Positions 1 to 64,000 of a stretch of 64,000 nt of DNA are shown piece by piece (the stretch's first letter is position 1; each line of letters opens with the position of its first letter). The notes below the pieces were generated by a model. It had not been told where the DNA came from and made no database searches. It saw nothing but the letters and a program-made list of their open reading frames with translations. Location: positions 1-64,000 of the IMG/VR virus record IMGVR_UViG_3300002231_001563, one strand, 5' to 3'. Made by a program: the position numbers and the translations under genes. The DNA comes from a virus.

Positions 1-1
1 T

Positions 2-73
2 GTTATAGGTGAGGATACCCACGAAGATATCTTATTATCAAATTTGATTACAATTACTGCCGTTAAAGACTAA
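2..73 (+). CDS. 3' end of a truncated gene, function unknown
   Basis: Only the last 23 codons are inside the window, open in this frame from the first base and ending at a TAA at 71-73. The visible residues include GEDTHEDILLSNLIT and end in AVKD. This is too little to assign a family. The 53 bases between its stop and the next start hold an AT-rich stretch with the 12-mer ACTAATTATAAT at 69-80, which recurs upstream of the gene at 7048. The strand and spacing fit the co-oriented genes that follow. Confidence 0.5.
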   Translation, partial: VIGEDTHEDILLSNLITITAVKD

Positions 74-126
74 TTATAATGAAAAAGAGTCACTTAATGG
101 CTTGAGTTTATAATTGGAATTTTACT

Positions 127-531
127 ATGAATGAATTTAATTTTCGTAAAAGCGTAAGAGACGCTATTTTATTAAGGGAAGGGTGGGAAGAAAAGTTGGC
201 TCAGCTTGAGAAAGAAGATGAAGAAGAAGCCAAACTTGTCGCTCATGGAAAAACGCCTGAAAAGAAGCGTCGCTTTGGGATTGCGTCGGATGTAGAAGAT
301 GGAGAAAATAGTTCGCTTCAAAATATCTTGGGGAAATTGAAGTTCCTTGAGGCCGCCGACCAGATGAAATTAATTAATATTATTGATAAGATTACTCAAC
401 ACATCACCCTCGAAGAAGCTGTAGAATTAACTGGAGACCGTGGTGAGGCTCGAAGAATTGTTCCCTCTGTTAAGACGAGGGGAACTTCTCGCGGCTATCG
501 GCGATCTTGGTTTGACTCCCGAAGAGAATGA
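127..531 (+). CDS. small charged protein, possibly the N-terminal part of a frameshifted gene
   Basis: Encodes 134 residues of unknown function. Residues 1-105 read as a normal soluble helical protein: an acidic/basic stretch (EKEDEEEAKL, TPEKKRR) followed by a predicted helix around FLEAADQMKLINIIDKITQ. The last 25-30 residues are Arg/Ser-rich and look unlike the rest. In the +1 frame, the overlapping segment reads as a far more natural helix-rich protein (LEELFPLLRRGELLAAIGDL). Either the two genes overlap by about 90 bases, or one protein of about 265 residues has been split by a single inserted base, a +1 programmed shift or an assembly error near 440-452. The start ATG follows an AT-rich leader without a strong Shine-Dalgarno. 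No family is recognised. Confidence 0.6.
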   Translation: MNEFNFRKSVRDAILLREGWEEKLAQLEKEDEEEAKLVAHGKTPEKKRRFGIASDVEDGENSSLQNILGKLKFLEAADQMKLINIIDKITQHITLEEAVELTGDRGEARRIVPSVKTRGTSRGYRRSWFDSRRE

Positions 532-928
532 GGCAATACTAAAAGCCATTAATTTTTGGGGGAGGACGAATACAGTAAGATTTGATACTCCCGATGGCGC
601 CATCTCGACAGGCGCAGATGCAGACGGCCCAACTTCTTCGGACAATGATGATTGGGATCCCGATGCCGACACGGAAGAGGTTCCCAAGCCAGATGTTGAT
701 TTGGAGATGCAGAAAGAAATGGACCGCGCAAAACAAGCCGAACCCGCTATTTCAGCCGAACTATTAGATATAACAGATGCCACTTCTGAAAAGTGGGGAA
801 AAATAAGAAATAAAACCCAAAATAAAAATCTACAAAAAGCTATGGATTATATTTATAATTTGTCGCTTGCAGAACAAAGGTATCTACAGCTCCTACAGAG
901 GTTTAAAATTAATGAAAATAACAAATAA
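443..928 (+). CDS. hypothetical acidic protein overlapping the previous gene
   Basis: Encodes about 161 residues from a GTG at 443; a GTG at 440 is the alternative. GGAG at 433-436 is a plausible ribosome site six bases before 443, which supports independent initiation, although the N-terminus also joins naturally to the preceding reading frame. It has an N-terminal helical region with LTPEENEAILKAINFWGR, a low-complexity acidic middle rich in D, T and P (residues about 50-85), and a C-terminal helix ending in LLQRFKINENNK. The composition resembles small phage assembly or chaperone proteins, but I recognise no family. Its end overlaps the next gene by 17 bases, so translation is probably coupled. 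Confidence 0.65.
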   Translation: MRLEELFPLLRRGELLAAIGDLGLTPEENEAILKAINFWGRTNTVRFDTPDGAISTGADADGPTSSDNDDWDPDADTEEVPKPDVDLEMQKEMDRAKQAEPAISAELLDITDATSEKWGKIRNKTQNKNLQKAMDYIYNLSLAEQRYLQLLQRFKINENNK

Positions 929-1379
929 TTCAAATCGGAATATTTCCGAAATTACTACAATGCTGGAGGATTTTTATCCTTTTGCCCAAAAAAGAATGGG
1001 GTTCGATCGGGATACGGAAATTATTTTCGAGACAGATGTTGAAAATGCCCAAAATGTATTAGGCAAGACAGCCTACTATGAACCTGCCACTGAAAAAGTC
1101 ACCGTCTATGTTGACGCCCGGCACCCAAAAGATATAATGCGCTCTATTTCGCATGAGTTAGTACATCATACACAAAATTGTAATGGACAATTCGATGGCC
1201 AACTGGGAGTTGGTGAAGGCTATGCCCAGACCGACGAGCACCTTAGAAAGATGGAAGAAGATGCTTATTTGCGTGGAAACATGACTTTCCGTGATTGGGA
1301 AGATAATTATAAGCAATTAAATCCGCTTCAAGAGCGACACGAAAGACTTTATTATAAATTATTAAGGAGAATGCGATAA
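912..1379 (+). CDS. small HExxH zinc metallopeptidase-like protein
   Basis: Encodes 155 residues from the ATG at 912. An upstream in-frame TTG at 867 is possible, but the ATG has an AGAGG about ten bases upstream and gives a compact protein. The motif SHELVHHTQ (residues about 78-86) is an HExxH zinc site preceded by a hydrophobic strand, as in gluzincin-type peptidases. A later Glu pair in KMEEDAYLRGN is a candidate third ligand, a layout typical of small phage and ImmA/IrrE-like metallopeptidases. The substrate is unknown. Position just before virion proteins makes a role in virion maturation or host protein cleavage equally possible. The gene ends in a stop overlapping the next start. Confidence 0.7.
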   Translation: MKITNNSNRNISEITTMLEDFYPFAQKRMGFDRDTEIIFETDVENAQNVLGKTAYYEPATEKVTVYVDARHPKDIMRSISHELVHHTQNCNGQFDGQLGVGEGYAQTDEHLRKMEEDAYLRGNMTFRDWEDNYKQLNPLQERHERLYYKLLRRMR

Positions 1380-2569
1380 TGGGACTTATATGGCAATGGA
1401 AGTGGCCTTCTATACCTTATGCTGATAGTGGAATTGAGAGGTTAGAGGATGTATTTGGTTGGGATATTGATTGGTTTTCTACTAAAGATATCGATAAATT
1501 TAACCCTGCCTTTTCACATGACCCCTCTCTCCAGTGGAAGCCTGGAGGCGCCACCTACGATTCGAAGCCTGTCTTGCTGGGCTACAATAATACTTGGGCA
1601 ACAGCAGCGGGAATTACAGGGTCGCAGGGCATATATTCTTGGGCCTCATATGCGGGATATCAAGCCGGAGCCTCTGCACTTAATTGGAGAAAATATGATG
1701 ATGAAAGTGGCTGGGCATTAATTAATCTCAATAATTCATGGAATATCTTAATTAGGCCCGAACTCGGGGGAGGAAGTACTCCCGTGCGCATGCAATTACT
1801 AATGTGGGCCGATGCCGGCGCTGATGCTGGAACATATCCCTGGAATGATGTCTCTTCTGTGAAAGCCACTAGCACCGTGACAATTTCTCAAGAAAATTGG
1901 CAATGGCTAAGTTTAAAATTTGAATGTACCGGAACCAACATCCGCGCCGCCGTTGAGCTTAACGGCGGCACAATTATTCCTACGACTACTTTAGCTATCG
2001 CTAATACTCCTTCTTCCGCTTCACACTTGCGAATAATGACGCCTATTGAGTGTACAGACGCGAATAATCAGAGCGGGGAACTTATCGGAGATGTGGTAAT
2101 GTATAGATATTACACAGACACGAGTCCGGTTGCTTATAATTATATGAGGATTGTCGATACGGAAGATTCGAATGTCGGCGCTTGGACAGCGGTGGGAGCA
2201 GCAACAAATGTAGTTGCCGTGAACCCGACCTCGTCTAATATTTCTACTGAATATTCTGAAAATACATTAGCAGTTCCTTCGGATGAGTTGACGCTGAGTG
2301 ATTCAAATAATTTTGACACGGAATTAGGGATGGCAGCTGGAACGATTATTGGTGTTGGATCTTATTTTTCGATGAAAGCAGATGGAACAGGGGAACCGCT
2401 TTTCGCGGCTGTTGGTCATGGCGGATCTTTTGAAGCCGGACCGGTGACAACTTCGTCGCTGGGGGATTATAGCACCATCTATAAAGTTGCCACAACTTGC
2501 CCGAGCACAGCAGGAGCATGGACTTCTGCCCAAGTTACGGCATCTAAAATAAAAATTGAAGTAGACTAA
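1379..2569 (+). CDS. ConA/LamG-like virion surface protein, first of three
   Basis: Encodes 396 residues rich in G, S, T, W and N with beta-strand periodicity and no catalytic signature. The middle (about 100-250) alternates strands like a concanavalin/LamG jelly roll, including QENWQWLSLKFE, which matches the usual W-H/Y-h-h strand of LamG domains. The N-terminal GLIWQWKWPS and C-terminal AWTSAQ...KIKIEVD are echoed in the following gene (AVKWSWSFGA, VWTSAS...YLKYEVS), so the two look like diverged paralogues. Probably a tail-fibre, decoration or adhesin protein binding glycans. An AAGGAG precedes the start, which overlaps the previous stop. Confidence 0.65.
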   Translation: MGLIWQWKWPSIPYADSGIERLEDVFGWDIDWFSTKDIDKFNPAFSHDPSLQWKPGGATYDSKPVLLGYNNTWATAAGITGSQGIYSWASYAGYQAGASALNWRKYDDESGWALINLNNSWNILIRPELGGGSTPVRMQLLMWADAGADAGTYPWNDVSSVKATSTVTISQENWQWLSLKFECTGTNIRAAVELNGGTIIPTTTLAIANTPSSASHLRIMTPIECTDANNQSGELIGDVVMYRYYTDTSPVAYNYMRIVDTEDSNVGAWTAVGAATNVVAVNPTSSNISTEYSENTLAVPSDELTLSDSNNFDTELGMAAGTIIGVGSYFSMKADGTGEPLFAAVGHGGSFEAGPVTTSSLGDYSTIYKVATTCPSTAGAWTSAQVTASKIKIEVD

Positions 2570-2579
2570 GGAGAGAAAT

Positions 2580-3644
2580 ATGGCGGTTAAATGGTCATGG
2601 TCCTTTGGGGCCGAAACAGCAGAAGAATTAGAAACAGCAGGATGGGATCCACAGAGTACAAATGTAGCACATATAACCGAGGATAATTCTCGGATCTACA
2701 CTTATGTGGGATCGCCATCACGGTACTCTTTGAATATGCGTCGGGGGTATCAAATCGCTGCACCGCCGGGAGTAGTATCCCCTTCTGGATGGGTGGCCGT
2801 TGCTTTTTATTGCAACGATGTGTTCGACCAATGGTATCAGGATCGGCATATTATAATGATTAAGGACGATAGGGGAAAGGCTATTAGCATTTACTGCGAC
2901 AATAATGCAACTCAAACTGTAAAATTAAAGGTAGGTGATACCAACGATCCCGCAGGAGCTTTTACAGTATCTCAAAATGATTGGCATTATATAGCCCTGC
3001 AGTACGATATGACCTCCTCTGTATGGAGCGCGCGCTGGTATTTGGATGGCGTGGCTATGGGAACCCTAACTTCTGATGCGAGTGAGGAAGCGACAACGGC
3101 GCAGGAACTGCGCCTAAGCGTTGCTGGTATTAGCGATGCCGATGCTTTAGGGACTTGGTACGGCCAGATTATCGCCTGGGATGACAAGCTTGGAGATGCA
3201 GGGGAGATTTCTAAATTTGCCACTCGCATTCAGCCTGGCATAGACACTGCAGAAGGCGGCGTATGGAATCCAAGTACTGGAGCTACAAACTGGGAAGTAT
3301 TAAGCGGTACGATGGCTACCGGAACCTATACGGAAATTGCAGGCGCAGTTGTTGGGAATTATGTAACTTGTCAAGCATCCACGGGCGCGGGAGTTGATAT
3401 TAGTGATATGGTGGGAGTCATTCCCACTAGTATACACGGAGTGACTTGTCATGGGTTAGTCTCAGGGTCAGGGCCCTACGGAAAAGTATCCCTGGGTGAC
3501 GATAATTCTAACTGGGTGACCGGCACCAATGTTCTGCCAGCTATTGCGGATCCGAAGTATGCTTTTGCAACAGCACCAAGTCAGAGTTCCGGAGGAGTCT
3601 GGACTAGTGCAAGCACTGTATATTTAAAATATGAGGTGAGTTAG
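2580..3644 (+). CDS. ConA/LamG-like virion surface protein, second of three
   Basis: Encodes 354 residues. The LamG-like fold is clearer than in the preceding gene: PSGWVAVAFYCN, NDWHYIALQYDM, a following WYLDGVAMGT strand and a late YGQIIAWDDKLGDAGEIS element correspond to the successive strands of a laminin-G/pentraxin jelly roll. The N- and C-terminal parts resemble the upstream protein, which implies tandem duplication. A GGAGAG ribosome site lies just before the start, 10 bases after the previous stop. The expected role is glycan or particle binding on the virion; there is no enzyme motif. The assignment to a structural protein is by fold resemblance and context, not by sequence identity to a named phage protein. 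Confidence 0.65.
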   Translation: MAVKWSWSFGAETAEELETAGWDPQSTNVAHITEDNSRIYTYVGSPSRYSLNMRRGYQIAAPPGVVSPSGWVAVAFYCNDVFDQWYQDRHIIMIKDDRGKAISIYCDNNATQTVKLKVGDTNDPAGAFTVSQNDWHYIALQYDMTSSVWSARWYLDGVAMGTLTSDASEEATTAQELRLSVAGISDADALGTWYGQIIAWDDKLGDAGEISKFATRIQPGIDTAEGGVWNPSTGATNWEVLSGTMATGTYTEIAGAVVGNYVTCQASTGAGVDISDMVGVIPTSIHGVTCHGLVSGSGPYGKVSLGDDNSNWVTGTNVLPAIADPKYAFATAPSQSSGGVWTSASTVYLKYEVS

Positions 3645-3649
3645 AGGCC

Positions 3650-6600
3650 ATGGCTATTTGGGACGATCTAGTTGCCTATTATCCAGGTGGGTCAGAGTAT
3701 GACTTATGGAATAAGTTCAAAGTCTCACTGACATCTGTAACAGTAGGGGCTAATGCTGGGCCAGCTGGCGTTTTGCCAGCGTGGACATATTCAGCTTTTT
3801 TGGGAGGAGGGTATGCCGATATTCCTCAGCCCATTCCCAATAGTACGGGGATTTTTACTATCTCCTTGTGGTTTAAAAATCTTAATTCGGGTAACTGTAC
3901 AGGCGTCTCTTTGACTAGTAATTATAGCCCCATTAGGATCGCGTCTGCAGGAACTGATCTAGGAGTAAGACATTCGACAGGTGCCTTCTTTGGGTCCGGA
4001 TATAACCCTTCTGGTTTAGCAGCTGGTGTGTGGCACCACTTGGTAGTGACTGCCGATGGCGCGGGAGGATATACTTATTATATAAATGGAACTTCGGTAG
4101 GTACAGCTACTGCTCCTGCTGGCCTGTTCACCGACTTTCTAACTATCGGAAACTTGAATTCTCATACCAAAGAGTTCGCCGAATACCTCTCAGAAATAGC
4201 TTTTTGGCAGCGCGAGATTACACCAACAGAGGTATCCCGCATTTATACTGCCACCAATGTTGGTCACCCCCTAGATAGATTAATAGAGCCGCAATTCGCC
4301 CTACCGGGGGGAGGAGAGTCCACGTCGTGGGCTGATATGAGCAATAATATTGTTTTATATCATCTTGATGATGTGGGTACCGCCAATCATGCACATGATG
4401 ATTCTGGAAACAATTTTGATGGATCCGGATCCAATGTTAGCAATATAGCGGGATTAAAATTACATAGCGGATCATACACGCCTCCGGGTGTTGTATTAGC
4501 GTCCGGCTCCTTTTATAATGGAACTAACGCCGTTGTCGACTCTAATCGCACGCCAGCAACCTTAGATATAGATGGTAATAAATCGCGATCGATTGTGATG
4601 TGGTTATCTTCTTCAAACTGGCAGAATGATGATGTTATTTGGACCATGGGGCAAAATTCGAGTGGCCAAGACTTTAGTTTAGTAACAAAAACCACAAACC
4701 GCATCAGTCTCAATACCTGGGGGAATGATGCATATTGGGATATCCCTTCATCGCCCCTGGGCTGGAATCACTATGCCATCACCTACCACTCGGGGACATA
4801 TGAAGGGAAGTTTTATTTTAATGGAAATTTCGTTGGCACGCATGCTTTTGGAAGCTCGCGAAATACTTCTAATTCTAATACATTAAAAATTGGAGGGCCA
4901 AATTATCAATGGGGGTATTTCCCCGGCGCGATACAGGAAATTGCCATTTTTTCAGGAAGCGTACTCTCTGATTCTGATATAAGATCCATTTATAACTATC
5001 AAGTGGCCAATTTTGTTCCTTCGACGGGCAGCGCTACGTTGGATACACTCTTTAGTACCGTTGTACACGGAAGCCCTAGTGATGTTGCCTTAGATACTCT
5101 TTTTGGCACAGTGGTGCATGATTTAGCTCTCGGAACTGTAGCCCTTGATTCATTGATTGGTACTATCGTTCATGGCGTAGCACCACCTTCTGCTTCCCTT
5201 CCAGATATTACAGGGACAGTGGGCATACCACTGTGTTTTGATTCGACGGGAAGCGTCGGGGTCGAATATTATCATTGGTCCTGGACTTCAGTTCCTAGCG
5301 GGAGCAGTATAGGGAATACTATTTTACCTCTTCCTTCCGGAGGGGCACTTGGCACAACCACGCCGTTCGACATGAATGGAAATATGGCACTGTTTCACTT
5401 CGAACAGACCTCTACTATTTCCTATGAAGAGGATTTTGAAAGTACCCCTATTGGCTCATTACCCGGAGGATGGTCTACATGGGGCGATAATGTTTGGCAA
5501 GTGACAGGCAACCTCTCTCATGGTGGAACTGTATCTGTCGGAAGTGGAGATGTCGCGGATAATCAGCAAGCGCTTTTGGCGTATACAGCCAGCGTAGCTG
5601 TTGATTCTCAGATAAGTTTTTGGTGGAATGTGTCCTCCGAGGCCGGCTGGGATAAGCTCAAATTTTATTTAAATGGAGTCTTTCAAGATGAAATTTCTGG
5701 CGCACCAGGGTGGACACAGCAAACCTACGTTCTCCCTGTAGGAACCCATCATTTTAAATGGCAGTATGTTAAAGATGTTGTCTGGTCAGCCGGATTAGAC
5801 ATGGGATGGGTTGACGATATTTCGATTGGGACTGTTCTGTATGCCAGTGATTCATCTGGATTACAAAATTCGGCTTCAATAGACGGCCCAACCCAATTAT
5901 CGGGTGCCGGCTATGTGGGGAATTATTGTTACGCTTTCGATGGTATAGACGACACAATGACGATACATTATCCTGCCGGTATTTTCGCAGCAACAACGGG
6001 TGTTTCTTGTGCGGCATGGGTAAAGAAGCTGGCCACAACCGGATATAAAACTATTTTTGGAATGGGATCCTCTAAAGGATTCCAGCTGGGGACTGCCAAC
6101 GGAGAGGCTTATTTTACTGTTCAAAACGGGGGTTGGATTGGAACTGTTGATGACGCTGCGACACTTATTCCCACCAATACGTGGACTCATGTTGTGGGGA
6201 CATATGATAGCACTACTCTAAAAATTTATATTAATGGAGTTGAGATTGAGACAAATAGAACCACAACAGCGGGCGCTATTAATTATGTGGGATCAGGTTT
6301 TCCTACTATTGGATATTCAAACGGATCGGATTATTGGACTGGAAGTATTGACGAACTAGCACTTTGGGACAGAGCCATTTCTGCCGAGGAAGTGCGGGAT
6401 ATATATTTTCTCCAATCGGGAGGATATGCAGGTATTGCAACTTCTTCACTCTGTTTTACTCCCGACGTCAACGGAACCTATACCATGAACTTAGAAATTG
6501 GCCCCTCAGTAAGTGCATCGGCCGATGCTGTTATAGGAAGTGCAGCAGCAGGTACCTCTAGTGTTTTTGCGGGATGGGGAATTTCCACTTATGTGCCTGA

Positions 6601-6979
6601 CAATAGCAAAATTTATGGTGGATGGGAAATGGCCACGTACGTGCCCGATAATAGTAAAATTTATGGCGGATGGCAAATCGCGACCTGTGTTCCCGATAAC
6701 AGCAAAGCATATGCCGCATGGGAAATTGTAACTTGGAATACGGCCTCTTCTGCCGCACCATTACCCTGTATCAGCCCGACTAGCAGTGAGGTTCACGCCT
6801 GGTTATCTGAAGGATTGATTATCAATAATTATTTGAATTTAGCCGAAGGTCGCGCGAAAAGAAATTGTCAAGTACCTTTTAAATTAAATATCAAAGATAA
6901 TTTAGGATTAAGATGGTCAGATTTGATCGCCACTCCATCTGGAACTGCTCCAACTTTCTGTACAAGTTCTTGTACTTAA
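3650..6979 (+). CDS. multi-LamG adhesin-like virion protein
   Basis: Encodes 1109 residues with at least three LamG/ConA-like modules. Module 1 (about 1-210) has FTISLWFKN, GVWHHLVVTADG, YYINGTSVGT and AEYLSEIAFWQREIT. Module 2 (about 225-450) has RSIVMWLSS, GWNHYAITYHSG, YFNGNFVGT and GAIQEIAIFSGS. Module 3 (about 730-930) has VSCAAWVKK, NTWTHVVGTYD, IYINGVEIE and GSIDELALWDRA. Between modules 2 and 3 lie three short repeats of the type LDTLFGTVVHG, and near the C-terminus three repeats of VPDNSKIYGGW. This is the architecture of a modular receptor-binding or decoration protein. It starts five bases after the preceding gene and closes the LamG trio. Confidence 0.75.
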   Translation: MAIWDDLVAYYPGGSEYDLWNKFKVSLTSVTVGANAGPAGVLPAWTYSAFLGGGYADIPQPIPNSTGIFTISLWFKNLNSGNCTGVSLTSNYSPIRIASAGTDLGVRHSTGAFFGSGYNPSGLAAGVWHHLVVTADGAGGYTYYINGTSVGTATAPAGLFTDFLTIGNLNSHTKEFAEYLSEIAFWQREITPTEVSRIYTATNVGHPLDRLIEPQFALPGGGESTSWADMSNNIVLYHLDDVGTANHAHDDSGNNFDGSGSNVSNIAGLKLHSGSYTPPGVVLASGSFYNGTNAVVDSNRTPATLDIDGNKSRSIVMWLSSSNWQNDDVIWTMGQNSSGQDFSLVTKTTNRISLNTWGNDAYWDIPSSPLGWNHYAITYHSGTYEGKFYFNGNFVGTHAFGSSRNTSNSNTLKIGGPNYQWGYFPGAIQEIAIFSGSVLSDSDIRSIYNYQVANFVPSTGSATLDTLFSTVVHGSPSDVALDTLFGTVVHDLALGTVALDSLIGTIVHGVAPPSASLPDITGTVGIPLCFDSTGSVGVEYYHWSWTSVPSGSSIGNTILPLPSGGALGTTTPFDMNGNMALFHFEQTSTISYEEDFESTPIGSLPGGWSTWGDNVWQVTGNLSHGGTVSVGSGDVADNQQALLAYTASVAVDSQISFWWNVSSEAGWDKLKFYLNGVFQDEISGAPGWTQQTYVLPVGTHHFKWQYVKDVVWSAGLDMGWVDDISIGTVLYASDSSGLQNSASIDGPTQLSGAGYVGNYCYAFDGIDDTMTIHYPAGIFAATTGVSCAAWVKKLATTGYKTIFGMGSSKGFQLGTANGEAYFTVQNGGWIGTVDDAATLIPTNTWTHVVGTYDSTTLKIYINGVEIETNRTTTAGAINYVGSGFPTIGYSNGSDYWTGSIDELALWDRAISAEEVRDIYFLQSGGYAGIATSSLCFTPDVNGTYTMNLEIGPSVSASADAVIGSAAAGTSSVFAGWGISTYVPDNSKIYGGWEMATYVPDNSKIYGGWQIATCVPDNSKAYAAWEIVTWNTASSAAPLPCISPTSSEVHAWLSEGLIINNYLNLAEGRAKRNCQVPFKLNIKDNLGLRWSDLIATPSGTAPTFCTSSCT
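5032..5172 (+). repeat. three short protein-coding repeats (LDTLFxTVVHG)
   Basis: Within the multi-LamG gene, three successive segments of about 15-18 codons encode LDTLFSTVVHG, LDTLFGTVVHD and LDSLIGTIVHG. The DNA copies have diverged at wobble positions, so this is an old duplication kept at protein level. It probably forms a linker or spacer between LamG modules. Confidence 0.6.
6570..6735 (+). repeat. three short protein-coding repeats (VPDNSKIYGGW)
   Basis: Near the 3' end of the multi-LamG gene, three tandem units of about 16 codons encode GWGISTYVPDNSKIYG, GWEMATYVPDNSKIYG and GWQIATCVPDNSKAYA. Conservation of W, VPDNSK and Y points to a repeated structural blade or strand. DNA identity between units is still visible, so the expansion is fairly recent compared with the LDTLF repeats. 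Confidence 0.65.
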
Positions 6980-7047
6980 TATAATAATGATTTTGAATTT
7001 AAAAAACACTAATTATAATTAAATATATTTTTTAAAAGGAGAATATC

Positions 7048-7338
7048 ATGGGTAAGAAATATAAAAGATTTATTTTGCCTCAATTAGAGGCTAAACAGCG
7101 CGAGGCTAAACAGCGCGAGGCTAAACAGCGCGAGGCTAAAGCTGCCGCGATTGAGACAGCCGCAGCTAAGGCGTCAGCCGAAAAAGCATCTGCTGCTAAA
7201 GAGGTTGCGAAAAAAGCGACAGCGGTACCAAAGGCAACGAAGAAGCCTTCAAAGGCAACGAAGAAGCCTACGAGAACCTCTACATCCAAAAAGACAAAAG
7301 GATCTTCGAGCAAGGCTTCATGGAAAAGTGGAGAATAA
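7048..7338 (+). CDS. Lys/Ala-rich histone H1-like basic protein
   Basis: Encodes 96 residues, strongly basic, dominated by K, A, E, T and S. After MGKKYKRFILPQLEAK come three QREAK repeats and an Ala-rich helix (residues about 30-60), then a PKATKKPSKATKKP tail ending in a Ser/Lys-rich stretch. This matches the look of H1-like or HctB-type DNA-binding tails, so nucleic-acid binding is the likely property. A purely structural role (scaffold, core) is also possible because the flanking genes are probably structural. AAAGGAG sits eight bases before the ATG. The preceding 68 bases are very AT-rich and contain the ACTAATTATAAT motif. Confidence 0.7.
   Translation: MGKKYKRFILPQLEAKQREAKQREAKQREAKAAAIETAAAKASAEKASAAKEVAKKATAVPKATKKPSKATKKPTRTSTSKKTKGSSSKASWKSGE
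7087..7140 (+). repeat. 15-bp perfect tandem repeat inside the H1-like gene
   Basis: GAGGCTAAACAGCGC occurs three times head to tail at 7087-7101, 7102-7116 and 7117-7131, followed by a nine-base partial copy. The copies are identical at DNA level and keep the frame (EAKQR), which indicates very recent slippage expansion and probable length variation between relatives. Confidence 0.9.
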
Positions 7339-7341
7339 AAA

Positions 7342-7614
7342 ATGTTTGATTTCGATAAAATAACTCGAAAATTTCTATTGGGTGAATGGTCTAAAAAACC
7401 CTCTGTATTGTCTCGTGCTCGAACGATCAAAGAGGCTCTTGAAAGTTTAAAACCAAGGACTATAAAAGAACGCCAGCGTATTGAAATCGCTCTTGAAAAT
7501 CTTTCTCATATGCGCAGAGGCTATCGCAAATTAGAAGAACAGAATAGGACATTGGTCGAAGAAAATAGCAATTTAGCCGAACAACTTCAAATTTTAGAGG
7601 AAAGTAGAGAATAA
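7342..7614 (+). CDS. small coiled-coil protein
   Basis: Encodes 90 residues, mainly helical and charged. The C-terminal half (KLEEQNRTLVEENSNLAEQL) shows heptad spacing of L/V typical of a coiled coil, so it probably oligomerises. No family is recognised. It starts three bases after the preceding stop and ends one base before the large nucleotidyltransferase fusion gene, so the three genes 7048-9970 are probably co-translated. Confidence 0.6.
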   Translation: MFDFDKITRKFLLGEWSKKPSVLSRARTIKEALESLKPRTIKERQRIEIALENLSHMRRGYRKLEEQNRTLVEENSNLAEQLQILEESRE

Positions 7615-7615
7615 T

Positions 7616-9970
7616 ATGGGCGGATTAGCTGGACATATGAGTCATCTTTATGATAATCCGAGGTTGACTTTCTCTGAAATTAAAAGTATTTTACAAGATG
7701 CAGCTGCAGGTAATCTTGAGGGCACTGAAAAGACTGATGGCCAGAACCTGTACATTTCTTTTTCGGTCCCCAAGCAAGAACTAGAATTTGCTGAGGATGG
7801 CCCAAAAGCTGCAAGGAATAAAACAAATATTAAAGCCGGAGGAATGTCTACTCAACAATTAGCAGACAAGTTCTCCTTCAATCCGGCTCTTAAAAAATCC
7901 TTCTCTCAGGCCCTTCGAGATTTCGGAAATGTAGTTAAATCTTTTCCGAAAGACAAGCAAATAGAAATATTTGGACCAGATACCAATATCTACTATAATG
8001 CTGAAATTATTAATCCTGAAACTGCAAATGTTGTAAATTATGATTCTAAGCTAGTTTCTATTCACAGAGGTGGTGGCGCAGAATTTGATAAAGAAACTGG
8101 CGCGCCAGTTCAAATTGAGATTACTGATCCTGAAACTGGAGAGATTATTACGGGCCCCAAAGATGTATCGGGGCATGCCCAGATGCTGTCTGATGTTCTA
8201 GAAGATATCCAGCAAGACTTATCCGATAATAAATTTAAAATTGAAATGGATGCAGTTTTTAATCTAAAGGCCCTGGAGGATAAAGAAGCTCTACAAACGG
8301 CGCTTGGTATTATTGAGGATGAACTTTCGAGTGAAGGAATTTCTGATAGCCAGATGGTTATTGAATATATTATGGCACGGATTTTATCCCTATTTCAAGA
8401 AGAGGGTCTTAATTTAGATGAAGAAACAGAAAGATTAGTTTTAAAGAGGATCCTTTTATCCAATCCCTCTTATAAGGAGGCTTATGGATATGATAAGATG
8501 CCCAAAGAATTGGATCCTCGTACAATTTTAAAAAATGCCAGTCAAAAAGATAAGAATCGTGTAATTTATTTGCTGAAAAATGCGAAGGAAATTTTAGCCA
8601 AAGCTATAGAGCCGATAGAGGGCGCAATCCACGATTTTACCGTTGAGATGTTACGCGGATTGGAGAGTTTATTTATTTTAGATAATAAAAAAGAAACAGA
8701 AAGACTCAAAAGTGAAGTGGCAAAAGCCATCGCCGCCATTGAGGCTTCCGGGCACGAAGGGGCTTTGGAAATATTACAAAAACAAATGAACAAATTAAAA
8801 AGCGTAGAAAATGTATCTACCGCAGCAGAGGGTTTTGTTTTTGATCACGATGGCTGGTCTTATAAATTTACGGGAAATTTCGCACCTATTAATCAAATTT
8901 TGGGCCTCTTTAAATATGGGCGTGCCGGAATACCTCCTTTGGAAAAATTAAATGAAAAAATAGAAAATGAATCTAAAAGGCAAGTCGTCTTGTACCCCGG
9001 GAGATTTCAACCCATGGGTCGACATCATGTCGCCGTATTCGAAGAATTACAAAATCGCTTTGGAAGGGGAAATGTATATATCGCCACATCTGATAAGGTG
9101 GATCCTCCAAAATCCCCTCTTAATTTCGAAGAAAAGAAAGAAATAATTTTAAAACATGGCATACCCGAGGAGCAAATATTAAATATTCGAAGCCCCTATC
9201 GCGGAGATGAACTAGAAAAATATTTTGATCCAGAAACTACGATAGCTATATATGCCCTCGGAGCAAAAGACGCTGGCAGGCTTTCTATGGCAGGCTGGTT
9301 TAGAGATTATGAAGATAATTTAAACGACCTAAAAACTTACCAAGATCACGGTTATGTTCTAGAGGCTCCCCACCAATGTATTATCCTTCCTACCGGTGAG
9401 GAGATGTGCGGAAGTAGTATACGGGCAGCTATGAAAAATCTTACTCCTGAGAGCTTTAATGACGTCATGGGATGGTTTGATCAGGATATCTATGACATGT
9501 TAAAGAGTAAGATTAGCGAAAGCCCCACGAGCCTCTCAGAGACACTTTTTTCTTTAATTGAGGAAGTTATTGAGGAGCGCTCAAAAAAGGCAGAAAAAAT
9601 CTCTAAAAAGATTGCATATCTCATTGATAAAGAAGGTAAAGATAAGGACCAGGCTGCAGCAATTGCCTATTCCATGTATGACCGGGGAGATCTGGATGAA
9701 CTTCGAACTAATATATCTGGTTTTTACGGCGATCCTCCTAAACCTAGACGAAAGCCGAAAAAAAATAAATATAATGAACCCACACTTCGCGACGACTCTA
9801 AGTCACCTCGCAACTCTAAAGAAAAAGAGGAAGAAGAAATGGAGCTGGAAGAAATCTCAGCTATGGGAGGGGGTGCCGCCCAAGGCAGTAGTGGCACACA
9901 GAATTCTGTACCTTTTCCGGGATTTAAAATAAAAAGAAGAAAATCCAAGAAGAAACGTACTAATTATTAA
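7616..9970 (+). CDS. ligase-like nucleotidyltransferase fused to a cytidylyltransferase-fold domain
   Basis: Encodes 784 residues. The N-terminus (MSHLYDNPRLTF..EKTDGQNLYISF) resembles a phage family (DUF6267-like) with a KxDG motif at K39-G42, the signature of covalent nucleotidyltransferases (RNA/DNA ligases and capping enzymes). A later EGFVF then YKFTG (about 405-420) fits ligase motifs IV and V. Residues about 456-610 form a separate HxGH-type domain: YPGRFQPMGRHH and a terminal GSSIRAAM, as in NMN adenylyltransferase/TagD-like enzymes. A helical segment KISKKIAYLIDKEGKDKDQA (about 661-680) and a Lys-rich tail follow. Possible roles are nucleic-acid end sealing or NAD-related nucleotidyl transfer; the pairing of the two activities is inferred, not shown. 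It follows the coiled-coil gene with a one-base gap. Confidence 0.75.
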   Translation: MGGLAGHMSHLYDNPRLTFSEIKSILQDAAAGNLEGTEKTDGQNLYISFSVPKQELEFAEDGPKAARNKTNIKAGGMSTQQLADKFSFNPALKKSFSQALRDFGNVVKSFPKDKQIEIFGPDTNIYYNAEIINPETANVVNYDSKLVSIHRGGGAEFDKETGAPVQIEITDPETGEIITGPKDVSGHAQMLSDVLEDIQQDLSDNKFKIEMDAVFNLKALEDKEALQTALGIIEDELSSEGISDSQMVIEYIMARILSLFQEEGLNLDEETERLVLKRILLSNPSYKEAYGYDKMPKELDPRTILKNASQKDKNRVIYLLKNAKEILAKAIEPIEGAIHDFTVEMLRGLESLFILDNKKETERLKSEVAKAIAAIEASGHEGALEILQKQMNKLKSVENVSTAAEGFVFDHDGWSYKFTGNFAPINQILGLFKYGRAGIPPLEKLNEKIENESKRQVVLYPGRFQPMGRHHVAVFEELQNRFGRGNVYIATSDKVDPPKSPLNFEEKKEIILKHGIPEEQILNIRSPYRGDELEKYFDPETTIAIYALGAKDAGRLSMAGWFRDYEDNLNDLKTYQDHGYVLEAPHQCIILPTGEEMCGSSIRAAMKNLTPESFNDVMGWFDQDIYDMLKSKISESPTSLSETLFSLIEEVIEERSKKAEKISKKIAYLIDKEGKDKDQAAAIAYSMYDRGDLDELRTNISGFYGDPPKPRRKPKKNKYNEPTLRDDSKSPRNSKEKEEEEMELEEISAMGGGAAQGSSGTQNSVPFPGFKIKRRKSKKKRTNY

Positions 9971-9989
9971 TAAACTGGAGTTTACTATA

Positions 9990-10883
9990 ATGATTAATAG
10001 AAATGATTTATTAGAAGAACATCTTTTGAGAGAAAATATCCGGACCGCACTTCGAATTGTTAAGCGGCGACAAGGACAAAAAGAATTTTATGTTCGTAAC
10101 ATAGTTAAATCATTGCTCTCAGAGGTTGCGTCCGTTAAATATGAGTATACCTCTTTAAATTTACTGGCTCACTTTATTAAGGAAGTTGTCGGAGACCCCT
10201 CTAAACCGGATAGCAATCCTGCGTTTAAGGATGCTTATACCGATCTTACTTCCTCAACAGAGGATCGAGAAATATTTACCGAATTTATTCTGGATTTTGC
10301 CAATGAGGATTTTCGCACAATTGATGCAGACCGAGAACCAAAATCCCTAGGACAGGACTTTGTTGAGAGAGGGTTTGAAGAGCCTGAAGAAGATATCGAA
10401 GATGTAGAAGAAGACGAAGAAGACGAGGTGATCACTATTAGCGTGAATGATCTTGAGGATAGCGGAGGAGATATTGTCCCTGAAGAACCTGAAGAAGAAG
10501 AATTTACTATTGGTGAAGACTTAGTTGAAGAAGAGCCTGAAGAAGATGTTAATTCTGGTATTAAAAAATATAGCAGAGAAGCATATAAGAGAATCGGCCC
10601 TGCTCTTCGAAGATATTACGGCCAAATCCAAAAAGAAAGTGTCCTAAAAAACGCCGTAGAGATCGATGGCAAGGAGTATCCTCCAGGAGATGTTAGCGAA
10701 AGGGAACTTTTCAGAATCTATCTAAAAAAGAATCTCTTACTTTGGGCTTCAAGATATGAGGAATTGTTTTTTCAAGATTCTCCCGAAACTGATATTGAAA
10801 TTGATGGACAAGCTGACGAAGAAGAAGCTGTTATTGATGCTGATACTGCTGGGGAATCTGAAGTTCTTGATTTAGGTTTTTAA
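9990..10883 (+). CDS. acidic protein of unknown function
   Basis: Encodes 297 residues. The N-terminal 100 residues are helical and mildly basic (LREN..RTALRIVKRRQGQK). Residues about 125-185 are an extended Glu/Asp-rich segment with repeated EEPEEE, and residues 190-260 return to a folded basic-helical part (YSREAYKRIGPALRRYYGQ). The C-terminus is acidic again. Such acidic inserts are common in phage scaffold or core proteins, but no homology is evident. ACTGGAG lies about ten bases upstream of the ATG. It is the last gene before a strong promoter, so it probably ends the upstream transcription unit. No hairpin terminator is visible after it. Confidence 0.6.
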   Translation: MINRNDLLEEHLLRENIRTALRIVKRRQGQKEFYVRNIVKSLLSEVASVKYEYTSLNLLAHFIKEVVGDPSKPDSNPAFKDAYTDLTSSTEDREIFTEFILDFANEDFRTIDADREPKSLGQDFVERGFEEPEEDIEDVEEDEEDEVITISVNDLEDSGGDIVPEEPEEEEFTIGEDLVEEEPEEDVNSGIKKYSREAYKRIGPALRRYYGQIQKESVLKNAVEIDGKEYPPGDVSERELFRIYLKKNLLLWASRYEELFFQDSPETDIEIDGQADEEEAVIDADTAGESEVLDLGF

Positions 10884-10903
10884 AAAAAATTACATCTTTT
10901 TCC

Positions 10904-10932
10904 TTGACAAAGGTTTAGATTTACGTTATATT
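10904..10932 (+). promoter_or_regulatory. sigma70-type promoter
   Basis: TTGACA at 10904-10909, a 17-base spacer and TATATT at 10927-10932. The predicted start of transcription near 10939 coincides with the first base of a tandem repeat array that forms the leader of the HTH gene. Confidence 0.8.
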
Positions 10933-10938
10933 AATATT

Positions 10939-11045
10939 AATCACACTAAACATACTAATCACACTAAACATACTAATCACTCTAAACATACTAATATTAT
11001 AATCACTCTAAACATACTAATATTATAATCACTCTAAAACACTCT
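10939..11045 (+). repeat. 18-bp tandem repeats forming the leader of the HTH gene
   Basis: Units of AATCACACTAAACATACT at 10939-10956 and 10957-10974 are followed by the variant AATCACTCTAAACATACT at 10975-10992 and 11001-11018 and a degenerate fifth unit from 11027. The later units are separated by an AATATTAT insert at 10993-11000 and 11019-11026. The array begins at the predicted transcription start and fills the 5' leader up to the gene at 11063. It could be a multi-site operator for the HTH protein downstream, or an RNA element repeated in the leader. There are no unique spacers, so it is not a CRISPR. Confidence 0.85.
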
Positions 11046-11062
11046 ATCATACTAATACTGTT

Positions 11063-11434
11063 ATGTCAAATTGGAAACGCAGAAAGAATTACAATGGTAA
11101 AAACAAAGATTATAGTATCTCTAATAAACTTCGTAAAGAAAAGAGATCTCATGAAGAATTTGAGATTATGTTAAATAGTTTGACTCTCGAAGAGGTCATA
11201 GGGCTCAAGTTAGAATTGGCGTCACGAAATATAGCCAATCGCCTCTATGGCTTACCTATATGGTCATCAATAAATCATATAATTAAAGAAGCGGTTCTCA
11301 AGTATGCTCTGTCTGCCACGCGTACTCAAGCGGAGGCTATGAGATTCCTTGGCTTAAATCAAAGTCATTTTCACGAGCTGCGAAAGAAGTATAAAATTAA
11401 AGAATATTTTTTAAATCAAGAAGAAGAGGAATAG
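11063..11434 (+). CDS. small DNA-binding protein with Fis-type helix-turn-helix
   Basis: Encodes 123 residues. The N-terminal third is basic (SNWKRRKNYNGKNK). The C-terminal segment LKYALSATRTQAEAMRFLGL followed by NQSHFHELRKKYKI has the layout of a Fis/NtrC-type HTH: helix, turn with TQAEAMRFLGL, then a recognition helix. The expected role is transcriptional regulation of phage genes. It stands alone behind a strong promoter and a leader of five tandem repeats, which makes autoregulation plausible. No Shine-Dalgarno is visible before the ATG (leader ends CTGTTATG), so translation may be weak or controlled. The acidic tail is NQEEEE. Confidence 0.7.
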   Translation: MSNWKRRKNYNGKNKDYSISNKLRKEKRSHEEFEIMLNSLTLEEVIGLKLELASRNIANRLYGLPIWSSINHIIKEAVLKYALSATRTQAEAMRFLGLNQSHFHELRKKYKIKEYFLNQEEEE

Positions 11435-11659
11435 CTGCATAGTTATACCTGGATGTACCTTTGTACCATCCCGGACACAGGAGAAAAGTGTAATTATAAA
11501 CGGAATGGTTCATTGTCTCTAACGAACCATGGGAGCGAAAGGAGAGTGGTAAGTGCGTTTTATATATTTAATTGAGTCTTTACTAACGCGAGTAATCCCC
11601 AAGTGCAGAGAGGCTAGGATGCTGGAAATCCAAGTTAACCAGCACTTTTCTTTTTTTTT
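11435..11659 (+). ncRNA. candidate structured non-coding RNA
   Basis: This 225-base gap has no credible ORF but carries several local stems. Hairpin 1 at 11451-11471 is GGATGTAC-CTTT-GTAC(C)ATCC, an eight-pair stem with one bulged C. Hairpin 2 at 11505-11530 is ATGGTTC paired with GAACCAT. Hairpin 3 at 11580-11595 is TTACT paired with AGTAA around AACGCG. Purine-rich GGGAGCGAAAGGAGAG lies between hairpins 2 and 3. The segment ends in a hairpin followed by a long T tract. It could be a processed RNA cut from the HTH transcript or a regulatory 3' element. It does not resemble tmRNA, RNase P RNA or 6S RNA in any motif I can recall. Confidence 0.5.
11619..11659 (+). terminator. rho-independent terminator
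   Basis: TGCTGG at 11620-11625 pairs with CCAGCA at 11639-11644 around a 13-base loop, followed by CTTTTC and nine consecutive T. It closes the unit that begins at the promoter at 10904. Confidence 0.8.
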
Positions 11660-11668
11660 GATTTTATT

Positions 11669-11923
11669 ATGCTACACGATGATATGAAAAAAACTATGAC
11701 AGAAGAGGAGGTCATTAATTTGGCATATGCAGAATATGAACCTAAATTTGATGCAACAGCAGAATTCCAGGTTAAAATTAAAAGTGATGATGGTGGTAAG
11801 ACAATCGATTTCTTTGTAGTCGGTGAAGAAAACGCAGAATATCTCCGAGATGAATTAAAGCAGACATATAATGGATATCGTACTATTGTAGTGTATCGCA
11901 GTGAAATGAAAATAAAGAAATAA
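11669..11923 (+). CDS. small hypothetical protein
   Basis: Encodes 84 residues from the ATG at 11669, or 79 from the ATG at 11684. The sequence is soluble and mixed alpha/beta: a helix at TEEEVINLAYAEYEP, then strands AEFQVKIKSDDG and TIDFFVVGEE, and a final helix and strand ending YRTIVVYRSEMKIKK. No family is recognised. It begins ten bases after the terminator, and there is no clear Shine-Dalgarno or consensus promoter in front, so how it is expressed is uncertain. Its stop abuts the start of the phosphoesterase gene (TAAATG), which suggests the two are translated together. Confidence 0.55.
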   Translation: MLHDDMKKTMTEEEVINLAYAEYEPKFDATAEFQVKIKSDDGGKTIDFFVVGEENAEYLRDELKQTYNGYRTIVVYRSEMKIKK

Positions 11924-12586
11924 ATGAAAAGACTAATAATTTCAGACACCCACATAGGGTCAAGATTCTATAGAAGAAATAAATTACTGGAATTATTACG
12001 CACCAAAGAGTACGACCAACTCATTTTAAATGGCGACATTGTTGAATTTCTTAAGGGCCCAGTGTTTCATGAGATTGCTTTAGAAATTTTTAAAGCTATT
12101 GATTTTCGAAAAGAGATTATTTATGTGATAGGTAATCACGACTTGGCTTTATCTAATTTTGTAGGCAAAGAGATTGGGGGGATAAAATTTGTCAAAGAAT
12201 ACGTGTTCGAAGAAAATGGCAGGACATTTAGGGTAGAACACGGCGATGCCTATGAGACAGGTATAGTCCATTACCAGAAAACAATGAAAGTAGTTTCTGT
12301 TTTTCAGGACATAATCGAAAGAATTTTCAACATTGACTTATCTGAGTGGCTCACCAATTTGCGATTAAAAAAACGCAAGCTTAAGCGCTTATGGGATATT
12401 ATTGATAAAAACAGCGACGTAGATGTTCTTATAATAGGTCATATGCACATACCTGAAGTGGTGATTTGGATTGACGAATACGAAAAGATTAAAACATATG
12501 TCAATAGCGGAGATTGGGTCCAGCACGCCACCTATGTGGAAATTAATGATGGAATTGTGCGTTTAAGAAATTTTTTAAAAAAATGA
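11924..12586 (+). CDS. calcineurin-like metallophosphoesterase
   Basis: Encodes 220 residues with the full metallophosphoesterase motif set: SDTHIG (residues 7-12), NGDIVEF (about 38-44), GNHDL (about 70-74), a conserved HGDAYETG segment (about 106) and IIGHMHIPE (about 169-177), ending with NSGDW. These residues bind two metal ions. The length, and the pattern of GD..E with a C-terminal GHMH then NSGDW, are closest to the LpxH/YfcE-like branch that hydrolyses UDP-diacylglucosamine or small phosphodiesters. The true substrate is unknown. It directly follows a small hypothetical gene and precedes a membrane hydroxylase, so a lipid-related role is possible but speculative. Confidence 0.85.
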   Translation: MKRLIISDTHIGSRFYRRNKLLELLRTKEYDQLILNGDIVEFLKGPVFHEIALEIFKAIDFRKEIIYVIGNHDLALSNFVGKEIGGIKFVKEYVFEENGRTFRVEHGDAYETGIVHYQKTMKVVSVFQDIIERIFNIDLSEWLTNLRLKKRKLKRLWDIIDKNSDVDVLIIGHMHIPEVVIWIDEYEKIKTYVNSGDWVQHATYVEINDGIVRLRNFLKK

Positions 12587-12622
12587 AAATTTAAATAATA
12601 CTTATATAAAAAAGAGGTAAGA

Positions 12623-13054
12623 ATGTTTGTTGTTTGGGGTATAGTTGGTTTCTTTTTTACGTCGCTGATGTTTTATTTAAATCATCGTTTTGTTGGTCAT
12701 GGGCCTTTAGGGAAGTGGCCCCTCTTGAGGCACATGAGAAGACTACATATGAAACACCACAGGCATGATTACGATGAAGAGCGAAATACTCACCTCACCC
12801 TTCCGTTGTGGGCTAAATTTTTATTCTTACTCACCTTCTTTCTTCTATCTTTAATATCCCTATCATTTGCTGTGGGTTATATCGTCTATGTGCTTTATTA
12901 TGGCTGGCTCCATCATAAAATGCACAATGATGACAAGACAGGCTATTGCTCACAACACCATTATATCCACCACAGAAAATCAGCAAAGCATAATTTCTCA
13001 GGTACAATGCCATTTATTGATAAAATTTTCGGAACTCATTTAAAAAAAGCTTGA
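12623..13054 (+). CDS. histidine-box membrane hydroxylase (fatty acid hydroxylase/desaturase superfamily)
   Basis: Encodes 143 residues with two or three membrane helices (residues about 1-20 and 58-90). It has the histidine clusters of the integral-membrane di-iron hydroxylases: HRFVGH, RLHMKHHRH, HHKMH and QHHYIHH. This superfamily includes sterol desaturases, fatty acid 2-hydroxylases and beta-carotene hydroxylase (CrtZ). The small size and the short central loop resemble CrtZ-like or minimal fatty acid hydroxylases. The substrate may be a host membrane lipid or carotenoid; the sequence does not decide. AAGAGGT precedes the ATG. Its last codons overlap the -35 box of the tRNA promoter. This would be an auxiliary metabolic gene. 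Confidence 0.8.
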   Translation: MFVVWGIVGFFFTSLMFYLNHRFVGHGPLGKWPLLRHMRRLHMKHHRHDYDEERNTHLTLPLWAKFLFLLTFFLLSLISLSFAVGYIVYVLYYGWLHHKMHNDDKTGYCSQHHYIHHRKSAKHNFSGTMPFIDKIFGTHLKKA

Positions 13055-13079
13055 CAAAAGTATAGAAATCCCATATAAT
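13051..13079 (+). promoter_or_regulatory. consensus sigma70-type promoter of the tRNA-clpP unit
   Basis: A perfect TTGACA at 13051-13056, a 17-base spacer and a perfect TATAAT at 13074-13079. It lies at the very end of the hydroxylase gene, whose TGA is inside the -35 box, and initiates about at the first tRNA base. Confidence 0.9.
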
Positions 13080-13087
13080 GTATATAT

Positions 13088-13164
13088 GGACTTTTAACTC
13101 AGTTGGTCAGAGTACCCGGCTCATACCCGGAATGTCGTAGGTTCAAGTCCTACAAAGTCCACCA
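13088..13164 (+). tRNA. tRNA-Met (anticodon CAT)
   Basis: A 77-base cloverleaf with acceptor GGACTTT/AAAGTCC, D-stem ACTC/GAGT, anticodon loop CTCATAC, T-stem GTAGG/CCTAC with loop TTCAAGT, discriminator A and encoded CCA. The anticodon stem has a C-A mismatch at its outer pair (27-43). The G1-C72 pair argues against an initiator tRNA. With a CAT anticodon it may be an elongator Met, or an Ile2 tRNA if C34 is modified to lysidine. Confidence 0.9.
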
Positions 13165-13173
13165 CTATTACAG

Positions 13174-13250
13174 GCCTCCGTAGCTCAACTGGATAGAGCA
13201 TCGGCCTTCTAAGCCGAGGGTTACGCGTTCGAGTCGTGTCGGAGGTGCCA
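13174..13250 (+). tRNA. tRNA-Arg (anticodon TCT)
   Basis: A 77-base cloverleaf with acceptor GCCTCCG/CGGAGGT (G1-U72 wobble), D-stem GCTC/GAGC, anticodon stem TCGGC/GCCGA with loop CTTCTAA, T-stem ACGCG/CGTGT and encoded CCA. It reads AGA, a codon used often by the AT-rich genes here. Its 3' acceptor strand GGAGGT stands nine bases before the clpP ATG. Confidence 0.93.
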
Positions 13251-13255
13251 TTATC

Positions 13256-13894
13256 ATGAATTTAACAAAGAGAGAAAAAATGAAAGATATATATTGGTCG
13301 AGCTTACCTACCCACGTTCCGGGCTCTGATTTAGAAAGTTCAAAGTCGGATGATAATAACAAGGTAGAAATTAAGAGTAATAGAGTATATTTTTATTCTG
13401 AAGTCTCTCGTTCTAAAAATTTAGATCTTAATATGAAACTGAGAGATCTGGAAAATGATCTGCTTGCCCAAAAACAAAGGTTAGCGCTAGAAGGCCCAGG
13501 AAAAATATATCTCCATATCAATTCTTATGGAGGGTCGGTATTCGCAGGATTTTCTTCCGTTGATTATATTGCGACATCTCATGTTCCAGTAACATCGGTT
13601 ATTGATGGCTGCGCAGCTTCGGCAGCTACTATTATGAGTGTTGTGGCAGAACATCGGCAGATCAATAAACATGCTTATATGCTGATTCACCAATTATCAT
13701 CAGGCATGTGGGGTAAATATCAAGAGCAGAAAGATACCATGATGAACAACGACGCCCTCATGAAAATGATTATTGAGATTTATGAGGAGCATACTAAGAT
13801 TCCAAAAAAGGAATTAGATAAATTACTTAAGCATGATTTGTGGTGGGACGCATCTACGTGCTTAAAATATGGATTAGTAGATGAAATTATTTAA
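13256..13894 (+). CDS. clpP: ClpP-family serine protease
   Basis: Encodes 212 residues, the usual ClpP length. The catalytic triad is visible: Ser122 in GCAASAAT, His145 in MLIHQLSS and Asp194 in HDLWWDASTCLKYGLVDE, with the ClpP-typical spacing. The motif HINSYGGSVFAG is the oxyanion and handle region. The first 45 residues lack the ClpP axial-loop pattern and are polar. Start choice is open: the ATG at 13256 uses GGAGGT from the 3' end of tRNA-Arg as a Shine-Dalgarno, while 13280 is a later in-frame ATG behind AAAGAGAG. Phage ClpP may process virion proteins or act with host Clp ATPases; no ATPase partner is in the window. Confidence 0.88.
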   Translation: MNLTKREKMKDIYWSSLPTHVPGSDLESSKSDDNNKVEIKSNRVYFYSEVSRSKNLDLNMKLRDLENDLLAQKQRLALEGPGKIYLHINSYGGSVFAGFSSVDYIATSHVPVTSVIDGCAASAATIMSVVAEHRQINKHAYMLIHQLSSGMWGKYQEQKDTMMNNDALMKMIIEIYEEHTKIPKKELDKLLKHDLWWDASTCLKYGLVDEII

Positions 13895-14057
13895 AAGATT
13901 ATTTAAATCCTATCTGGTGTTTGGGTTGGGCGTTATTTTTGGCTCTACTATTTCTTCTCTGGTAACTTATGCCATAATGGCCTTCTCTTATGGGAGTCCA
14001 GACGCGATTAAAATACTTCAAATTCAACAATGTTTAGAGGAAAAAATTAGTGAATAA
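13881..14057 (+). CDS. small single-span membrane protein
   Basis: Encodes 58 residues overlapping the end of clpP by 14 bases and the next gene by eight. A basic N-terminus (MKLFKRLFKSY) precedes one hydrophobic helix (residues about 12-36, LVFGLGVIFGSTISSLVTYA). A short soluble tail ends in QQCLEEKISE. No family is recognised; the layout (basic leader, one helix, inside-positive) fits an inner-membrane peptide. Overlap on both sides suggests coupled translation with clpP and the nucleotidyltransferase. Confidence 0.55.
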   Translation: MKLFKRLFKSYLVFGLGVIFGSTISSLVTYAIMAFSYGSPDAIKILQIQQCLEEKISE

Positions 14058-14472
14058 AGAAAATAAAACAGTTATGGTATCAGGGGGATTTGATCCAATC
14101 CATGTTGGTCATGTAAGAATGATCCGCGCTGCAGCTCAATATGGTAATGTCATTGTGGTTGCCAATTCAGATGAGTGGCTCTATCGCAAGAAAGGGTATA
14201 ACTTTATGGGGTTTAACGAAAGAAAAGAAATTTTGATGGCTCTAAAAGGAGTTATTGACGTTGTTCCGGTGCATGATGACGATGGTACTGTTTGTACAGC
14301 ACTTTTGGAGCATAAGCCAACTTATTTTGCCAACGGAGGCGATCGCACATCTGAGAATACTCCCGAAAAAATGGTTTGTGAAGAGCTAGGAATAGAAATG
14401 TTATGGAATGTCGGCGGCCAAAAGATTCAATCATCGTCAGAATTGGTGCAAGTGGCTCATGAAAAGTCGTAA
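14050..14472 (+). CDS. cytidylyltransferase-family nucleotidyltransferase (HldE/TagD-like)
   Basis: Encodes 140 residues starting at a GTG. GGFDPIHVGHVRMI (about 11-24) carries the HxGH nucleotide-binding motif, NERKEILMAL is the conserved second helix, ANGGDR replaces the KGGDY found in HldE, and IQSSSELV is the ISST-like motif. The family transfers a nucleotide to a sugar or polyol phosphate (heptose-1-phosphate adenylyltransferase, glycerol-3-phosphate cytidylyltransferase). The likely product is an activated sugar or polyol, which may feed the glycan operon starting 4 kb downstream, though that link is inference. It is separate from the cytidylyltransferase-fold domain in the gene at 7616. 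Confidence 0.82.
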   Translation: MNKENKTVMVSGGFDPIHVGHVRMIRAAAQYGNVIVVANSDEWLYRKKGYNFMGFNERKEILMALKGVIDVVPVHDDDGTVCTALLEHKPTYFANGGDRTSENTPEKMVCEELGIEMLWNVGGQKIQSSSELVQVAHEKS

Positions 14473-14587
14473 AAAAATTAGAAAATTAGTATGTAATTCA
14501 ATTCTGGCCGCTGGCTGGACAGCTATAGGAGCAGCGGTGGTAGCTCATTTTCTCTACTATTCTTTATTAGATGTAGAAAAATTATAA
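14459..14587 (+). CDS. very small single-span membrane protein
   Basis: Encodes 42 residues from an ATG inside the end of the preceding gene (overlap 14 bases). A very basic start (MKSRKKIRKLVC) is followed by one hydrophobic helix around SILAAGWTAIGAAVVAHFLY and a short tail. It resembles the other two tiny membrane proteins nearby in design but not in sequence. Unknown function; it may be an inner-membrane accessory or superinfection-exclusion type peptide. Confidence 0.45.
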   Translation: MKSRKKIRKLVCNSILAAGWTAIGAAVVAHFLYYSLLDVEKL

Positions 14588-14619
14588 AATGGGAAATCGC
14601 CGCCATAATTACTAATAGG

Positions 14620-14901
14620 ATGAATTGGTTTTTATATATTGTTAACACAGATTTTCTTGATGATGATGGAGAATTAATAAAGAATGGCGAGGCCGGAGTA
14701 GGCCAGTGTTCGATGGATCCTGGGATTGTCGATGCGCCGTATGGAACAATGTATATAATTTCCGGATTTGAAGTAAAAAAATATTTTAAAAAAAATAAAA
14801 TTGTTAATCTGAGTGCTTATCATGTGAGAAAGGCAATAGAAAATTATTATTTCAGAAAAGACAAGAAAAAACCAGAGCCGGAAGAATTTATTTTTGATTA
14901 G
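14620..14901 (+). CDS. small hypothetical protein
   Basis: Encodes 93 residues with a beta-rich N-terminal half (MNWFLYIVNTDFLDDDGELI, GTMYIISGFEV) and a helical basic second half ending in KKPEPEEFIFD. No recognised domain. AATAGG just before the ATG is a weak ribosome site. It lies in a string of small genes between two promoters, transcribed with clpP, and is followed nine bases later by another tiny membrane protein. Confidence 0.55.
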   Translation: MNWFLYIVNTDFLDDDGELIKNGEAGVGQCSMDPGIVDAPYGTMYIISGFEVKKYFKKNKIVNLSAYHVRKAIENYYFRKDKKKPEPEEFIFD

Positions 14902-14910
14902 GAGAAAAGA

Positions 14911-15090
14911 ATGATACAGTCAATAAAGAATGTCCTATCTGCGATTGGAGAGGGAATAAGGGGATATATTTCTGATCCTATTAAATATTCTTTCATGGTT
15001 TCTTATAAAATTTTATGTATAGGGTTGGGGATATGGATTATTCTATATATCACCTCTTTTGTTTTAAAAATTCTTGGCATCGGCGCCTGA
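14911..15090 (+). CDS. small membrane protein
   Basis: Encodes 59 residues with a GGAG ribosome site ten bases before the ATG. The first half (MIQSIKNVLSAIGEGIRGYI) may be an amphipathic helix. Residues about 31-56 are a strong transmembrane segment (SYKILCIGLGIWIILYITSF). It is the third tiny membrane protein within 1.2 kb. No family is recognised. Confidence 0.55.
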   Translation: MIQSIKNVLSAIGEGIRGYISDPIKYSFMVSYKILCIGLGIWIILYITSFVLKILGIGA

Positions 15091-15091
15091 A

Positions 15092-15352
15092 ATGAAAATC
15101 AAAAAATCCACACGATGTTACTTATCTTCGGTTGGTCATAATAATTTTTTTTATCCTGACTATGAGAATGGTGAGACCGTATTTTTAGAGGAAGAAGAAA
15201 ATCCTGAGCTAAAAATGTGGTTATATGAAAATAAAAAATTGCGGCCTGTCTTGGTTGAGGCTTCCAAATTAGAAAATGTAATAGCTGCGCCGGGAATCAA
15301 GACTGTCGTCTGGATTCGGCCGAAGGATTTAATTAATGACGAAAATAATTAA
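15092..15352 (+). CDS. small hypothetical protein
   Basis: Encodes 86 residues from the ATG at 15092; a TTG 18 bases upstream is less likely. The sequence is soluble and beta-rich, with basic start MKIKKSTRCYLSSVGHN, an acidic patch LEEEENPELKMWL and a final KTVVWIRPKDL. No domain is recognised. It starts one base after the preceding stop, so it is probably translated by coupling. It is followed by a 31-base gap and then the PIN-PhoH gene. Confidence 0.5.
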   Translation: MKIKKSTRCYLSSVGHNNFFYPDYENGETVFLEEEENPELKMWLYENKKLRPVLVEASKLENVIAAPGIKTVVWIRPKDLINDENN

Positions 15353-15383
15353 AATACTTAACCGCCGAACTACTTAAAAATAC

Positions 15384-16715
15384 ATGGCAAGTAAGATTTA
15401 TATAATTGATACGAGCGCCTGTTTGACAGATTTTGCATGCATTAATCATTATGGGCCCCATGATATAATAATTCCAATGAAAGTATTGGAAGAGATAGAC
15501 AAGCACAAAAAGCGCCAAGATTCAGTTGGAGCAAATGCTAGAAGTATTATACGCGAGTTCGACTCCTTGAGAGAGAAGGGTAGCCTTCAGACGGGCGTCT
15601 CTCTTGGTCCCAACCGGGGCACGTTGGTAGTCGCTCATCATATCTCTGATGATCTCCCTTCGGACTTTAATAATGCAGATGCGGATCATATAATTATGAC
15701 TTCCGCTGTCACCGCTGGAAAAAGGTTTCCGGAACGTGACGTGATTTTGGTAAGCCGCGATATAAATATGAGAGTCATGGCAGATTCCATAGGCCTTAAA
15801 TCTGAAGATTACATAGAAAATAAGATTTTATCGGTGCAAAGTGAATTATACGGGGGATATTCCCAAAAGTCAATAGCTGACTCTTTAATAGACAGAGTAT
15901 ATTCGACCGGATGTCTAAACTTGCTAGAAGACAATTCACCCGGATATCCAAATGAATCTATAATGCTGATGTCAGACTTAAATGAAAAAAAGACCGCTTT
16001 ATGTCGAAAAAGAAATAATAAATATTGTCATGTGAATAATGATATAAATAAAAGGGGAGTGTGGGGCCTCAAGCCAAGAAACAAAGAGCAAGTATTTGCC
16101 CTGGATTTGTTGATGGACCCGACACTTCCACTCGTTACACTGGTTGGAAAGGCTGGGTGTGGAAAGACGCTTTTAGCCATCGCCGCCGGCATAGCTCAAA
16201 CTATAAGTGATCCATTCCGTCCAGAACTCGACGCGCCTTATAAAAAGTTGGTAATCTCCCGACCAGTGCAGCCCATGGGTAAAGATATAGGATATCTTCC
16301 CGGAACCATGGAAGAAAAGATGCACCCATGGCTTATGCCTATTCAAGATAATCTTCAATATATTCTTGGAAATGATAAAGCCACCCTAGAAGAGTATATT
16401 GATAAAGGAATTATTGAAATCGAGGCCCTCACCTATATACGGGGCCGCTCTATTTCAAATGCTTATATTATCATTGATGAGGCACAAAATTTATCTCTGC
16501 ATGAAATTAAAACAATATTGACCCGGGTGGGGGAAGGTACAAAAATTGTACTTACAGGTGATGTGGAACAAATAGATAATATATATGTAGACGAAACCTC
16601 CAATGGATTAGTTCATATAGTAGAAAATTTTAAGGAATATGACCTGGCCGGCCACATTACACTCCAAAAGGGCGAGCGCTCTCCTTTAGCCACCCTTTCT
16701 TCTAAAATATTGTAG
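15384..16715 (+). CDS. phoH: PIN domain-PhoH ATPase
   Basis: Encodes 443 residues in two parts. Residues 1-180 are a PIN nuclease domain: YIIDTSACL with Asp9, VLEEIDKHK, NADADHI and VSRDINMRVMAD supply the acidic residues of the active site. Residues about 225-443 are a PhoH P-loop ATPase with Walker A VGKAGCGKTLLA (about 253-264), Walker B AYIIIDEAQNLS (about 360-371) and sensor-like LTGDVEQID. This is the PhoH2/YlaK architecture, seen in bacteria as an RNA-unwinding and cutting protein and common in aquatic phages. It is the last gene before the promoter at 16724. Confidence 0.9.
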   Translation: MASKIYIIDTSACLTDFACINHYGPHDIIIPMKVLEEIDKHKKRQDSVGANARSIIREFDSLREKGSLQTGVSLGPNRGTLVVAHHISDDLPSDFNNADADHIIMTSAVTAGKRFPERDVILVSRDINMRVMADSIGLKSEDYIENKILSVQSELYGGYSQKSIADSLIDRVYSTGCLNLLEDNSPGYPNESIMLMSDLNEKKTALCRKRNNKYCHVNNDINKRGVWGLKPRNKEQVFALDLLMDPTLPLVTLVGKAGCGKTLLAIAAGIAQTISDPFRPELDAPYKKLVISRPVQPMGKDIGYLPGTMEEKMHPWLMPIQDNLQYILGNDKATLEEYIDKGIIEIEALTYIRGRSISNAYIIIDEAQNLSLHEIKTILTRVGEGTKIVLTGDVEQIDNIYVDETSNGLVHIVENFKEYDLAGHITLQKGERSPLATLSSKIL

Positions 16716-16723
16716 TTTTTTCC

Positions 16724-16752
16724 TTGACAATCAGAAGATAATGGGTTATAAT
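16724..16752 (+). promoter_or_regulatory. consensus sigma70-type promoter
   Basis: TTGACA at 16724-16729, a 17-base spacer and TATAAT at 16747-16752. It sits in the short gap after phoH, preceded by TTTTTTCC as at the promoter at 10904. It decides the start of the next gene, because an in-frame ATG at 16741 would lie upstream of the transcription start. Confidence 0.88.
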
Positions 16753-16776
16753 AATGGTATTGCATGGGAGAGATAT

Positions 16777-17025
16777 ATGCACACAGAAGATGAATTAAAA
16801 AATGGTATTTTAAATCGAATTGTCATAACCGACAAATCACCGCTAAAAGAGATTATCGTGGAATATGTGGGAGAAAAGCTAAGTCCGGATAACGACGAAG
16901 TTAATTTGTCAATGATTATAGATATATTAGCAGCAGAATTTCCAGATTTGATATTAGCCATTGCAGAAGAAAATTATTTGAGAGGATATGAACAGGGCCT
17001 AGGCGATGGAGAAAACTTAAAATGA
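16777..17025 (+). CDS. small acidic helical protein
   Basis: Encodes 82 residues. The ATG at 16777 is chosen over the in-frame ATG at 16741 because the latter lies inside the promoter and the former has GGGAG six bases upstream. The sequence is acidic and helical (NEVNLSM-like IIDILAAEFPDLILAIAEEN) and ends in YLRGYEQGLGDGENLK. No family is recognised. It is the first gene of an immediate-early-type unit and is followed 21 bases later by a metallopeptidase. Confidence 0.6.
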   Translation: MHTEDELKNGILNRIVITDKSPLKEIIVEYVGEKLSPDNDEVNLSMIIDILAAEFPDLILAIAEENYLRGYEQGLGDGENLK

Positions 17026-17046
17026 TATTCAAGTATGGAGATTCTA

Positions 17047-17742
17047 ATGACTAATTATAAAGTAGGATATCTGCAAGAATCCCTGCAGAGGTCAAAATCT
17101 CAACAAAAAGAATATCATATGGTAAATAATATCCAACTTTATATTAAAGATCCTGTTTCCGAAGAAATCGATATTAAGCAAGTACTTGATTATGTAGTCT
17201 CGTCGGTTCCAGTCCACCTGATGAAGGAGGTGGATTCTATATTTATTGGAATGTTTGAGGAATTCCAAAAAAAGAGCACCAACGCTATGTATAAGGATGG
17301 TGCTATTTATGTCTCCAATGAACAAGACGATCATATGGACATGGTGGATGATATTGTTCATGAAATTGCGCATTCTCTTGAAAATCCGCATGGTTATATT
17401 TTATATGCGGACGGTAAATTGGAAGCTGAATTTATGGCAAAAAGACATAAATTATATGATATTTTGAAAGCAGAGAATTTAGATCCCGATAAATCTTTAT
17501 TTTTAAATCCCGACTATACCATAGAGTTGGATAAATATTTATATGAAGAGGTTGGATACGATAGATTAAATTTCATAGTGTCATCATATGGTTTGTTTAC
17601 ATCGGCTTATTCTGCTACAGCATTGAGGGAATATTTTGCTAATGGATTTGAATATTATTTTTTAGATAACGAATCTGAATTGAGAGAGGTCTGTCCGGAA
17701 TTATATAAAAAAATAGAGGAATTACATCATTATGAAGATTGA
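17047..17742 (+). CDS. HExxH zinc metallopeptidase, lethal-factor-like (ATLF-type) fold
   Basis: Encodes 231 residues from the ATG at 17047, which has GGAG six bases upstream; the ATG at 17035 has none. DDIVHEIAHSLE (about 109-120) is the HExxH zinc site. A distal ALREYFANGFEYYF (about 195-208) carries the Glu that would be the third ligand, the arrangement of gluzincins of the anthrax lethal factor type (ATLF). The family cleaves proteins or peptides; the target here is unknown. It lies in an early-type unit, so a host-directed protease is plausible. The next gene begins inside its last 11 bases. Confidence 0.75.
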   Translation: MTNYKVGYLQESLQRSKSQQKEYHMVNNIQLYIKDPVSEEIDIKQVLDYVVSSVPVHLMKEVDSIFIGMFEEFQKKSTNAMYKDGAIYVSNEQDDHMDMVDDIVHEIAHSLENPHGYILYADGKLEAEFMAKRHKLYDILKAENLDPDKSLFLNPDYTIELDKYLYEEVGYDRLNFIVSSYGLFTSAYSATALREYFANGFEYYFLDNESELREVCPELYKKIEELHHYED

Positions 17743-18076
17743 TATTATTGAAGGTGAAAATAAAATAAGAGTGATAGCCACTGCTCAGTCGATCCACCGT
17801 AGAAAATATAACGTAAAGGAAAAGATAAAGACCGAAGATATTCTTCAGCACCTCTCTCAAACGGGAGTGAAGGTGGGAAAATGTATTCATAATGGGGGCC
17901 ACGCCACCAATATGACAGACGCAGAGTCACTCACAGCTGAATGGATTTTCTTAAAACCTAGGGAGATAAAAAAAACAAATTCCCCACGATCCACCTCTTC
18001 TTCTAGGAAAAAATCACAAAAATCCAAAAAAACACTTGACAAAACTACACAACGTGTTATAATAGATAAAGAATAA
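17732..18076 (+). CDS. small basic protein of unknown function
   Basis: Encodes 114 residues. Residues 1-80 are a small alpha/beta region (MKIDIIEGENKIRVIATAQS, TEDILQHLSQTGVKVGKC, TAEWIFLKP). The remainder is a disordered Ser/Lys-rich tail (SSSRKKSQKSKK). The final codons also encode the -35 and -10 boxes of the promoter at 18036. No family is recognised. Its start overlaps the metallopeptidase gene, so the two are probably co-expressed. Confidence 0.55.
   Translation: MKIDIIEGENKIRVIATAQSIHRRKYNVKEKIKTEDILQHLSQTGVKVGKCIHNGGHATNMTDAESLTAEWIFLKPREIKKTNSPRSTSSSRKKSQKSKKTLDKTTQRVIIDKE
18036..18063 (+). promoter_or_regulatory. consensus sigma70-type promoter before the nuclease and glycan operon
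   Basis: TTGACA at 18036-18041, a 16-base spacer and TATAAT at 18058-18063, overlapping the last codons of the previous gene. No gap larger than about 15 bases occurs downstream until 30923, so this promoter could drive the nuclease gene and the whole glycan operon. Confidence 0.85.
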
Positions 18077-18101
18077 AATATTATAGCGCCCCGAGGTGTA
18101 A

Positions 18102-18863
18102 GTGGCTCATATATCATTTTCCGAATTGAAAAATTGGAATTTTTGTCCTTTCTATCATAAACTAACTTATATTGATAAATTAAAAGGTTTTCGTGGCAAT
18201 GAATACACGGCATTTGGTACTGCTATTCATGATGTATGCGAGAAAAAACTCCTTCAAGAATCATTCGACCCGGAGGAATATTTCATTAAGAGATTTGAGG
18301 AATGTTTAGCAGAATTAGATGACGACATTGAGTTTCGGGAAGATCCTGAAAAGATGGCCATCCAGGCCATGGGGATATTGCCAGAGATAAATTCATCGGT
18401 CAAAGATTATTTTTCCGCAGGCTATGAGGTAGTCTCTACAGAAGAGGCTTTAATGGAGCCAATCGACGGCGAGGAGTATAACTTTAAGGGTTATATCGAC
18501 CTCGTAATTAAAACTCCTGATGGAAAATATCATATTATTGATTGGAAATCTTGCTCATGGGGATGGGATATGCGACGTCGATCAGACCCCATGGTTACTT
18601 ATCAGCTAACATTATATAAAAAATTCTTCGCCCAGAAACACGGGATTGATTTAAAAAATATTGAAACACACTTTGCCCTATTAAAACGAACGGCGAAAAA
18701 AGATCGTGTTGAATTTTTCAGAGTTACCAGCGGGAATAAAAAAATGGACAATGCCTTTAGTCTCTTGAAAAAGGCGTTATTTAATATAAAACAAAAGAAT
18801 TATATAAAGGACAGGCGCTCTTGTGCAAAATGTGAATTTTGTCGATCAGATCACTGTCCGTAG
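18102..18863 (+). CDS. PD-(D/E)XK nuclease with cysteine cluster (Cas4/RecB-like)
   Basis: Encodes 253 residues from a GTG with GAGG five bases upstream. The motifs of the RecB/Cas4 nuclease family are in order: N-terminal SFSELKNWNFCPF, GTAIHDVCE, GYIDLV with Asp133, IIDWKS with Asp147 and Lys149, and QLTLYKKFF. One Cys near the N-terminus and a C-terminal CxxCxxCx4C (SCAKCEFCRSDHC) could hold an iron-sulfur cluster as in Cas4 and AddB. The expected activity is DNA end trimming or exonuclease action in phage recombination. No other CRISPR genes are present. It stands first behind the promoter at 18036, ahead of the glycan genes. Confidence 0.85.
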   Translation: MAHISFSELKNWNFCPFYHKLTYIDKLKGFRGNEYTAFGTAIHDVCEKKLLQESFDPEEYFIKRFEECLAELDDDIEFREDPEKMAIQAMGILPEINSSVKDYFSAGYEVVSTEEALMEPIDGEEYNFKGYIDLVIKTPDGKYHIIDWKSCSWGWDMRRRSDPMVTYQLTLYKKFFAQKHGIDLKNIETHFALLKRTAKKDRVEFFRVTSGNKKMDNAFSLLKKALFNIKQKNYIKDRRSCAKCEFCRSDHCP

Positions 18864-18871
18864 GAGAAATA

Positions 18872-20134
18872 ATGACAACAGAAAAGAAAAAGATCCTAGT
18901 TATCTCGGATCATCCTCTGGCGCCTTCGGGCGTCGGCACCCAAACTAAGTATGTAATTGAGGCGCTTCTCAGAACCGGTCGCTATAAGGTGGTATGCCTA
19001 GGCGGAGCAATGCAGCATAAGGACTATACCCCTCAGAATGTGGATGGCTGGGATGATGATTGGGTAATTTATCCAGTCAAGGGATATGGAACTCCGGAGA
19101 TGGTTCGATCAGCAATTTTTAATGAGAAGCCTGATATGTTATGGTTTATGACAGATCCCAGATTCTATGAGTGGCTGTGGTCTATTGAGAATGAGATTCG
19201 TGTCCATGTGCCGATGATTTATTATCATGTATGGGATAATTATCCCTATCCCCATTATAATAAAAAATATTATGAATCTACAGATGTAATTGCATCTATC
19301 TCTAAAGTAACACACGATATTGTTAATAATGTGGCTCCAAATGTGGAAAATCATTACGTTCCCCATGCAGTAGATACGCATATTTTTAAACCTCTTCCTC
19401 CTCAAGAGATTGAGGCTCAACGATCTCAACAATTTGGAACAGGGGATGATCGAGTAACTTTTTTCTGGAACAACAGAAACGCGCGTAGAAAACTTTCTGG
19501 ATCTCTTATTTTCTGGTTTAATGAATTTGCCGAAGAAGTAGGCCCCGAGAACGTTCGACTCATCATGCATACCGACCCTAAGGATCCTCACGGGCAAGAT
19601 TTAAACCTTATTATTAAATCTCTCAATGCGGACGATGGCCGAATTTTATTATCCACAGAAAAGGTTCCACCCGGAATCCTAGCGGCCTTATATAATATTG
19701 TAGATTGCACAATTAATATTTCTGATGCTGAAGGTTTTGGATTGGGTACCCTCGAATCACTTTCTTGTGGAACTCCAATCATCGTAAATATGACGGGAGG
19801 ACTTCAAGAACAAGTCACAAATGGGAAATATACTTTTGGAGTAGCTATTGAGCCAGCCTCTAAAGCAATCATAGGCTCCCAACAGGTTCCCTTTATTTAC
19901 GAAGATAGAGTATCTAAAGAGGACTTTATTGCTGCACTCAAAGAAATCTACAACATGACTCCAGATCATCGCCGAACACTTGGCCAACTTGGAAGAACAC
20001 ATGTTATTGAAAATTACAACTTTGAAAATTATAAAAAAGAATGGATAAAACTTATTGACAGCGTGGTAGAAAATCATGGGTCATGGGAAACGAGAAAAGG
20101 TTATCAGCCTTGGGAACTTAGGGAGATCGCGTGA
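18872..20134 (+). CDS. glycosyltransferase, GT-B fold (GT4-like)
   Basis: Encodes 420 residues from the ATG at 18872, which has AGGAGA in front. The N-terminal Rossmann half starts KKILVISDHPLAPSGVGTQT and ends near SKVTHDIV..YVPHAVDTHIF, the usual linker. The C-terminal half contains INISDAEGFGLGTLESLSCG (about 285-304), the GT4 donor-binding signature with the E-x7-E pair, and TPIIVNMTGGLQEQV. It transfers a sugar from a nucleotide-sugar donor to an unknown acceptor, probably in the cytoplasm. It opens the glycan operon, and its stop overlaps the next GTG. Confidence 0.88.
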   Translation: MTTEKKKILVISDHPLAPSGVGTQTKYVIEALLRTGRYKVVCLGGAMQHKDYTPQNVDGWDDDWVIYPVKGYGTPEMVRSAIFNEKPDMLWFMTDPRFYEWLWSIENEIRVHVPMIYYHVWDNYPYPHYNKKYYESTDVIASISKVTHDIVNNVAPNVENHYVPHAVDTHIFKPLPPQEIEAQRSQQFGTGDDRVTFFWNNRNARRKLSGSLIFWFNEFAEEVGPENVRLIMHTDPKDPHGQDLNLIIKSLNADDGRILLSTEKVPPGILAALYNIVDCTINISDAEGFGLGTLESLSCGTPIIVNMTGGLQEQVTNGKYTFGVAIEPASKAIIGSQQVPFIYEDRVSKEDFIAALKEIYNMTPDHRRTLGQLGRTHVIENYNFENYKKEWIKLIDSVVENHGSWETRKGYQPWELREIA

Positions 20135-22155
20135 AACAGAAAATTTTAGTAAAAGGGCCTGTCCTTTCTCAATCAGGATATGGCGAGCAGGCGCGCTTAG
20201 CACTCCGAGCACTTCGAAGTAGGGAGGATATTTTCGATATCTATATTATCCCCACTACGTGGGGCCAGACGGGTTGGATCAGCCTCCCAAATGAAGAACG
20301 AGGCTGGATTGACCGAAGAATTGCACAAACTCATCTCTTTTCGCAACAACAAGGTCAATTCGACATATCCCTTCAGGTTACAATCCCTAATGAATGGGAG
20401 CGCCTCGCACCCGTAAATATCGGCTATACAGCGGGCATCGAGACAACAAAGGTGGCACCAGGCTGGCTAGAAAAAGTAAATGCAATGGATCGCGTCATTG
20501 TAGTTTCCAATCACTCTAAAGAGGTATTTGAGAATAGCGCCTATCACGCCCAGCATCCTGTCACTGGTCAAATGGTCGCCCTTACCTGTACCACTCCGAT
20601 TGATGTAGTTAATTATCCAGTAAGAGTCACAGAGAAGAAGAAATTAACTTTAGATTTAAAACATGATTTTAATTATCTTGCGATTTCACAATGGGGCCCT
20701 AGAAAAAACTTCGATAACTTAATCAATTGGTTTGTGGAGGAAAATTTTGACCAAGAAGTGGGGTTGGTGCTTAAAACTTCAATTAAAAACAATTGTATTA
20801 TCGACCGCGAATACACTGAGGAAAAGCTAAAAAGTATCCTCTCCTCCCATGAAGATTGCAAATGTAAAGTTTATTTATTGCACGGAGACCTCACAGAAGA
20901 AGAGATGAATGGCCTTTATCAGCATCCTAAAATTAAGGTGCTTATTTCGACTACACATGGTGAGGGATATGGGCTACCATTATTTGAGGCTGCATATAAT
21001 GGTCTCCCTGTGGTGGTTCCCGGCTGGTCCGGCCAGCGCGATTTTCTCTATGTAAAAGACAAGAAAGGAAAGAGCAAGCCTCTTTTTGCATCAGTGGAAT
21101 ATGACTTAAAAAATATCCAGAAAGAGGCCGTTTGGCCTGGGGTACTACAAGAAGATTCTCAATGGGCATTTCCTCGGGAGGCAAGCTTCAAACGTCGCCT
21201 GCGCGAGGTGAGAACCGAATATTCTCGCTTCAAGCGAAATGCTACGCGATTAAAAAAATCATTAATTGAAAATTTTACAGAGGAGAAAATTTATAGCGAT
21301 TTTGTGACAAGCGTGGCGCCTTCGCTCACACAAGAGAACAGGACAATTCAAGAAATTCACCAACAATCACAAACAATTGAAGACATAAAAGAAAGAGTCT
21401 CATACCTCAAGAAATCCCTGGGCGCAGTCCATTCTCAATCAGAAAAAATTGAGATTCTTAAAGACTCTTTTAAGGGTAAAAAGTGTTATGTCCTGTCGTG
21501 TGGTCCTACTCTGACAGATCACGACGAGGTAAAACTTAAATCTTTACTAAAAGATAATCTTGTAATCGCAGTTAAACAAGCATATGATCTATTCGGCGAA
21601 CATGTGGATTTTCACGCCTATAATTGTGCTAATTTTAAAGAATATGATTATTCGGCAAACAGCCCTATTACAGTAGAGGCCTCAACTTCTCCTTGGCATT
21701 TGGGTCCGTGTGATTTAAAGTTTCTAATTCGCGAAAGGAATTTTAATAATTCCATCTCGCAGACTCACGATTTCGATTCGTGGACCTACGATAACCAAAT
21801 CAATACACGCCCTTATGGTCCTGGAATTATGTATGAGTCGGTATTTTATTTAGCTCATCATCTCGGGGTATCCGAAATCATAACGATTGGGTGGGATAAT
21901 AAATTAACAAATTCTGATCCATCCAAAACACATTTCTATGATAAAGAAGGATCTATTTATGATGAGGCAGACTTCATCCAACAGAACAAGGTGGCAGACA
22001 ATCCAGCTGCAGTGAATACTCTCGAACACGAGGCGAAAATTACGACCGCCGCCATCGCGAATTGGGCTAGTTGGCTTAGCAAAGAGGGGATAATTTTGAA
22101 AATTGTTTCTTCGATCAATCCAGCCCCTAAAACAATTGAAAGGGTAGAATTATAA
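20131..22155 (+). CDS. glycosyltransferase fused to a Maf/DUF115-like domain
   Basis: Encodes 674 residues from a GTG overlapping the previous stop. Residues about 1-390 are a GT-B glycosyltransferase: GPVLSQSGYGEQARLALRAL, GYTAGIETTKVAP, WGPRKNFDNLI and STTHGEGYGLPLFEAAYNG. A helical linker (about 395-445) leads to a second domain (about 448-674) beginning KKCYVLSCGPTLTDHD and containing YGPGIMYESVFYLAHHLGVS then EIITIGWDN. That pattern resembles DUF115/Maf proteins and GT42 sialyltransferases. Maf proteins transfer pseudaminic or legionaminic acid to flagellins, which fits the nonulosonate genes downstream. A two-step glycan-building enzyme is the likely role. The domain assignment is by motif and gene context. 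Confidence 0.75.
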   Translation: MKQKILVKGPVLSQSGYGEQARLALRALRSREDIFDIYIIPTTWGQTGWISLPNEERGWIDRRIAQTHLFSQQQGQFDISLQVTIPNEWERLAPVNIGYTAGIETTKVAPGWLEKVNAMDRVIVVSNHSKEVFENSAYHAQHPVTGQMVALTCTTPIDVVNYPVRVTEKKKLTLDLKHDFNYLAISQWGPRKNFDNLINWFVEENFDQEVGLVLKTSIKNNCIIDREYTEEKLKSILSSHEDCKCKVYLLHGDLTEEEMNGLYQHPKIKVLISTTHGEGYGLPLFEAAYNGLPVVVPGWSGQRDFLYVKDKKGKSKPLFASVEYDLKNIQKEAVWPGVLQEDSQWAFPREASFKRRLREVRTEYSRFKRNATRLKKSLIENFTEEKIYSDFVTSVAPSLTQENRTIQEIHQQSQTIEDIKERVSYLKKSLGAVHSQSEKIEILKDSFKGKKCYVLSCGPTLTDHDEVKLKSLLKDNLVIAVKQAYDLFGEHVDFHAYNCANFKEYDYSANSPITVEASTSPWHLGPCDLKFLIRERNFNNSISQTHDFDSWTYDNQINTRPYGPGIMYESVFYLAHHLGVSEIITIGWDNKLTNSDPSKTHFYDKEGSIYDEADFIQQNKVADNPAAVNTLEHEAKITTAAIANWASWLSKEGIILKIVSSINPAPKTIERVEL

Positions 22156-23123
22156 TGAAATATTTTATCACCGGCGGCACAGGCTCTCTAGGTAAGGCTC
22201 TCATTAGAAGAATTTTGAGAAATAAAAAAAATAAAGTTATAGTTTATAGCCGCGATGAGGGAAAGCAGGCTAATATTTTTAGAAATTCTGAACGCGTTAA
22301 ATGTGTAATAGGGGACGTCCGCGATTTTCAGAAACTAGACACTACGATGCGCATTCATAAGCCGGATTTTGTAATCCACACAGCAGCCCTAAAGCGTGTT
22401 GATGACATGGAATTTCATCCTGATGAATGCATGAAGACTAATGTATATGGAAGTGAGAATATCGCCATTGCATCTTTAAATCATAATGTGAAAAAATGTA
22501 TACTTATCTCCACGGATAAGGCTTGTCAGCCCGTAAACGTATATGGTTCATCCAAATTTATAGCAGAAAGAATTTTTACAAATTATGATTATAATTCAAA
22601 TTCTACTATTTTTGCCTCCGTGAGATATGGGAATGTGATTGCTTCACGAGGATCTTTTATACCTCTCTGGATTCAACAAATAGCGGAGAAAGGAGAGATT
22701 ACGGTGACTTCTAACGAATGCAGCCGCTTCCTTTTCACGTTGGGCGATGCGGTAGATACAGTATTGAGCGCCCTAGAGAGTGCAGAGGGGGGTGAAGTTT
22801 TTATTCCAAAAATTCATTCCTTTTCTATGAATACTATTATTGACGCGGTGAAACAAATGACTGCAAAATCTGAAATTAGGGTAAGGAATATAGGCATGAG
22901 GCCAGGAGAAAAATTGCATGAAGATATGCTTTCGAGGACTGAGTTACCTTTTACGAGAGTGATTAACGGCAAGCTCCTAGCCGTCTTACCTCAATACACC
23001 AACAAAACTCACTCTCATGCCCAAAAATACATCGGAAAAGAATTTAATTCTTCCCTTCATTTAAATGATAATATATCCGACCTCGTAGTTTTGATCACTC
23101 GCGGTCTTGAAGACGCTAATTAA
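22155..23123 (+). CDS. pseB: UDP-GlcNAc 4,6-dehydratase (PseB-type)
   Basis: Encodes 322 residues of an extended SDR. GGTGSLG at residues about 6-12 binds NADP, IGDVRD follows the second strand, HTAALKRVDDMEFHPDEC matches the PseB/FlaA1 substrate loop, STDKACQPVNVYGSSK contains the catalytic Asp-Lys and YxxxK, and RYGNVIASRGSFIPLW and GMRPGEKLHE complete the family pattern. PseB inverts C5 while dehydrating UDP-GlcNAc, the first step to pseudaminic acid; a retaining homologue would lead elsewhere, and the sequence points to the inverting type. Its start overlaps the previous stop (TAATG), and the aminotransferase follows after 12 bases. Confidence 0.9.
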   Translation: MKYFITGGTGSLGKALIRRILRNKKNKVIVYSRDEGKQANIFRNSERVKCVIGDVRDFQKLDTTMRIHKPDFVIHTAALKRVDDMEFHPDECMKTNVYGSENIAIASLNHNVKKCILISTDKACQPVNVYGSSKFIAERIFTNYDYNSNSTIFASVRYGNVIASRGSFIPLWIQQIAEKGEITVTSNECSRFLFTLGDAVDTVLSALESAEGGEVFIPKIHSFSMNTIIDAVKQMTAKSEIRVRNIGMRPGEKLHEDMLSRTELPFTRVINGKLLAVLPQYTNKTHSHAQKYIGKEFNSSLHLNDNISDLVVLITRGLEDAN

Positions 23124-23135
23124 TAGAGGTTTAAT

Positions 23136-24140
23136 ATGAAAATATTCGAGACTACTATCCACCCCGAAGATATAGAAAAAATATCTAGTGTAGTTAGGGC
23201 AGGAAATATGGGGTTTGGAAAAAATGTCCAGCTGTTTGAGAATGCATTTGAATCATTTTCTAATAAAAAATATAATATAGCCACCAATAGTGCATCTGCC
23301 AGCGCCTTTATGATTTTCTCTTATTTGAGGGAAGTCTGCGGAGAATGTGATGTATATACCACTTCTTTGGGATTCACGTCTCCCGCATGGGCAGCTAAGC
23401 ATTTCGGACACAATTTGATCTTTGTAGATGTCAACGATGAATTACAATTTAGCGTAGAAGATTATAAAAAACAAAGACAAATCCGCTGTGAAAGATATAG
23501 TGATGGCGGCATTGTGCCGGTCGTAATGCCTGTCTTATATGGTGGTGTAAGTACTATTCCGGGATTTGATGAATTTTTCGAAAATAGTTTATATAGAGAA
23601 ATCATAATTGTCGATTCGGCTCACTGTGTCACTCCCACCATAAAATCACACTTTACTTTTTTCTCTTTTCATCCTTATAAGCCAATCTGTACCTCTGATG
23701 GTGGAATGATATCTACCGACAATACTCATGCAGATGAATATTTTAGGTGTTATAGGAACTTCGGTCGCACCAATGGCCAAGTTTCATATGACATAAATCA
23801 ATCTGGTTTTAAATTTTATATGAACAATTTGAATGCAACCATCGGCCTAACTCAATTAGATAGATATGAAGAAAATTTACAAATTAGAAAACATAATTAT
23901 TCCAAGCTACTAGATGAGTTCGAGGGTTGTTTGATGCCCCAGGATAAAAAATCTTCATTTTATTTCGCTACAACCTTGACAATTAACGCAAATGATGTTA
24001 TATTAAATAAAGATTTAACAAGACTATATCCCATGTTACATAAAACATCTTATTTTGATAATGGTCAAAAGCTCCCAAATTTAGAACTTATCCATCCAGC
24101 TATCTTGAATATGCCTTTATATGCGGATTTCACATTATGA
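23136..24140 (+). CDS. DegT/DnrJ-type sugar aminotransferase (PseC-like)
   Basis: Encodes 334 residues. NIATNSASASAFM is the cofactor phosphate region, TTSLGFTSPAWAAKHFGHN and FVDVNDELQFSVEDY match the family core, VDSAHCVTP holds the pyridoxal-binding Asp, and FFSFHPYKPICTSDGGMI contains the Schiff-base lysine. It would aminate C4 of the 4-keto sugar made by the preceding dehydratase. It is shorter than the usual 370-390 residues because the C-terminal end stops at PLYADF, but the catalytic parts are complete. A second promoter is embedded at 23976-24004. The stop overlaps the next start (ATGA). Confidence 0.85.
   Translation: MKIFETTIHPEDIEKISSVVRAGNMGFGKNVQLFENAFESFSNKKYNIATNSASASAFMIFSYLREVCGECDVYTTSLGFTSPAWAAKHFGHNLIFVDVNDELQFSVEDYKKQRQIRCERYSDGGIVPVVMPVLYGGVSTIPGFDEFFENSLYREIIIVDSAHCVTPTIKSHFTFFSFHPYKPICTSDGGMISTDNTHADEYFRCYRNFGRTNGQVSYDINQSGFKFYMNNLNATIGLTQLDRYEENLQIRKHNYSKLLDEFEGCLMPQDKKSSFYFATTLTINANDVILNKDLTRLYPMLHKTSYFDNGQKLPNLELIHPAILNMPLYADFTL
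23976..24004 (+). promoter_or_regulatory. sigma70-type promoter inside the aminotransferase gene
   Basis: TTGACA at 23976-23981, a 17-base spacer and TATATT at 23999-24004, identical in form to the promoter at 10904. It lies about 130 bases before the next start and could boost the distal glycan genes. Because it sits in coding sequence it may be coincidental. Confidence 0.5.
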
Positions 24141-25030
24141 AAAATTTATTATTGGTAGGTACTGCAGAGAGCACATTGAGAAGGTGGGAAGATTTAGAAA
24201 GGTTCGCTAAGGATCCCAATATTGAAATTATGTGCTATAGTAATTCTATGGAATTATTCTTAAAAAAAGGCATAGAGCCAGATTATTGGTTTTTCGTTGA
24301 TCCTACTTCTGCGCTCGATACTTTGAAATTGATTAACAATACCTATACTTCTGCTTCTAAATTAAAGACAAAGCTGCTTACCATACACCACAAAGGCGCC
24401 ACTCATATTGGTGACACCACGACTTTAAATAAATATTTTGCTGGAGATACCGTACGTCTTCCGTTAGAATATTGGCGAGAATTTTGGAAAAATTTACAGG
24501 AGGCGCGCCACAACATAGAAGAAGTTCAAGATCTAAAATATGCATCAATCAAAAGTATAAATCAAAATCCCGAAGAATTTCCAGAGCTAAAAACCCTAGG
24601 CAAAAATTCTAGGCAGCCACACTTAAGATTCAACAATAGTGAAGGCATTATAATTTTTGGAAACTCGGGATATCCCCCAGCAGCCGAGCCATTTTTAAGG
24701 AGAATTTTTTCACAAGGGCGCGCCTATCCATACATAAACAAAGAAAAATATGGTTTCATGCATATGACAGAAAATAAGATGACCATGGTGGCACTCCCTG
24801 TCTGCGCTTTTTTACAAGTAGAAAATTTATATGTGATAGGATTCGATGGAATTGGAGGCCGCTGGGATGACCCGTCTAACAATGCAGGCGTCTTTGAAGA
24901 CTCCTCTTTTCAAGAATTTTATTTAAAGGAGTGGCTGGAGTGGAGAAGGTATACTAATATGAATATTTATTCTATTGTTGAGGATAAATATACCATCCTT
25001 AATAAATTCATAGAGTATGTGCCCATATAG
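24137..25030 (+). CDS. Maf/GT42-like protein, possible nonulosonate transferase
   Basis: Encodes 297 residues. The start KNLLLVGTAESTLRRWEDLE resembles the nucleotide-binding strand of GT42/DUF115 proteins. A central GIIIFGNSGYPPAAEPFLRR and late LQVENLYVIGFDGIGGRW correspond to the conserved segment of the same fold (IGxDG). DYWFFVDPTSALD near residue 55 fits the family pattern of a mid-domain acidic motif. It shares this layout with the C-terminal domain of the protein at 20131, so the two may act on the same CMP-activated sugar. Similarity is weak, and a different sugar-related enzyme cannot be excluded. It is coupled to the aminotransferase upstream. Confidence 0.5.
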   Translation: MKNLLLVGTAESTLRRWEDLERFAKDPNIEIMCYSNSMELFLKKGIEPDYWFFVDPTSALDTLKLINNTYTSASKLKTKLLTIHHKGATHIGDTTTLNKYFAGDTVRLPLEYWREFWKNLQEARHNIEEVQDLKYASIKSINQNPEEFPELKTLGKNSRQPHLRFNNSEGIIIFGNSGYPPAAEPFLRRIFSQGRAYPYINKEKYGFMHMTENKMTMVALPVCAFLQVENLYVIGFDGIGGRWDDPSNNAGVFEDSSFQEFYLKEWLEWRRYTNMNIYSIVEDKYTILNKFIEYVPI

Positions 25031-25040
25031 GAATAATATA

Positions 25041-25928
25041 ATGAATAATAGGCAGTTTTTGAAATATATGCAATATTTGGAATTCGGTCGTCCCCCTCAC
25101 GAATTTTGGGGCTCAACTGACTTAAATCAGAATCTCGAATACCTTGAAGAAGGTGGTCCATTCGACAATACTTCGACTCCACGAAAATACAGTGATATAA
25201 ATAATTATGACCAAATTATTTATAATTATTCTATTATGAGATCGGGATCTACTCTTTTAAAACAAATTATGTCAGAGATTTTTGACTATCAAAAAATTCT
25301 TTATTTCTATAAGTGGCCACGGTTCAAGCTCTTCAATCCCCCCCAAGCATGTCACAGTCCCATCATTATGACCTATCGAGATTTCCGAGACGTAATTCTC
25401 TCTACGAGAAGGATGAGGCTTTCGATGCATGGACTCACTAAAGAGGAATCATTTAGGCACCTCCCTACAAAAAAAGAAATTCTTCTCTTGGCTGAGAGGG
25501 AGGTTATCCCCCAAATTAATGGTTTTGAGGCGGTATCAACAATGGCTAAGGATAGAATATTAATGTTAAGATACGAAGATTTTTACGGAAATTATGATCA
25601 TATTTTCGATAAATTTGAATCTTTTTTTAATAGTGAATCTTACTCTGAAATTCTAAAGCACCACGATCATCATAATGGCCTACAAATATCTCCCGATATG
25701 CGCAAACGCCTAAAATTAAAATTTTCTTTTGAGAATAATTTTAAAAAAACTGAAGCGCATAAAAATTTTAGATCATGGGATACCAATACTAAAAGTGGAC
25801 TTTCACTTCATGGCGATCACATGAATAGTGGGGTTTTGGAAGAATGGAGAGGGCTACCAAATGATTTATCTTCCTACATGACGGAAATATTATACCCATA
25901 CCTGCAGCGCTGGGGTTACGAAAAATAA
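25041..25928 (+). CDS. sulfotransferase
   Basis: Encodes 295 residues from the ATG at 25041; an earlier in-frame ATG at 25017 lies inside the previous gene. Both PAPS-binding motifs are present: YSIMRSGSTLLKQIM (about 62-76, 5'-phosphosulfate loop) and MTYRDFRDVILSTRR (about 108-122, 3'-phosphate loop). The rest is helical with MLRYEDFYGNYD, a typical third element of the family. It would transfer sulfate from PAPS to a hydroxyl or amino group, most likely on the sugar built by the neighbouring enzymes. PAPS would have to come from the host, since no sulfate-activation genes are seen here. Confidence 0.82.
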   Translation: MNNRQFLKYMQYLEFGRPPHEFWGSTDLNQNLEYLEEGGPFDNTSTPRKYSDINNYDQIIYNYSIMRSGSTLLKQIMSEIFDYQKILYFYKWPRFKLFNPPQACHSPIIMTYRDFRDVILSTRRMRLSMHGLTKEESFRHLPTKKEILLLAEREVIPQINGFEAVSTMAKDRILMLRYEDFYGNYDHIFDKFESFFNSESYSEILKHHDHHNGLQISPDMRKRLKLKFSFENNFKKTEAHKNFRSWDTNTKSGLSLHGDHMNSGVLEEWRGLPNDLSSYMTEILYPYLQRWGYEK

Positions 25929-26620
25929 TGAAAAATATTAAAGATATATGCTTCCTAATCTTAGCAAAATCAAACTCCCAGCGTTTACCTGGGAAGATGC
26001 ACAGGCCTTTTTCCAACACCACCCTGTTAGATGTGGCAATAACGAAACTGCTAGATTCAGAGATAATTCCCAATAGTCAGATTTATATTGCGGGTCATGG
26101 CCCAGAAGTAATAGAAATAGCAAAAAAATATAAAAACGTAAATTTGTTTAAAAGATCTGATTCTTCGATTTCCGAAGACGCCACTATTCGAGAAATTTAT
26201 GAAATTGTTGACCATATCCCTCATAAATTTTTTGTAGAAATAAACGCATGTTGCCCCCTGTTATCAATCTCGACGTTAGAAGAATTTATTGAAAAATATA
26301 TTCAATCTAATTATGATGGACTATTCGGAGTTATAAAGAGACGGACATTTTACTGGAACTCTCACGGGACTCCCCTGAGGGAGTGCACGGCCCACCTAGA
26401 CACCAAGAGGGCTAATATAATTTATGAGGCCGCTCACTGTTTATATGCTGGGTCCATGGACGATATTCGAAGAAATATTCACATGGGAACTTTCCGCTAC
26501 AGCAACGACCCAGCCATTTTTGTAATAGAAAATGAAAAGGAGTGTTGGGATGTGGACTATGAATGGCAGCTAGAGATAGCTGCAAGTATGTTTGAAAATC
26601 TATTAAGAGAGGAAAAATGA
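25928..26620 (+). CDS. CMP-nonulosonate cytidylyltransferase (NeuA/PseF-like)
   Basis: Encodes 230 residues. FLILAKSNSQRLPGKMHRPF (about 9-28) is the nucleotide-binding loop of the NeuA/KdsB family, where the usual ARxGSKRLPGKN is written AKSNSQRLPGKM. FVEINACCPLLSISTLEEFI is the NPTSPL-like segment. EDATIREIYEIVDH and CWDVDYEWQLEIA complete the fold. It activates a nonulosonic acid as its CMP-sugar, the donor needed by Maf- and GT42-type transferases. The substrate (Neu5Ac, pseudaminic or legionaminic acid) cannot be told from motifs. The start overlaps the sulfotransferase stop. Confidence 0.85.
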   Translation: MKNIKDICFLILAKSNSQRLPGKMHRPFSNTTLLDVAITKLLDSEIIPNSQIYIAGHGPEVIEIAKKYKNVNLFKRSDSSISEDATIREIYEIVDHIPHKFFVEINACCPLLSISTLEEFIEKYIQSNYDGLFGVIKRRTFYWNSHGTPLRECTAHLDTKRANIIYEAAHCLYAGSMDDIRRNIHMGTFRYSNDPAIFVIENEKECWDVDYEWQLEIAASMFENLLREEK

Positions 26621-26811
26621 CCAAACGAACCGACTTGGAAATCATTGACGAAATTGAGCAAATTCGAACAAAAAATAATGTTAATTGGATGGACATTCTC
26701 AGACTGGTATTTACAGTCGCACCAGATGAGGCCAGAAAATTAATGTCCAGAGTTGATGATTTTGATAATAAAATCTCAACTTTAGTGAAGGAGTTAGCCG
26801 ATAATGGCTAA
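26617..26811 (+). CDS. small helical protein within the nonulosonate operon
   Basis: Encodes 64 residues, helical and charged: MTKRTDLEIIDEIEQIR, a central NNVNWMDILRLVFTVAPDEA, then DDFDNKISTLVKELADNG. The first part resembles the small helical proteins found beside NeuB and cytidylyltransferase genes in some surface-polysaccharide clusters, but that resemblance is a recollection of context rather than a family match. It overlaps both neighbours (four bases upstream, eight downstream), which suggests it is a stoichiometric partner of the synthase or cytidylyltransferase. Confidence 0.55.
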   Translation: MTKRTDLEIIDEIEQIRTKNNVNWMDILRLVFTVAPDEARKLMSRVDDFDNKISTLVKELADNG

Positions 26812-27820
26812 TAAGTGTCTTGTAATAGCTGAAATAGGAATAAATCATAATGGAGATATTTCTCTAGCTAAGGAAACAATTATAGCTGCAAAAGAATGCG
26901 GAGTAGATGCAGTTAAATTCCAGACGTTTAAAGCGGAGGAATTTATAGGAGACTCCAACCTAACTTATACTTATGAATCACAAGGAAAAACCGTCACCGA
27001 ATCTCAAATAGAGATGTTCAAGAGATATGAATTTAGCCGGAACGAATGGCTGGATATAATTCAATTTTGCAATAAAAATGAAGTACTTTGCTTCACGACT
27101 CCGCAGAATAAGTCAGATTTAGACTTTATTTTAGATATTTTCAGCCCCCCTATTATAAAAGTAGGATCAGATGATCTGACAAATTTAGATCTTTTAAGAT
27201 ATTACGCCAGTAAGAAAATACCTATGATAATTTCAACAGGCATGTCATTTAGCGACGAGATCGAAGAAGCCATCGAAATACTAAGAGAATTCCCTAATTT
27301 AGATTTTACCGTCCTCCACTGTGTATCTTCTTATCCGACGGAAGATTTTGAAGTCAATATGAAAAAAATGCTGACTATTAAAGAAAAATTCAATGTTAAA
27401 ATAGGATTTTCAGACCATACCCGAGACCACCTTGCAGCTATAGTGGCTGTAGCTCAAGGGGCTGTGGTAATAGAGAAACATTTCACTCTGGATAATAACC
27501 TTCCAGGACCCGATCACCGCTTTTCAGCAAACCCGACTCAAATGAAAAAATTAGTTCAAGGCGTACGCCGTACAGAGATCTTGCTGGGTTCGCCTGACTT
27601 GGTGCCTGTCAAGAGTGAGATTGCTATGAGGTCTTTAGCGCGCCGCAGTATTGTAGTTAATAAATCCCTTCCGAAGGGGCATGTCTTATGTAGGGAGGAT
27701 CTATCTTTTAAGCGTCCGGGAACTGGTCTCCCACCCAAAAAAGTGGATGATTTTATTGGAGAAACTCTTAAGGTGAATAAATCAAAAAACGATATTATCC
27801 TTTATGAGGAGATTTTATAG
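26804..27820 (+). CDS. neuB: nonulosonic acid synthase (NeuB/PseI/LegI family)
   Basis: Encodes 338 residues, full length for the family. The TIM barrel carries EIGINHNGD (9-17), AVKFQTFKAEEF, FTTPQNKSDLDF, IKVGSDDLTN, ISTGMSF, LHCVSSYPT, IGFSDHTR and EKHFTLDNNLPGPDHRFS, all hallmark segments of the PEP-condensing enzymes. Residues about 280-338 are the C-terminal SAF/antifreeze-like domain (RRSIVVNKSLPKGHVL, FKRPGTGLPP). It condenses phosphoenolpyruvate with a six-carbon amino sugar to make the nine-carbon acid. The neighbouring PseB-type dehydratase favours pseudaminic acid. Reassignment to LegI or true NeuB is possible. Confidence 0.93.
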   Translation: MANKCLVIAEIGINHNGDISLAKETIIAAKECGVDAVKFQTFKAEEFIGDSNLTYTYESQGKTVTESQIEMFKRYEFSRNEWLDIIQFCNKNEVLCFTTPQNKSDLDFILDIFSPPIIKVGSDDLTNLDLLRYYASKKIPMIISTGMSFSDEIEEAIEILREFPNLDFTVLHCVSSYPTEDFEVNMKKMLTIKEKFNVKIGFSDHTRDHLAAIVAVAQGAVVIEKHFTLDNNLPGPDHRFSANPTQMKKLVQGVRRTEILLGSPDLVPVKSEIAMRSLARRSIVVNKSLPKGHVLCREDLSFKRPGTGLPPKKVDDFIGETLKVNKSKNDIILYEEIL

Positions 27821-28263
27821 TGAATATAATAAAGAATATTCTAGTAAAATTATTGGGCTTATATCCAAACTCATTCCATCCCCTAGTATATATTAAGGGT
27901 GCTCCGGAGATAGGAGATAATGTCTTTGTTGGTTTCTATTCAGAAGTTAACGCAACAAAAGGGCGAGTTGTATTATCTGACAATTGTGATATAGCTTCAT
28001 TTGTTTCTATTAATGTGGCGGATTCTCACAAAATGTGCATAGAGATAGAAAAGGAAATTGAACGTGGTGAGATAATTTTAGAAGATAATGTTTTCGTTGG
28101 GTCTCATAGTTTTATAGGCGGGAAGACACACATAGGCCATCATTCTGTAGTAGCTGCAGGAACTATCTTGATTAATGGAGGTAAAATCCCTCCCTTTTCT
28201 TTAATAATTGGGAATCCATATGTGGTTAAAGAGGGATACTATAGAGAGAAAGAGAAAAGATAA
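27820..28263 (+). CDS. left-handed beta-helix acetyltransferase
   Basis: Encodes 147 residues from a GTG overlapping the synthase stop. Hexapeptide-type repeats run through the protein: PEIGDNVFVGFYSEVNA, VVLSDNCDIASFVSI, IILEDNVFVGSHSFIGG, THIGHHSVVAAGTIL and PPFSLIIGNPYVV, the last being the standard ending of sugar O- or N-acetyltransferases of the LbH class. It probably acetylates the amino sugar or the nonulosonate. Since no GNAT-type PseH is present, it is a candidate for the missing N-acetylation step. The first 25 residues are more hydrophobic than usual and may form an extra helix. Confidence 0.8.
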   Translation: MNIIKNILVKLLGLYPNSFHPLVYIKGAPEIGDNVFVGFYSEVNATKGRVVLSDNCDIASFVSINVADSHKMCIEIEKEIERGEIILEDNVFVGSHSFIGGKTHIGHHSVVAAGTILINGGKIPPFSLIIGNPYVVKEGYYREKEKR

Positions 28264-28952
28264 TGGTACTAACAGCCCATCAGCCAGCATATTTGCCATG
28301 GCTTGGTTATTTTCAGAAAATGATGTTGAGTGATGAATATGTCATTTTAGATACGGTTCAGTTCGAAAAAAATAGTTTCATCAATCGTAACAAAATTAAA
28401 ACCTCTAATGGCGCCACCTGGATGACGGTTCCTGTTTTAACAAAAAACTATCGTGCCAAGACTATCGCAGACATGGAAATAAACAATGACCTCAATTGGA
28501 GAAAGAAACATTGGCTTACGTTATTAAATAATTATAAAAAAGCCCCCTTTTTTGAGCGATACGGAGATTTTTTTAAGGATATGTATACGCAAGAATGGTA
28601 TACTCTTGTAGATTTGATAAACTATTCCAATAAATTTTTTATTAACGAACTCGATATTAAGACAAAATTTATAAATTTGGGCGATTTAGATATCGCATCC
28701 AAAAAGCAAGATCTAATAATTGATTTATGCAAGGAGAGAAAATCGACAAATTTTCTATTTGGATCCCAGGGTAAAGATTATGTAGACGTGGAAAAATTCG
28801 AGCTTGAAAAAATAGAAGTATCTTTTCAAGATTATTGTCACCCCACATATCGGCAGCAGTGGGGAGACTTTATTCCTTATTTGTCGGTAGTGGATCTGCT
28901 GTTTAATGAAGGTCCGGAAAAGTCTAAACATTTAATAAGAGGTGAAAAATGA
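28263..28952 (+). CDS. WbqC-family protein
   Basis: Encodes 229 residues with the characteristic start MVLTAHQPAYLPWLGYFQKM, then DTVQFEKNSFINRNKIKT and TWMTVPVLTK, and later STNFLFGSQGKDYVD and YCHPTYRQQWGDFIPYLSVV. These are the conserved blocks of the WbqC family, found in many O-antigen and nonulosonate gene clusters. Its biochemical activity is not established; it is thought to act in amino-sugar modification. The start overlaps the acetyltransferase stop, and the end overlaps the methyltransferase, so it is embedded in the pathway. Confidence 0.85.
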   Translation: MVLTAHQPAYLPWLGYFQKMMLSDEYVILDTVQFEKNSFINRNKIKTSNGATWMTVPVLTKNYRAKTIADMEINNDLNWRKKHWLTLLNNYKKAPFFERYGDFFKDMYTQEWYTLVDLINYSNKFFINELDIKTKFINLGDLDIASKKQDLIIDLCKERKSTNFLFGSQGKDYVDVEKFELEKIEVSFQDYCHPTYRQQWGDFIPYLSVVDLLFNEGPEKSKHLIRGEK

Positions 28953-29629
28953 ATAATACGGAATATTGGAAATCATTTTATGATAATAGGGCGTCTCTCG
29001 ATCCATACAAGAGTCCCGCTAGAAGTGGATTGATGCCGTATGACGAGATGGCTGAAATATTAGATAAATTTTTAAAATTTAAAAAAGAGGATAGTGTGGC
29101 AGACATTGGTGGAGCTAATGGGGGTGTGGCACTTGAGGTTCATGAGATGGTAGGCGGGATTGTTATTTCCGATATCTCATCTGGCCAAATTGAGTGTGCC
29201 AAGAAGATCATGCAACAAAGAAATATTAAAAATGTTACGTGCATATGCACAGCCCTGCCAGACCTAGGAGAGCTTCCCGATGAAGCTTTCGATAAGGCCT
29301 ATGCTGGAGGGGTATTTATGTATGTTTCCAAAGATGAATTACAAGAAGCAATGCAAAACATGTTTCGCATCCTGAAGGTAGGCGGACAAATTTTGATTTT
29401 TCATATTTTCTCGGAAGAGATGAAGTCTCTCAATCCAGAAGGGAGATATAACCACTTGGTGAGTTTTTATAACTTTGAGGAACTCAAACGGGCAGCTCTT
29501 GAAGCCGGGTTCAAGAGTTGTGAAAAAATAAATTTTATGTCCAATGCGAGAGAATACCCTGAAAGATGGAAAAATTCAATTCAAGTGGATAATCCTCATA
29601 TAAATTTAAGCGTTTTATTAAACAAATAG
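28949..29629 (+). CDS. class I SAM-dependent methyltransferase
   Basis: Encodes 226 residues. VADIGGANGGVALEV (about 50-64) is the SAM-binding motif I, ISDISSGQIECAKKI is motif post-I, DEAFDKAYAGGVFMYV is motif II and LKVGGQILIFHIF the beta-5 strand. It has the layout of small-molecule O- or N-methyltransferases (Methyltransf_11/25). The acceptor is unknown; gene context suggests a sugar hydroxyl, carboxyl or amino group. It overlaps WbqC by four bases and is followed nine bases later by a second, different methyltransferase. Confidence 0.85.
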   Translation: MNNTEYWKSFYDNRASLDPYKSPARSGLMPYDEMAEILDKFLKFKKEDSVADIGGANGGVALEVHEMVGGIVISDISSGQIECAKKIMQQRNIKNVTCICTALPDLGELPDEAFDKAYAGGVFMYVSKDELQEAMQNMFRILKVGGQILIFHIFSEEMKSLNPEGRYNHLVSFYNFEELKRAALEAGFKSCEKINFMSNAREYPERWKNSIQVDNPHINLSVLLNK

Positions 29630-29638
29630 GGAGTCATA

Positions 29639-30283
29639 ATGAAAGAAACAGATCAAATAAAGTTTTGGAAAAAAGTGGGAACATCTTATACTGACGCCAA
29701 CGACGATTGGAATTCTAGCACTCAAAATTTTAGGATTTCTCATGCTAATTCATATATCTTAAAAGATTTTGGATCTATAGACAGGGATGCTAAAATTTTA
29801 GAAGTGGGGTGCAATGTCGGAAGAAATCTACATGTACTCCACCAAGATGGTTTTAAAAATTTATATGGAATAGATATACAATCATATGCTGTAGAGAAAT
29901 TAAAAGAAAGAGTCCCTAATGTAAATGCGCAAGTCTCATCAGCCCTGGATCTTCCCTTTGAGGATGGTTTTTTTGATGTTGTCTATACGGCAGGTGTCCT
30001 CATCCACATTAGCCCCAATGACATCGCGAGGGTTGTTGAGGAAATATGTCGGTGTGTGAAGCCTGGGGGGTATATTTGGGGATGTGAGTTATACCACGAT
30101 AATAATGTGGCGATCCCATGGAGAAATAATATTGAGGCCTGCTGGGCGGATAATTTCCCCCTCATTTATTTAGATAATAATAATAATTTAGAGCTTTTAA
30201 GGGAAGAAAAAATTCCCCTTCCTGGGGGAAGAAGCAATCGCCAGCAACATATATATTTATTTAAAAAAGGACACCATGAGTAG
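29639..30283 (+). CDS. pseudaminate-cluster-type SAM methyltransferase
   Basis: Encodes 214 residues. FWKKVGTSYTDAND at the start, ILEVGCNVGRNLHVLHQDG (motif I), LYGIDIQSYAVEKLKERVP, LPFEDGFFDVVYTAGVLIHI and CVKPGGYIWGCELY match the methyltransferase family described beside pseudaminic acid biosynthesis genes (TIGR03587-like, with EVGxNxGRNL). Its presence supports pseudaminic acid or a close relative as the product. It may methylate the nonulosonate or a linked residue. The last eight bases overlap the PIG-L gene. Confidence 0.82.
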   Translation: MKETDQIKFWKKVGTSYTDANDDWNSSTQNFRISHANSYILKDFGSIDRDAKILEVGCNVGRNLHVLHQDGFKNLYGIDIQSYAVEKLKERVPNVNAQVSSALDLPFEDGFFDVVYTAGVLIHISPNDIARVVEEICRCVKPGGYIWGCELYHDNNVAIPWRNNIEACWADNFPLIYLDNNNNLELLREEKIPLPGGRSNRQQHIYLFKKGHHE

Positions 30284-30923
30284 AATTTTAGTATTAGCCG
30301 CGCACCCAGATGATGAGACCCTTGGCTGTGGAGCAACATTAGCCAAATTATCGCTAGAAGGCCACCACATTAGACTATTAACTTTTACTGATGGAGTCGG
30401 CGCGCGAAATAATCATTCCGCAAGTAGAAGTAGGCAGCTGGATAAACTTTGCGATATTCTGGGAATAGAAGATTATATCTGCGGCACTTTTCCAGATAAT
30501 AGATTAGATACGGCGCCTCTGTTGGAAGTCTGTAAATTCATCGAAAAAAGTGTAGATTTTACTCCAGACATTATTTTTACCCATCACCCTAACTGCTTAA
30601 ATATTGATCACTCTATTGTTTCCCGCGCAACTTTGACGTCATTCAGGCCCCAAGACGGAGTTCATCAAGAGATTTACAGTTATTATGTACCTTCATCGAC
30701 AGACTATAATCCTTTATCTAATTTTAGTGGGAATACTTATTTTGACGTGGGGACCTTTGTGGATAAGAAATTGAATGCCCTCAAAGAGTGTTATGATGAA
30801 GAGATGCGCCCATACCCTCATGCCAGGAGTTATGAAAACGTTATTAATCTCATGAGAGTATGGGGCTCGGAAGTGGGTATCCCCTATGCCGAGAAATTTC
30901 AATTATTGAGGAAAATTATATAA
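30276..30923 (+). CDS. PIG-L/LmbE-family deacetylase
   Basis: Encodes 215 residues. VLAAHPDDETLGCGATLAKL (about 5-24) carries the AHPDDE zinc-binding motif, TFTDGVGARN the following loop, and FTHHPNCLNIDHSIV (about 106-120) the second metal and catalytic histidines. The family removes N-acetyl groups from GlcNAc-type sugars and lipids. Similar genes occur next to NeuB and WbqC in bacterial nonulosonate clusters, where they permit re-acylation with another group. It is the last gene of the operon; 26 bases later a new promoter starts. No terminator hairpin is evident between them. Confidence 0.88.
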   Translation: MSRILVLAAHPDDETLGCGATLAKLSLEGHHIRLLTFTDGVGARNNHSASRSRQLDKLCDILGIEDYICGTFPDNRLDTAPLLEVCKFIEKSVDFTPDIIFTHHPNCLNIDHSIVSRATLTSFRPQDGVHQEIYSYYVPSSTDYNPLSNFSGNTYFDVGTFVDKKLNALKECYDEEMRPYPHARSYENVINLMRVWGSEVGIPYAEKFQLLRKII

Positions 30924-30949
30924 AACTTTATAATAATGCACTTTAATAC

Positions 30950-30978
30950 TTGACAATAGTCGATATTGGTGTTATAAT
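30950..30978 (+). promoter_or_regulatory. consensus sigma70-type promoter
   Basis: TTGACA at 30950-30955, a 17-base spacer and a perfect TATAAT at 30973-30978. It opens the small unit that includes the zinc ribbon and gp55-like sigma genes. Confidence 0.9.
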
Positions 30979-31011
30979 AGTATTATTGTTTTAAATGAAA
31001 AGGAGAACAAT

Positions 31012-31215
31012 ATGAAATTAACTAATCAAGCTTTGGGTGCTGTGATGTTGGCACTACAAAAATCTATCATGGAGCAGACCGATATTGTACCCGTGTTGCA
31101 GGGGTTTATTTTTGCAGATACGGAAGGTGGCCTCATTGTGGAGAATCCCCCTATTTTGGAATTCGACAACAATGATGAGAATGAAGAGGTTAATGAGGAT
31201 AATGCCCTGTTATAA
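31012..31215 (+). CDS. small acidic protein
   Basis: Encodes 67 residues with AAGGAG nine bases before the ATG. A short helix at NQALGAVMLALQKSIMEQTD is followed by QGFIFADTEGGLIVENPP and a very acidic tail (NNDENEEVNEDN). Helix plus acidic tail is the design of several small T4-type transcription adaptors, but no homology is evident and that comparison is only suggestive. It is the first gene behind the promoter at 30950 and overlaps the zinc-ribbon gene by 14 bases. Confidence 0.65.
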   Translation: MKLTNQALGAVMLALQKSIMEQTDIVPVLQGFIFADTEGGLIVENPPILEFDNNDENEEVNEDNALL

Positions 31216-31465
31216 CTATCACTGCCAAGCATGTGATGAATATTTTGAAATACAACATGCCATGACTGAAAACCAGGAGAATTGCTTAAAATGCGACTCT
31301 CTTGAATTCAAGCGTGTCTTGTCTGTACCGCTCTATGTGAAAAAAATAAATAAAAATACACAAGATGCGCAACCTGGATCCCTAGTGGAAGAGTATATTG
31401 AGAAAAACCGCCAAGCGGTGAAAGAAGAGAAAAATCGACTAAGCAAGCAGGAGTATAAACCATGA
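31202..31465 (+). CDS. FmdB-type zinc-ribbon protein
   Basis: Encodes 87 residues from the ATG at 31202. YNYHCQACDEYFEIQHAM followed by CLKCDS gives the CxxC...CxxC zinc ribbon of FmdB-like regulatory proteins, which begin with MPxYxYxCxxC. The C-terminal half is a charged helix (EEYIEKNRQAVKEEKNRLSK) and could bind a partner. Such ribbons are common in large phages beside late transcription genes. It overlaps its upstream and downstream neighbours, and the gp55-like sigma follows two genes later, so a transcription role is reasonable but unproven. Confidence 0.75.
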   Translation: MPCYNYHCQACDEYFEIQHAMTENQENCLKCDSLEFKRVLSVPLYVKKINKNTQDAQPGSLVEEYIEKNRQAVKEEKNRLSKQEYKP

Positions 31466-31818
31466 ATATCACTCTCCTTACAATAGGCCTGGTTGCGACT
31501 TTATTATTCTCTCTTGCCATAAATATAGGCTTGGTGTGGTACAGTTTCTCGGCCATACGACAAATAAGATTCTATGATGATGAATTAAAAGAAATGATGT
31601 CAATTATAGATAATTTTTGCACTCACCTTAGAGATGTTTATAAAATGGATATGTTTTATGGAGACGAGACTCTAAGACACTTATTGAGACATGCGCAGGG
31701 AATAACAGAAGTTTTCCAGGATTATAGTTTGTATTTTGATGAGTATGTATTTGAGGAGGATGATTTCGATAATGACGACAGCAAAGCCGAAAAAGAAAAG
31801 AAGAATTCGCAGAAGTAA
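31462..31818 (+). CDS. membrane-anchored helical protein
   Basis: Encodes 118 residues. Residues about 3-29 (ITLLTIGLVATLLFSLAINI) form a transmembrane helix or uncleaved signal anchor. The rest is a soluble helical domain (DDELKEMMSIIDNFCTHLRD) ending in an acidic then basic tail (EEDDFDNDDSKAEKEKKNSQ). No named family is recognised. The start overlaps the zinc-ribbon stop, and the last 47 bases overlap the start of the sigma factor gene in another frame. Confidence 0.65.
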   Translation: MNITLLTIGLVATLLFSLAINIGLVWYSFSAIRQIRFYDDELKEMMSIIDNFCTHLRDVYKMDMFYGDETLRHLLRHAQGITEVFQDYSLYFDEYVFEEDDFDNDDSKAEKEKKNSQK

Positions 31819-32491
31819 AAATTCTAGAAACTATTTTACTAAAGTTCATGAAAATGCGATTATAGAATACAACAATCCAGATACCTCTTTCGCGAGAAGG
31901 GAAGAGCTTTATGTAACACTCTTGCGCCCCGCTTTTGATCAGATGGTGGATAAAATAGTGTTCACTTATAGATTTACGACGCTGCCCAATATTGATTCCT
32001 TGCGAGACGAATGTAAAATTTGGCTTATTACAGTCTTGGATAAATTTAAACCAGAAAAAGGATCGAAAGCCTTTTCATATTTTTCTGTTATAACCAAAAA
32101 CTGGTTTATTCAGAAGGTAAAGAAAAATAAGAAAAGCCGCCAACGAGAGATAGAGTTGGGCGAATTGTCCAAGGAATTGGAACAAAAATATATTTCTATT
32201 GAAAATGAATATGATGATCTAAGGGAGAAGGACGAATTTTGGCAACATCTTTGGAAGGAAATAGACACCTGGGACACCGATAAGTTAAAAGAAAATGAAA
32301 AGAAAGTTCTCGAAGCTGTAAAAATCCTCCTAAACTCCCCAGATGATATCGAAATTTTTAATAAGAAAGCTATTTATTTGTATATGAGAGAAATAACGGG
32401 CCTCAATACTAAGCAAATTGTTAACTCTTTAAACAAAATGCGAAAAAAATACAAGACATTTAAAAATAAGTGGGACCGGGGAGACGCATGA
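31772..32491 (+). CDS. gp55: T4 gp55-like late sigma factor
   Basis: Encodes 239 residues from the ATG at 31772; upstream in-frame ATGs lie deeper in the previous gene. A basic N-terminus (KPKKKRRIRRSKN) is followed by the region-2-like core: DECKIWLITVLDKFKPEKGS then KAFSYFSVITKNWFIQKVKK (about 94-133), which binds RNA polymerase and the -10 element. A helical C-terminal part (LNTKQIVNSLNKMRKKYKTF) follows. Region 3 and a full region 4 are missing, as in T4 gp55, which recognises only a -10-like late promoter. It probably directs late transcription of the structural genes. GAGGAGG lies 12 bases upstream. Confidence 0.82.
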   Translation: MTTAKPKKKRRIRRSKNSRNYFTKVHENAIIEYNNPDTSFARREELYVTLLRPAFDQMVDKIVFTYRFTTLPNIDSLRDECKIWLITVLDKFKPEKGSKAFSYFSVITKNWFIQKVKKNKKSRQREIELGELSKELEQKYISIENEYDDLREKDEFWQHLWKEIDTWDTDKLKENEKKVLEAVKILLNSPDDIEIFNKKAIYLYMREITGLNTKQIVNSLNKMRKKYKTFKNKWDRGDA

Positions 32492-32494
32492 TAA

Positions 32495-32785
32495 ATGAAA
32501 GAGCTAGAAAAATATATTCAAGAAGTTACTGATAACATTCGCGAAGACCGCCGCGTCACCAGGCGACTACTAGATGACGTAATGGTATACCTCAGCAAGA
32601 GTGAGGAGCGTCACCGCGAAGTAGGTATCACAGCGGCAAAATATGTAGAAACTCTTCAGCGCTCTAATGAGCAGCTTGTAAAAATCGCATCTTTGTTACA
32701 ACGAAAGAGCACCAAGCAAACGGGCCTCACCGACGATGACAAAAAAGATATCTTCGATCTTTTACAGGGAGACGTCCCTGAATGA
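32495..32785 (+). CDS. small coiled-coil protein
   Basis: Encodes 96 residues, nearly all helix with heptad-like spacing (VTRRLLDDVMVYLSKSEERH, VETLQRSNEQLVKIASLL), ending in TDDDKKDIFDLLQGDVPE. It probably oligomerises. The position between the sigma factor and the baseplate hub leaves open whether it is a regulator or an assembly protein. It follows the sigma stop by three bases and overlaps the hub gene by four. Confidence 0.6.
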   Translation: MKELEKYIQEVTDNIREDRRVTRRLLDDVMVYLSKSEERHREVGITAAKYVETLQRSNEQLVKIASLLQRKSTKQTGLTDDDKKDIFDLLQGDVPE

Positions 32786-34485
32786 AAATCAATGACACCA
32801 TTGATCGCCTGGATAAAACCAATCGCGAAAGCGGAATTTACCAGGCCCGCGCTGCTTTGGAGCAAGTATTCCAAGACAGCTATTATTTGGATACCAAAAG
32901 AGCTTACGAAGCTGTAGTTCTTTACAGGGAAGAGGTTTATCCTCCAGAAGCTTCGTCAGCTATGGCTAGAGAAATTATAGGTTATCCCTATACCGCACTA
33001 GGCTCGCCCGGAATCCAATATTATAAAATTTATTTTCGCATTCCATCTTTACATAAATTCTTGCCACTCCCGTCTTCTTTTAAGGAAGCGTTAGTCAGCA
33101 ACAAATTGGGACTTCAGGCAATGCCCACTAGTGAAAAGGATGCCTCTGAGCGCGGCTTATCGAACGAATTTTACTCCTTAATGAACACTACCAAGTCTAA
33201 ACTAACAACTTCAGCACTAGATGATTTATTAATTAAGAGCCATCCTCACATTATTGTTTCCGAAAAGGATTTAGAAGCCGCCTCAAACATCCTCCCGGAT
33301 CCGATGGATACTATCGAAATTAGATTTACGACTCCTAATTATACTGCCGCCTCTTTTGTGGGGTTCCTGGAAAAAGGGCCCAATGCAGTATTCTACAAGA
33401 AATCGCCATCGGGCGACATTGTTATGTCTCCGAAGTCATTGGCCGATTATGACACTTTGAATTTTAAAAAAATTTATAAGGAAAAGGTGAAAGCATGTCA
33501 TGGATCCGAAGATGGCTCTTTGGCACGCCTAGCTTCCGAAATTGGTTTTGAGGATCCCTATATTTTGGTAGCAATACGCAAAAAGGAAAGTAACGGAGAC
33601 CCCCAGGCGGTACGTTTTGAGCCCAATTTATTTCTCTCTTCCGGAAGGCCAGGTAATGGTAATGAACTACGCCACATTCCAAAAAATTGGGAAACTTATG
33701 GATATAAGCTAAAAACAATCTATATTAATGTCGATGGAAAAGCTAGAAAATATTTTACTTATGAACCCAGCGATTCTAATTATGATCCCTTATCTGGAGA
33801 ATCTTATAGCTCTTATATTAAACCAATTATGGACAATCCCAACGGCGCCGTGATGCGATCTGGCGGCATTAAATACCTCCTTCCCGACACCTTCTATAAT
33901 TTAAAGGGCTCAACACAGCAGTTGATAGGAGGAAAATCAGTAGTTGTATGGGACCCCAGCGACAAATGGGACGATAAATTAATAGCTCAAGGATCTTCCG
34001 GAACTAATCAATCAGCTTTTATGAACGCTTATAAATTGGATCCAGCAAGAGCCATAAAAAGCACATCATTTGGTATGTATCAGGTAATGGGCTGGGCCCT
34101 CCTTCGAGCTAATGACGAGAGTCCCACTAAGGCATTGGATGCTTTTTTAACTGACCCTCTTCATGCGAGCGAAACAACTCTGAAAGGATTTTTTACCCGC
34201 GCGGATAAGCAGAAAGTAATTCCCCTCATGAATCAAGAATCGCCCCCTTCTGACGCGTCGTGGACAGCATTCGCCAAAGCCTATAATGGCCCAAAGTGTT
34301 GTGGTATGAAAGAAAGCGGCTTTTTGTTGACAGAAGAGGAGCTAAGTCGAAAGGGTCAAAAAAAATATGATGTCGATATTAAGAAGAAATATGAGGCAGC
34401 CCTCAAGGAATGTGATATTAATTTGGATACCTCCGAAACGCTGCACCCATATGACGATCCATATACCACGGTTCCGTTGATGTGA
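32782..34485 (+). CDS. baseplate hub protein with N-acetylmuramidase domain
   Basis: Encodes 567 residues. Residues about 1-230 are a mixed alpha/beta region of the kind that precedes hub enzymes (YYKIYFRIPSLHKFLPLPSS). From about 250 the muramidase (DUF3380-like) domain begins: LVAIRKKESNGDPQAVRFEP with the probable catalytic Glu, then TSFGMYQVMGWALLRAN and WTAFAKAYNGP, the usual three blocks. A long insertion (about 295-410) separates the first and second blocks. It would cut peptidoglycan during tail penetration, the role gp5 plays in T4. It starts the structural operon, followed after nine bases by a spike-like protein. Confidence 0.8.
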   Translation: MKINDTIDRLDKTNRESGIYQARAALEQVFQDSYYLDTKRAYEAVVLYREEVYPPEASSAMAREIIGYPYTALGSPGIQYYKIYFRIPSLHKFLPLPSSFKEALVSNKLGLQAMPTSEKDASERGLSNEFYSLMNTTKSKLTTSALDDLLIKSHPHIIVSEKDLEAASNILPDPMDTIEIRFTTPNYTAASFVGFLEKGPNAVFYKKSPSGDIVMSPKSLADYDTLNFKKIYKEKVKACHGSEDGSLARLASEIGFEDPYILVAIRKKESNGDPQAVRFEPNLFLSSGRPGNGNELRHIPKNWETYGYKLKTIYINVDGKARKYFTYEPSDSNYDPLSGESYSSYIKPIMDNPNGAVMRSGGIKYLLPDTFYNLKGSTQQLIGGKSVVVWDPSDKWDDKLIAQGSSGTNQSAFMNAYKLDPARAIKSTSFGMYQVMGWALLRANDESPTKALDAFLTDPLHASETTLKGFFTRADKQKVIPLMNQESPPSDASWTAFAKAYNGPKCCGMKESGFLLTEEELSRKGQKKYDVDIKKKYEAALKECDINLDTSETLHPYDDPYTTVPLM

Positions 34486-34494
34486 GAATAAGAA

Positions 34495-35451
34495 ATGAAA
34501 AAAGAGACAAGAAAAGCACGAATATTAGAAAACCTACCAGATGACTATAAATCTGTCCCGGGCGAAGTAAATACTAGAAATCCATCCGCCGGCCTCAATG
34601 TCAATAATATAGTGGAACCAGTACCCTCATATATTAGAGGCGCTTCAGAGGTAGTCTTAAGCAATCCCAATAACGCTTGGATCATTTTAGGCCGCGACCG
34701 ACCATCATCCCGCGTAAGTGGGTACGGAGGAGCAGGCGGAACCCAATGTGCTTCTATTGATTTAGTAGTGGGGAGGATGTCTTCTACGGAAGGAGGTCCG
34801 AGGTCGGGAGCATATGTAGATCCCAATTTTGAATCGGATGCTGCTCGTATCTATGTTAGTCAGAAAACAGATATTGATAAGAATTTTAATCTTGTTGCCG
34901 GAAATGTAGGCACCTCCAAGGCTAAGTCTGGAATCGGCATTAAAGCAGATGGCGTTCGTATTGTGGGCAGGGAGGGGATAAAATTAGTAACCAATACTGA
35001 TCCTAAAAACTCCCAAGGTGGAAAAATTAAAACTACTTATGGTATTGACTTGATCGCCGGTAATGATGATTCTAAACAAAAAGTCAAAGGAAAGCCTTTT
35101 GGAGACAAAGTGGATTTTTTGCAGCCAATTGTGAAGGGAGATAATCTGACCGACGCCCTGTCCGAAATGGCTGATCAAATAGGAGATTTAGCGACTAGAT
35201 TCAATGAGTTTGCTAAAAATCAGGTAAAATATAATGCGGCCCTTGCAACCCACATACATCCCCACCCAATGGGTCCTACCCTGCCTTCTATCGAGCTGAC
35301 TCCTACTTATTTGCAGGTAAATACTCAACAATTTGTCAATTCTTTGGCGACAGATTGGTCCCAGCACGTCAATTTATCTAATTTTAAGAACAACTATTTA
35401 AAACCTTATGGAGATAGGTGGGTGTGCAGCCGGTATAACAGGACAACCTAA
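34495..35451 (+). CDS. baseplate spike-like protein
   Basis: Encodes 318 residues. An OB-like start region (ENLPDDYKSVPGEVNTRNPS) leads to WIILGRDRPSSRVSGYGGAG, then a run of short strands (ARIYVSQKTDIDKNFNLVAG, GIGIKADGVRIVGREGIKLV, TTYGIDLIAGND), the look of a triple beta-helix as in gp5/VgrG spikes. ALATHIHPHPMGPTLPS near residue 260 recalls the HxH-type tip of such proteins. The muramidase hub is directly upstream, so a needle trimer beneath the hub is likely. The assignment rests on fold pattern and order rather than family identity. Confidence 0.65.
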   Translation: MKKETRKARILENLPDDYKSVPGEVNTRNPSAGLNVNNIVEPVPSYIRGASEVVLSNPNNAWIILGRDRPSSRVSGYGGAGGTQCASIDLVVGRMSSTEGGPRSGAYVDPNFESDAARIYVSQKTDIDKNFNLVAGNVGTSKAKSGIGIKADGVRIVGREGIKLVTNTDPKNSQGGKIKTTYGIDLIAGNDDSKQKVKGKPFGDKVDFLQPIVKGDNLTDALSEMADQIGDLATRFNEFAKNQVKYNAALATHIHPHPMGPTLPSIELTPTYLQVNTQQFVNSLATDWSQHVNLSNFKNNYLKPYGDRWVCSRYNRTT

Positions 35452-38400
35452 ATGAGTGTTTATGATGAAATAGCCTTGGGAATATCCCAGATGAATCCCA
35501 TGCGCAAGACTTTGGCAGAGGTAAATAAGCTTGCTTATAAGGGTAAAATAAATCCCACAAAAAGTCAGCTAGACTTTATAGAAATCTCCGAAGAAAAGCC
35601 GGGCAAAAAGCACGATGAACCATCTCCTGGTACCGACAAGGGCTCTTATTACAAAAAAAGTGATCCTCAAAATGAATCATGGGGATACAATCGGAACTGG
35701 CTTGAGGCGAGAATTATATCTTTTGGCTCCGAGGCATTAACTGATTTTTTGTGGAAGCCCCTGTGGGACGCCACAAAATCAACGTCTGAAAGAATTGTTT
35801 TACAGCCCGGCCTTTTTAGAAAAGAGGATCTATTTTATTTTTATGCCGGAGTCTTCCAGCGCCTTTTGGATCCCAAGTATAAGAAATATGCGAAGCTCGG
35901 CGCCTCTACTTTGGGATCTCCCAGCATATCGTCTGGCGATGATAATATGAGATACGACCCCCTCATTACGATGATCCCCGCAGCTTTTGAGGATTATGTT
36001 ACTCTGGGCCATGAATTTGGATCCTATCCGGGCGTGTTTGGCCTTGGGCCAGAAAAAATATATGTCACCAAACATAATTACGCTGTATCTGTATCCAACC
36101 AAATTGAGAATAGCACAGTACGCACAAGTTGGTATCATTTAATGGACCATCGCTCGTATTCGGCTGGAGGCGGGGCTGATGGCAAGGATGGATTATTAAA
36201 AGACGAACTAATGTCCTTAAAGGAAATTCAGGGATTATTTTCTCTTGAGATGATATTAAACCTTCGAGACGATATCGAGAACAATAAAGTTTTATATAAA
36301 GATTATGAAAGCCAATGGCTTATACCAACATTTAGTATTGACACTTTTTTGGGCCCCGGCGCCCGCATCAATTATGACCAGGCTTATCTATTCTGGACTT
36401 CTTTTTTAGACGAACTCGAAGGTATAGTGTCTGATGAGGCAGGCGAAGAAGCCGTGGCAGCAGCCACAGAAGCCTCCGATATCTTCCTCTTTGATCCAAA
36501 TGCCTGCAAAGTAGATATAACAGATCCCATCCCACCAGAATGTGATCCCCCGTGTGTTCCCAATCCGAAAGGTTCTTCCACTATATGGCAAGATTTACCA
36601 GATCGGCAGCCTTTCTCTAACGATGAGGTGTGTGAAACGTGGGTATCCCTCACCACCCAATATACAGATGCCATAACAAAAACAACCTCTGAAATCATTA
36701 ATGAATATATATCTGAGGGAATTGAGCTAATACTCCAGGGAGCCGGAAAATCTTCGGACGAAGCTACTATTATCTCGCTGGCATCCTCTACAGTGACTGA
36801 ATTTTTTATGGATTTCAGGAACCTATCTCATGCCAAGGTTCTCGTAAGAATTCCTTATAGCGCAACTTTGCCAATAGAGGACAAACCTCCAAAAACATCC
36901 AGCGAGACTACCGATTCTGCAGAATTTTCATTAAATGTGGTACTTGATGCCTCTGATCTCCGGGGAACTGGGAGTATGTTAAATCTTGTCAGTAGGGCAA
37001 TTGGCCGCAAATACGCCGCCCAATATGAAATTGCCCGAGAAATGGGACAATTATCGGGATTGCCACAAAATATTCTCCTAGGAAAAGAAGGCCCCCGTAT
37101 AAGAGAATTTAAAAAAGAATTAATAAAATTATTAAAAAGTCAGGGTTTTCGATTCAACCCCGCTCGAAAAAAGATAGGAACCCTAGAGGCCGTCGAAATC
37201 GGTTTTGCTGAAAATTTTACCTCTGTTGAATATGTTAAAGCCAACAACATCGGCTGTGACCCGGTCGAGCTGACACAGCAAGCAGGCTGGAACACTTTCA
37301 AATCTTCAGCGCCCGCGACTTATCCCACCACTTTGGCGTTTGTGGCAAACGCGCCCTCTATATTCGATGCTATTACTTCTGATTCACCCCCATCTGTATC
37401 TGATTTTTTGAAACAATATTTCTTCCCCCGTCCCCCCGCTAGAGCCGGCCAAGACTTAGAGTTAGCTGAATCACTCACTAACGAAGAGGGGTGTACAGCG
37501 AGCGACGTCGCTAAGCACTTAACAAAGCCAGCCCTAATTTTAGGATCCGAAGTAGCTGGAACAATATTATCATATCCCGAATTAGTGGTATCTACTCTCG
37601 GAGACACTGCGTGCCTTGATTTAGAGGGAAAAAAGGCTCAAGATGAGAAATTTAATGCCCTCGAAGAAATTGAAAAGAGGTGGAAAGATGTTGATTTGCG
37701 GAGATATTTTAGTGGCGACGGGGTCTTAGAGGACCTCCCCCACAAGCTGGATGAGGTAACTAATTTAAAGGAGCTTTACGGCGAAATCATAAATAAGCTG
37801 GGGGTATGTGGAATATCCGCCCTCGTTATGGACGCGCTTGGCTGCTTGGTGAAAGGGTTGGATCTCGGAGACTCGATGGAGGGTCTTGTGCGCTCATTTA
37901 TTACTTCCGCTACCGATAAAGAGATGGAAAAATTATATTTCCGACTCAATCCAGCCCTGCAGCAATTTATTCGCGATTCGGTTTCCGAGCTGACTTCAAT
38001 TCCCCTTCCCTGGGAAGCTGGGTATCGAGAGGGTAGTTACAAGGCAGCGGGCACAACATTCTCGGCTGATTATGTATCTAACGGTACATCCCTGGACGAT
38101 CGTCTAGCTAAGACTTCTTCCGAAGCCGATTCCTATACAACTGTCACGGTTGACGATGAATTGCGAATGTTTCGCGCAAAATCAAAAACGACCATGGAAG
38201 AACAAAGGGAAAAGTTTAGCTCCTTCACTCCCATCCCTCTTACTAATACTGATGGCTCACCCATTTTAGATGAAGATGGTAACCCCATAATCATAACTAG
38301 CCCTGAAGGCGTGACACCCGCTCCAGGCCTAGGTCCCCGTAAATTCGCAGGCCCATTCGCTCATGCCGGATCTGTAGGTACTGCACTAGATAATATCCAA

Positions 38401-41400
38401 GACAACGCTATCCGCTACTTAAAGGAGGCTATATTTAAGGCCATCGAGGAAAATATAATTTCAGCCGACGCATTTATAGCAGCGATTGATAAGATTCCGG
38501 GCGGCTCACTGGTTAAAAATGTAATTACTGAAGTATTGGACTGTCCCCTTCCTCCTTTGTTCTCGCCTCCCTTAGATGATATTCTCAAGACTCTGGAATT
38601 AGATTTCTGTGATGGCCATTATGCAATCACACTGCCAGTTGTTCCCAAGATGCGCACCCGCCCATTCATGGGAGATATAAAGACGGTCCTCATAGAATCC
38701 GCAGAGGAAGCGCTAGAAAGGCTTGTGGCTCAATCTGTTATTGCTATCATAAGGAAAATCATAGAAGTGTCGCTTAATGCCACTTGCGAAGTGATTACCG
38801 ACACCGCTGGAATGATTCAGGATTTGGCGGGAGGGTCAAGCTTTAGGGAAATCGTGGCTAATAATTTATGCGGCGATAATTTAAATGAAGATGCTTTAAA
38901 CGCGAGCCTAAATCAGCTCAATGATGCATTGGGGTCACTGGGACTCCCGGCCGTACCTAAGCCTAGTGACCAGGAGATGGGAGAATTCATGGATGGGATC
39001 TCCGCTATCTTAACCCAGGATGAACTTATGGGCCTTTTGGATGGAGACCCGGACGCGCGCACAGTCGCCTATGTAAGGCAAGTCGTAGGCATGATTCCTA
39101 GCTTATCGGCTGCTTTACCCTCGGATCTCGATATTCAAAATATGTTTGCAGGGCTTGGTAAAGTCTTTGACCGCGAAGCTATACGAGATAAGATGCCCAA
39201 TTCCTATAGGCCCGTAAGCCCTTCAGTATGTGCCTCTCCCCAGCATCTAGAATTATTTGATGAATTAAGGTGCTCCATCCTGAGAGAAAAGGGCCTAACT
39301 CCGGAGCAGTGCGAAGAACAACTAACCAAGCTCAAAGAACAAACCAAAAAAGACTTTGATGATTTAGCTGATTTGTTGAATGAAAACTATTTCGATGTGA
39401 ATGTTTTAGGAGACCCTGAGTGTTCCGATAGTGGAATTTATGCGGGCGAAGACCCAGCTACGAAAAAACAAGCCCAAGAACTGTTTTCCTCCAACTATGA
39501 TGTAATTAATACGACTTTATTAACTGAACTTACGTCTCGTCGTGGCCTCCTAAACATGATATTATCCGACACGCGCGGTACTGGCTACAAAAAACATAAT
39601 GAATTTTGGGTTAACTTCTTTGGCCAATCACTTAGTAAAGATCTGGGGCCTTTCGGGTTCTATATTGACGCAGAGACTGGGGGTTCCGGTTCATCGGCCT
39701 TCGTGAACTTGCTTGGCGGCCCCTATGGTGCCTATCCCGATGAGGTGGCTCCGTATTTGAAAGACATTTTAGGCGGGACGCTTGCGGTGAATTTTGTTAA
39801 TGATACTATTCCCAACCTCACTCTGGCTTTCGATAATTGGGATAAGGATTTCGGTGCACCCGACTGGCTAAATGTAGATTATAGCTACATTGCTCCGAGT
39901 GGACACGTCCAGATTGGCATCTATTCGGACGATGACGGCTTCGGCGATCCTATCATCTTCAATACTGTTCCTGGAATTAGCACTGCCACGCAAGAATATA
40001 TCGCAGCGCTACCCCCCACTCCATTTGCAACCCCCGAGGCATCAACATTTGCCTCTTTTATTTCCACTGCTTGGTCTCCGTATACCACCAACCAACTAGA
40101 GGGCATCGAAAAGCACGCCTATGAAATTTTATTTCCTTATTTGACGTCTAAATCGGTGGAAAAAATTGCTCTGAAGATGTCTTCTAATGCGAGAGCCTTT
40201 AACTTTGGCTTCAACGAGAATGCTGAATATACTACGGTCGATTTAGACCCCGCAGTTTATGGAGGGAGTGAAAAAAATCCCTATTTTTACGTTAAAAGTC
40301 CGGTCCATTCCGGATGGGTCGGCCTTTATGATAAAATAATTCCTGAAGTGGACGGATGCACCCCGAATACAATCGTTAATTTCAATTCAATCTCTTCCCA
40401 GACAGCAGATTATAATGACAAACTCCCTCCAGATCCTCGCTTAGAGATTCCTGAATCCTGTGCGTTGGATGGGGAGCGCCCTTATGACCGCATAATGCCC
40501 AAAGAGACTCTAGCAGGTACTGATGGCGCGATCCAAGCAACGGTGCGGCTCTATATTTTGGAAGCATTTTTATCGGGAATGCCTGCATTTTCCCTATTCC
40601 AGCCTTCTTTTCCTGATGTTTTTAACGAAACTCTCTTAAATTATATTGCATCTACTCTGAAGGTAGGTTTATTAGAAACAGGATTAAATTTCCGAAGCAA
40701 AAAGAGTAAAGAAAGATATTATTATACGTTTTTAGAAGAAGTGGTCCAAAATTTTGGTAAAAAAGTAGATTTAGGCCTCATTTCTCCTACATCGCAACAA
40801 ATTGCCGCGATGGAAAAGATCAATAGTGTCCAATCATGCTGGACTAATCCCAAAAGGGGCCTCTATTATCAAAAAAGACGCAAAGAACAATACTTAAATT
40901 ATCTCAAAGCAACTGAATCAAGCGCGCTGATTCTTCTTCAACATTATATTCGAGAGCAATTTGAAGAGGTAGCTCAATTATTTAAAGAAATAATGACCCC
41001 CTCCATTCCTAATTTGGAAAGCTGGATTTTCGGCTCTCCAACTTGGATGTTCGCCGGCGCCATCAGCGCTGGAGGGCCTCTGGATGTAGCTACGGACCCC
41101 TCTAATTTGAGTGATCCCACGACGGCCATTATTATGGGTCTCACGCCCACCACCTTGAGTCATGCAAAGAGTTCGGAGTTCGGCAACGGATTTTTTCCTT
41201 TTATTTTGGAGAAATATATAAAAGTTACTCCCCAGGGAGATTTCTTTGGTGCAGGATCGGAGCCTCAAATCTTTGGTCTCGAATGGTGGCGCACGTATTT
41301 AGACGCTGGCTACGGCGTACCTACAGCAGGATCCCTCATTACTGAAAATTATAAAGAATGGAGTTATGGAATCCGCATTTCTATTCTTCTCCCGGAAGAT

Positions 41401-42012
41401 ATTAACACAGGAGGCTCCACGGGATTAAAATCCAAGGCAGATTTTGACAACTCCATCTCGGCCGCATCCGTGGGTCGCATAAAATCTCTTAAATTTGGCC
41501 CCGATCTTGCGAGTCGTCGCTATGTGGTCCCAGTCGCATCCGCCGAAGTGCCCATTCCTGGAGACACAATCCTGGAGAGTTCTTTAATCGACGCTTATGA
41601 CATTAATTGTATGATAGGGGAACTCATCCAGACGCCCGAATATGAAACTCTTTTTAAATATTCCCTCCCTCTTCAAACTTTATTATCATTAATAACTATT
41701 TATTGTATTGAGACTTTTACATTATCCATTGGACAAGAGTGGAAAAAGCCAGGGGGTACGCCTGGTAGTCAATTTAGAAGGTGGGACAAGACAGCCAATT
41801 TCAAAAAAACAAAGAAAAACTTAAGGCGCCTTTTTGAATCTTTTTATCACGCGCGAGATGCCTCCTATGAAGACGAGGAGGAAGAGAGCGAGGAAGAAAA
41901 GACGCTCAAAAAGGTGAGGGTTAAGAAAAAATTACCCAATAGTACAGATATTAAATGGTGGAAAAAGCGCAAACAAGTGCCTAAACCCGCCGACGAATGT
42001 GAGGAGGAATAA
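35452..42012 (+). CDS. very large baseplate-region structural protein
   Basis: Encodes 2186 residues starting directly after the spike gene (stop and start are adjacent) and ending two bases before the gp25-like gene. I recognise no domain. It is a globular-looking mix of helix and strand without low complexity until the last 80 residues, which are highly charged (EDEEEESEEEKTLKKVRVKK). A Cys/Pro cluster occurs at about 360-375 (CDPPCVPNP). Helix-rich regions around 560-780 and 980-1300 carry no enzyme motif. The position between hub/spike and wedge genes suggests a hub, tape-like or wedge component specific to this phage group. Confidence 0.75.
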   Translation: MSVYDEIALGISQMNPMRKTLAEVNKLAYKGKINPTKSQLDFIEISEEKPGKKHDEPSPGTDKGSYYKKSDPQNESWGYNRNWLEARIISFGSEALTDFLWKPLWDATKSTSERIVLQPGLFRKEDLFYFYAGVFQRLLDPKYKKYAKLGASTLGSPSISSGDDNMRYDPLITMIPAAFEDYVTLGHEFGSYPGVFGLGPEKIYVTKHNYAVSVSNQIENSTVRTSWYHLMDHRSYSAGGGADGKDGLLKDELMSLKEIQGLFSLEMILNLRDDIENNKVLYKDYESQWLIPTFSIDTFLGPGARINYDQAYLFWTSFLDELEGIVSDEAGEEAVAAATEASDIFLFDPNACKVDITDPIPPECDPPCVPNPKGSSTIWQDLPDRQPFSNDEVCETWVSLTTQYTDAITKTTSEIINEYISEGIELILQGAGKSSDEATIISLASSTVTEFFMDFRNLSHAKVLVRIPYSATLPIEDKPPKTSSETTDSAEFSLNVVLDASDLRGTGSMLNLVSRAIGRKYAAQYEIAREMGQLSGLPQNILLGKEGPRIREFKKELIKLLKSQGFRFNPARKKIGTLEAVEIGFAENFTSVEYVKANNIGCDPVELTQQAGWNTFKSSAPATYPTTLAFVANAPSIFDAITSDSPPSVSDFLKQYFFPRPPARAGQDLELAESLTNEEGCTASDVAKHLTKPALILGSEVAGTILSYPELVVSTLGDTACLDLEGKKAQDEKFNALEEIEKRWKDVDLRRYFSGDGVLEDLPHKLDEVTNLKELYGEIINKLGVCGISALVMDALGCLVKGLDLGDSMEGLVRSFITSATDKEMEKLYFRLNPALQQFIRDSVSELTSIPLPWEAGYREGSYKAAGTTFSADYVSNGTSLDDRLAKTSSEADSYTTVTVDDELRMFRAKSKTTMEEQREKFSSFTPIPLTNTDGSPILDEDGNPIIITSPEGVTPAPGLGPRKFAGPFAHAGSVGTALDNIQDNAIRYLKEAIFKAIEENIISADAFIAAIDKIPGGSLVKNVITEVLDCPLPPLFSPPLDDILKTLELDFCDGHYAITLPVVPKMRTRPFMGDIKTVLIESAEEALERLVAQSVIAIIRKIIEVSLNATCEVITDTAGMIQDLAGGSSFREIVANNLCGDNLNEDALNASLNQLNDALGSLGLPAVPKPSDQEMGEFMDGISAILTQDELMGLLDGDPDARTVAYVRQVVGMIPSLSAALPSDLDIQNMFAGLGKVFDREAIRDKMPNSYRPVSPSVCASPQHLELFDELRCSILREKGLTPEQCEEQLTKLKEQTKKDFDDLADLLNENYFDVNVLGDPECSDSGIYAGEDPATKKQAQELFSSNYDVINTTLLTELTSRRGLLNMILSDTRGTGYKKHNEFWVNFFGQSLSKDLGPFGFYIDAETGGSGSSAFVNLLGGPYGAYPDEVAPYLKDILGGTLAVNFVNDTIPNLTLAFDNWDKDFGAPDWLNVDYSYIAPSGHVQIGIYSDDDGFGDPIIFNTVPGISTATQEYIAALPPTPFATPEASTFASFISTAWSPYTTNQLEGIEKHAYEILFPYLTSKSVEKIALKMSSNARAFNFGFNENAEYTTVDLDPAVYGGSEKNPYFYVKSPVHSGWVGLYDKIIPEVDGCTPNTIVNFNSISSQTADYNDKLPPDPRLEIPESCALDGERPYDRIMPKETLAGTDGAIQATVRLYILEAFLSGMPAFSLFQPSFPDVFNETLLNYIASTLKVGLLETGLNFRSKKSKERYYYTFLEEVVQNFGKKVDLGLISPTSQQIAAMEKINSVQSCWTNPKRGLYYQKRRKEQYLNYLKATESSALILLQHYIREQFEEVAQLFKEIMTPSIPNLESWIFGSPTWMFAGAISAGGPLDVATDPSNLSDPTTAIIMGLTPTTLSHAKSSEFGNGFFPFILEKYIKVTPQGDFFGAGSEPQIFGLEWWRTYLDAGYGVPTAGSLITENYKEWSYGIRISILLPEDINTGGSTGLKSKADFDNSISAASVGRIKSLKFGPDLASRRYVVPVASAEVPIPGDTILESSLIDAYDINCMIGELIQTPEYETLFKYSLPLQTLLSLITIYCIETFTLSIGQEWKKPGGTPGSQFRRWDKTANFKKTKKNLRRLFESFYHARDASYEDEEEESEEEKTLKKVRVKKKLPNSTDIKWWKKRKQVPKPADECEEE

Positions 42013-42014
42013 AA

Positions 42015-42422
42015 ATGGGAGTAGGAATAGGACCAAAATTACCATTAGTCTATGACAGCACTGATGGTCCCTATTTATTAACAAAGACTCTGAAAGGAGA
42101 GATGGTTCAGAATTTTAAAAATCTGTTACTCACTAATCCTGGCGAAAAGATGATGGACCCCGATTTCGGTGTGGGATTACAATCTTATTTATTCGAAAAT
42201 GCCCACCCCTCTCTTTACGAAGATATTGCTGAAAAGATACGCTCCCAGACCGATAAATATATGAATGCTATTGAGATTGTGGACATTCGTTTCACCGACG
42301 GCGCCGAATGGGCCCCAGATATGCAAACGTCCGCCGATGCACATTCATTATATATTCAGGTGGCCTTCAAAATTCTTCCACGAGAAATCGTAAATGTTTT
42401 GACTTTGCCCCTATTTACTTAA
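42015..42422 (+). CDS. gp25: baseplate wedge protein, gp25-like
   Basis: Encodes 135 residues, the usual gp25 size. The block MVQNFKNLLLTNPGEKMMDP followed by DFGVGLQSYLFE is the core signature of the gp25/W-type wedge family (fold related to lysozyme but part of the T4, P2 and type VI secretion baseplates). AIEIVDIRFTDG and the final YIQVAFKILPREIVNVLTLP supply the closing strands. It nucleates the tail sheath on the baseplate. The gene is followed 29 bases later by the gp6-like gene, the order seen in T4. Confidence 0.9.
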   Translation: MGVGIGPKLPLVYDSTDGPYLLTKTLKGEMVQNFKNLLLTNPGEKMMDPDFGVGLQSYLFENAHPSLYEDIAEKIRSQTDKYMNAIEIVDIRFTDGAEWAPDMQTSADAHSLYIQVAFKILPREIVNVLTLPLFT

Positions 42423-42451
42423 GAAAATAAAATAAAGGAATATTAAAATAA

Positions 42452-44248
42452 ATGGCCGATAAAAAGAAAACTCCCATCCGGTATACTAGTCGAGATTTCG
42501 CATCGATTAAGCAGGATCTGATAGAATATACTAAGACTTATTATCCGGAGTCTTTTCGAGATTTCAGTGAAGCCTCGTTTGGCTCACTGATGCTGGATAC
42601 GGTGTCCTATGTGGGTGATATACTCTCTTTTTATCTCGATTATCAGGCAAACGAATCTTTCCTAGACTCTGCAGCGGAATACAACAATGTACAGCGCCTC
42701 GCGCGCCAATTGGGTTATCGCCAGAAAGGGACCCCCACCTCAAGTGGAGTAGTAAACTTTTTTGTTGTCGTCCCTGCTAATTTGACAGGCCTAGGCCCAG
42801 ATACTACCTATTTACCCATCTTAAAGCGAGGATCTACCTTATCATCTTTGGGTGGTGGAAGTTTTATTCTCAATCACGACATAGATTTCGCCGACCTGCG
42901 CCACGAGGTGGTAGCAGCGCGCATTGATCCAGTGAGCGGCGTCCCTACTAGCTACGCTATTAAAGCGCCTGGACTTGTCCTATCGGGCAAATATGTTCAA
43001 GAAACTTTCGCTGTTGGATCCTACGAGAGATTTAGAAAGTTAGCCTTATCAGTCCCGCGCGTCGCCGAAGTTATTAGTGTTTTTGATTCAGAGGGCAATG
43101 AATATTACGAAGTAAATAATTTATCTCAAGATGTAATTTATAAAGATGTGATTAATCGGGGCTCTGATACAGCGACCGTACCTTCTCTTTTGAGACCTTA
43201 TAGTGTTCCGCGTCGATACGTTGTAGAGTCTCTAGGCCCTACCACATTTCTACAATTTGGTTATGGCTCTGATGATGAAATCGCTGAAGCTTCCCCTGTC
43301 GATCCTTCTAACGTGGTGTTGAAGCAATATGCTAAAGATTATATTAGTGATGAATATTTTGATCCATCGAAGTTAATTTATTCGGACAAGTTTGGTATTT
43401 CTCCAACAAATACTACGCTCGCTATCTCCTATCGTGTAAACACCATCGCGGACGTCAATGCCGCCGCACAATCTGTGTCGGAAGTGAGTAATGCGTTCTG
43501 GTCGTTCAGGGATCTCACAAGCCTCCAACAATCCAAGGTGGAATCAGTAAAAAACTCCATAGAGGCCTCAAATCCGGAACCCATCACAGGGGATATTTCT
43601 CAACCGTCTTCCGAGGAAATTCGCCATAGAGCGATAGACTTTTTTGCCACCCAAAACCGAGCCGTCACGGCCGAAGATTATGAATCTCTGGTTTATAAGA
43701 TGCCTCATAAATTCGGTGCAGTAAAGCGATGTAAAATTCGCCAAGATGAAGGGTCCTTTCGTCGAAATTTAAATCTTTATATTCTGTCAGAAAGTACAAC
43801 AGGACACCTCACTCAAGCTTCTGCGACGTTAAAGAATAATTTAAAAATCTGGCTCAACAAGAACAAGATGATCAACGATACAATAGATATAGTAGACGCC
43901 TATGTGGCAAACGTGGGAATTGATTTTGAAATCATTCATGATCTTAATTATAATAAATACGATGTTCTCAATTCTTGTATCGATGTCTTAGTGAAGCGTT
44001 TTTCTGACCCCCTCTATATTGGAGAGCCTCTCTATATTACGGATGTATATAATTATTTGAATGATGTTATTGGCGTAGTAGATACTACCAAGGTAACCAT
44101 TATGTCTAAACAGGGTGGACTCTATAGTGATGTTTTCTTAGATATGGACGACTTATTATCTCCCGACGGAAGATATGTACAAGCCCCAGATAACGTGGCC
44201 TTTGAAATTAGGTATCCCACTACGGATATCCAAGGAGCAGTTAAATAA
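42452..44248 (+). CDS. gp6: baseplate wedge protein, gp6-like
   Basis: Encodes 598 residues. The start IRYTSRDFASIKQDLIEYTK followed by FSEASFGSLMLDTVSYVGDI and NNVQRLARQLGY is the standard opening of the gp6/J-type baseplate wedge family. Mid-protein segments include EEIRHRAIDFFATQNRAVTA then EDYESLVYKMP, another family hallmark. The C-terminal half has the dimerisation-type helices (LKNNLKIWLNKNKMINDTID). It joins gp25 to form the wedge core of the contractile tail. AAAGGAATATT precedes the ATG. Its stop overlaps the next gene start (TAATG). Confidence 0.9.
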   Translation: MADKKKTPIRYTSRDFASIKQDLIEYTKTYYPESFRDFSEASFGSLMLDTVSYVGDILSFYLDYQANESFLDSAAEYNNVQRLARQLGYRQKGTPTSSGVVNFFVVVPANLTGLGPDTTYLPILKRGSTLSSLGGGSFILNHDIDFADLRHEVVAARIDPVSGVPTSYAIKAPGLVLSGKYVQETFAVGSYERFRKLALSVPRVAEVISVFDSEGNEYYEVNNLSQDVIYKDVINRGSDTATVPSLLRPYSVPRRYVVESLGPTTFLQFGYGSDDEIAEASPVDPSNVVLKQYAKDYISDEYFDPSKLIYSDKFGISPTNTTLAISYRVNTIADVNAAAQSVSEVSNAFWSFRDLTSLQQSKVESVKNSIEASNPEPITGDISQPSSEEIRHRAIDFFATQNRAVTAEDYESLVYKMPHKFGAVKRCKIRQDEGSFRRNLNLYILSESTTGHLTQASATLKNNLKIWLNKNKMINDTIDIVDAYVANVGIDFEIIHDLNYNKYDVLNSCIDVLVKRFSDPLYIGEPLYITDVYNYLNDVIGVVDTTKVTIMSKQGGLYSDVFLDMDDLLSPDGRYVQAPDNVAFEIRYPTTDIQGAVK

Positions 44249-45744
44249 TGGGTATAAAAAAATATATTGCCAATGCCAACAATACCATCACAAGCGCCTT
44301 CAGATCCAACTTACAGACTAGAGGCACCGGCGCAAACATGGGACTCTCGGACGTCCTAGAAACTTTTTCAATTTATGGGCAAGCCTCTTCGGGGTCAACA
44401 GAGCTGGAAAGAATACTCATCAAATTTCCAGTTTCTGACATCATTACTGACCGAGCAGCAGGAACAATACCTGCAGAAGGAAAAGTAAATTTTTATTTAA
44501 AAATGTATAATGCGCGCAGCAATCAAACACTTCCCCGCCAATTAAATTTGGTGGTTCTTCCCGTCAGTGAGCCATGGCAAGAGGGGGTGGGCCTTGATAT
44601 GGAAGAATATAGAGATGTCACGGAAAACGGGGTGGGATCCAACTGGATCAATGCGTCTGCCTCAAATCCCTGGACACGTCCAGGCGGAGATTATTTAACA
44701 TTCCCGGCCCCCAATTATTCCCAACTATTCCCAGTTGGAAATGAAAATCTTCAAATCGACATTACAACTCTCGTAGAGCAGTGGGTAGATGGAACATTGG
44801 ATAATTATGGCGTCGGCGTCCATCTCACCGGAACTCAAGAAGCCTATTTTTCTAACTCCGCAGGCCTCGATGTAGGAAGCCAATTATTCAATCCTAGTGG
44901 ATCGCGCGATACTTATTATACAAAAAAGTTCTTCGGCCGTGGAACTGAATTTTTCTTTAAACGCCCAGTCATTGAGGCAGTATGGAATTCTGCGGTAAAA
45001 GATGATAGGGGAAGTTTTTATCTTAGCAGCTCCCTCTTACCGTTATCCGAAAATATGCATACCCTTTATTTATATAATTCATTTGGCGGCCGTCTCTTCA
45101 ATATTCCAGCCGTCGGAACAGGGGATATTTATTTAAATATTTTTACATCTTCTGCTGGGGGAAGTAGAGTAAATGCTGTCCCAATTACAGGTGGCTATGT
45201 ATCTCGCGGCATTTATTCAGCCTCGTTCGAATTGGATACAACAGCCAGTACTGTCTATGATCGGTGGTATCATCACCTTCTTGCGGCCTCCACCGGTACA
45301 TGTTATCATACTGGTACCTTTAATGTGCGCACTCATTCAATGCGAGAATATAATCCTTACCCCAAATATGTCTCATCGCTAACTAATTTACAGGACTCCT
45401 ACAATGTGGCTGAAACAGCACGCTTCAGATTTTATGTAAGAGAAAAAGATTGGAGTCCAACTATTTACACAGTAGCAACCAAAGAAATTGATACTCTTAT
45501 AATAGCAAGTGCATCCTATCAGGTATATAGAATAATTGATGATCTAGTGGTCATCGCTTATAATACCGGGAGCGATAAAGGGACGGAAATGTCATACGAT
45601 GTGAGTGGAAATTATTTCGATTTAAAAATGAATCTTCTAGAACCTGGATATTCTTATGGAATAAAAATTGCCTATTATAATGAAACAGTCAACAGTTATG
45701 TAGAGCAGCCATATGATTGGAAATTCAGGGTAGAAAAAGTATGA
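44248..45744 (+). CDS. DNRLRE/CBM-like baseplate-associated protein
   Basis: Encodes 498 residues. Residues about 50-200 match the DNRLRE (CBM96-type) beta-sandwich pattern: LERILIKFPVSDI, VNFYLKMYNARS, VVLPVSEPWQEGVGLD and IDITTLVEQWVDGTLDNYGV. This is normally found in secreted bacterial carbohydrate-binding proteins. The remaining 300 residues are beta-rich with repeated SGxY/TGxY motifs, suggesting further sandwich domains. It lies directly between the gp6-like gene and the giant protein, so a peripheral wedge or fibre-anchoring protein is likely. The last four bases overlap the next start. Confidence 0.65.
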   Translation: MGIKKYIANANNTITSAFRSNLQTRGTGANMGLSDVLETFSIYGQASSGSTELERILIKFPVSDIITDRAAGTIPAEGKVNFYLKMYNARSNQTLPRQLNLVVLPVSEPWQEGVGLDMEEYRDVTENGVGSNWINASASNPWTRPGGDYLTFPAPNYSQLFPVGNENLQIDITTLVEQWVDGTLDNYGVGVHLTGTQEAYFSNSAGLDVGSQLFNPSGSRDTYYTKKFFGRGTEFFFKRPVIEAVWNSAVKDDRGSFYLSSSLLPLSENMHTLYLYNSFGGRLFNIPAVGTGDIYLNIFTSSAGGSRVNAVPITGGYVSRGIYSASFELDTTASTVYDRWYHHLLAASTGTCYHTGTFNVRTHSMREYNPYPKYVSSLTNLQDSYNVAETARFRFYVREKDWSPTIYTVATKEIDTLIIASASYQVYRIIDDLVVIAYNTGSDKGTEMSYDVSGNYFDLKMNLLEPGYSYGIKIAYYNETVNSYVEQPYDWKFRVEKV

Positions 45745-48700
45745 GCATTAGAGATCTTTTTGATAAAAATATTCCAACATCCATAGTAACCAGTCGCGAC
45801 CTGGCTGAGTTGGGGAAGGATGTTGAGTCAGCGGCTAATATTACTCAAAAAATACGCCAAAAGACACGCTTTATTCCCCAAAAAGACTATGGAGATCCGA
45901 AAAATTTTGCCCACTTTGGTTCAGCGGTTCAATATTATAATGATGCATTTTCGCGAATTGCTAACCAATACCCTTACGACGGGTCCCTCAGTGAGCAGAC
46001 TAAATTTATAAATGATTCAACTTTCTTGGATCTTTACATTTTTGACAAGCTATACCCTCGCCGCACTGGATATGTTAAAATAGCTCCTTCCGGATTTGGT
46101 GTTTCCGGTGGGTCTACGGCTTTTTCTGGAACGTCGATAGGCCTCCCTGTAAGTTTGGAGTATATCCAAGCTATAGGCGGCCCCCACACTGCGTCTAGTG
46201 GTATGATCGGTCAGCCGCTCGAAAAGACATTCGCTCATTCTAATATTTATGACACGGCTCAAGACCGAGAGTCAAATTTAAAATGCGATATGGAGAGCGG
46301 GGTTACCATCGAATTTTGGATGAAAAAATCATCACTTTTTAATTCCCTCACGGAAACTGAAATCGAAGTTCCAGCTATGCTTTCCAACGGCGTATCCGGC
46401 TCTGTTATGGTACTTATTGACACCACTACACCCGGCGATGATACCCGCAATCGTATCAGCATCAAAGCGACTTCGGGATCTGCCTATGTAGGATCATGGA
46501 ATACTGGCCTCACAAATGTGCAGATTTTGGACAATAAATGGCACCATTATGCCTTTACTTTTAAAAATACAGCCACTACATTGACGGCTCAGGCCTTCTA
46601 TGACGGCGCTCCCTACTCGTCAGGAACGGCGGCCCCTGCGCCGATGGGGGAAGTTACAGGAGCTTTGAAATTAAATATTGGTTCTGCGCGCACCCTCCGC
46701 TGGGATGCCGGCGGCCTCGACCTCACAATTCCGGCTGACGGCTATGGAAAACTAACGGGATCTATCGATGAATTCCGCTATTGGAAGACAGCCCGCACTG
46801 CCGAAGACATTGGGAGATATTGGTTCACTCAATACGGAGGAGGAACCAACACTGATCTTGCCAATACTTCTCTGGGGGTGTATTATAAATTTAATGAAGG
46901 AATCACAGGAATCACAGCCACTGACTCTACAACTCTCGATTATTCGGGCCGAATTTCAAATGGCACATGGGTAGGATATACCTCGGGAGCGCGCTCCACC
47001 GGATCTGCCATAGATACTTATTTAGGTCGTCAGAGTGAGTTCCGAGACCCCATTATTTATACAGATCATCCAGCAGTTATCAGTTTACAAGATTCTCTCA
47101 TTGGTTCAGCATCAGCCTATGATTTGCAAAATAATTCCTCTATTTATCGCTCGTTGCCATCATGGATTGTGGACGAGGATGGAAATAGTGGACAAGAATT
47201 ATTAAAATTAACACAAATTCTTTCCAGCTATCTAGACACCCTATATTTACAAATCGAAAATTATCCTCGCCTTAAAGATATACAGTATCCTGGCCCCGAC
47301 TCAAAGCCAATTCCTTTCGCACATAAATTGCTTGAGGGATATGGTCTGGCTACTTCTGAGATGTTCGTGGATGCCACTATTTTAGAACAGATATCGAATC
47401 GAAATGAAGAAGCCAAATTTGATGAAGATTTGTCCGATATTAAAAATTTAATATATAAAAATATTTATAACAATCTTGTTTATATATATAAGTCCAAGGG
47501 GAATATAAAAGCTTTTAGAAACGTGATGAGGTGCTACGGCATTGACACAGATTTAGTAAAAATCAACCTGTATGGGGACAATACCACCTATAGATTAAGA
47601 GACAATTACGAGACCCTTTCCACACGTAAAAAATATATAGATTTCAATCACCCTTCTAGATATGGGGGAACCCTCTATCAACAAGATCTAGGCTTGGGAT
47701 CTACGGCCAGGTCCTACATCACAGGGTCTCGCACCACTCAGGAAATATATACCGCCTTCACACTAGAAGGGGAAGCCATTTTCACCACACCGCAGCCCGT
47801 AAAGCAGGCTGATTATTTCGCCACTCCCTTCATTACATCCTCCTTGTTTGGTTTTCATGGGGTAAGTCCAGTAGCTCCCTCTAACTTAGCTTTTCCTGGA
47901 TCTGATGATTTTGTTAATGTTTACGCCGTAAGGGAGGCAGCTGAATCTCCCAACGTAAAATTCTGCTTTGTTTATGGCGTGTCCGGAATTACTTTGGGCA
48001 CCGTGATGAGTCCGCTTTTTTATGATGTCTATAATAATCAAAAGTGGAATTTTGCCCTTCGGTTTAAATCCACCAAAGAGGGTGGAAATTTAGTAAGCGG
48101 ATCGACCACCGGCAATGATTATATCCTCGAATTATATGGCGCAAATGCCGAAGCGGGACAAATATCACAACAATTCACCATTACAGCATCGCTCCCTGTG
48201 GGACTAGGGGTAAATAGATATAAATATCTTTCGGAACCTAAACGCATTTACGCAGGCGCCCATAGACAAGATTTTGTTGGAGCCATTCTCCAATCTACCG
48301 ACATTAAATTGGGTTCGGTGCGATATTGGACAAAATATCTAGAAGATGGGGAGATTAACTCACACGCCCGAGATCCACAAAATTTCGGCAGCCTAGCTCC
48401 ACACCAGAGCACTTATCTCTATCCCACTTCCCTTACAGGAACTCATATTCCCCAAATAGAGACTTTGGCTTTAAACTGGGAATTCGATACAATCACGGGA
48501 TCTAATGCATCGGGAAGATTTAAGGTATTAGATTTATCCTCTGGCTCGGCCAATAAGCAAGATAAATACCGGTGGATGGGCGATATTGTGGGTACTAATC
48601 ATCCGGCCAGCGCAAGCTTTTTTCCAGCCAATAGTTCAAAAGCTCTAGATACCAGGTTTGTTTACACCGCCCAGCAAACTCTACCTGAAAATATTCAGGG

Positions 48701-51700
48701 CCACAACATGGTTTCTATTGGGGAAAATGATAACATCTTTAAAAAGACTACGCGCCCAGTGGAATACTTTTTCGCCATTGAAAAGAGCATGTATCAAAAT
48801 ATTTCTCAAGAAATATTAAATGTCTTTGCAACGATTGCAGATTTTAATACCCTAATAGGGGATCCTGTCAATCGTTATCGGGGAGAATATAAAGCTCTTC
48901 AAAAATTGCGTCAGCTATTCTTCGAGCGCGTCGAGAATGAGCCAGATTTAGACAGGTATATAGAATTTTATAAATGGATCGATAGTTCTCTTACTACATT
49001 TTTAATGCAACTAGTCCCCGCTTCAGCACGCTTTTCGAACTCAATGCGCACTATGGTAGAGAGCCATGTTTTAGAGCGCAACAAATATCGAACAAAATTT
49101 CCCACTCTGGATCTAGAAATCCCCGAATTATCTGTAGGAATAGCCGGAATCAATGAGCTATTGGAAGATTGGGAAACAGATCACCACCCCGTTAGCGGAA
49201 GGCAAGATGAAAATTGCCCCTGGTGGAAGACACGAGCAGAAAGAAGAGGAGTAATCTCCTCGGGCGTACCGACCGTCGACGAAAACCGTTCAGCCTATTT
49301 GAGCGCAAGTCTTCAGGTTTTGAATCGCCAACGAACGACTCCTTATAAGTATGGTGTCGAAAAAGCCACTATTTTAAAGGGTGGTTCTAATTTTTATGAC
49401 AATAAAATAGGAGATTATGTAAAGAATACTCTTCCCTGGATGGATTCTGGGGCAACTACGGGACTCTACATCTTATCGGGCAATATCGAGCCCTACACTT
49501 GCTCGGATCCCCCTCCCCCAAATACCAAGAGAAAATTAAAGTACGGAGTTTTCACAGCAGACTCGGGAATGGCATCTTTCCCTAATTCTTACAATTATAC
49601 TTCCGGCAAGGGCGAAATGTTCGTGCCCTTTAGTATTTATAGCGCGTCTTACGTGAATGCATTTTCTCAAAATTTAGTCACCGCCCTGGGCTATAATTTG
49701 GAAATTACCAACGTCGATAATGACTCTTATGGGGTCTCTGAAGGTGTCCCCATGCAGGGCCCTTTTACTGACAAGTTTGTGGGGGGTAATCAATATAGAC
49801 ATGTGGATCCCAATTTAGATGGGACCGACACGCCCCTTACTCGCCCGGAAGCTTGGAGATTGAGGGCTGGAACGGGAGTCGTAAAAATTGCAAGACAACC
49901 ATTTCAGCGCCCTAGAGCGATGCTATATCGCGATATGGTTGCTAAGAGGCCTCTTAATCTTCAAAATATTAAGCAAGTTAATGGTACAGACACCCGCTAT
50001 GTTTCAGGAACCCTGCAAGCTCAGATTGGTAATTATCGCAAATCCTATGAAATAGTTCAAGCGCCTGGCCGCACGACCAACAACCGCGCTTGGGTACGCA
50101 AGGGCCCTTGGATCTTAAATGACGCCCTCGACCCCTCCCACTTGACAGCATCTATGTTTGTGGGTGGCATGTTTGATGCACCCGAAATAGATAGGGGAAG
50201 AACGGGATACGTGATGGTCTCGCGCTTTTCATCTCCAGGCGGCCCCGACACGGCTGGTGATAGCAACGGTGGCCCCGGTCTAGACCGCTTCGCCGCCGAG
50301 TTTTCCCCAAATAACGAAATGAATTGGAGAAATAGTGAAGTTAGGGATCCTTTAAGAAAGTGGCTATTAACCCCCCATGTGAATCAGTTTGGTTTCTATA
50401 GCGGCGTACCTGACAGAATCGCTTCTTCTTCAGTAAATGCAACAAATTACAGAGGTACGGGCTCCTTTTACCAAATTAATCGCAATCGCCGCAGAGTAAT
50501 TAAAGAGGTTGCCCCGGGAACTCTCGGAACAGCTTCGGTATACGACAATTACTATATTCAACATCCTATCCCATCTACTGATTTAAGGTATGCGTGGATC
50601 ACTGCCTCTTATCTTTCAACCACCCCTGTGGGTCTCGGATATTGGCCAACTGAATTTTATATTCCTGACTTATATACCGCCAGTATCGGCCCGGTTAATT
50701 TTGTTAGTGCCAGCGCGCAGAGCTATTCAATCCCGGTAGATTTTGTGGGGATGAATAATCTCGTTTATTCACCTATTATGGATCGCTACGCATATGCAAA
50801 AGATGGACCTTCGGGCTTAAGGGTAAATTTGGATACCCGGCAAGAAGCTGCAGCCTTTGACTATAAGAACATCTTAGAATACAAAAATTCCAATATTACA
50901 ACGCCTCCGGACATTGATATGCTCAACATTTTGGATTTGCACCGTAACGGGCCATATCAAGCACCTAACTGGAAATTTATGCGCACTGCACAGAGCCCTA
51001 CCGCCCGTTATTTGCGAAAAAATAATTTTATAGGATGCACCGGCCAGAGATATATAACCCCCAGTTATATGGTGTCCCCTAAATTAGTAGAGGACACACA
51101 GACTACGCTATATTATGAACCGGCCGTATCAAAAATATCGACACCTTTCGAGATAATGGTGGGCACTCAAGGTCCAGGCGCCCCTCAATGTCAAGATCCC
51201 AATGTTTCTTCCACCGATGCATCTTCGGAAGTTGTGGTTAGCTTAGGCGTCTCTCTGATAAATGCCTATGGTTTTGCCAATGAAAATTTAACTAAATGTG
51301 CCAAAGGGGTTGTGACAATCGCCAATAATGATGATTCTGGCGGTCCCGATACGGCATGCCTCCAAACCGATACTGGCTACGGTACTATGACGGGGATGTA
51401 TTTATATGGCGCCCTCGACGATGACTCCAGCCCAGTCGATAGTTTTGTAGAGGCAAAATATCAATCCCCGGTATTCCCCGCAGCTATCAACCAATTTAGT
51501 CGCTTCTCACGCGCGCGCTCTCTCTATTATAATCGTTTCTGGAATTCTAGCCGGGCGACTCGCACCACCCGAGGCGAAACTAAATTTATTTCTCACGCTA
51601 CGTCGCAAGGGTGGGACGTGCCACAGAGCGAATGGGCCTTGGACGCCAATGCGAATTTCACCATGGGCCCCATCTATAATGCCAATACGGCAACAGGAAG

Positions 51701-54700
51701 TACGGCAGGAGAATTGCAGAATGATTACGCTCAATGTCATGGCGCCTCAATGTTTACGAGCAGCTGGTTCTTATCCTGTAGTGCAGTTAACGTAAATGCT
51801 GGCTTTACTCCTACGCGAAATTTAAATTTCGGATCAGTTTTATATAACGGTATTTTTACACCTCTAATGGGTACCCCTAAAACGGCGGGAACTTATGCAC
51901 GCGAATTTGCCGAACGCGCAATTGTGCGCCCCCTTACTGGCACTTACGCCGATACCGGAGTACCAAACGCCTACACCCTTTCAGCCTGGGTGCATCCTGA
52001 GAGAGTTTTGCCTCCCGTTAAGCCCCCAAGCCTGAGAAACGACAAAAAATACAATATTATCTCTTTTTTATCTGCTGATCACCCTAAGCCAGCTACAAAA
52101 GTTGCCGGCCAATGCGCAGTTCAGTTATTTCTAACAGGGGGTGTTCCGGCCCTACAGAATAGGCGAATCGGAGTTCGCACGATGGTCTCTTCTGCAGCGG
52201 GGGGCATCCAAATAGATGAGGGGTATACCGACTCGGCGCTCATGAATGGCTGGTTTCATATTTTATATTGTTATGATGCCACAGCCCCAGGCGATACTTC
52301 TGTGGGAAATGATAGACACAAAATTTATGTAAATGGAGAACTCCGACCTCTCGTAGCTTCCAGTTCTTTACCCGACGGACTCGCCAGTGTATTTTACGGC
52401 CAAATTAATCCTTCGACGGGCGCGATTGGCAGCGACGCCTCTTACAACTTCAATATGTCGACGTTGACTGGTGGCGTTAATCCCACTCCGGCCTTGGGAG
52501 AATATTTCATTAATGGGTTATTCGAAGGCTCTATTACAGAGGTGAGTATATTCAACTATTCACTTCATACGATGGATGCCACTCGCCTTCCTGCTGCCAT
52601 GTATAACGGCGGATGCCCTCCAGATTTATCGAAAATAACATTCTTCCAACAAGAGGCTTATAAACCCTCGGCATGGTATAGAGTAGGCGCGTTCAAAGGG
52701 CCGGCCATCGGCCCCCAGTATCAACCAGGCCTGCGAAAACTCGGCCCTGGAGATATCCCGGGAAGCTCCAGCTGGAACCCAGCCGAGCCGCCTCCTGTAG
52801 GTCCCTCAATGACTGGTTCGCGATTGGTTAATCTAGCTGCTGTCTATTGGGACAGCGAAGACGGCCTCTTGTCCAAAGGAGACGGTTATCCAGTAGTAGA
52901 TTATAGTATTTCAGCTGGAAGTGCCACTTTTAATATGTCTTTCCACAATCAAATGGACCTAGCCGACCGTCCGTGTCGCAGCGGATATAGGGTGGGAAGC
53001 GCGGAAAATATTCACAGTGCGCCACTCTACAATCGAAAACACACAGTGGATACACCCTTCTCGGTGACGCCTTTCGGATGGTCCCTTCCTAGCTCTTCTT
53101 ATCCAACCGAGACTACATGGCCAATTCGAAACCGCGCAGTATCGATGGACATTCCAGAATTATCAGCCTCTATTAATAAGTGGATTTCGACCTACCCTGT
53201 GGCAGTACTAACTTCAGACGCCGACGCTATAGCTCACCCACTCGGTGAAATCCAGATTAATGGTGGAAATGCCCTCTTTGAGGCAAATCGCTTAGCTGGC
53301 TACGAAAAAGACGGCACATGGCTGCCGATACCTTCAGCTCCATCCTATGATACCTATGGGGATTATAGCCAATATATGCATCTTAAAAATCAGGATTTCT
53401 CTATTGTTCCCGAATTCCGAATCAGTGATCACATGGGATTTTATCTTAATGATAATAGGGGAGATTTTTTGGCAGAAAATAACAGCCTATTTTCTATCCC
53501 GGGCTCTACATCAAGCGCTGCGTCTAATGTTCCCCTGAATAGTTCCGATGAGTCTTTTTATCAAGTATTTTCAAATTCAGATTTCCTACGACACTTCTCT
53601 ATCATAAAGCAAGACCACAAAGGCTTTGCAGATCCTTCTGCCATCACTCTGCGCTGCAGCGGCCTGATGAAATTCCTGCCTTATGACGGCTTTTTTCCAA
53701 GCGAAAGAAGTTTGCAGATAGCTAGTCAATTTTCCCAGTCTTATTCTTCTTTTCTTGAATACGCAGGTTTAGATTCCTCGCTCGCCGACGCCCGGATGCG
53801 TCCCTTCATGGCACCTTTCTTCCAGCCCGGCATTATTTATAATACTATCAAAGCCGGCTTGGCGGTAGATTATCCTCTCTATACCAGTTCTTACAATGTC
53901 ATTAATTATGCATCCTACCGCTACGCTGGTGGATCGAGGCTAAATAGTAATTATTATGCCCTCGGTACCCAAAAGGTGTATAATCCTCCCGCTACACTGT
54001 TTTCTGCCAGCTGGGACGTTCGAATTCCGTTTGAGGCAGCGGTAGAGCCCGAGAAATATGCTGCAGGTTACTTTATTTATGATGCTGAGCCTCACCCAAG
54101 TAGCGCCTTGGATGTCCAAGTGCGCTGGAATGGGGGTGGAGACAACCTCTATAAGCGAATGATGAGCAATTATCTGGCGGCCATACCGGAGTTCTTCCTT
54201 CCCGAGGGTACTTTCACCTCTCTCTCTAGTAAATCGGAAAAGAATTTTGCCAATGTAAGATCTGGTACCAATTATGGGATGCGCGTCAAACTTCGTCGCA
54301 CATTGAATAAGCCCAGAGCGTGGCGATCTTATACAAATCCAGAACCCATTATTACCTATGATGTTCCCCAGGATCCTCGTAATTTAAGCGGAATAGCCAA
54401 AGACCTCAAAGAGACCTTTACGATGTATAGTAGGCCCTCTGCCTTCGGGCCTCCCGTCGCCGCGTCAGATTTTCTGGGATACACCCCTAGTTTAACGCCG
54501 GATAACCTGAATGTAGTATATTTTAATACCGATCTTTATCCATCGGATAGTCTAATGGGAATCAATCCTTCCTTTACGCCCCCTTATTATGGAGGCGAGT
54601 CATGGGCAGATATTGTCTATGCGGCTACCAGCTCAGGCCCAGTAACCCTAGACGAGATTTTTGCTGCCTCCACTGTAAACTTGTGGAGAATTGATGCATC

Positions 54701-56150
54701 TCCGGTGCTGAATGGCGCTACTGGTTCTGAAAGCTCACTCTTTGGGTCTAACGAGAAGCAGGCCTTCTGGGCGTATCATGCAATTCACACTGAGACGGCA
54801 GCCCCTATGACAGGGCGGTATGCTAATGCATACGCCATGCAGCTAGACGCATCAATTAACCTTTTTGGTAAAAACGGAGATAAGTGGGTTATTGAGCCAA
54901 AGTTTGAAACCCCGCACTATAATTTTAATTCCGATTCTTCAATCCGCCCCCTTACGAGCGCCAGCAATACGTTGACAATTCCCACAAATGGTTCGGAGTC
55001 CGTCCCACGAGGAATGTGGCATCAATTTGGCACCATGGAGACTGAAAAGGGAGTCTATCTTGAAGTAGACAGTATTCCGGACAACTGGCGCCTTATTCGA
55101 GGATCAGCTCCGGCTGATGACTTCACGAAGGTGTCAGGTATAGACATGAGCGTTTATCAGGCATCTTCTTTTAAATCCCTATCTCAATTGGTTGGGTTTG
55201 AGGAATCTAAAAAGTTAGGTAATACTGCCGAATCTCTCCAGGTTTCTGAGGCTGTTGTGGCCGTACCATTTATCGTCGTGGACGGTGAAAAACAATTTTT
55301 CGAAATTCCCGCAGACACTATTCGAAGCGCATTAGGCTCCTTACCTGAACAATCGGAAGATGCGGCCAGAACACGCGCCAAACGCGCCGCCAGGGCCGCT
55401 GCAGCAGGCCTAGGAGACGTCCTGGATGATTTATTGGATACTGAAGCGGAGCGCACCGCCGCACGCGTCAGGGCCGCAGCAAACGCAGCTTCTTCGGGCG
55501 CTTCATCTGCTCTCGACGAAGGGGAAACATCCATTACTACGCCTGCGCGCTCAATTATCGATATGGTAAAGAAAATGAAAAAATATGTTTTCCCCCCTCG
55601 CATGGACTTTGTTCACAATGTTGGAGCAGTAAGGCCATTTGCCATGTATATTTTCGAATTTGAATATGAGCTTGATCAGGTTGATTTAAGCTATATCTGG
55701 CAAAATGTTGCTCCGCGACCCCGCGACCAAAAGATCGTTCAAAAAGATGTTGAAATTTCCCATAAACTTTTTGCTAATGAGCTTATGGGGTCATTTGGTA
55801 ACGGAGATAACGATCCCATTCGCGATGGTTTGCGCTGGATGGTCTTCAAAGTAAAGAAAAGGGCCAATAATAACTACTATAGTAAAGTAAGAAAAAATAC
55901 GGGCCCGATAACCCAGCAGCATCCCTATAGCTATAACTGGCCGTATGATTTCTTTTCTCTGGTGGAGTTTGTGAAAATGGATGCAAAAATTGGCTTTGGA
56001 AAGGGCCTTAAGGATAAAGGGATATCGCAAGAGGTTTTCGAAGTGCGAGAGGATCCTTTAAAAATCGCCCAAAAGCGCAAAAAGATGCGAGGAGGAAAAG
56101 AGGAGGAGACTCCACAAGAAAATAATCCACCCGGGAGACTTAGAAAATGA
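45741..56150 (+). CDS. giant LamG-containing tail/baseplate protein
   Basis: Encodes 3469 residues from the ATG at 45741, one of the longest genes expected in a phage. Residues about 150-390 form a LamG module (VTIEFWMKKS, NKWHHYAFTFKN, GSIDEFRYWKTARTAEDIG). Around 570-610, NLVYIYKSKGNIKAFRNVMR followed by CYGI resembles the SKG-T-R-hh-x-FGI element of wedge or tail proteins. A second LamG-like module lies at about 2075-2290 (YTLSAWVHPE, HKIYVNGELRPL, GSITEVSIFNYSL). Long beta-rich stretches separate them. An Ala/Arg-rich helix (about 3205-3260) precedes a folded C-terminal domain. It probably radiates from the baseplate and contacts host glycans. Confidence 0.8.
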   Translation: MSIRDLFDKNIPTSIVTSRDLAELGKDVESAANITQKIRQKTRFIPQKDYGDPKNFAHFGSAVQYYNDAFSRIANQYPYDGSLSEQTKFINDSTFLDLYIFDKLYPRRTGYVKIAPSGFGVSGGSTAFSGTSIGLPVSLEYIQAIGGPHTASSGMIGQPLEKTFAHSNIYDTAQDRESNLKCDMESGVTIEFWMKKSSLFNSLTETEIEVPAMLSNGVSGSVMVLIDTTTPGDDTRNRISIKATSGSAYVGSWNTGLTNVQILDNKWHHYAFTFKNTATTLTAQAFYDGAPYSSGTAAPAPMGEVTGALKLNIGSARTLRWDAGGLDLTIPADGYGKLTGSIDEFRYWKTARTAEDIGRYWFTQYGGGTNTDLANTSLGVYYKFNEGITGITATDSTTLDYSGRISNGTWVGYTSGARSTGSAIDTYLGRQSEFRDPIIYTDHPAVISLQDSLIGSASAYDLQNNSSIYRSLPSWIVDEDGNSGQELLKLTQILSSYLDTLYLQIENYPRLKDIQYPGPDSKPIPFAHKLLEGYGLATSEMFVDATILEQISNRNEEAKFDEDLSDIKNLIYKNIYNNLVYIYKSKGNIKAFRNVMRCYGIDTDLVKINLYGDNTTYRLRDNYETLSTRKKYIDFNHPSRYGGTLYQQDLGLGSTARSYITGSRTTQEIYTAFTLEGEAIFTTPQPVKQADYFATPFITSSLFGFHGVSPVAPSNLAFPGSDDFVNVYAVREAAESPNVKFCFVYGVSGITLGTVMSPLFYDVYNNQKWNFALRFKSTKEGGNLVSGSTTGNDYILELYGANAEAGQISQQFTITASLPVGLGVNRYKYLSEPKRIYAGAHRQDFVGAILQSTDIKLGSVRYWTKYLEDGEINSHARDPQNFGSLAPHQSTYLYPTSLTGTHIPQIETLALNWEFDTITGSNASGRFKVLDLSSGSANKQDKYRWMGDIVGTNHPASASFFPANSSKALDTRFVYTAQQTLPENIQGHNMVSIGENDNIFKKTTRPVEYFFAIEKSMYQNISQEILNVFATIADFNTLIGDPVNRYRGEYKALQKLRQLFFERVENEPDLDRYIEFYKWIDSSLTTFLMQLVPASARFSNSMRTMVESHVLERNKYRTKFPTLDLEIPELSVGIAGINELLEDWETDHHPVSGRQDENCPWWKTRAERRGVISSGVPTVDENRSAYLSASLQVLNRQRTTPYKYGVEKATILKGGSNFYDNKIGDYVKNTLPWMDSGATTGLYILSGNIEPYTCSDPPPPNTKRKLKYGVFTADSGMASFPNSYNYTSGKGEMFVPFSIYSASYVNAFSQNLVTALGYNLEITNVDNDSYGVSEGVPMQGPFTDKFVGGNQYRHVDPNLDGTDTPLTRPEAWRLRAGTGVVKIARQPFQRPRAMLYRDMVAKRPLNLQNIKQVNGTDTRYVSGTLQAQIGNYRKSYEIVQAPGRTTNNRAWVRKGPWILNDALDPSHLTASMFVGGMFDAPEIDRGRTGYVMVSRFSSPGGPDTAGDSNGGPGLDRFAAEFSPNNEMNWRNSEVRDPLRKWLLTPHVNQFGFYSGVPDRIASSSVNATNYRGTGSFYQINRNRRRVIKEVAPGTLGTASVYDNYYIQHPIPSTDLRYAWITASYLSTTPVGLGYWPTEFYIPDLYTASIGPVNFVSASAQSYSIPVDFVGMNNLVYSPIMDRYAYAKDGPSGLRVNLDTRQEAAAFDYKNILEYKNSNITTPPDIDMLNILDLHRNGPYQAPNWKFMRTAQSPTARYLRKNNFIGCTGQRYITPSYMVSPKLVEDTQTTLYYEPAVSKISTPFEIMVGTQGPGAPQCQDPNVSSTDASSEVVVSLGVSLINAYGFANENLTKCAKGVVTIANNDDSGGPDTACLQTDTGYGTMTGMYLYGALDDDSSPVDSFVEAKYQSPVFPAAINQFSRFSRARSLYYNRFWNSSRATRTTRGETKFISHATSQGWDVPQSEWALDANANFTMGPIYNANTATGSTAGELQNDYAQCHGASMFTSSWFLSCSAVNVNAGFTPTRNLNFGSVLYNGIFTPLMGTPKTAGTYAREFAERAIVRPLTGTYADTGVPNAYTLSAWVHPERVLPPVKPPSLRNDKKYNIISFLSADHPKPATKVAGQCAVQLFLTGGVPALQNRRIGVRTMVSSAAGGIQIDEGYTDSALMNGWFHILYCYDATAPGDTSVGNDRHKIYVNGELRPLVASSSLPDGLASVFYGQINPSTGAIGSDASYNFNMSTLTGGVNPTPALGEYFINGLFEGSITEVSIFNYSLHTMDATRLPAAMYNGGCPPDLSKITFFQQEAYKPSAWYRVGAFKGPAIGPQYQPGLRKLGPGDIPGSSSWNPAEPPPVGPSMTGSRLVNLAAVYWDSEDGLLSKGDGYPVVDYSISAGSATFNMSFHNQMDLADRPCRSGYRVGSAENIHSAPLYNRKHTVDTPFSVTPFGWSLPSSSYPTETTWPIRNRAVSMDIPELSASINKWISTYPVAVLTSDADAIAHPLGEIQINGGNALFEANRLAGYEKDGTWLPIPSAPSYDTYGDYSQYMHLKNQDFSIVPEFRISDHMGFYLNDNRGDFLAENNSLFSIPGSTSSAASNVPLNSSDESFYQVFSNSDFLRHFSIIKQDHKGFADPSAITLRCSGLMKFLPYDGFFPSERSLQIASQFSQSYSSFLEYAGLDSSLADARMRPFMAPFFQPGIIYNTIKAGLAVDYPLYTSSYNVINYASYRYAGGSRLNSNYYALGTQKVYNPPATLFSASWDVRIPFEAAVEPEKYAAGYFIYDAEPHPSSALDVQVRWNGGGDNLYKRMMSNYLAAIPEFFLPEGTFTSLSSKSEKNFANVRSGTNYGMRVKLRRTLNKPRAWRSYTNPEPIITYDVPQDPRNLSGIAKDLKETFTMYSRPSAFGPPVAASDFLGYTPSLTPDNLNVVYFNTDLYPSDSLMGINPSFTPPYYGGESWADIVYAATSSGPVTLDEIFAASTVNLWRIDASPVLNGATGSESSLFGSNEKQAFWAYHAIHTETAAPMTGRYANAYAMQLDASINLFGKNGDKWVIEPKFETPHYNFNSDSSIRPLTSASNTLTIPTNGSESVPRGMWHQFGTMETEKGVYLEVDSIPDNWRLIRGSAPADDFTKVSGIDMSVYQASSFKSLSQLVGFEESKKLGNTAESLQVSEAVVAVPFIVVDGEKQFFEIPADTIRSALGSLPEQSEDAARTRAKRAARAAAAGLGDVLDDLLDTEAERTAARVRAAANAASSGASSALDEGETSITTPARSIIDMVKKMKKYVFPPRMDFVHNVGAVRPFAMYIFEFEYELDQVDLSYIWQNVAPRPRDQKIVQKDVEISHKLFANELMGSFGNGDNDPIRDGLRWMVFKVKKRANNNYYSKVRKNTGPITQQHPYSYNWPYDFFSLVEFVKMDAKIGFGKGLKDKGISQEVFEVREDPLKIAQKRKKMRGGKEEETPQENNPPGRLRK

Positions 56151-57148
56151 CATTTTTTGATAAAAAAGAAGAAGTTTTAGATATTCAACTCACTCCCTTC
56201 GGTAAACAAATGTTGTCAATAGGCAAGTTTAAGCCCGTTTATTATGCCTTTTATGACAATAATATTCTCTATGACGGCGCACACGCTGGCATTGAAGAAG
56301 TGCAGAATGACATTGAAGAAAGAATACAGGATAATACCCCCCAGAATAAAACACAGCACTCCTTTTCCTCCCGCGAACATGATTTCTCCAAATATCTCCA
56401 CGCACGAGATGACCTCTCATTGCCAGAGATCGATCGAATTCGAATTCAAGCAACTCCCGAAAAAGAGTTTTCTTTAGTGCGCCCTATGGGGACTTCCGAT
56501 CTTGATTCTACTCAGGCACCCAATTGGAAAATTACATTACTGGAGGGAGAAATAGAAAAGGCGTCCCATTTTCTAACTAGTTCTTTCCAGGATCTACCCA
56601 TTCCTCAATTGGATATTAATTTTACTTATACGACAAAAGTAGTGGATAATTCCACTACTCCCTCTAGCTTCATTGATCCTAATTCTACCGCACCCGATGA
56701 TTTAACGAATTATATATTTAGCGATGGCTCGCGAATAGATATTGATATTAAAGATGGCTACAGCAATTTATTATTCATGGTGGAAGAAGGCGGCACGCCT
56801 TTTCAAAAGGAAAATTTTGATGTGGAAGTATATTATGTAGAGCCATCTGACGGGTCTTATACTCCTCTATCATTTACTCAAAAGATGAGCAATATTATAA
56901 ATGGCCTCTTCGTTCCGGAGTCTCAGCGTTCGGATACAAATATTGATGAGACGTATGTGGAATTTTTCTTTGATTTAAATACCGACACTCACATCAACAA
57001 GAGGGATTTGTGTGAAGGAATTCAGAATGTTAAATCACAAGGACTATATATTGATTCAGAGTTAGATTGTATTGATACAGCTAATACTCCCACCACCCTA
57101 AGTCCTTACTCGACAAATACATCCGAACCTGATTGTTCAGATAAATAA
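56147..57148 (+). CDS. structural protein, FFDKKEEVLDIQLT family
   Basis: Encodes 333 residues. The N-terminus MTFFDKKEEVLDIQLTPFGK then QMLSIGKFKPVYYAFYDNNI reads like the start of the last gene in the window (FLDNSGDIILDAVLTDTG, ARGDGTFRVMKFALGDDEI), so the two are paralogous in that module: a D-LT-x-G segment, a small helix and an x-x-Y/F-A-h-x-D strand. The rest is beta-rich, with an acidic C-terminus. No enzyme motif. It overlaps the giant gene by four bases and is probably a tail or baseplate accessory assembled with it. Confidence 0.65.
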   Translation: MTFFDKKEEVLDIQLTPFGKQMLSIGKFKPVYYAFYDNNILYDGAHAGIEEVQNDIEERIQDNTPQNKTQHSFSSREHDFSKYLHARDDLSLPEIDRIRIQATPEKEFSLVRPMGTSDLDSTQAPNWKITLLEGEIEKASHFLTSSFQDLPIPQLDINFTYTTKVVDNSTTPSSFIDPNSTAPDDLTNYIFSDGSRIDIDIKDGYSNLLFMVEEGGTPFQKENFDVEVYYVEPSDGSYTPLSFTQKMSNIINGLFVPESQRSDTNIDETYVEFFFDLNTDTHINKRDLCEGIQNVKSQGLYIDSELDCIDTANTPTTLSPYSTNTSEPDCSDK

Positions 57149-57199
57149 AGAGGGTTTTTAGAACTCTACTATTTAGTAATGCGGAGAAAATAATATAGC

Positions 57200-60100
57200 A
57201 TGAGCATTGAAACAATAAACTCTCCTTCGGGAGACTCGCTGGCTACCGACGTTAACGTATCGCCACTCCCTTTAGTACATTTTGATAATATTACCCTCGA
57301 TTCACCTCCCTCTATGTCAACAGGGGAAACTAAAATTTCTCAACCTCTCGTAACAACGTTAAAGTTACATCTGGAAATTCCTGTCGAATCCGATTCAGTT
57401 ATAGATATTAACAATATTGTCGATAACTTGTCTATTTTTTTGATAAGCTCTCAAAGCGCAAAAAACGATAGACAACTAGAGAGGGGATCCATCCCCGCTG
57501 ACGTTAAACGCCGCCAATTGCCCCTAGCGTCTTTGGTGGATATCGCCGAACTAGAACACAAATTAGAAAAGAAAATATTCACAACATCCTCATCGGGACA
57601 GAAATTTTTAGAGATTTTTTTTGAGATAAGTGAAACTACTCTCTCTACTCCCGATCATCTCTCCTATTATGCCTGCACACATTTGGATATGGGAGATATA
57701 TTGGAAGCTGTTGGGCTTGACCAACCCGGCTTCTCCTATTACAGTGGAATGAGCGCCGAAAATGTTATCAAAGAGGGTAAAGTCAATACGACGGCTTTTG
57801 TCTTTATAATAACTTCCCCAGGCCCCAACGCCGGCTCATATTGGACGGGCCCTGTTATGAAAAAACCCAATGGATCATGGATGACGGCAAAACTATCAGT
57901 TGCTGGCCTAGTCCCTACACAGCCCCCTTCCGACCTGGAGCAAAGAATAGTCTCCAATTCCACAATTCATGATTTACGTGTTGCTCAAACCATTCCTTCT
58001 TTGAATATCGATTTGAAGCCCGCTAAGATGTTTCCCCTCACTATTAAGGGAAATAATCGTTTTGATAATTCTACCCCCACACCAGATGCCTATATTTCCA
58101 ATGCTTTCTTGTCGCGCGATATGCACAATAATTGTCGATTTATATTTGAATTTGATTATCACGGCTTTCTGGTTGCGGAAAGCCAATTTGGAAAGATGCT
58201 CACCAATCCTTTTGTCCCACTCAATACCAAAAAGAAAATCTATGCATATTCTCGAATCACTAATTTGCAGATTATTCGTCGACAGGTGGAAGTAGCCCGC
58301 TCTTATAACCGTCTCAGTTCTCCTATTTTGGGCATCAGTCGCTCGCAGCTAGATCCAGAGGAAGTGCTCATCGTTGAGACCTCATCGGATAAGGCAAAAA
58401 ACAACTTACTATCTACAGTGGTTGCTTATGCTCCGGGCAACGCCAATGGCATGATAAATTCTCAAGTAGGGACAATTATGGAGTATCCTTTGATCAGTGG
58501 ATCTCCCCGCGAAACACGCACTATTCTAGTTACAGATAACTCGGTGCAGCAGTTAACCGACGGAACTTATCAATACGGGACGCAAATTGAAGTAGAAGAT
58601 GGTACGGTAAAATTTTTAAACGATCGAATTTTAAGACTTATTAGGGTAAAGGAATATCTAGTTGAATATCTCCATGTTCTGGAGAGGCCCACAGGCGCTC
58701 AGCAAAATAATTCTGCCAAATATATGGAGAAATATTATGATCTTTATTTTGGGAAACAAGACCGCCAAAGTAACATCGACGCTATCGAGATAAATAACTT
58801 ACGCAATGAAGTTGGTATGCCAGTTGGTAATCTTGATTCTCGATCAATACTGTATCCCTGGATTTTAGCAACAGAATATTATGTAGACACCCTCCAGGCT
58901 ATTTCTGACTTTAAAGAGGCTCCAGCTAATAATGTCATGAGATCTCCAGACCTCATTCGGACACCAGCGGCCATTTTAGAAGAAAAAAACAAAAAGAGAA
59001 GTCCTTCGGATTCACTTGCGGTGACTCCACGTTACGAATCTTCTGTAAAACCAGGCGAGATCCGCAATGCATTAAAAAATTTATTGGACCCAGCCAACGC
59101 GTCTCCAGAGACAATCCTCCAAGTGCTTTCTTTATACGATTATTTACTAGAAAAAGTGAGAGCTATGTTGGGCCACAATGCCCAGATGTACGAGCCGCCA
59201 AGAGCCACAAAGATGCTAGGAGTTTCTAAAAACTATAAGGTCGCATTGCTCTCTCTCAAAGATTATTTTGTAGAATTATACGACGCTCAATTATCTACTT
59301 ATCCGGCTGTAGATTATATAGGATTTATGGGATCCCCCGGTAGCTATGCGTCCCAAAGCCCCCCGCAAGACACCCAATTTCAAATATCTCCAACCGCAAA
59401 TACCAATGCTTTCGAGAATCCAGCGCCAGATACGTCGCAGAATAGCGATAATGTTCCCGGACTATTGGGTTTGTCAGCAGATGATTTCGACACGCGTATA
59501 GAAGATGAAAAGCAGATGGCGGAACAATTGGGGGGGAATTTCGCACCTACGACGACAGGAAATACAAGTCAATCCACTCCAAGTCCGTCCGACAAAAAGG
59601 ATAAATTACAAAAATTAAAAGCCCTCAAGGCGGAGAAGCAAGCTAACAAAGCTGCGAACGATATGATCCCCAGTACTTCCACCAGTGCAGTCTCTCCATC
59701 CCTAGCCTCCAACTCCGCCACAGCTGCCGCCCCAACGCTTCCAGTGGAGACGCAGGAGGAGTCGACCCCATCGTCGCCCCCTGGTGGCGGTGGTATGATG
59801 ACTACTTACAACTCTTCCACAACGAGTGGATTTGAGAAGGATCCAGGCAACAACAATATGGCCTCTCCATCTGCACCTATAACCTTATCAGCGCCTACGT
59901 CCGCCCCGACAACTGCTCCTCTATTTCTAAGCCCATCGGTCTTGGACTCGAAAGAAGGATTAGTTATAGAGCGCTCAAGCGTAGTCGGCGAAACCTGGAA
60001 CCCTGCAGTATATGAAGATCTACAGACCCTTGTCGTAGGAAAATCTTTGGGAAGAGCATTTCCTTCTGCAGGTGCCGGCGTGGATGCTACATTCGATGGA

Positions 60101-61027
60101 GTAATGGGCGCCCTCAATATCACACCTCAGTCAAATAAGACCCCCATGAGTGTGGAGATTAGTTTGCAGGACGTCGGCCAAGGTTCGCCTACCGATGTTG
60201 TTCCTGCACGAGAGATTTTTGGTAATAATAGCCGCCAAATTGCAGGCCATCAGGAATCTTCCCCTAACCAATGTATTCCAGGAGCAGAAGCGGGCGCTGG
60301 CAATCTTGAGATGGAAATGTGCGAGCAACGCTCTAATGCGCGCCCCATAACCCAAGGTTTTATGGATGTAGTCGCCCGCAATGGCGCCCTGAGCCAAGTA
60401 AGACAAAAGGCGGACGGAAATCCTCAGATGTTAGGAAAAATATATGACCGAGGGCGCTCTAATCCTCAGGCTAGAAATAAACTGCAGCAACTGGCACAGC
60501 GAGGAGGCACTCCTGCACAATATAGGAAATATGCAGAAGCTCAGCTGGCCCGGAAGGGGCCCCTTTCACGGGGCGAAGCCGGAGCCCCAGCAATGAAAAG
60601 ATTTACTTTAGATATGTTGGCTAAGATTATGGTATTTGACGGCTATGCAGCAGATGGCGACGGAAATTTCATGATAAAGAGGCCGGTTTTCCGCACCTTG
60701 GATGAGATGACGTGGAAAAAGATGCTCCTCCAATTAAAAAATCCAAATAATAATATCCGCGCACTGCTGTGTAAAGTAGAGCCCGCCTATGATCCCTCTT
60801 TGGAAATTGGAACAGTGGATGGACTGCAACTTGTGAGTGCAAACTCTTATTTCCTCATAACACAAAATTCTCTAGCTTTAGTGGATATACCTAATGATTT
60901 CCTAGGCGCCACTCAATATAACCGAGAGTTTAGTCCAACGAAAACACGTACACCCAGTCCACGCGCCGTAAGGAGCATAGTGGTCAACACCATCCCTGAT
61001 ATTCGATCCGGCTTAGGGGGTAAATAA
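57200..61027 (+). CDS. large structural protein with Pro/Ser/Thr-rich linker
   Basis: Encodes 1275 residues. Residues about 1-690 appear folded, with beta-rich (TKISQPLVTTLKLHLEIPVE) and helical parts (RIRLIRVKEYLVEYLH-like helix near 480). Residues about 715-940 are a disordered linker dominated by P, S, T, A and N (TSTSAVSPSLASNSATAAAP). The C-terminal 330 residues fold again (TLDMLAKIMVFDGYAADGDG). A folded-linker-folded design suits a tail-fibre connector or baseplate tether. No homology is recognised. The preceding 51-base gap holds only a GCGGAG ribosome site. The last base is shared with the next start. Confidence 0.7.
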   Translation: MSIETINSPSGDSLATDVNVSPLPLVHFDNITLDSPPSMSTGETKISQPLVTTLKLHLEIPVESDSVIDINNIVDNLSIFLISSQSAKNDRQLERGSIPADVKRRQLPLASLVDIAELEHKLEKKIFTTSSSGQKFLEIFFEISETTLSTPDHLSYYACTHLDMGDILEAVGLDQPGFSYYSGMSAENVIKEGKVNTTAFVFIITSPGPNAGSYWTGPVMKKPNGSWMTAKLSVAGLVPTQPPSDLEQRIVSNSTIHDLRVAQTIPSLNIDLKPAKMFPLTIKGNNRFDNSTPTPDAYISNAFLSRDMHNNCRFIFEFDYHGFLVAESQFGKMLTNPFVPLNTKKKIYAYSRITNLQIIRRQVEVARSYNRLSSPILGISRSQLDPEEVLIVETSSDKAKNNLLSTVVAYAPGNANGMINSQVGTIMEYPLISGSPRETRTILVTDNSVQQLTDGTYQYGTQIEVEDGTVKFLNDRILRLIRVKEYLVEYLHVLERPTGAQQNNSAKYMEKYYDLYFGKQDRQSNIDAIEINNLRNEVGMPVGNLDSRSILYPWILATEYYVDTLQAISDFKEAPANNVMRSPDLIRTPAAILEEKNKKRSPSDSLAVTPRYESSVKPGEIRNALKNLLDPANASPETILQVLSLYDYLLEKVRAMLGHNAQMYEPPRATKMLGVSKNYKVALLSLKDYFVELYDAQLSTYPAVDYIGFMGSPGSYASQSPPQDTQFQISPTANTNAFENPAPDTSQNSDNVPGLLGLSADDFDTRIEDEKQMAEQLGGNFAPTTTGNTSQSTPSPSDKKDKLQKLKALKAEKQANKAANDMIPSTSTSAVSPSLASNSATAAAPTLPVETQEESTPSSPPGGGGMMTTYNSSTTSGFEKDPGNNNMASPSAPITLSAPTSAPTTAPLFLSPSVLDSKEGLVIERSSVVGETWNPAVYEDLQTLVVGKSLGRAFPSAGAGVDATFDGVMGALNITPQSNKTPMSVEISLQDVGQGSPTDVVPAREIFGNNSRQIAGHQESSPNQCIPGAEAGAGNLEMEMCEQRSNARPITQGFMDVVARNGALSQVRQKADGNPQMLGKIYDRGRSNPQARNKLQQLAQRGGTPAQYRKYAEAQLARKGPLSRGEAGAPAMKRFTLDMLAKIMVFDGYAADGDGNFMIKRPVFRTLDEMTWKKMLLQLKNPNNNIRALLCKVEPAYDPSLEIGTVDGLQLVSANSYFLITQNSLALVDIPNDFLGATQYNREFSPTKTRTPSPRAVRSIVVNTIPDIRSGLGGK

Positions 61028-63480
61028 TGGCTGATAGTACTAAAAGTTATAAAACAAGAAACTCCGACCCCCTCTTTGAGGCCGCAGAATCTTCCTCGGA
61101 AGTGAAAACTGCCTATTCTACTGCGATCTCCAATCTTTCGACTGCTAATTTCATACAACTCAGACAAACCCTTAAATTTACCCAAACTGCGGCCTTTGAT
61201 GATAGCAATCAAACGTGGGAGGAATATGTTAAGGGAAATTTTGAAGATTACATCAACCAACACAGCTCCCCCACCGCCTCTATCCGCGATATCACTTTTA
61301 CACGCCCTGTTCCTTCTGTAATAAAGGACTTTTCTCCTTTTGTGGATCAGTTGGTAGGGATAAATGAGGTAAAAGAGGAGTTTGTAATTAATTTTTTAGA
61401 GCAAAAATATGAATCTGCCATTGCATCTTCAAATGTGGAAGAAACGTCGCTCCCTAATTTTTATCAAACTTTGGAGGACCTCGGTTCCGTGACCGATTCT
61501 TATTTTGATAAATATGCGGATAATATCCCTCCGGCAGACACGCGCTATGAAAATATTATGATTCCCATGGACAACTATAAAGAGCTGGGTCAATGGAATA
61601 ATTGGGCCCCCGTTTTCCCCCTAGAAACTCGGCTAAGCCCCATTAATGCTTCGATAGTGGGCCCCACCGAAGTTATAACTGCTCTCGATAAGTCTAATTT
61701 AGACTGCCTGTTGATGAAAACATCCTTTTTGATGGATGGTCGATTTGAACAAGGGGAATTGGAAAGTGTCCTTCCCTTTGAATATGCTACTCTTGAAATG
61801 ACCCAAACTTATTCCGACGGAGCCCTTTCGGCCCAAGTAATAAGTCGATCTCTTTTAGATTTGCTCGGATGGTCTCGTGATGTGGTAAATATTTCTCACG
61901 CGTTGAGTGCTGATAAGGTGATCACTAACGCCATTCCTCAAAATAAAATTTATTTAGGACCCAACAATCAGGCCATCACGGTGGCCGAAAACAAAGGAAG
62001 TGATTTGGAGAAGATTTTAGCTTCCGCCTCCTTCCTTATGAATCTAAAATCTATTATCCCAGGAAAAGCGCGCTCTTATGAGGATTTGGTGGCCAAAAAA
62101 GAGAGCTATAGTGAAATATTATTTTATAAAATAGAAAAAAGATCCTCCGTCGACGCTTATTATCCGGTTCAAACTATCTGGATCCCAAACATTCCGCAGA
62201 TAAATCCCCTTGAATATATCGATACCCAAGTTAAATATAATAAAACCTATTATTATAGAGTATTTGCCTACAATATGGTAGTAGGAACAAAATATTATTA
62301 CGATGCGAGTACGTTTGAGGCCTCATATGATTCCACCACCGTGATTGATTATGTGGCCGGCCCTGACCCCCACACCTCAGTCTCAGATCTGGCCCCGGTA
62401 TCGACTACCACGGGTGGTGTTCCTAATGTGGGATATAGCGTCGGAACGACGCAAAATTTACAGCAAAGCGGCATCGTCACTACCAATCCAAATTTGGGAG
62501 CAGGACTTGGTTTTGATCCTTATGGGCAAAAACTCGGCGCCATAAATGCTTCGGGCTTCAAGCCTCTGCAAACTAACCAGAGTGCCCCACCACCCGTAGA
62601 TTTAACCTCTGTCGCTCACCCTTTCTTTAAGGTGGGCGTCGTGTGTGAGCCAACCGTTGACCTCATTAGGACAGAGTTTTTTGATTTTCATGGAACTATT
62701 TTAGATGATCCCCCTATGATACCCGATGTGAATTTTATTTCGTATGTTGATGTTGACAACACTATTACGGTGGACATGAGGGCTCAAATAGGCGAATATA
62801 AAGGTCCCGCAGTTATTCTAAATTCCTCGGAAGCCCAATACATTGATGATTTGAGAAGCGTGAGGGGCCTAAGTTCATCTGATTTAATAACGTATCGAAC
62901 GGATGACGAAATCGCCTCGTTTGAAATTTATCGATGCGATACTTTGCCAACGTCCTATAATGATTTTTCTTCCAAATTACGAGATACAACTTCTACTTTA
63001 CAAAGAAGTGATTTTGATCTTATTTATTCGTGGAGTTCGTCGTATGAGGACAAGATCGAGCCCAACAAGATATATTATTATATGATTCGGGCTGTCGATA
63101 TCCATGGCCACAAGTCTTTTCCGTCACCGGTTTACAAGGTGACGCTCGTTAATGACTCTGGGGCTATTTACCCCCTCATCGATACAATTGAGATTAAACC
63201 TCCCCCCAAATCACAACAAAAAACAAAGAGTTTTAAAAAATTCCTTCAATTAGTGCCGAATGTGGCACAAGTGATGGTGGATTATGAGGCGGGGATTAAA
63301 GACTCTGCAGGGCTGATGCCCTCATCGGCTTTCGGCCATGAAGAGGATATTGAATTGGGGGTTGTAGCTCCCAAATTATTTGGAAAACCCGGTCGAACTT
63401 TTAAAGTGCGGCTGGTATCCAAAAATACTGGAAAGAAGCTAGATTTGAATATTACGTTTAACGTAGAAAATGAATTGTAA
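61027..63480 (+). CDS. structural protein with fibronectin-III-like modules
   Basis: Encodes 817 residues. Two segments look like Fn3 beta sandwiches: about 360-425 (SEILFYKIEKRSSVDAYYPV, then YNKTYYYRVFAYNMVVG) and about 630-710 (ASFEIYRCDTLPTSYNDF, then EPNKIYYYMIRAVDIHGHKS). Each carries the typical Y-h-h-x-A-h-x strand near its end. The first 300 residues are mixed helix and strand and unrecognised. Between the modules lies a Gly/Ser/Thr-rich segment (about 455-530). Fn3-like modules are common in phage tail and fibre proteins and often bind surface polymers. The start overlaps the previous stop (TAATG), and 61 AT-rich bases follow the stop. Confidence 0.72.
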   Translation: MADSTKSYKTRNSDPLFEAAESSSEVKTAYSTAISNLSTANFIQLRQTLKFTQTAAFDDSNQTWEEYVKGNFEDYINQHSSPTASIRDITFTRPVPSVIKDFSPFVDQLVGINEVKEEFVINFLEQKYESAIASSNVEETSLPNFYQTLEDLGSVTDSYFDKYADNIPPADTRYENIMIPMDNYKELGQWNNWAPVFPLETRLSPINASIVGPTEVITALDKSNLDCLLMKTSFLMDGRFEQGELESVLPFEYATLEMTQTYSDGALSAQVISRSLLDLLGWSRDVVNISHALSADKVITNAIPQNKIYLGPNNQAITVAENKGSDLEKILASASFLMNLKSIIPGKARSYEDLVAKKESYSEILFYKIEKRSSVDAYYPVQTIWIPNIPQINPLEYIDTQVKYNKTYYYRVFAYNMVVGTKYYYDASTFEASYDSTTVIDYVAGPDPHTSVSDLAPVSTTTGGVPNVGYSVGTTQNLQQSGIVTTNPNLGAGLGFDPYGQKLGAINASGFKPLQTNQSAPPPVDLTSVAHPFFKVGVVCEPTVDLIRTEFFDFHGTILDDPPMIPDVNFISYVDVDNTITVDMRAQIGEYKGPAVILNSSEAQYIDDLRSVRGLSSSDLITYRTDDEIASFEIYRCDTLPTSYNDFSSKLRDTTSTLQRSDFDLIYSWSSSYEDKIEPNKIYYYMIRAVDIHGHKSFPSPVYKVTLVNDSGAIYPLIDTIEIKPPPKSQQKTKSFKKFLQLVPNVAQVMVDYEAGIKDSAGLMPSSAFGHEEDIELGVVAPKLFGKPGRTFKVRLVSKNTGKKLDLNITFNVENEL

Positions 63481-63541
63481 ATTTTAATTATTGTATTTTT
63501 TAATTATATAATACTATTTATAAGGAGAGAGGAGAACACCT

Positions 63542-64000
63542 ATGGCGTTTTTAGATAACAGCGGCGATATTATATTAGACGCCGTTTTAACAGACACAGG
63601 CCGCAAGAGAATGGCTAGAGGAGACGGGACTTTTCGCGTAATGAAATTTGCCCTCGGAGATGACGAGATTAATTATGGAACCTATAATGGTTCGGCACCA
63701 GCCGGACAAAAAGATTTGCAAATTCTTCAGACTCCTATTTTGGAGGCGTTCACGAATAACACCTCTATGATGCATTCTTATCTACAAACATACACTAATA
63801 ATACTTCTCACCTATATTTGCCGGTAATGAAATTAAATCAATTAGCCGCCGGCCGTACTTTTAATACTCAATTTAAGAGTTATATGGTGGCCGTTGATAA
63901 AAACACCGCCATCGGCCTGGGAACTGCCACAACCGCAGCCGGAACTCCAGGGCAATGGGTCCCCACTCAAGACGGTATCCTATACGGCTTTAACCCATCC
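63542..64000 (+). CDS. structural protein, truncated by the window end
   Basis: The first 153 residues are visible and the frame is open at the window end. MAFLDNSGDIILDAVLTDTG followed by RKRMARGDGTFRVMKFALGD then DEINYGTYNG shares its layout with the start of the protein at 56147. The following part is beta-rich with an HSYLQTYTNNTSHLYLPVMK stretch. It begins behind a good ribosome site (AAGGAGAGAGGAGAA). The 61-base gap before it is very AT-rich and contains TATATAATACTATT, a candidate late promoter. Probably a tail or baseplate accessory protein. Confidence 0.7.
   Translation, partial: MAFLDNSGDIILDAVLTDTGRKRMARGDGTFRVMKFALGDDEINYGTYNGSAPAGQKDLQILQTPILEAFTNNTSMMHSYLQTYTNNTSHLYLPVMKLNQLAAGRTFNTQFKSYMVAVDKNTAIGLGTATTAAGTPGQWVPTQDGILYGFNPS

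Follow-up and report, generated by a model that had tools for sequence, protein, structure and literature searches.

The window, i.e. the whole stretch of 64,000 nucleotides analysed here (positions 1 to 64,000 of IMG/VR record IMGVR_UViG_3300002231_001563), is part of a virus record of 167,580 bases. It contains two consecutive glycosyltransferase (GT) genes followed by a putative nonulosonate cassette, with the following features:

18839..20134, + strand: first constant GT-B gene of the locus
20131..22155, + strand: whole fusion ORF, 674 aa, GTG start, no internal stop
20131..21330, + strand: GT-B (GT4-type) domain, aa 1-400, with conserved RK (191-192), K215 and E-x7-E (E278...E286)
21331..21441, + strand: helical linker, aa 401-437, from the secondary structure of the full-length model (pLDDT 81-97)
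21442..22152, + strand: DUF115/PF01973 domain, aa 438-674, putative CMP-nonulosonate transferase
22155..23123, + strand: PseB-like UDP-GlcNAc 4,6-dehydratase (TIGR03589, E 1.9e-80, under the equivalog cut-off)
23136..24140, + strand: PseC-like aminotransferase (TIGR03588, E 5e-30, under the cut-off)
24137..25030, + strand: second, divergent DUF115-like protein, candidate second nonulosonate transferase (PF01973, E 5e-4)
25928..26620, + strand: CMP-nonulosonate synthetase, PseF-like (PF02348)
26804..27820, + strand: NeuB/PseI nonulosonate synthase with SAF domain (PF03102, E 2.9e-79)
27820..28263, + strand: hexapeptide acetyltransferase of the cassette

The fusion ORF overlaps the preceding GT gene at its 5' end (that gene ends at 20134) and abuts the next gene (start 22155) at its 3' end. 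The initial annotation had described the encoded protein as a complete GT-B transferase joined to a Maf/DUF115-like domain carrying three sequence blocks. These blocks were located at aa 458-465 (GPTLTDHD), 562-571 (YGPGIMYESV) and 586-590 (IGWDN), and the ORF, the motifs, the Pfam and PHROG matches and the predicted folds all agree with the described architecture. Orthologues with 46-73% identity over the whole fusion occur on 10 other distinct IMG/VR contigs, and the fusion is therefore no assembly artefact. The AlphaFold2 (AF2) model of the full-length protein reached a pLDDT of 94 with a pTM of 0.70, which suggests two rigid domains whose predicted mutual orientation is uncertain.

Since the PseB-, PseC-, PseF- and NeuB-like matches all lie under the NCBIfam equivalog cut-offs, the exact nonulosonate cannot be named. 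Also in the cassette, the ORF at 25017-25928 gave a weak sulfotransferase match, so the glycan might be sulfated, and a WbqC-like protein (28263-28952; PF08889, E 4e-76) is followed by methyltransferase-like ORFs. Elsewhere in the window, a 143-aa ORF rich in histidine pairs (12623-13054; HHRH, HKMH, HHYIHH) looks by inspection like a protein of the fatty-acid hydroxylase or desaturase type. Downstream of the glycan locus, the tail region encodes a protein of 3477 aa (45717-56150) that contains a concanavalin A-like domain (Laminin_G_3).

The N-terminal domain is a GT4-type glycosyltransferase

The N-terminal part matched a glycosyltransferase family in PHROGs (E 1e-14), and in Foldseek searches the full-length model matched GT4-type structures, among them the chlorovirus NY2A enzyme 3oy2 (E 1.5e-15), BshA and SenB. 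With these enzymes the phage domain shares both the GT-B fold and the signature residues, that is, E-x7-E and the Arg/Lys donor-phosphate residues, which places it among GT4-type GT-B enzymes; the Pfam model Glycos_transf_1 scored 22.6 bits on the window protein, under its cut-off of 26.4. R191, K192, K215, E278 and E286 were invariant in 13 of 13 orthologues. Judged from this conservation of R191-K192, K215 and E278-x7-E286, the first catalytic site looks functional.

Family and fold of the C-terminal domain

By hmmscan, PF01973 (MptE-like) aligned to aa 438-592 with an E-value of 2.6e-8 and a score of 34.3 bits, just short of the 34.6-bit cut-off, and in a frame-level search of the whole record the same family scored 35.4 bits, just over the curated threshold, covering model positions 13-168 of 171. 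The domain belongs to PF01973 by score and by fold, while more divergent relatives score under the cut-off. A PDB sequence search with the domain alone returned nothing meaningful (PAN2, E 0.04), and with an 8-sequence profile no match was obtained.

The AF2 model of the C-terminal domain, built with 41 homologues, had a pLDDT of 93.2 and a pTM of 0.92. In the PDB its best Foldseek match was archaeal MptE (8sd5; E 7e-5, prob 1.0), followed by the Maf protein 5mu5 of Magnetospirillum (E 5e-3, prob 0.98), and GT29 sialyltransferases appeared as weak matches (prob 0.25-0.80; 0.66-0.80 for 2wnf and 6apl). Among viral model structures, the domain matched many uncultured phage proteins labelled MptE-like, some of them 540-700 aa long. 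The TM-scores to Maf and MptE were low (0.33-0.35), indicating a kinship so distant that the Maf or MptE pocket is not transferable residue by residue. When the phage-domain profile was aligned by hhalign to bacterial Maf-type central domains, the two matched with a probability of 96.3 (E 1.6e-9); the Maf-type profile was built with sequences from genomes that belong to the same class as a Desulfobacterales MAG, and it itself matches 5mu5 at E 2.6e-17. On profiles and model together, the C-terminal domain is a true DUF115 member.

The initial annotation had likened this part of the protein to both Maf and GT42 enzymes and had proposed a fold comparison with each. Kinship to the Maf central domain was borne out by Pfam, by profile-profile alignment and by the predicted fold. 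The GT42 half of the proposal was not supported, as GT42 was absent from the best 50 PDB fold matches of the domain, whereas GT29 was present, weakly. This makes membership in GT42 less likely but does not touch a functional analogy, and a CMP-sialic-acid-type donor is probably common to the phage domain and the GT42 (CstI/CstII) and GT29 sialyltransferases.

Within the DUF115 domain, P459, K482, D493, H495, N498, N501, D528, R560-P-x-GPG and E569 are invariant, as are G587-x-D589, H601, E634 and W648. The CstII motif residues N31, N51 and R129 seemingly align with KQ482-483, N498 and R560, a correspondence that serves as a lead and not as evidence. H601 and E634 are invariant across the 41 domain sequences. 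In CstII, the catalytic base is His188 (PMC4202792).

CMP-nonulosonates are the donors of Maf enzymes, which act on Ser/Thr residues of flagellin, and Maf genes are linked to nonulosonate genes. A reading of the whole fusion as a Maf protein was rejected. Maf consists of three domains, with an N-terminal Rossmann-like and a C-terminal helical domain around PF01973, and its central domain is reported to be CstII-like (PMC11339370). In the phage protein, only the region homologous by profile and fold to this central domain (5mu5; MAF_flag10/PF01973) is present; both flanking domains are absent, the domain stands behind a GT4-type GT-B and the protein ends soon after PF01973. Unlike Maf, the fusion is phage-borne and has no flagellin context.

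That the best fold match is a pterin diphosphokinase and no sugar transferase counts against a role in nonulosonate transfer. The domain shares its Pfam family, which is named for MptE, with this archaeal 6-hydroxymethylpterin diphosphokinase (8sd5, 8sbu), and it might accordingly be an MptE/HPPK-like pyrophosphokinase, its fusion to the GT then being unrelated to nonulosonates. The gene context differs, however: the phage domain resides in a glycan cassette, without pterin context, and among the scanned cassette ORFs there was no pterin-pathway gene. Together with the extension types and neighbouring genes described in the next two sections, this makes a pyrophosphokinase highly improbable.

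The fusion recurs and the C-terminal module is swapped

The same fusion was sought in other genomes, as had been proposed. A relative of the domain is encoded in 41 IMG/VR loci. After removal of duplicates, it is attached to the window-type constant GT in 10 other distinct loci, to a different GT-B in 21, and stands alone in 6; L036 and L038 encode the constant GT and the domain as two separate, adjoining genes. The initial annotation knew of no described phage protein with this pairing, but over 30 viral loci contain it, with two different GT partners. Nor is it confined to phages, as a Desulfobacterales MAG encodes a 1552-aa protein (L067:7944-12599) in which two GT4 domains and TPR repeats come after a DUF115 domain. 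The domain order of this bacterial fusion is opposite to that of the window protein.

In the domain tree there were two main clades, both well supported. The window-type fusions grouped with the split pairs and the stand-alone genes, and the second fusion type grouped with the bacterial relatives. The position of L036 among fused relatives suggests a secondary split. Judged by the tree, which does not strictly force this history, the domain was likely joined to a GT at least twice.

In GenBank phages, tblastn returned a good match for the GT part only, in Immutovirus and Microcystis phage Mel-JY01, and the C-terminal domain was not found in any of them. Immutovirus (Flavobacterium phage vB_FspM_immuto) is the nearest cultured phage with the constant part, and its locus has the same order as the window, i.e. 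PD-(D/E)XK nuclease, GT, constant GT and a variable cassette of GTs, aminotransferases and an epimerase. Behind this constant flank its cassette is a different one, and in contrast to the window it has neither a DUF115 domain (tblastn) nor an annotated nonulosonate synthase in the cassette.

The majority of constant GTs have no C-terminal extension. Where an extension exceeds 150 aa (35 distinct constant-GT proteins), it is a DUF115 domain in 10, a GT-A family 2 domain in 14, another GT-A family 2 domain in 3 and short and GT-B-like in 8; the last group starts GT4-like by inspection and received no Pfam call. The DUF115 domain is thus a module that can be exchanged on a phage GT whose remainder is constant. 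Those extensions of the constant GT that Pfam could classify are glycosyltransferases. This speaks for a glycosyltransferase in the DUF115 extension as well, and weighs against a pyrophosphokinase in the same place. In L013, L074, L078, L080, L081 and L112, at least three other extension types were seen at the same point of the constant GT.

The domain co-occurs with nonulosonate synthesis genes

Both NeuB and a CMP-sugar synthetase were found in 32 of 33 distinct viral loci in which the domain is followed by 7 kb or more of downstream sequence. The exception (L065) has a divergent partial match to the domain. So regular a placement of the domain in a glycan cassette with both genes is evidence against a pyrophosphokinase. 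As a control, phage records with the same constant GT and without the domain (n=30) were searched with Pfam models over the whole records. NeuB was present in 20/20 records with the domain and 11/30 controls (p 2e-6), and PF02348 in 20/20 and 14/30, respectively (p 3e-5); these p-values are only indicative, because the loci are related by descent and the contigs are of unequal length. An earlier count of CMP synthetases, 0/57 in loci without the domain, was discarded as too favourable, since the profile of the window protein had missed divergent synthetases that PF02348 detects in 14/30.

The presence of NeuB in 11 of the 30 records without the domain means that other transferases can do the job. 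Other PF01973 proteins occur in 5/30 controls, and of these five records all hold PF02348 and four hold NeuB. In one phage without the studied domain, a different PF01973 protein of 309 aa adjoins NeuB (L152:1306-2235, - strand), and other PF01973 proteins are likewise encoded in the records of L076, L127 and L130, which are all NeuB-positive. The bacterial relatives L068 and L069 adjoin a cytidylyltransferase-like gene, and by inspection so does the PF01973 protein of L171.

The second DUF115-like protein (24137-25030) offers a different assignment, in which it would be the actual nonulosonate transferase and the fused domain would move another CMP-sugar, e.g. a Kdo-like one, or a second nonulosonate. 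Its family profile matched the fused-domain profile (prob 91, E 9e-7), which makes it a divergent relative, although the domain profile found nothing when run against the single sequence of this ORF (prob 2.5). The family is frequent in PseB-containing loci, and two NeuB genes in many loci suggest two nonulosonates. As for Kdo, the passages of PMC7387560 on ORF4 of the E. coli K15 capsule predict a Kdo transferase for this DUF115/CstII-like protein. Like the phage domain, it is thereby a Maf-like protein assigned to a glycan and not to flagellin; unlike the fusion, it belongs to a bacterial capsule and those passages report no GT-B fusion. Against this division of labour, most loci of the second fusion type contain the domain, NeuB and a CMP synthetase without a 24137-type gene within 10 kb, and L027 has an intact fusion although its 24137-type gene is interrupted by stop codons. 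We consider the alternative assignment unlikely.

Proposed function and acceptor

We regard the protein as probably a bifunctional GT; the locus that encodes it is a hypervariable glycan locus of a marine tailed phage of large size. Its GT4-type GT-B domain, which does not vary within the phage group, would add a core sugar to the growing glycan. CMP-nonulosonate would be made by the PseB-like, PseC-like, NeuB-like and CMP-synthetase proteins encoded downstream, and from it the DUF115 domain would next add a nonulosonic acid of the sialic or pseudaminic type, so that two consecutive transfers would be held in one polypeptide. The initial annotation had proposed just such a coupling to the nonulosonate of the operon. 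The computed association of the domain with the synthesis genes, from a comparison of some 90 related phage contigs, agrees well with it, and we infer that CMP-nonulosonate is the donor, that the transfers occur in this order and that the two sugars are consecutive.

A protein acceptor, which the initial annotation had named as possible, is not well supported; as a guess, the acceptor is most plausibly a phage virion protein. Glycosylation of mycobacteriophage virions is documented in work cited in PMC12619734; no clear acceptor emerged when the large structural genes were scanned for Ser/Thr composition. The locus might instead make a host-surface or exported polysaccharide, since its gene content is like that of an O-antigen or capsule cassette, or modify phage DNA, and work cited in PMC12619734 includes virus-encoded GTs that act on DNA. 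No Wzx flippase (PF13440) was found in the 167.6-kb record, which may be incomplete, and the host could supply one. Likewise, no thymidylate-synthase-type hydroxymethylase (PF00303) was found in this possibly incomplete record, and the cassette encodes a long, variable glycan, so that DNA is the less likely acceptor. The absence of both genes from the record, incomplete as it may be, slightly favours a cytoplasmic protein acceptor over 5hmC-DNA or export of a polysaccharide. A product other than virion decoration is a serious possibility, though not the one we expect; it touches only the acceptor and leaves the proposed enzymology uncontradicted.

The known cases of nonulosonate transfer come mainly from animals and, in bacteria, from flagella, capsules and LPS. 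Phage proteins annotated 'MptE-like' may be glycosyltransferases and not pterin enzymes, and such annotations should be read with this in mind. Two features add interest to the finding, namely the wide distribution of the locus, which is common in marine viromes, and the swap site at the C-terminus of the constant GT. The latter provides a natural series of chimeric enzymes from which the rules of donor and acceptor choice by DUF115 domains could be learnt for substrates other than flagellin. More tentatively, and with doubt on our side, a widespread group of marine phages may possess an O-antigen-like swapping locus, in which a constant GT acquires exchangeable C-terminal transferase modules matched to the sugar made downstream, and the DUF115 module may define a new phage-borne class of nonulosonate transferases that coat virions with sugars of the sialic-acid type. 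If true, a phage locus that both makes and transfers nonulosonates would represent an unusual viral use of sialic-acid-like glycans.
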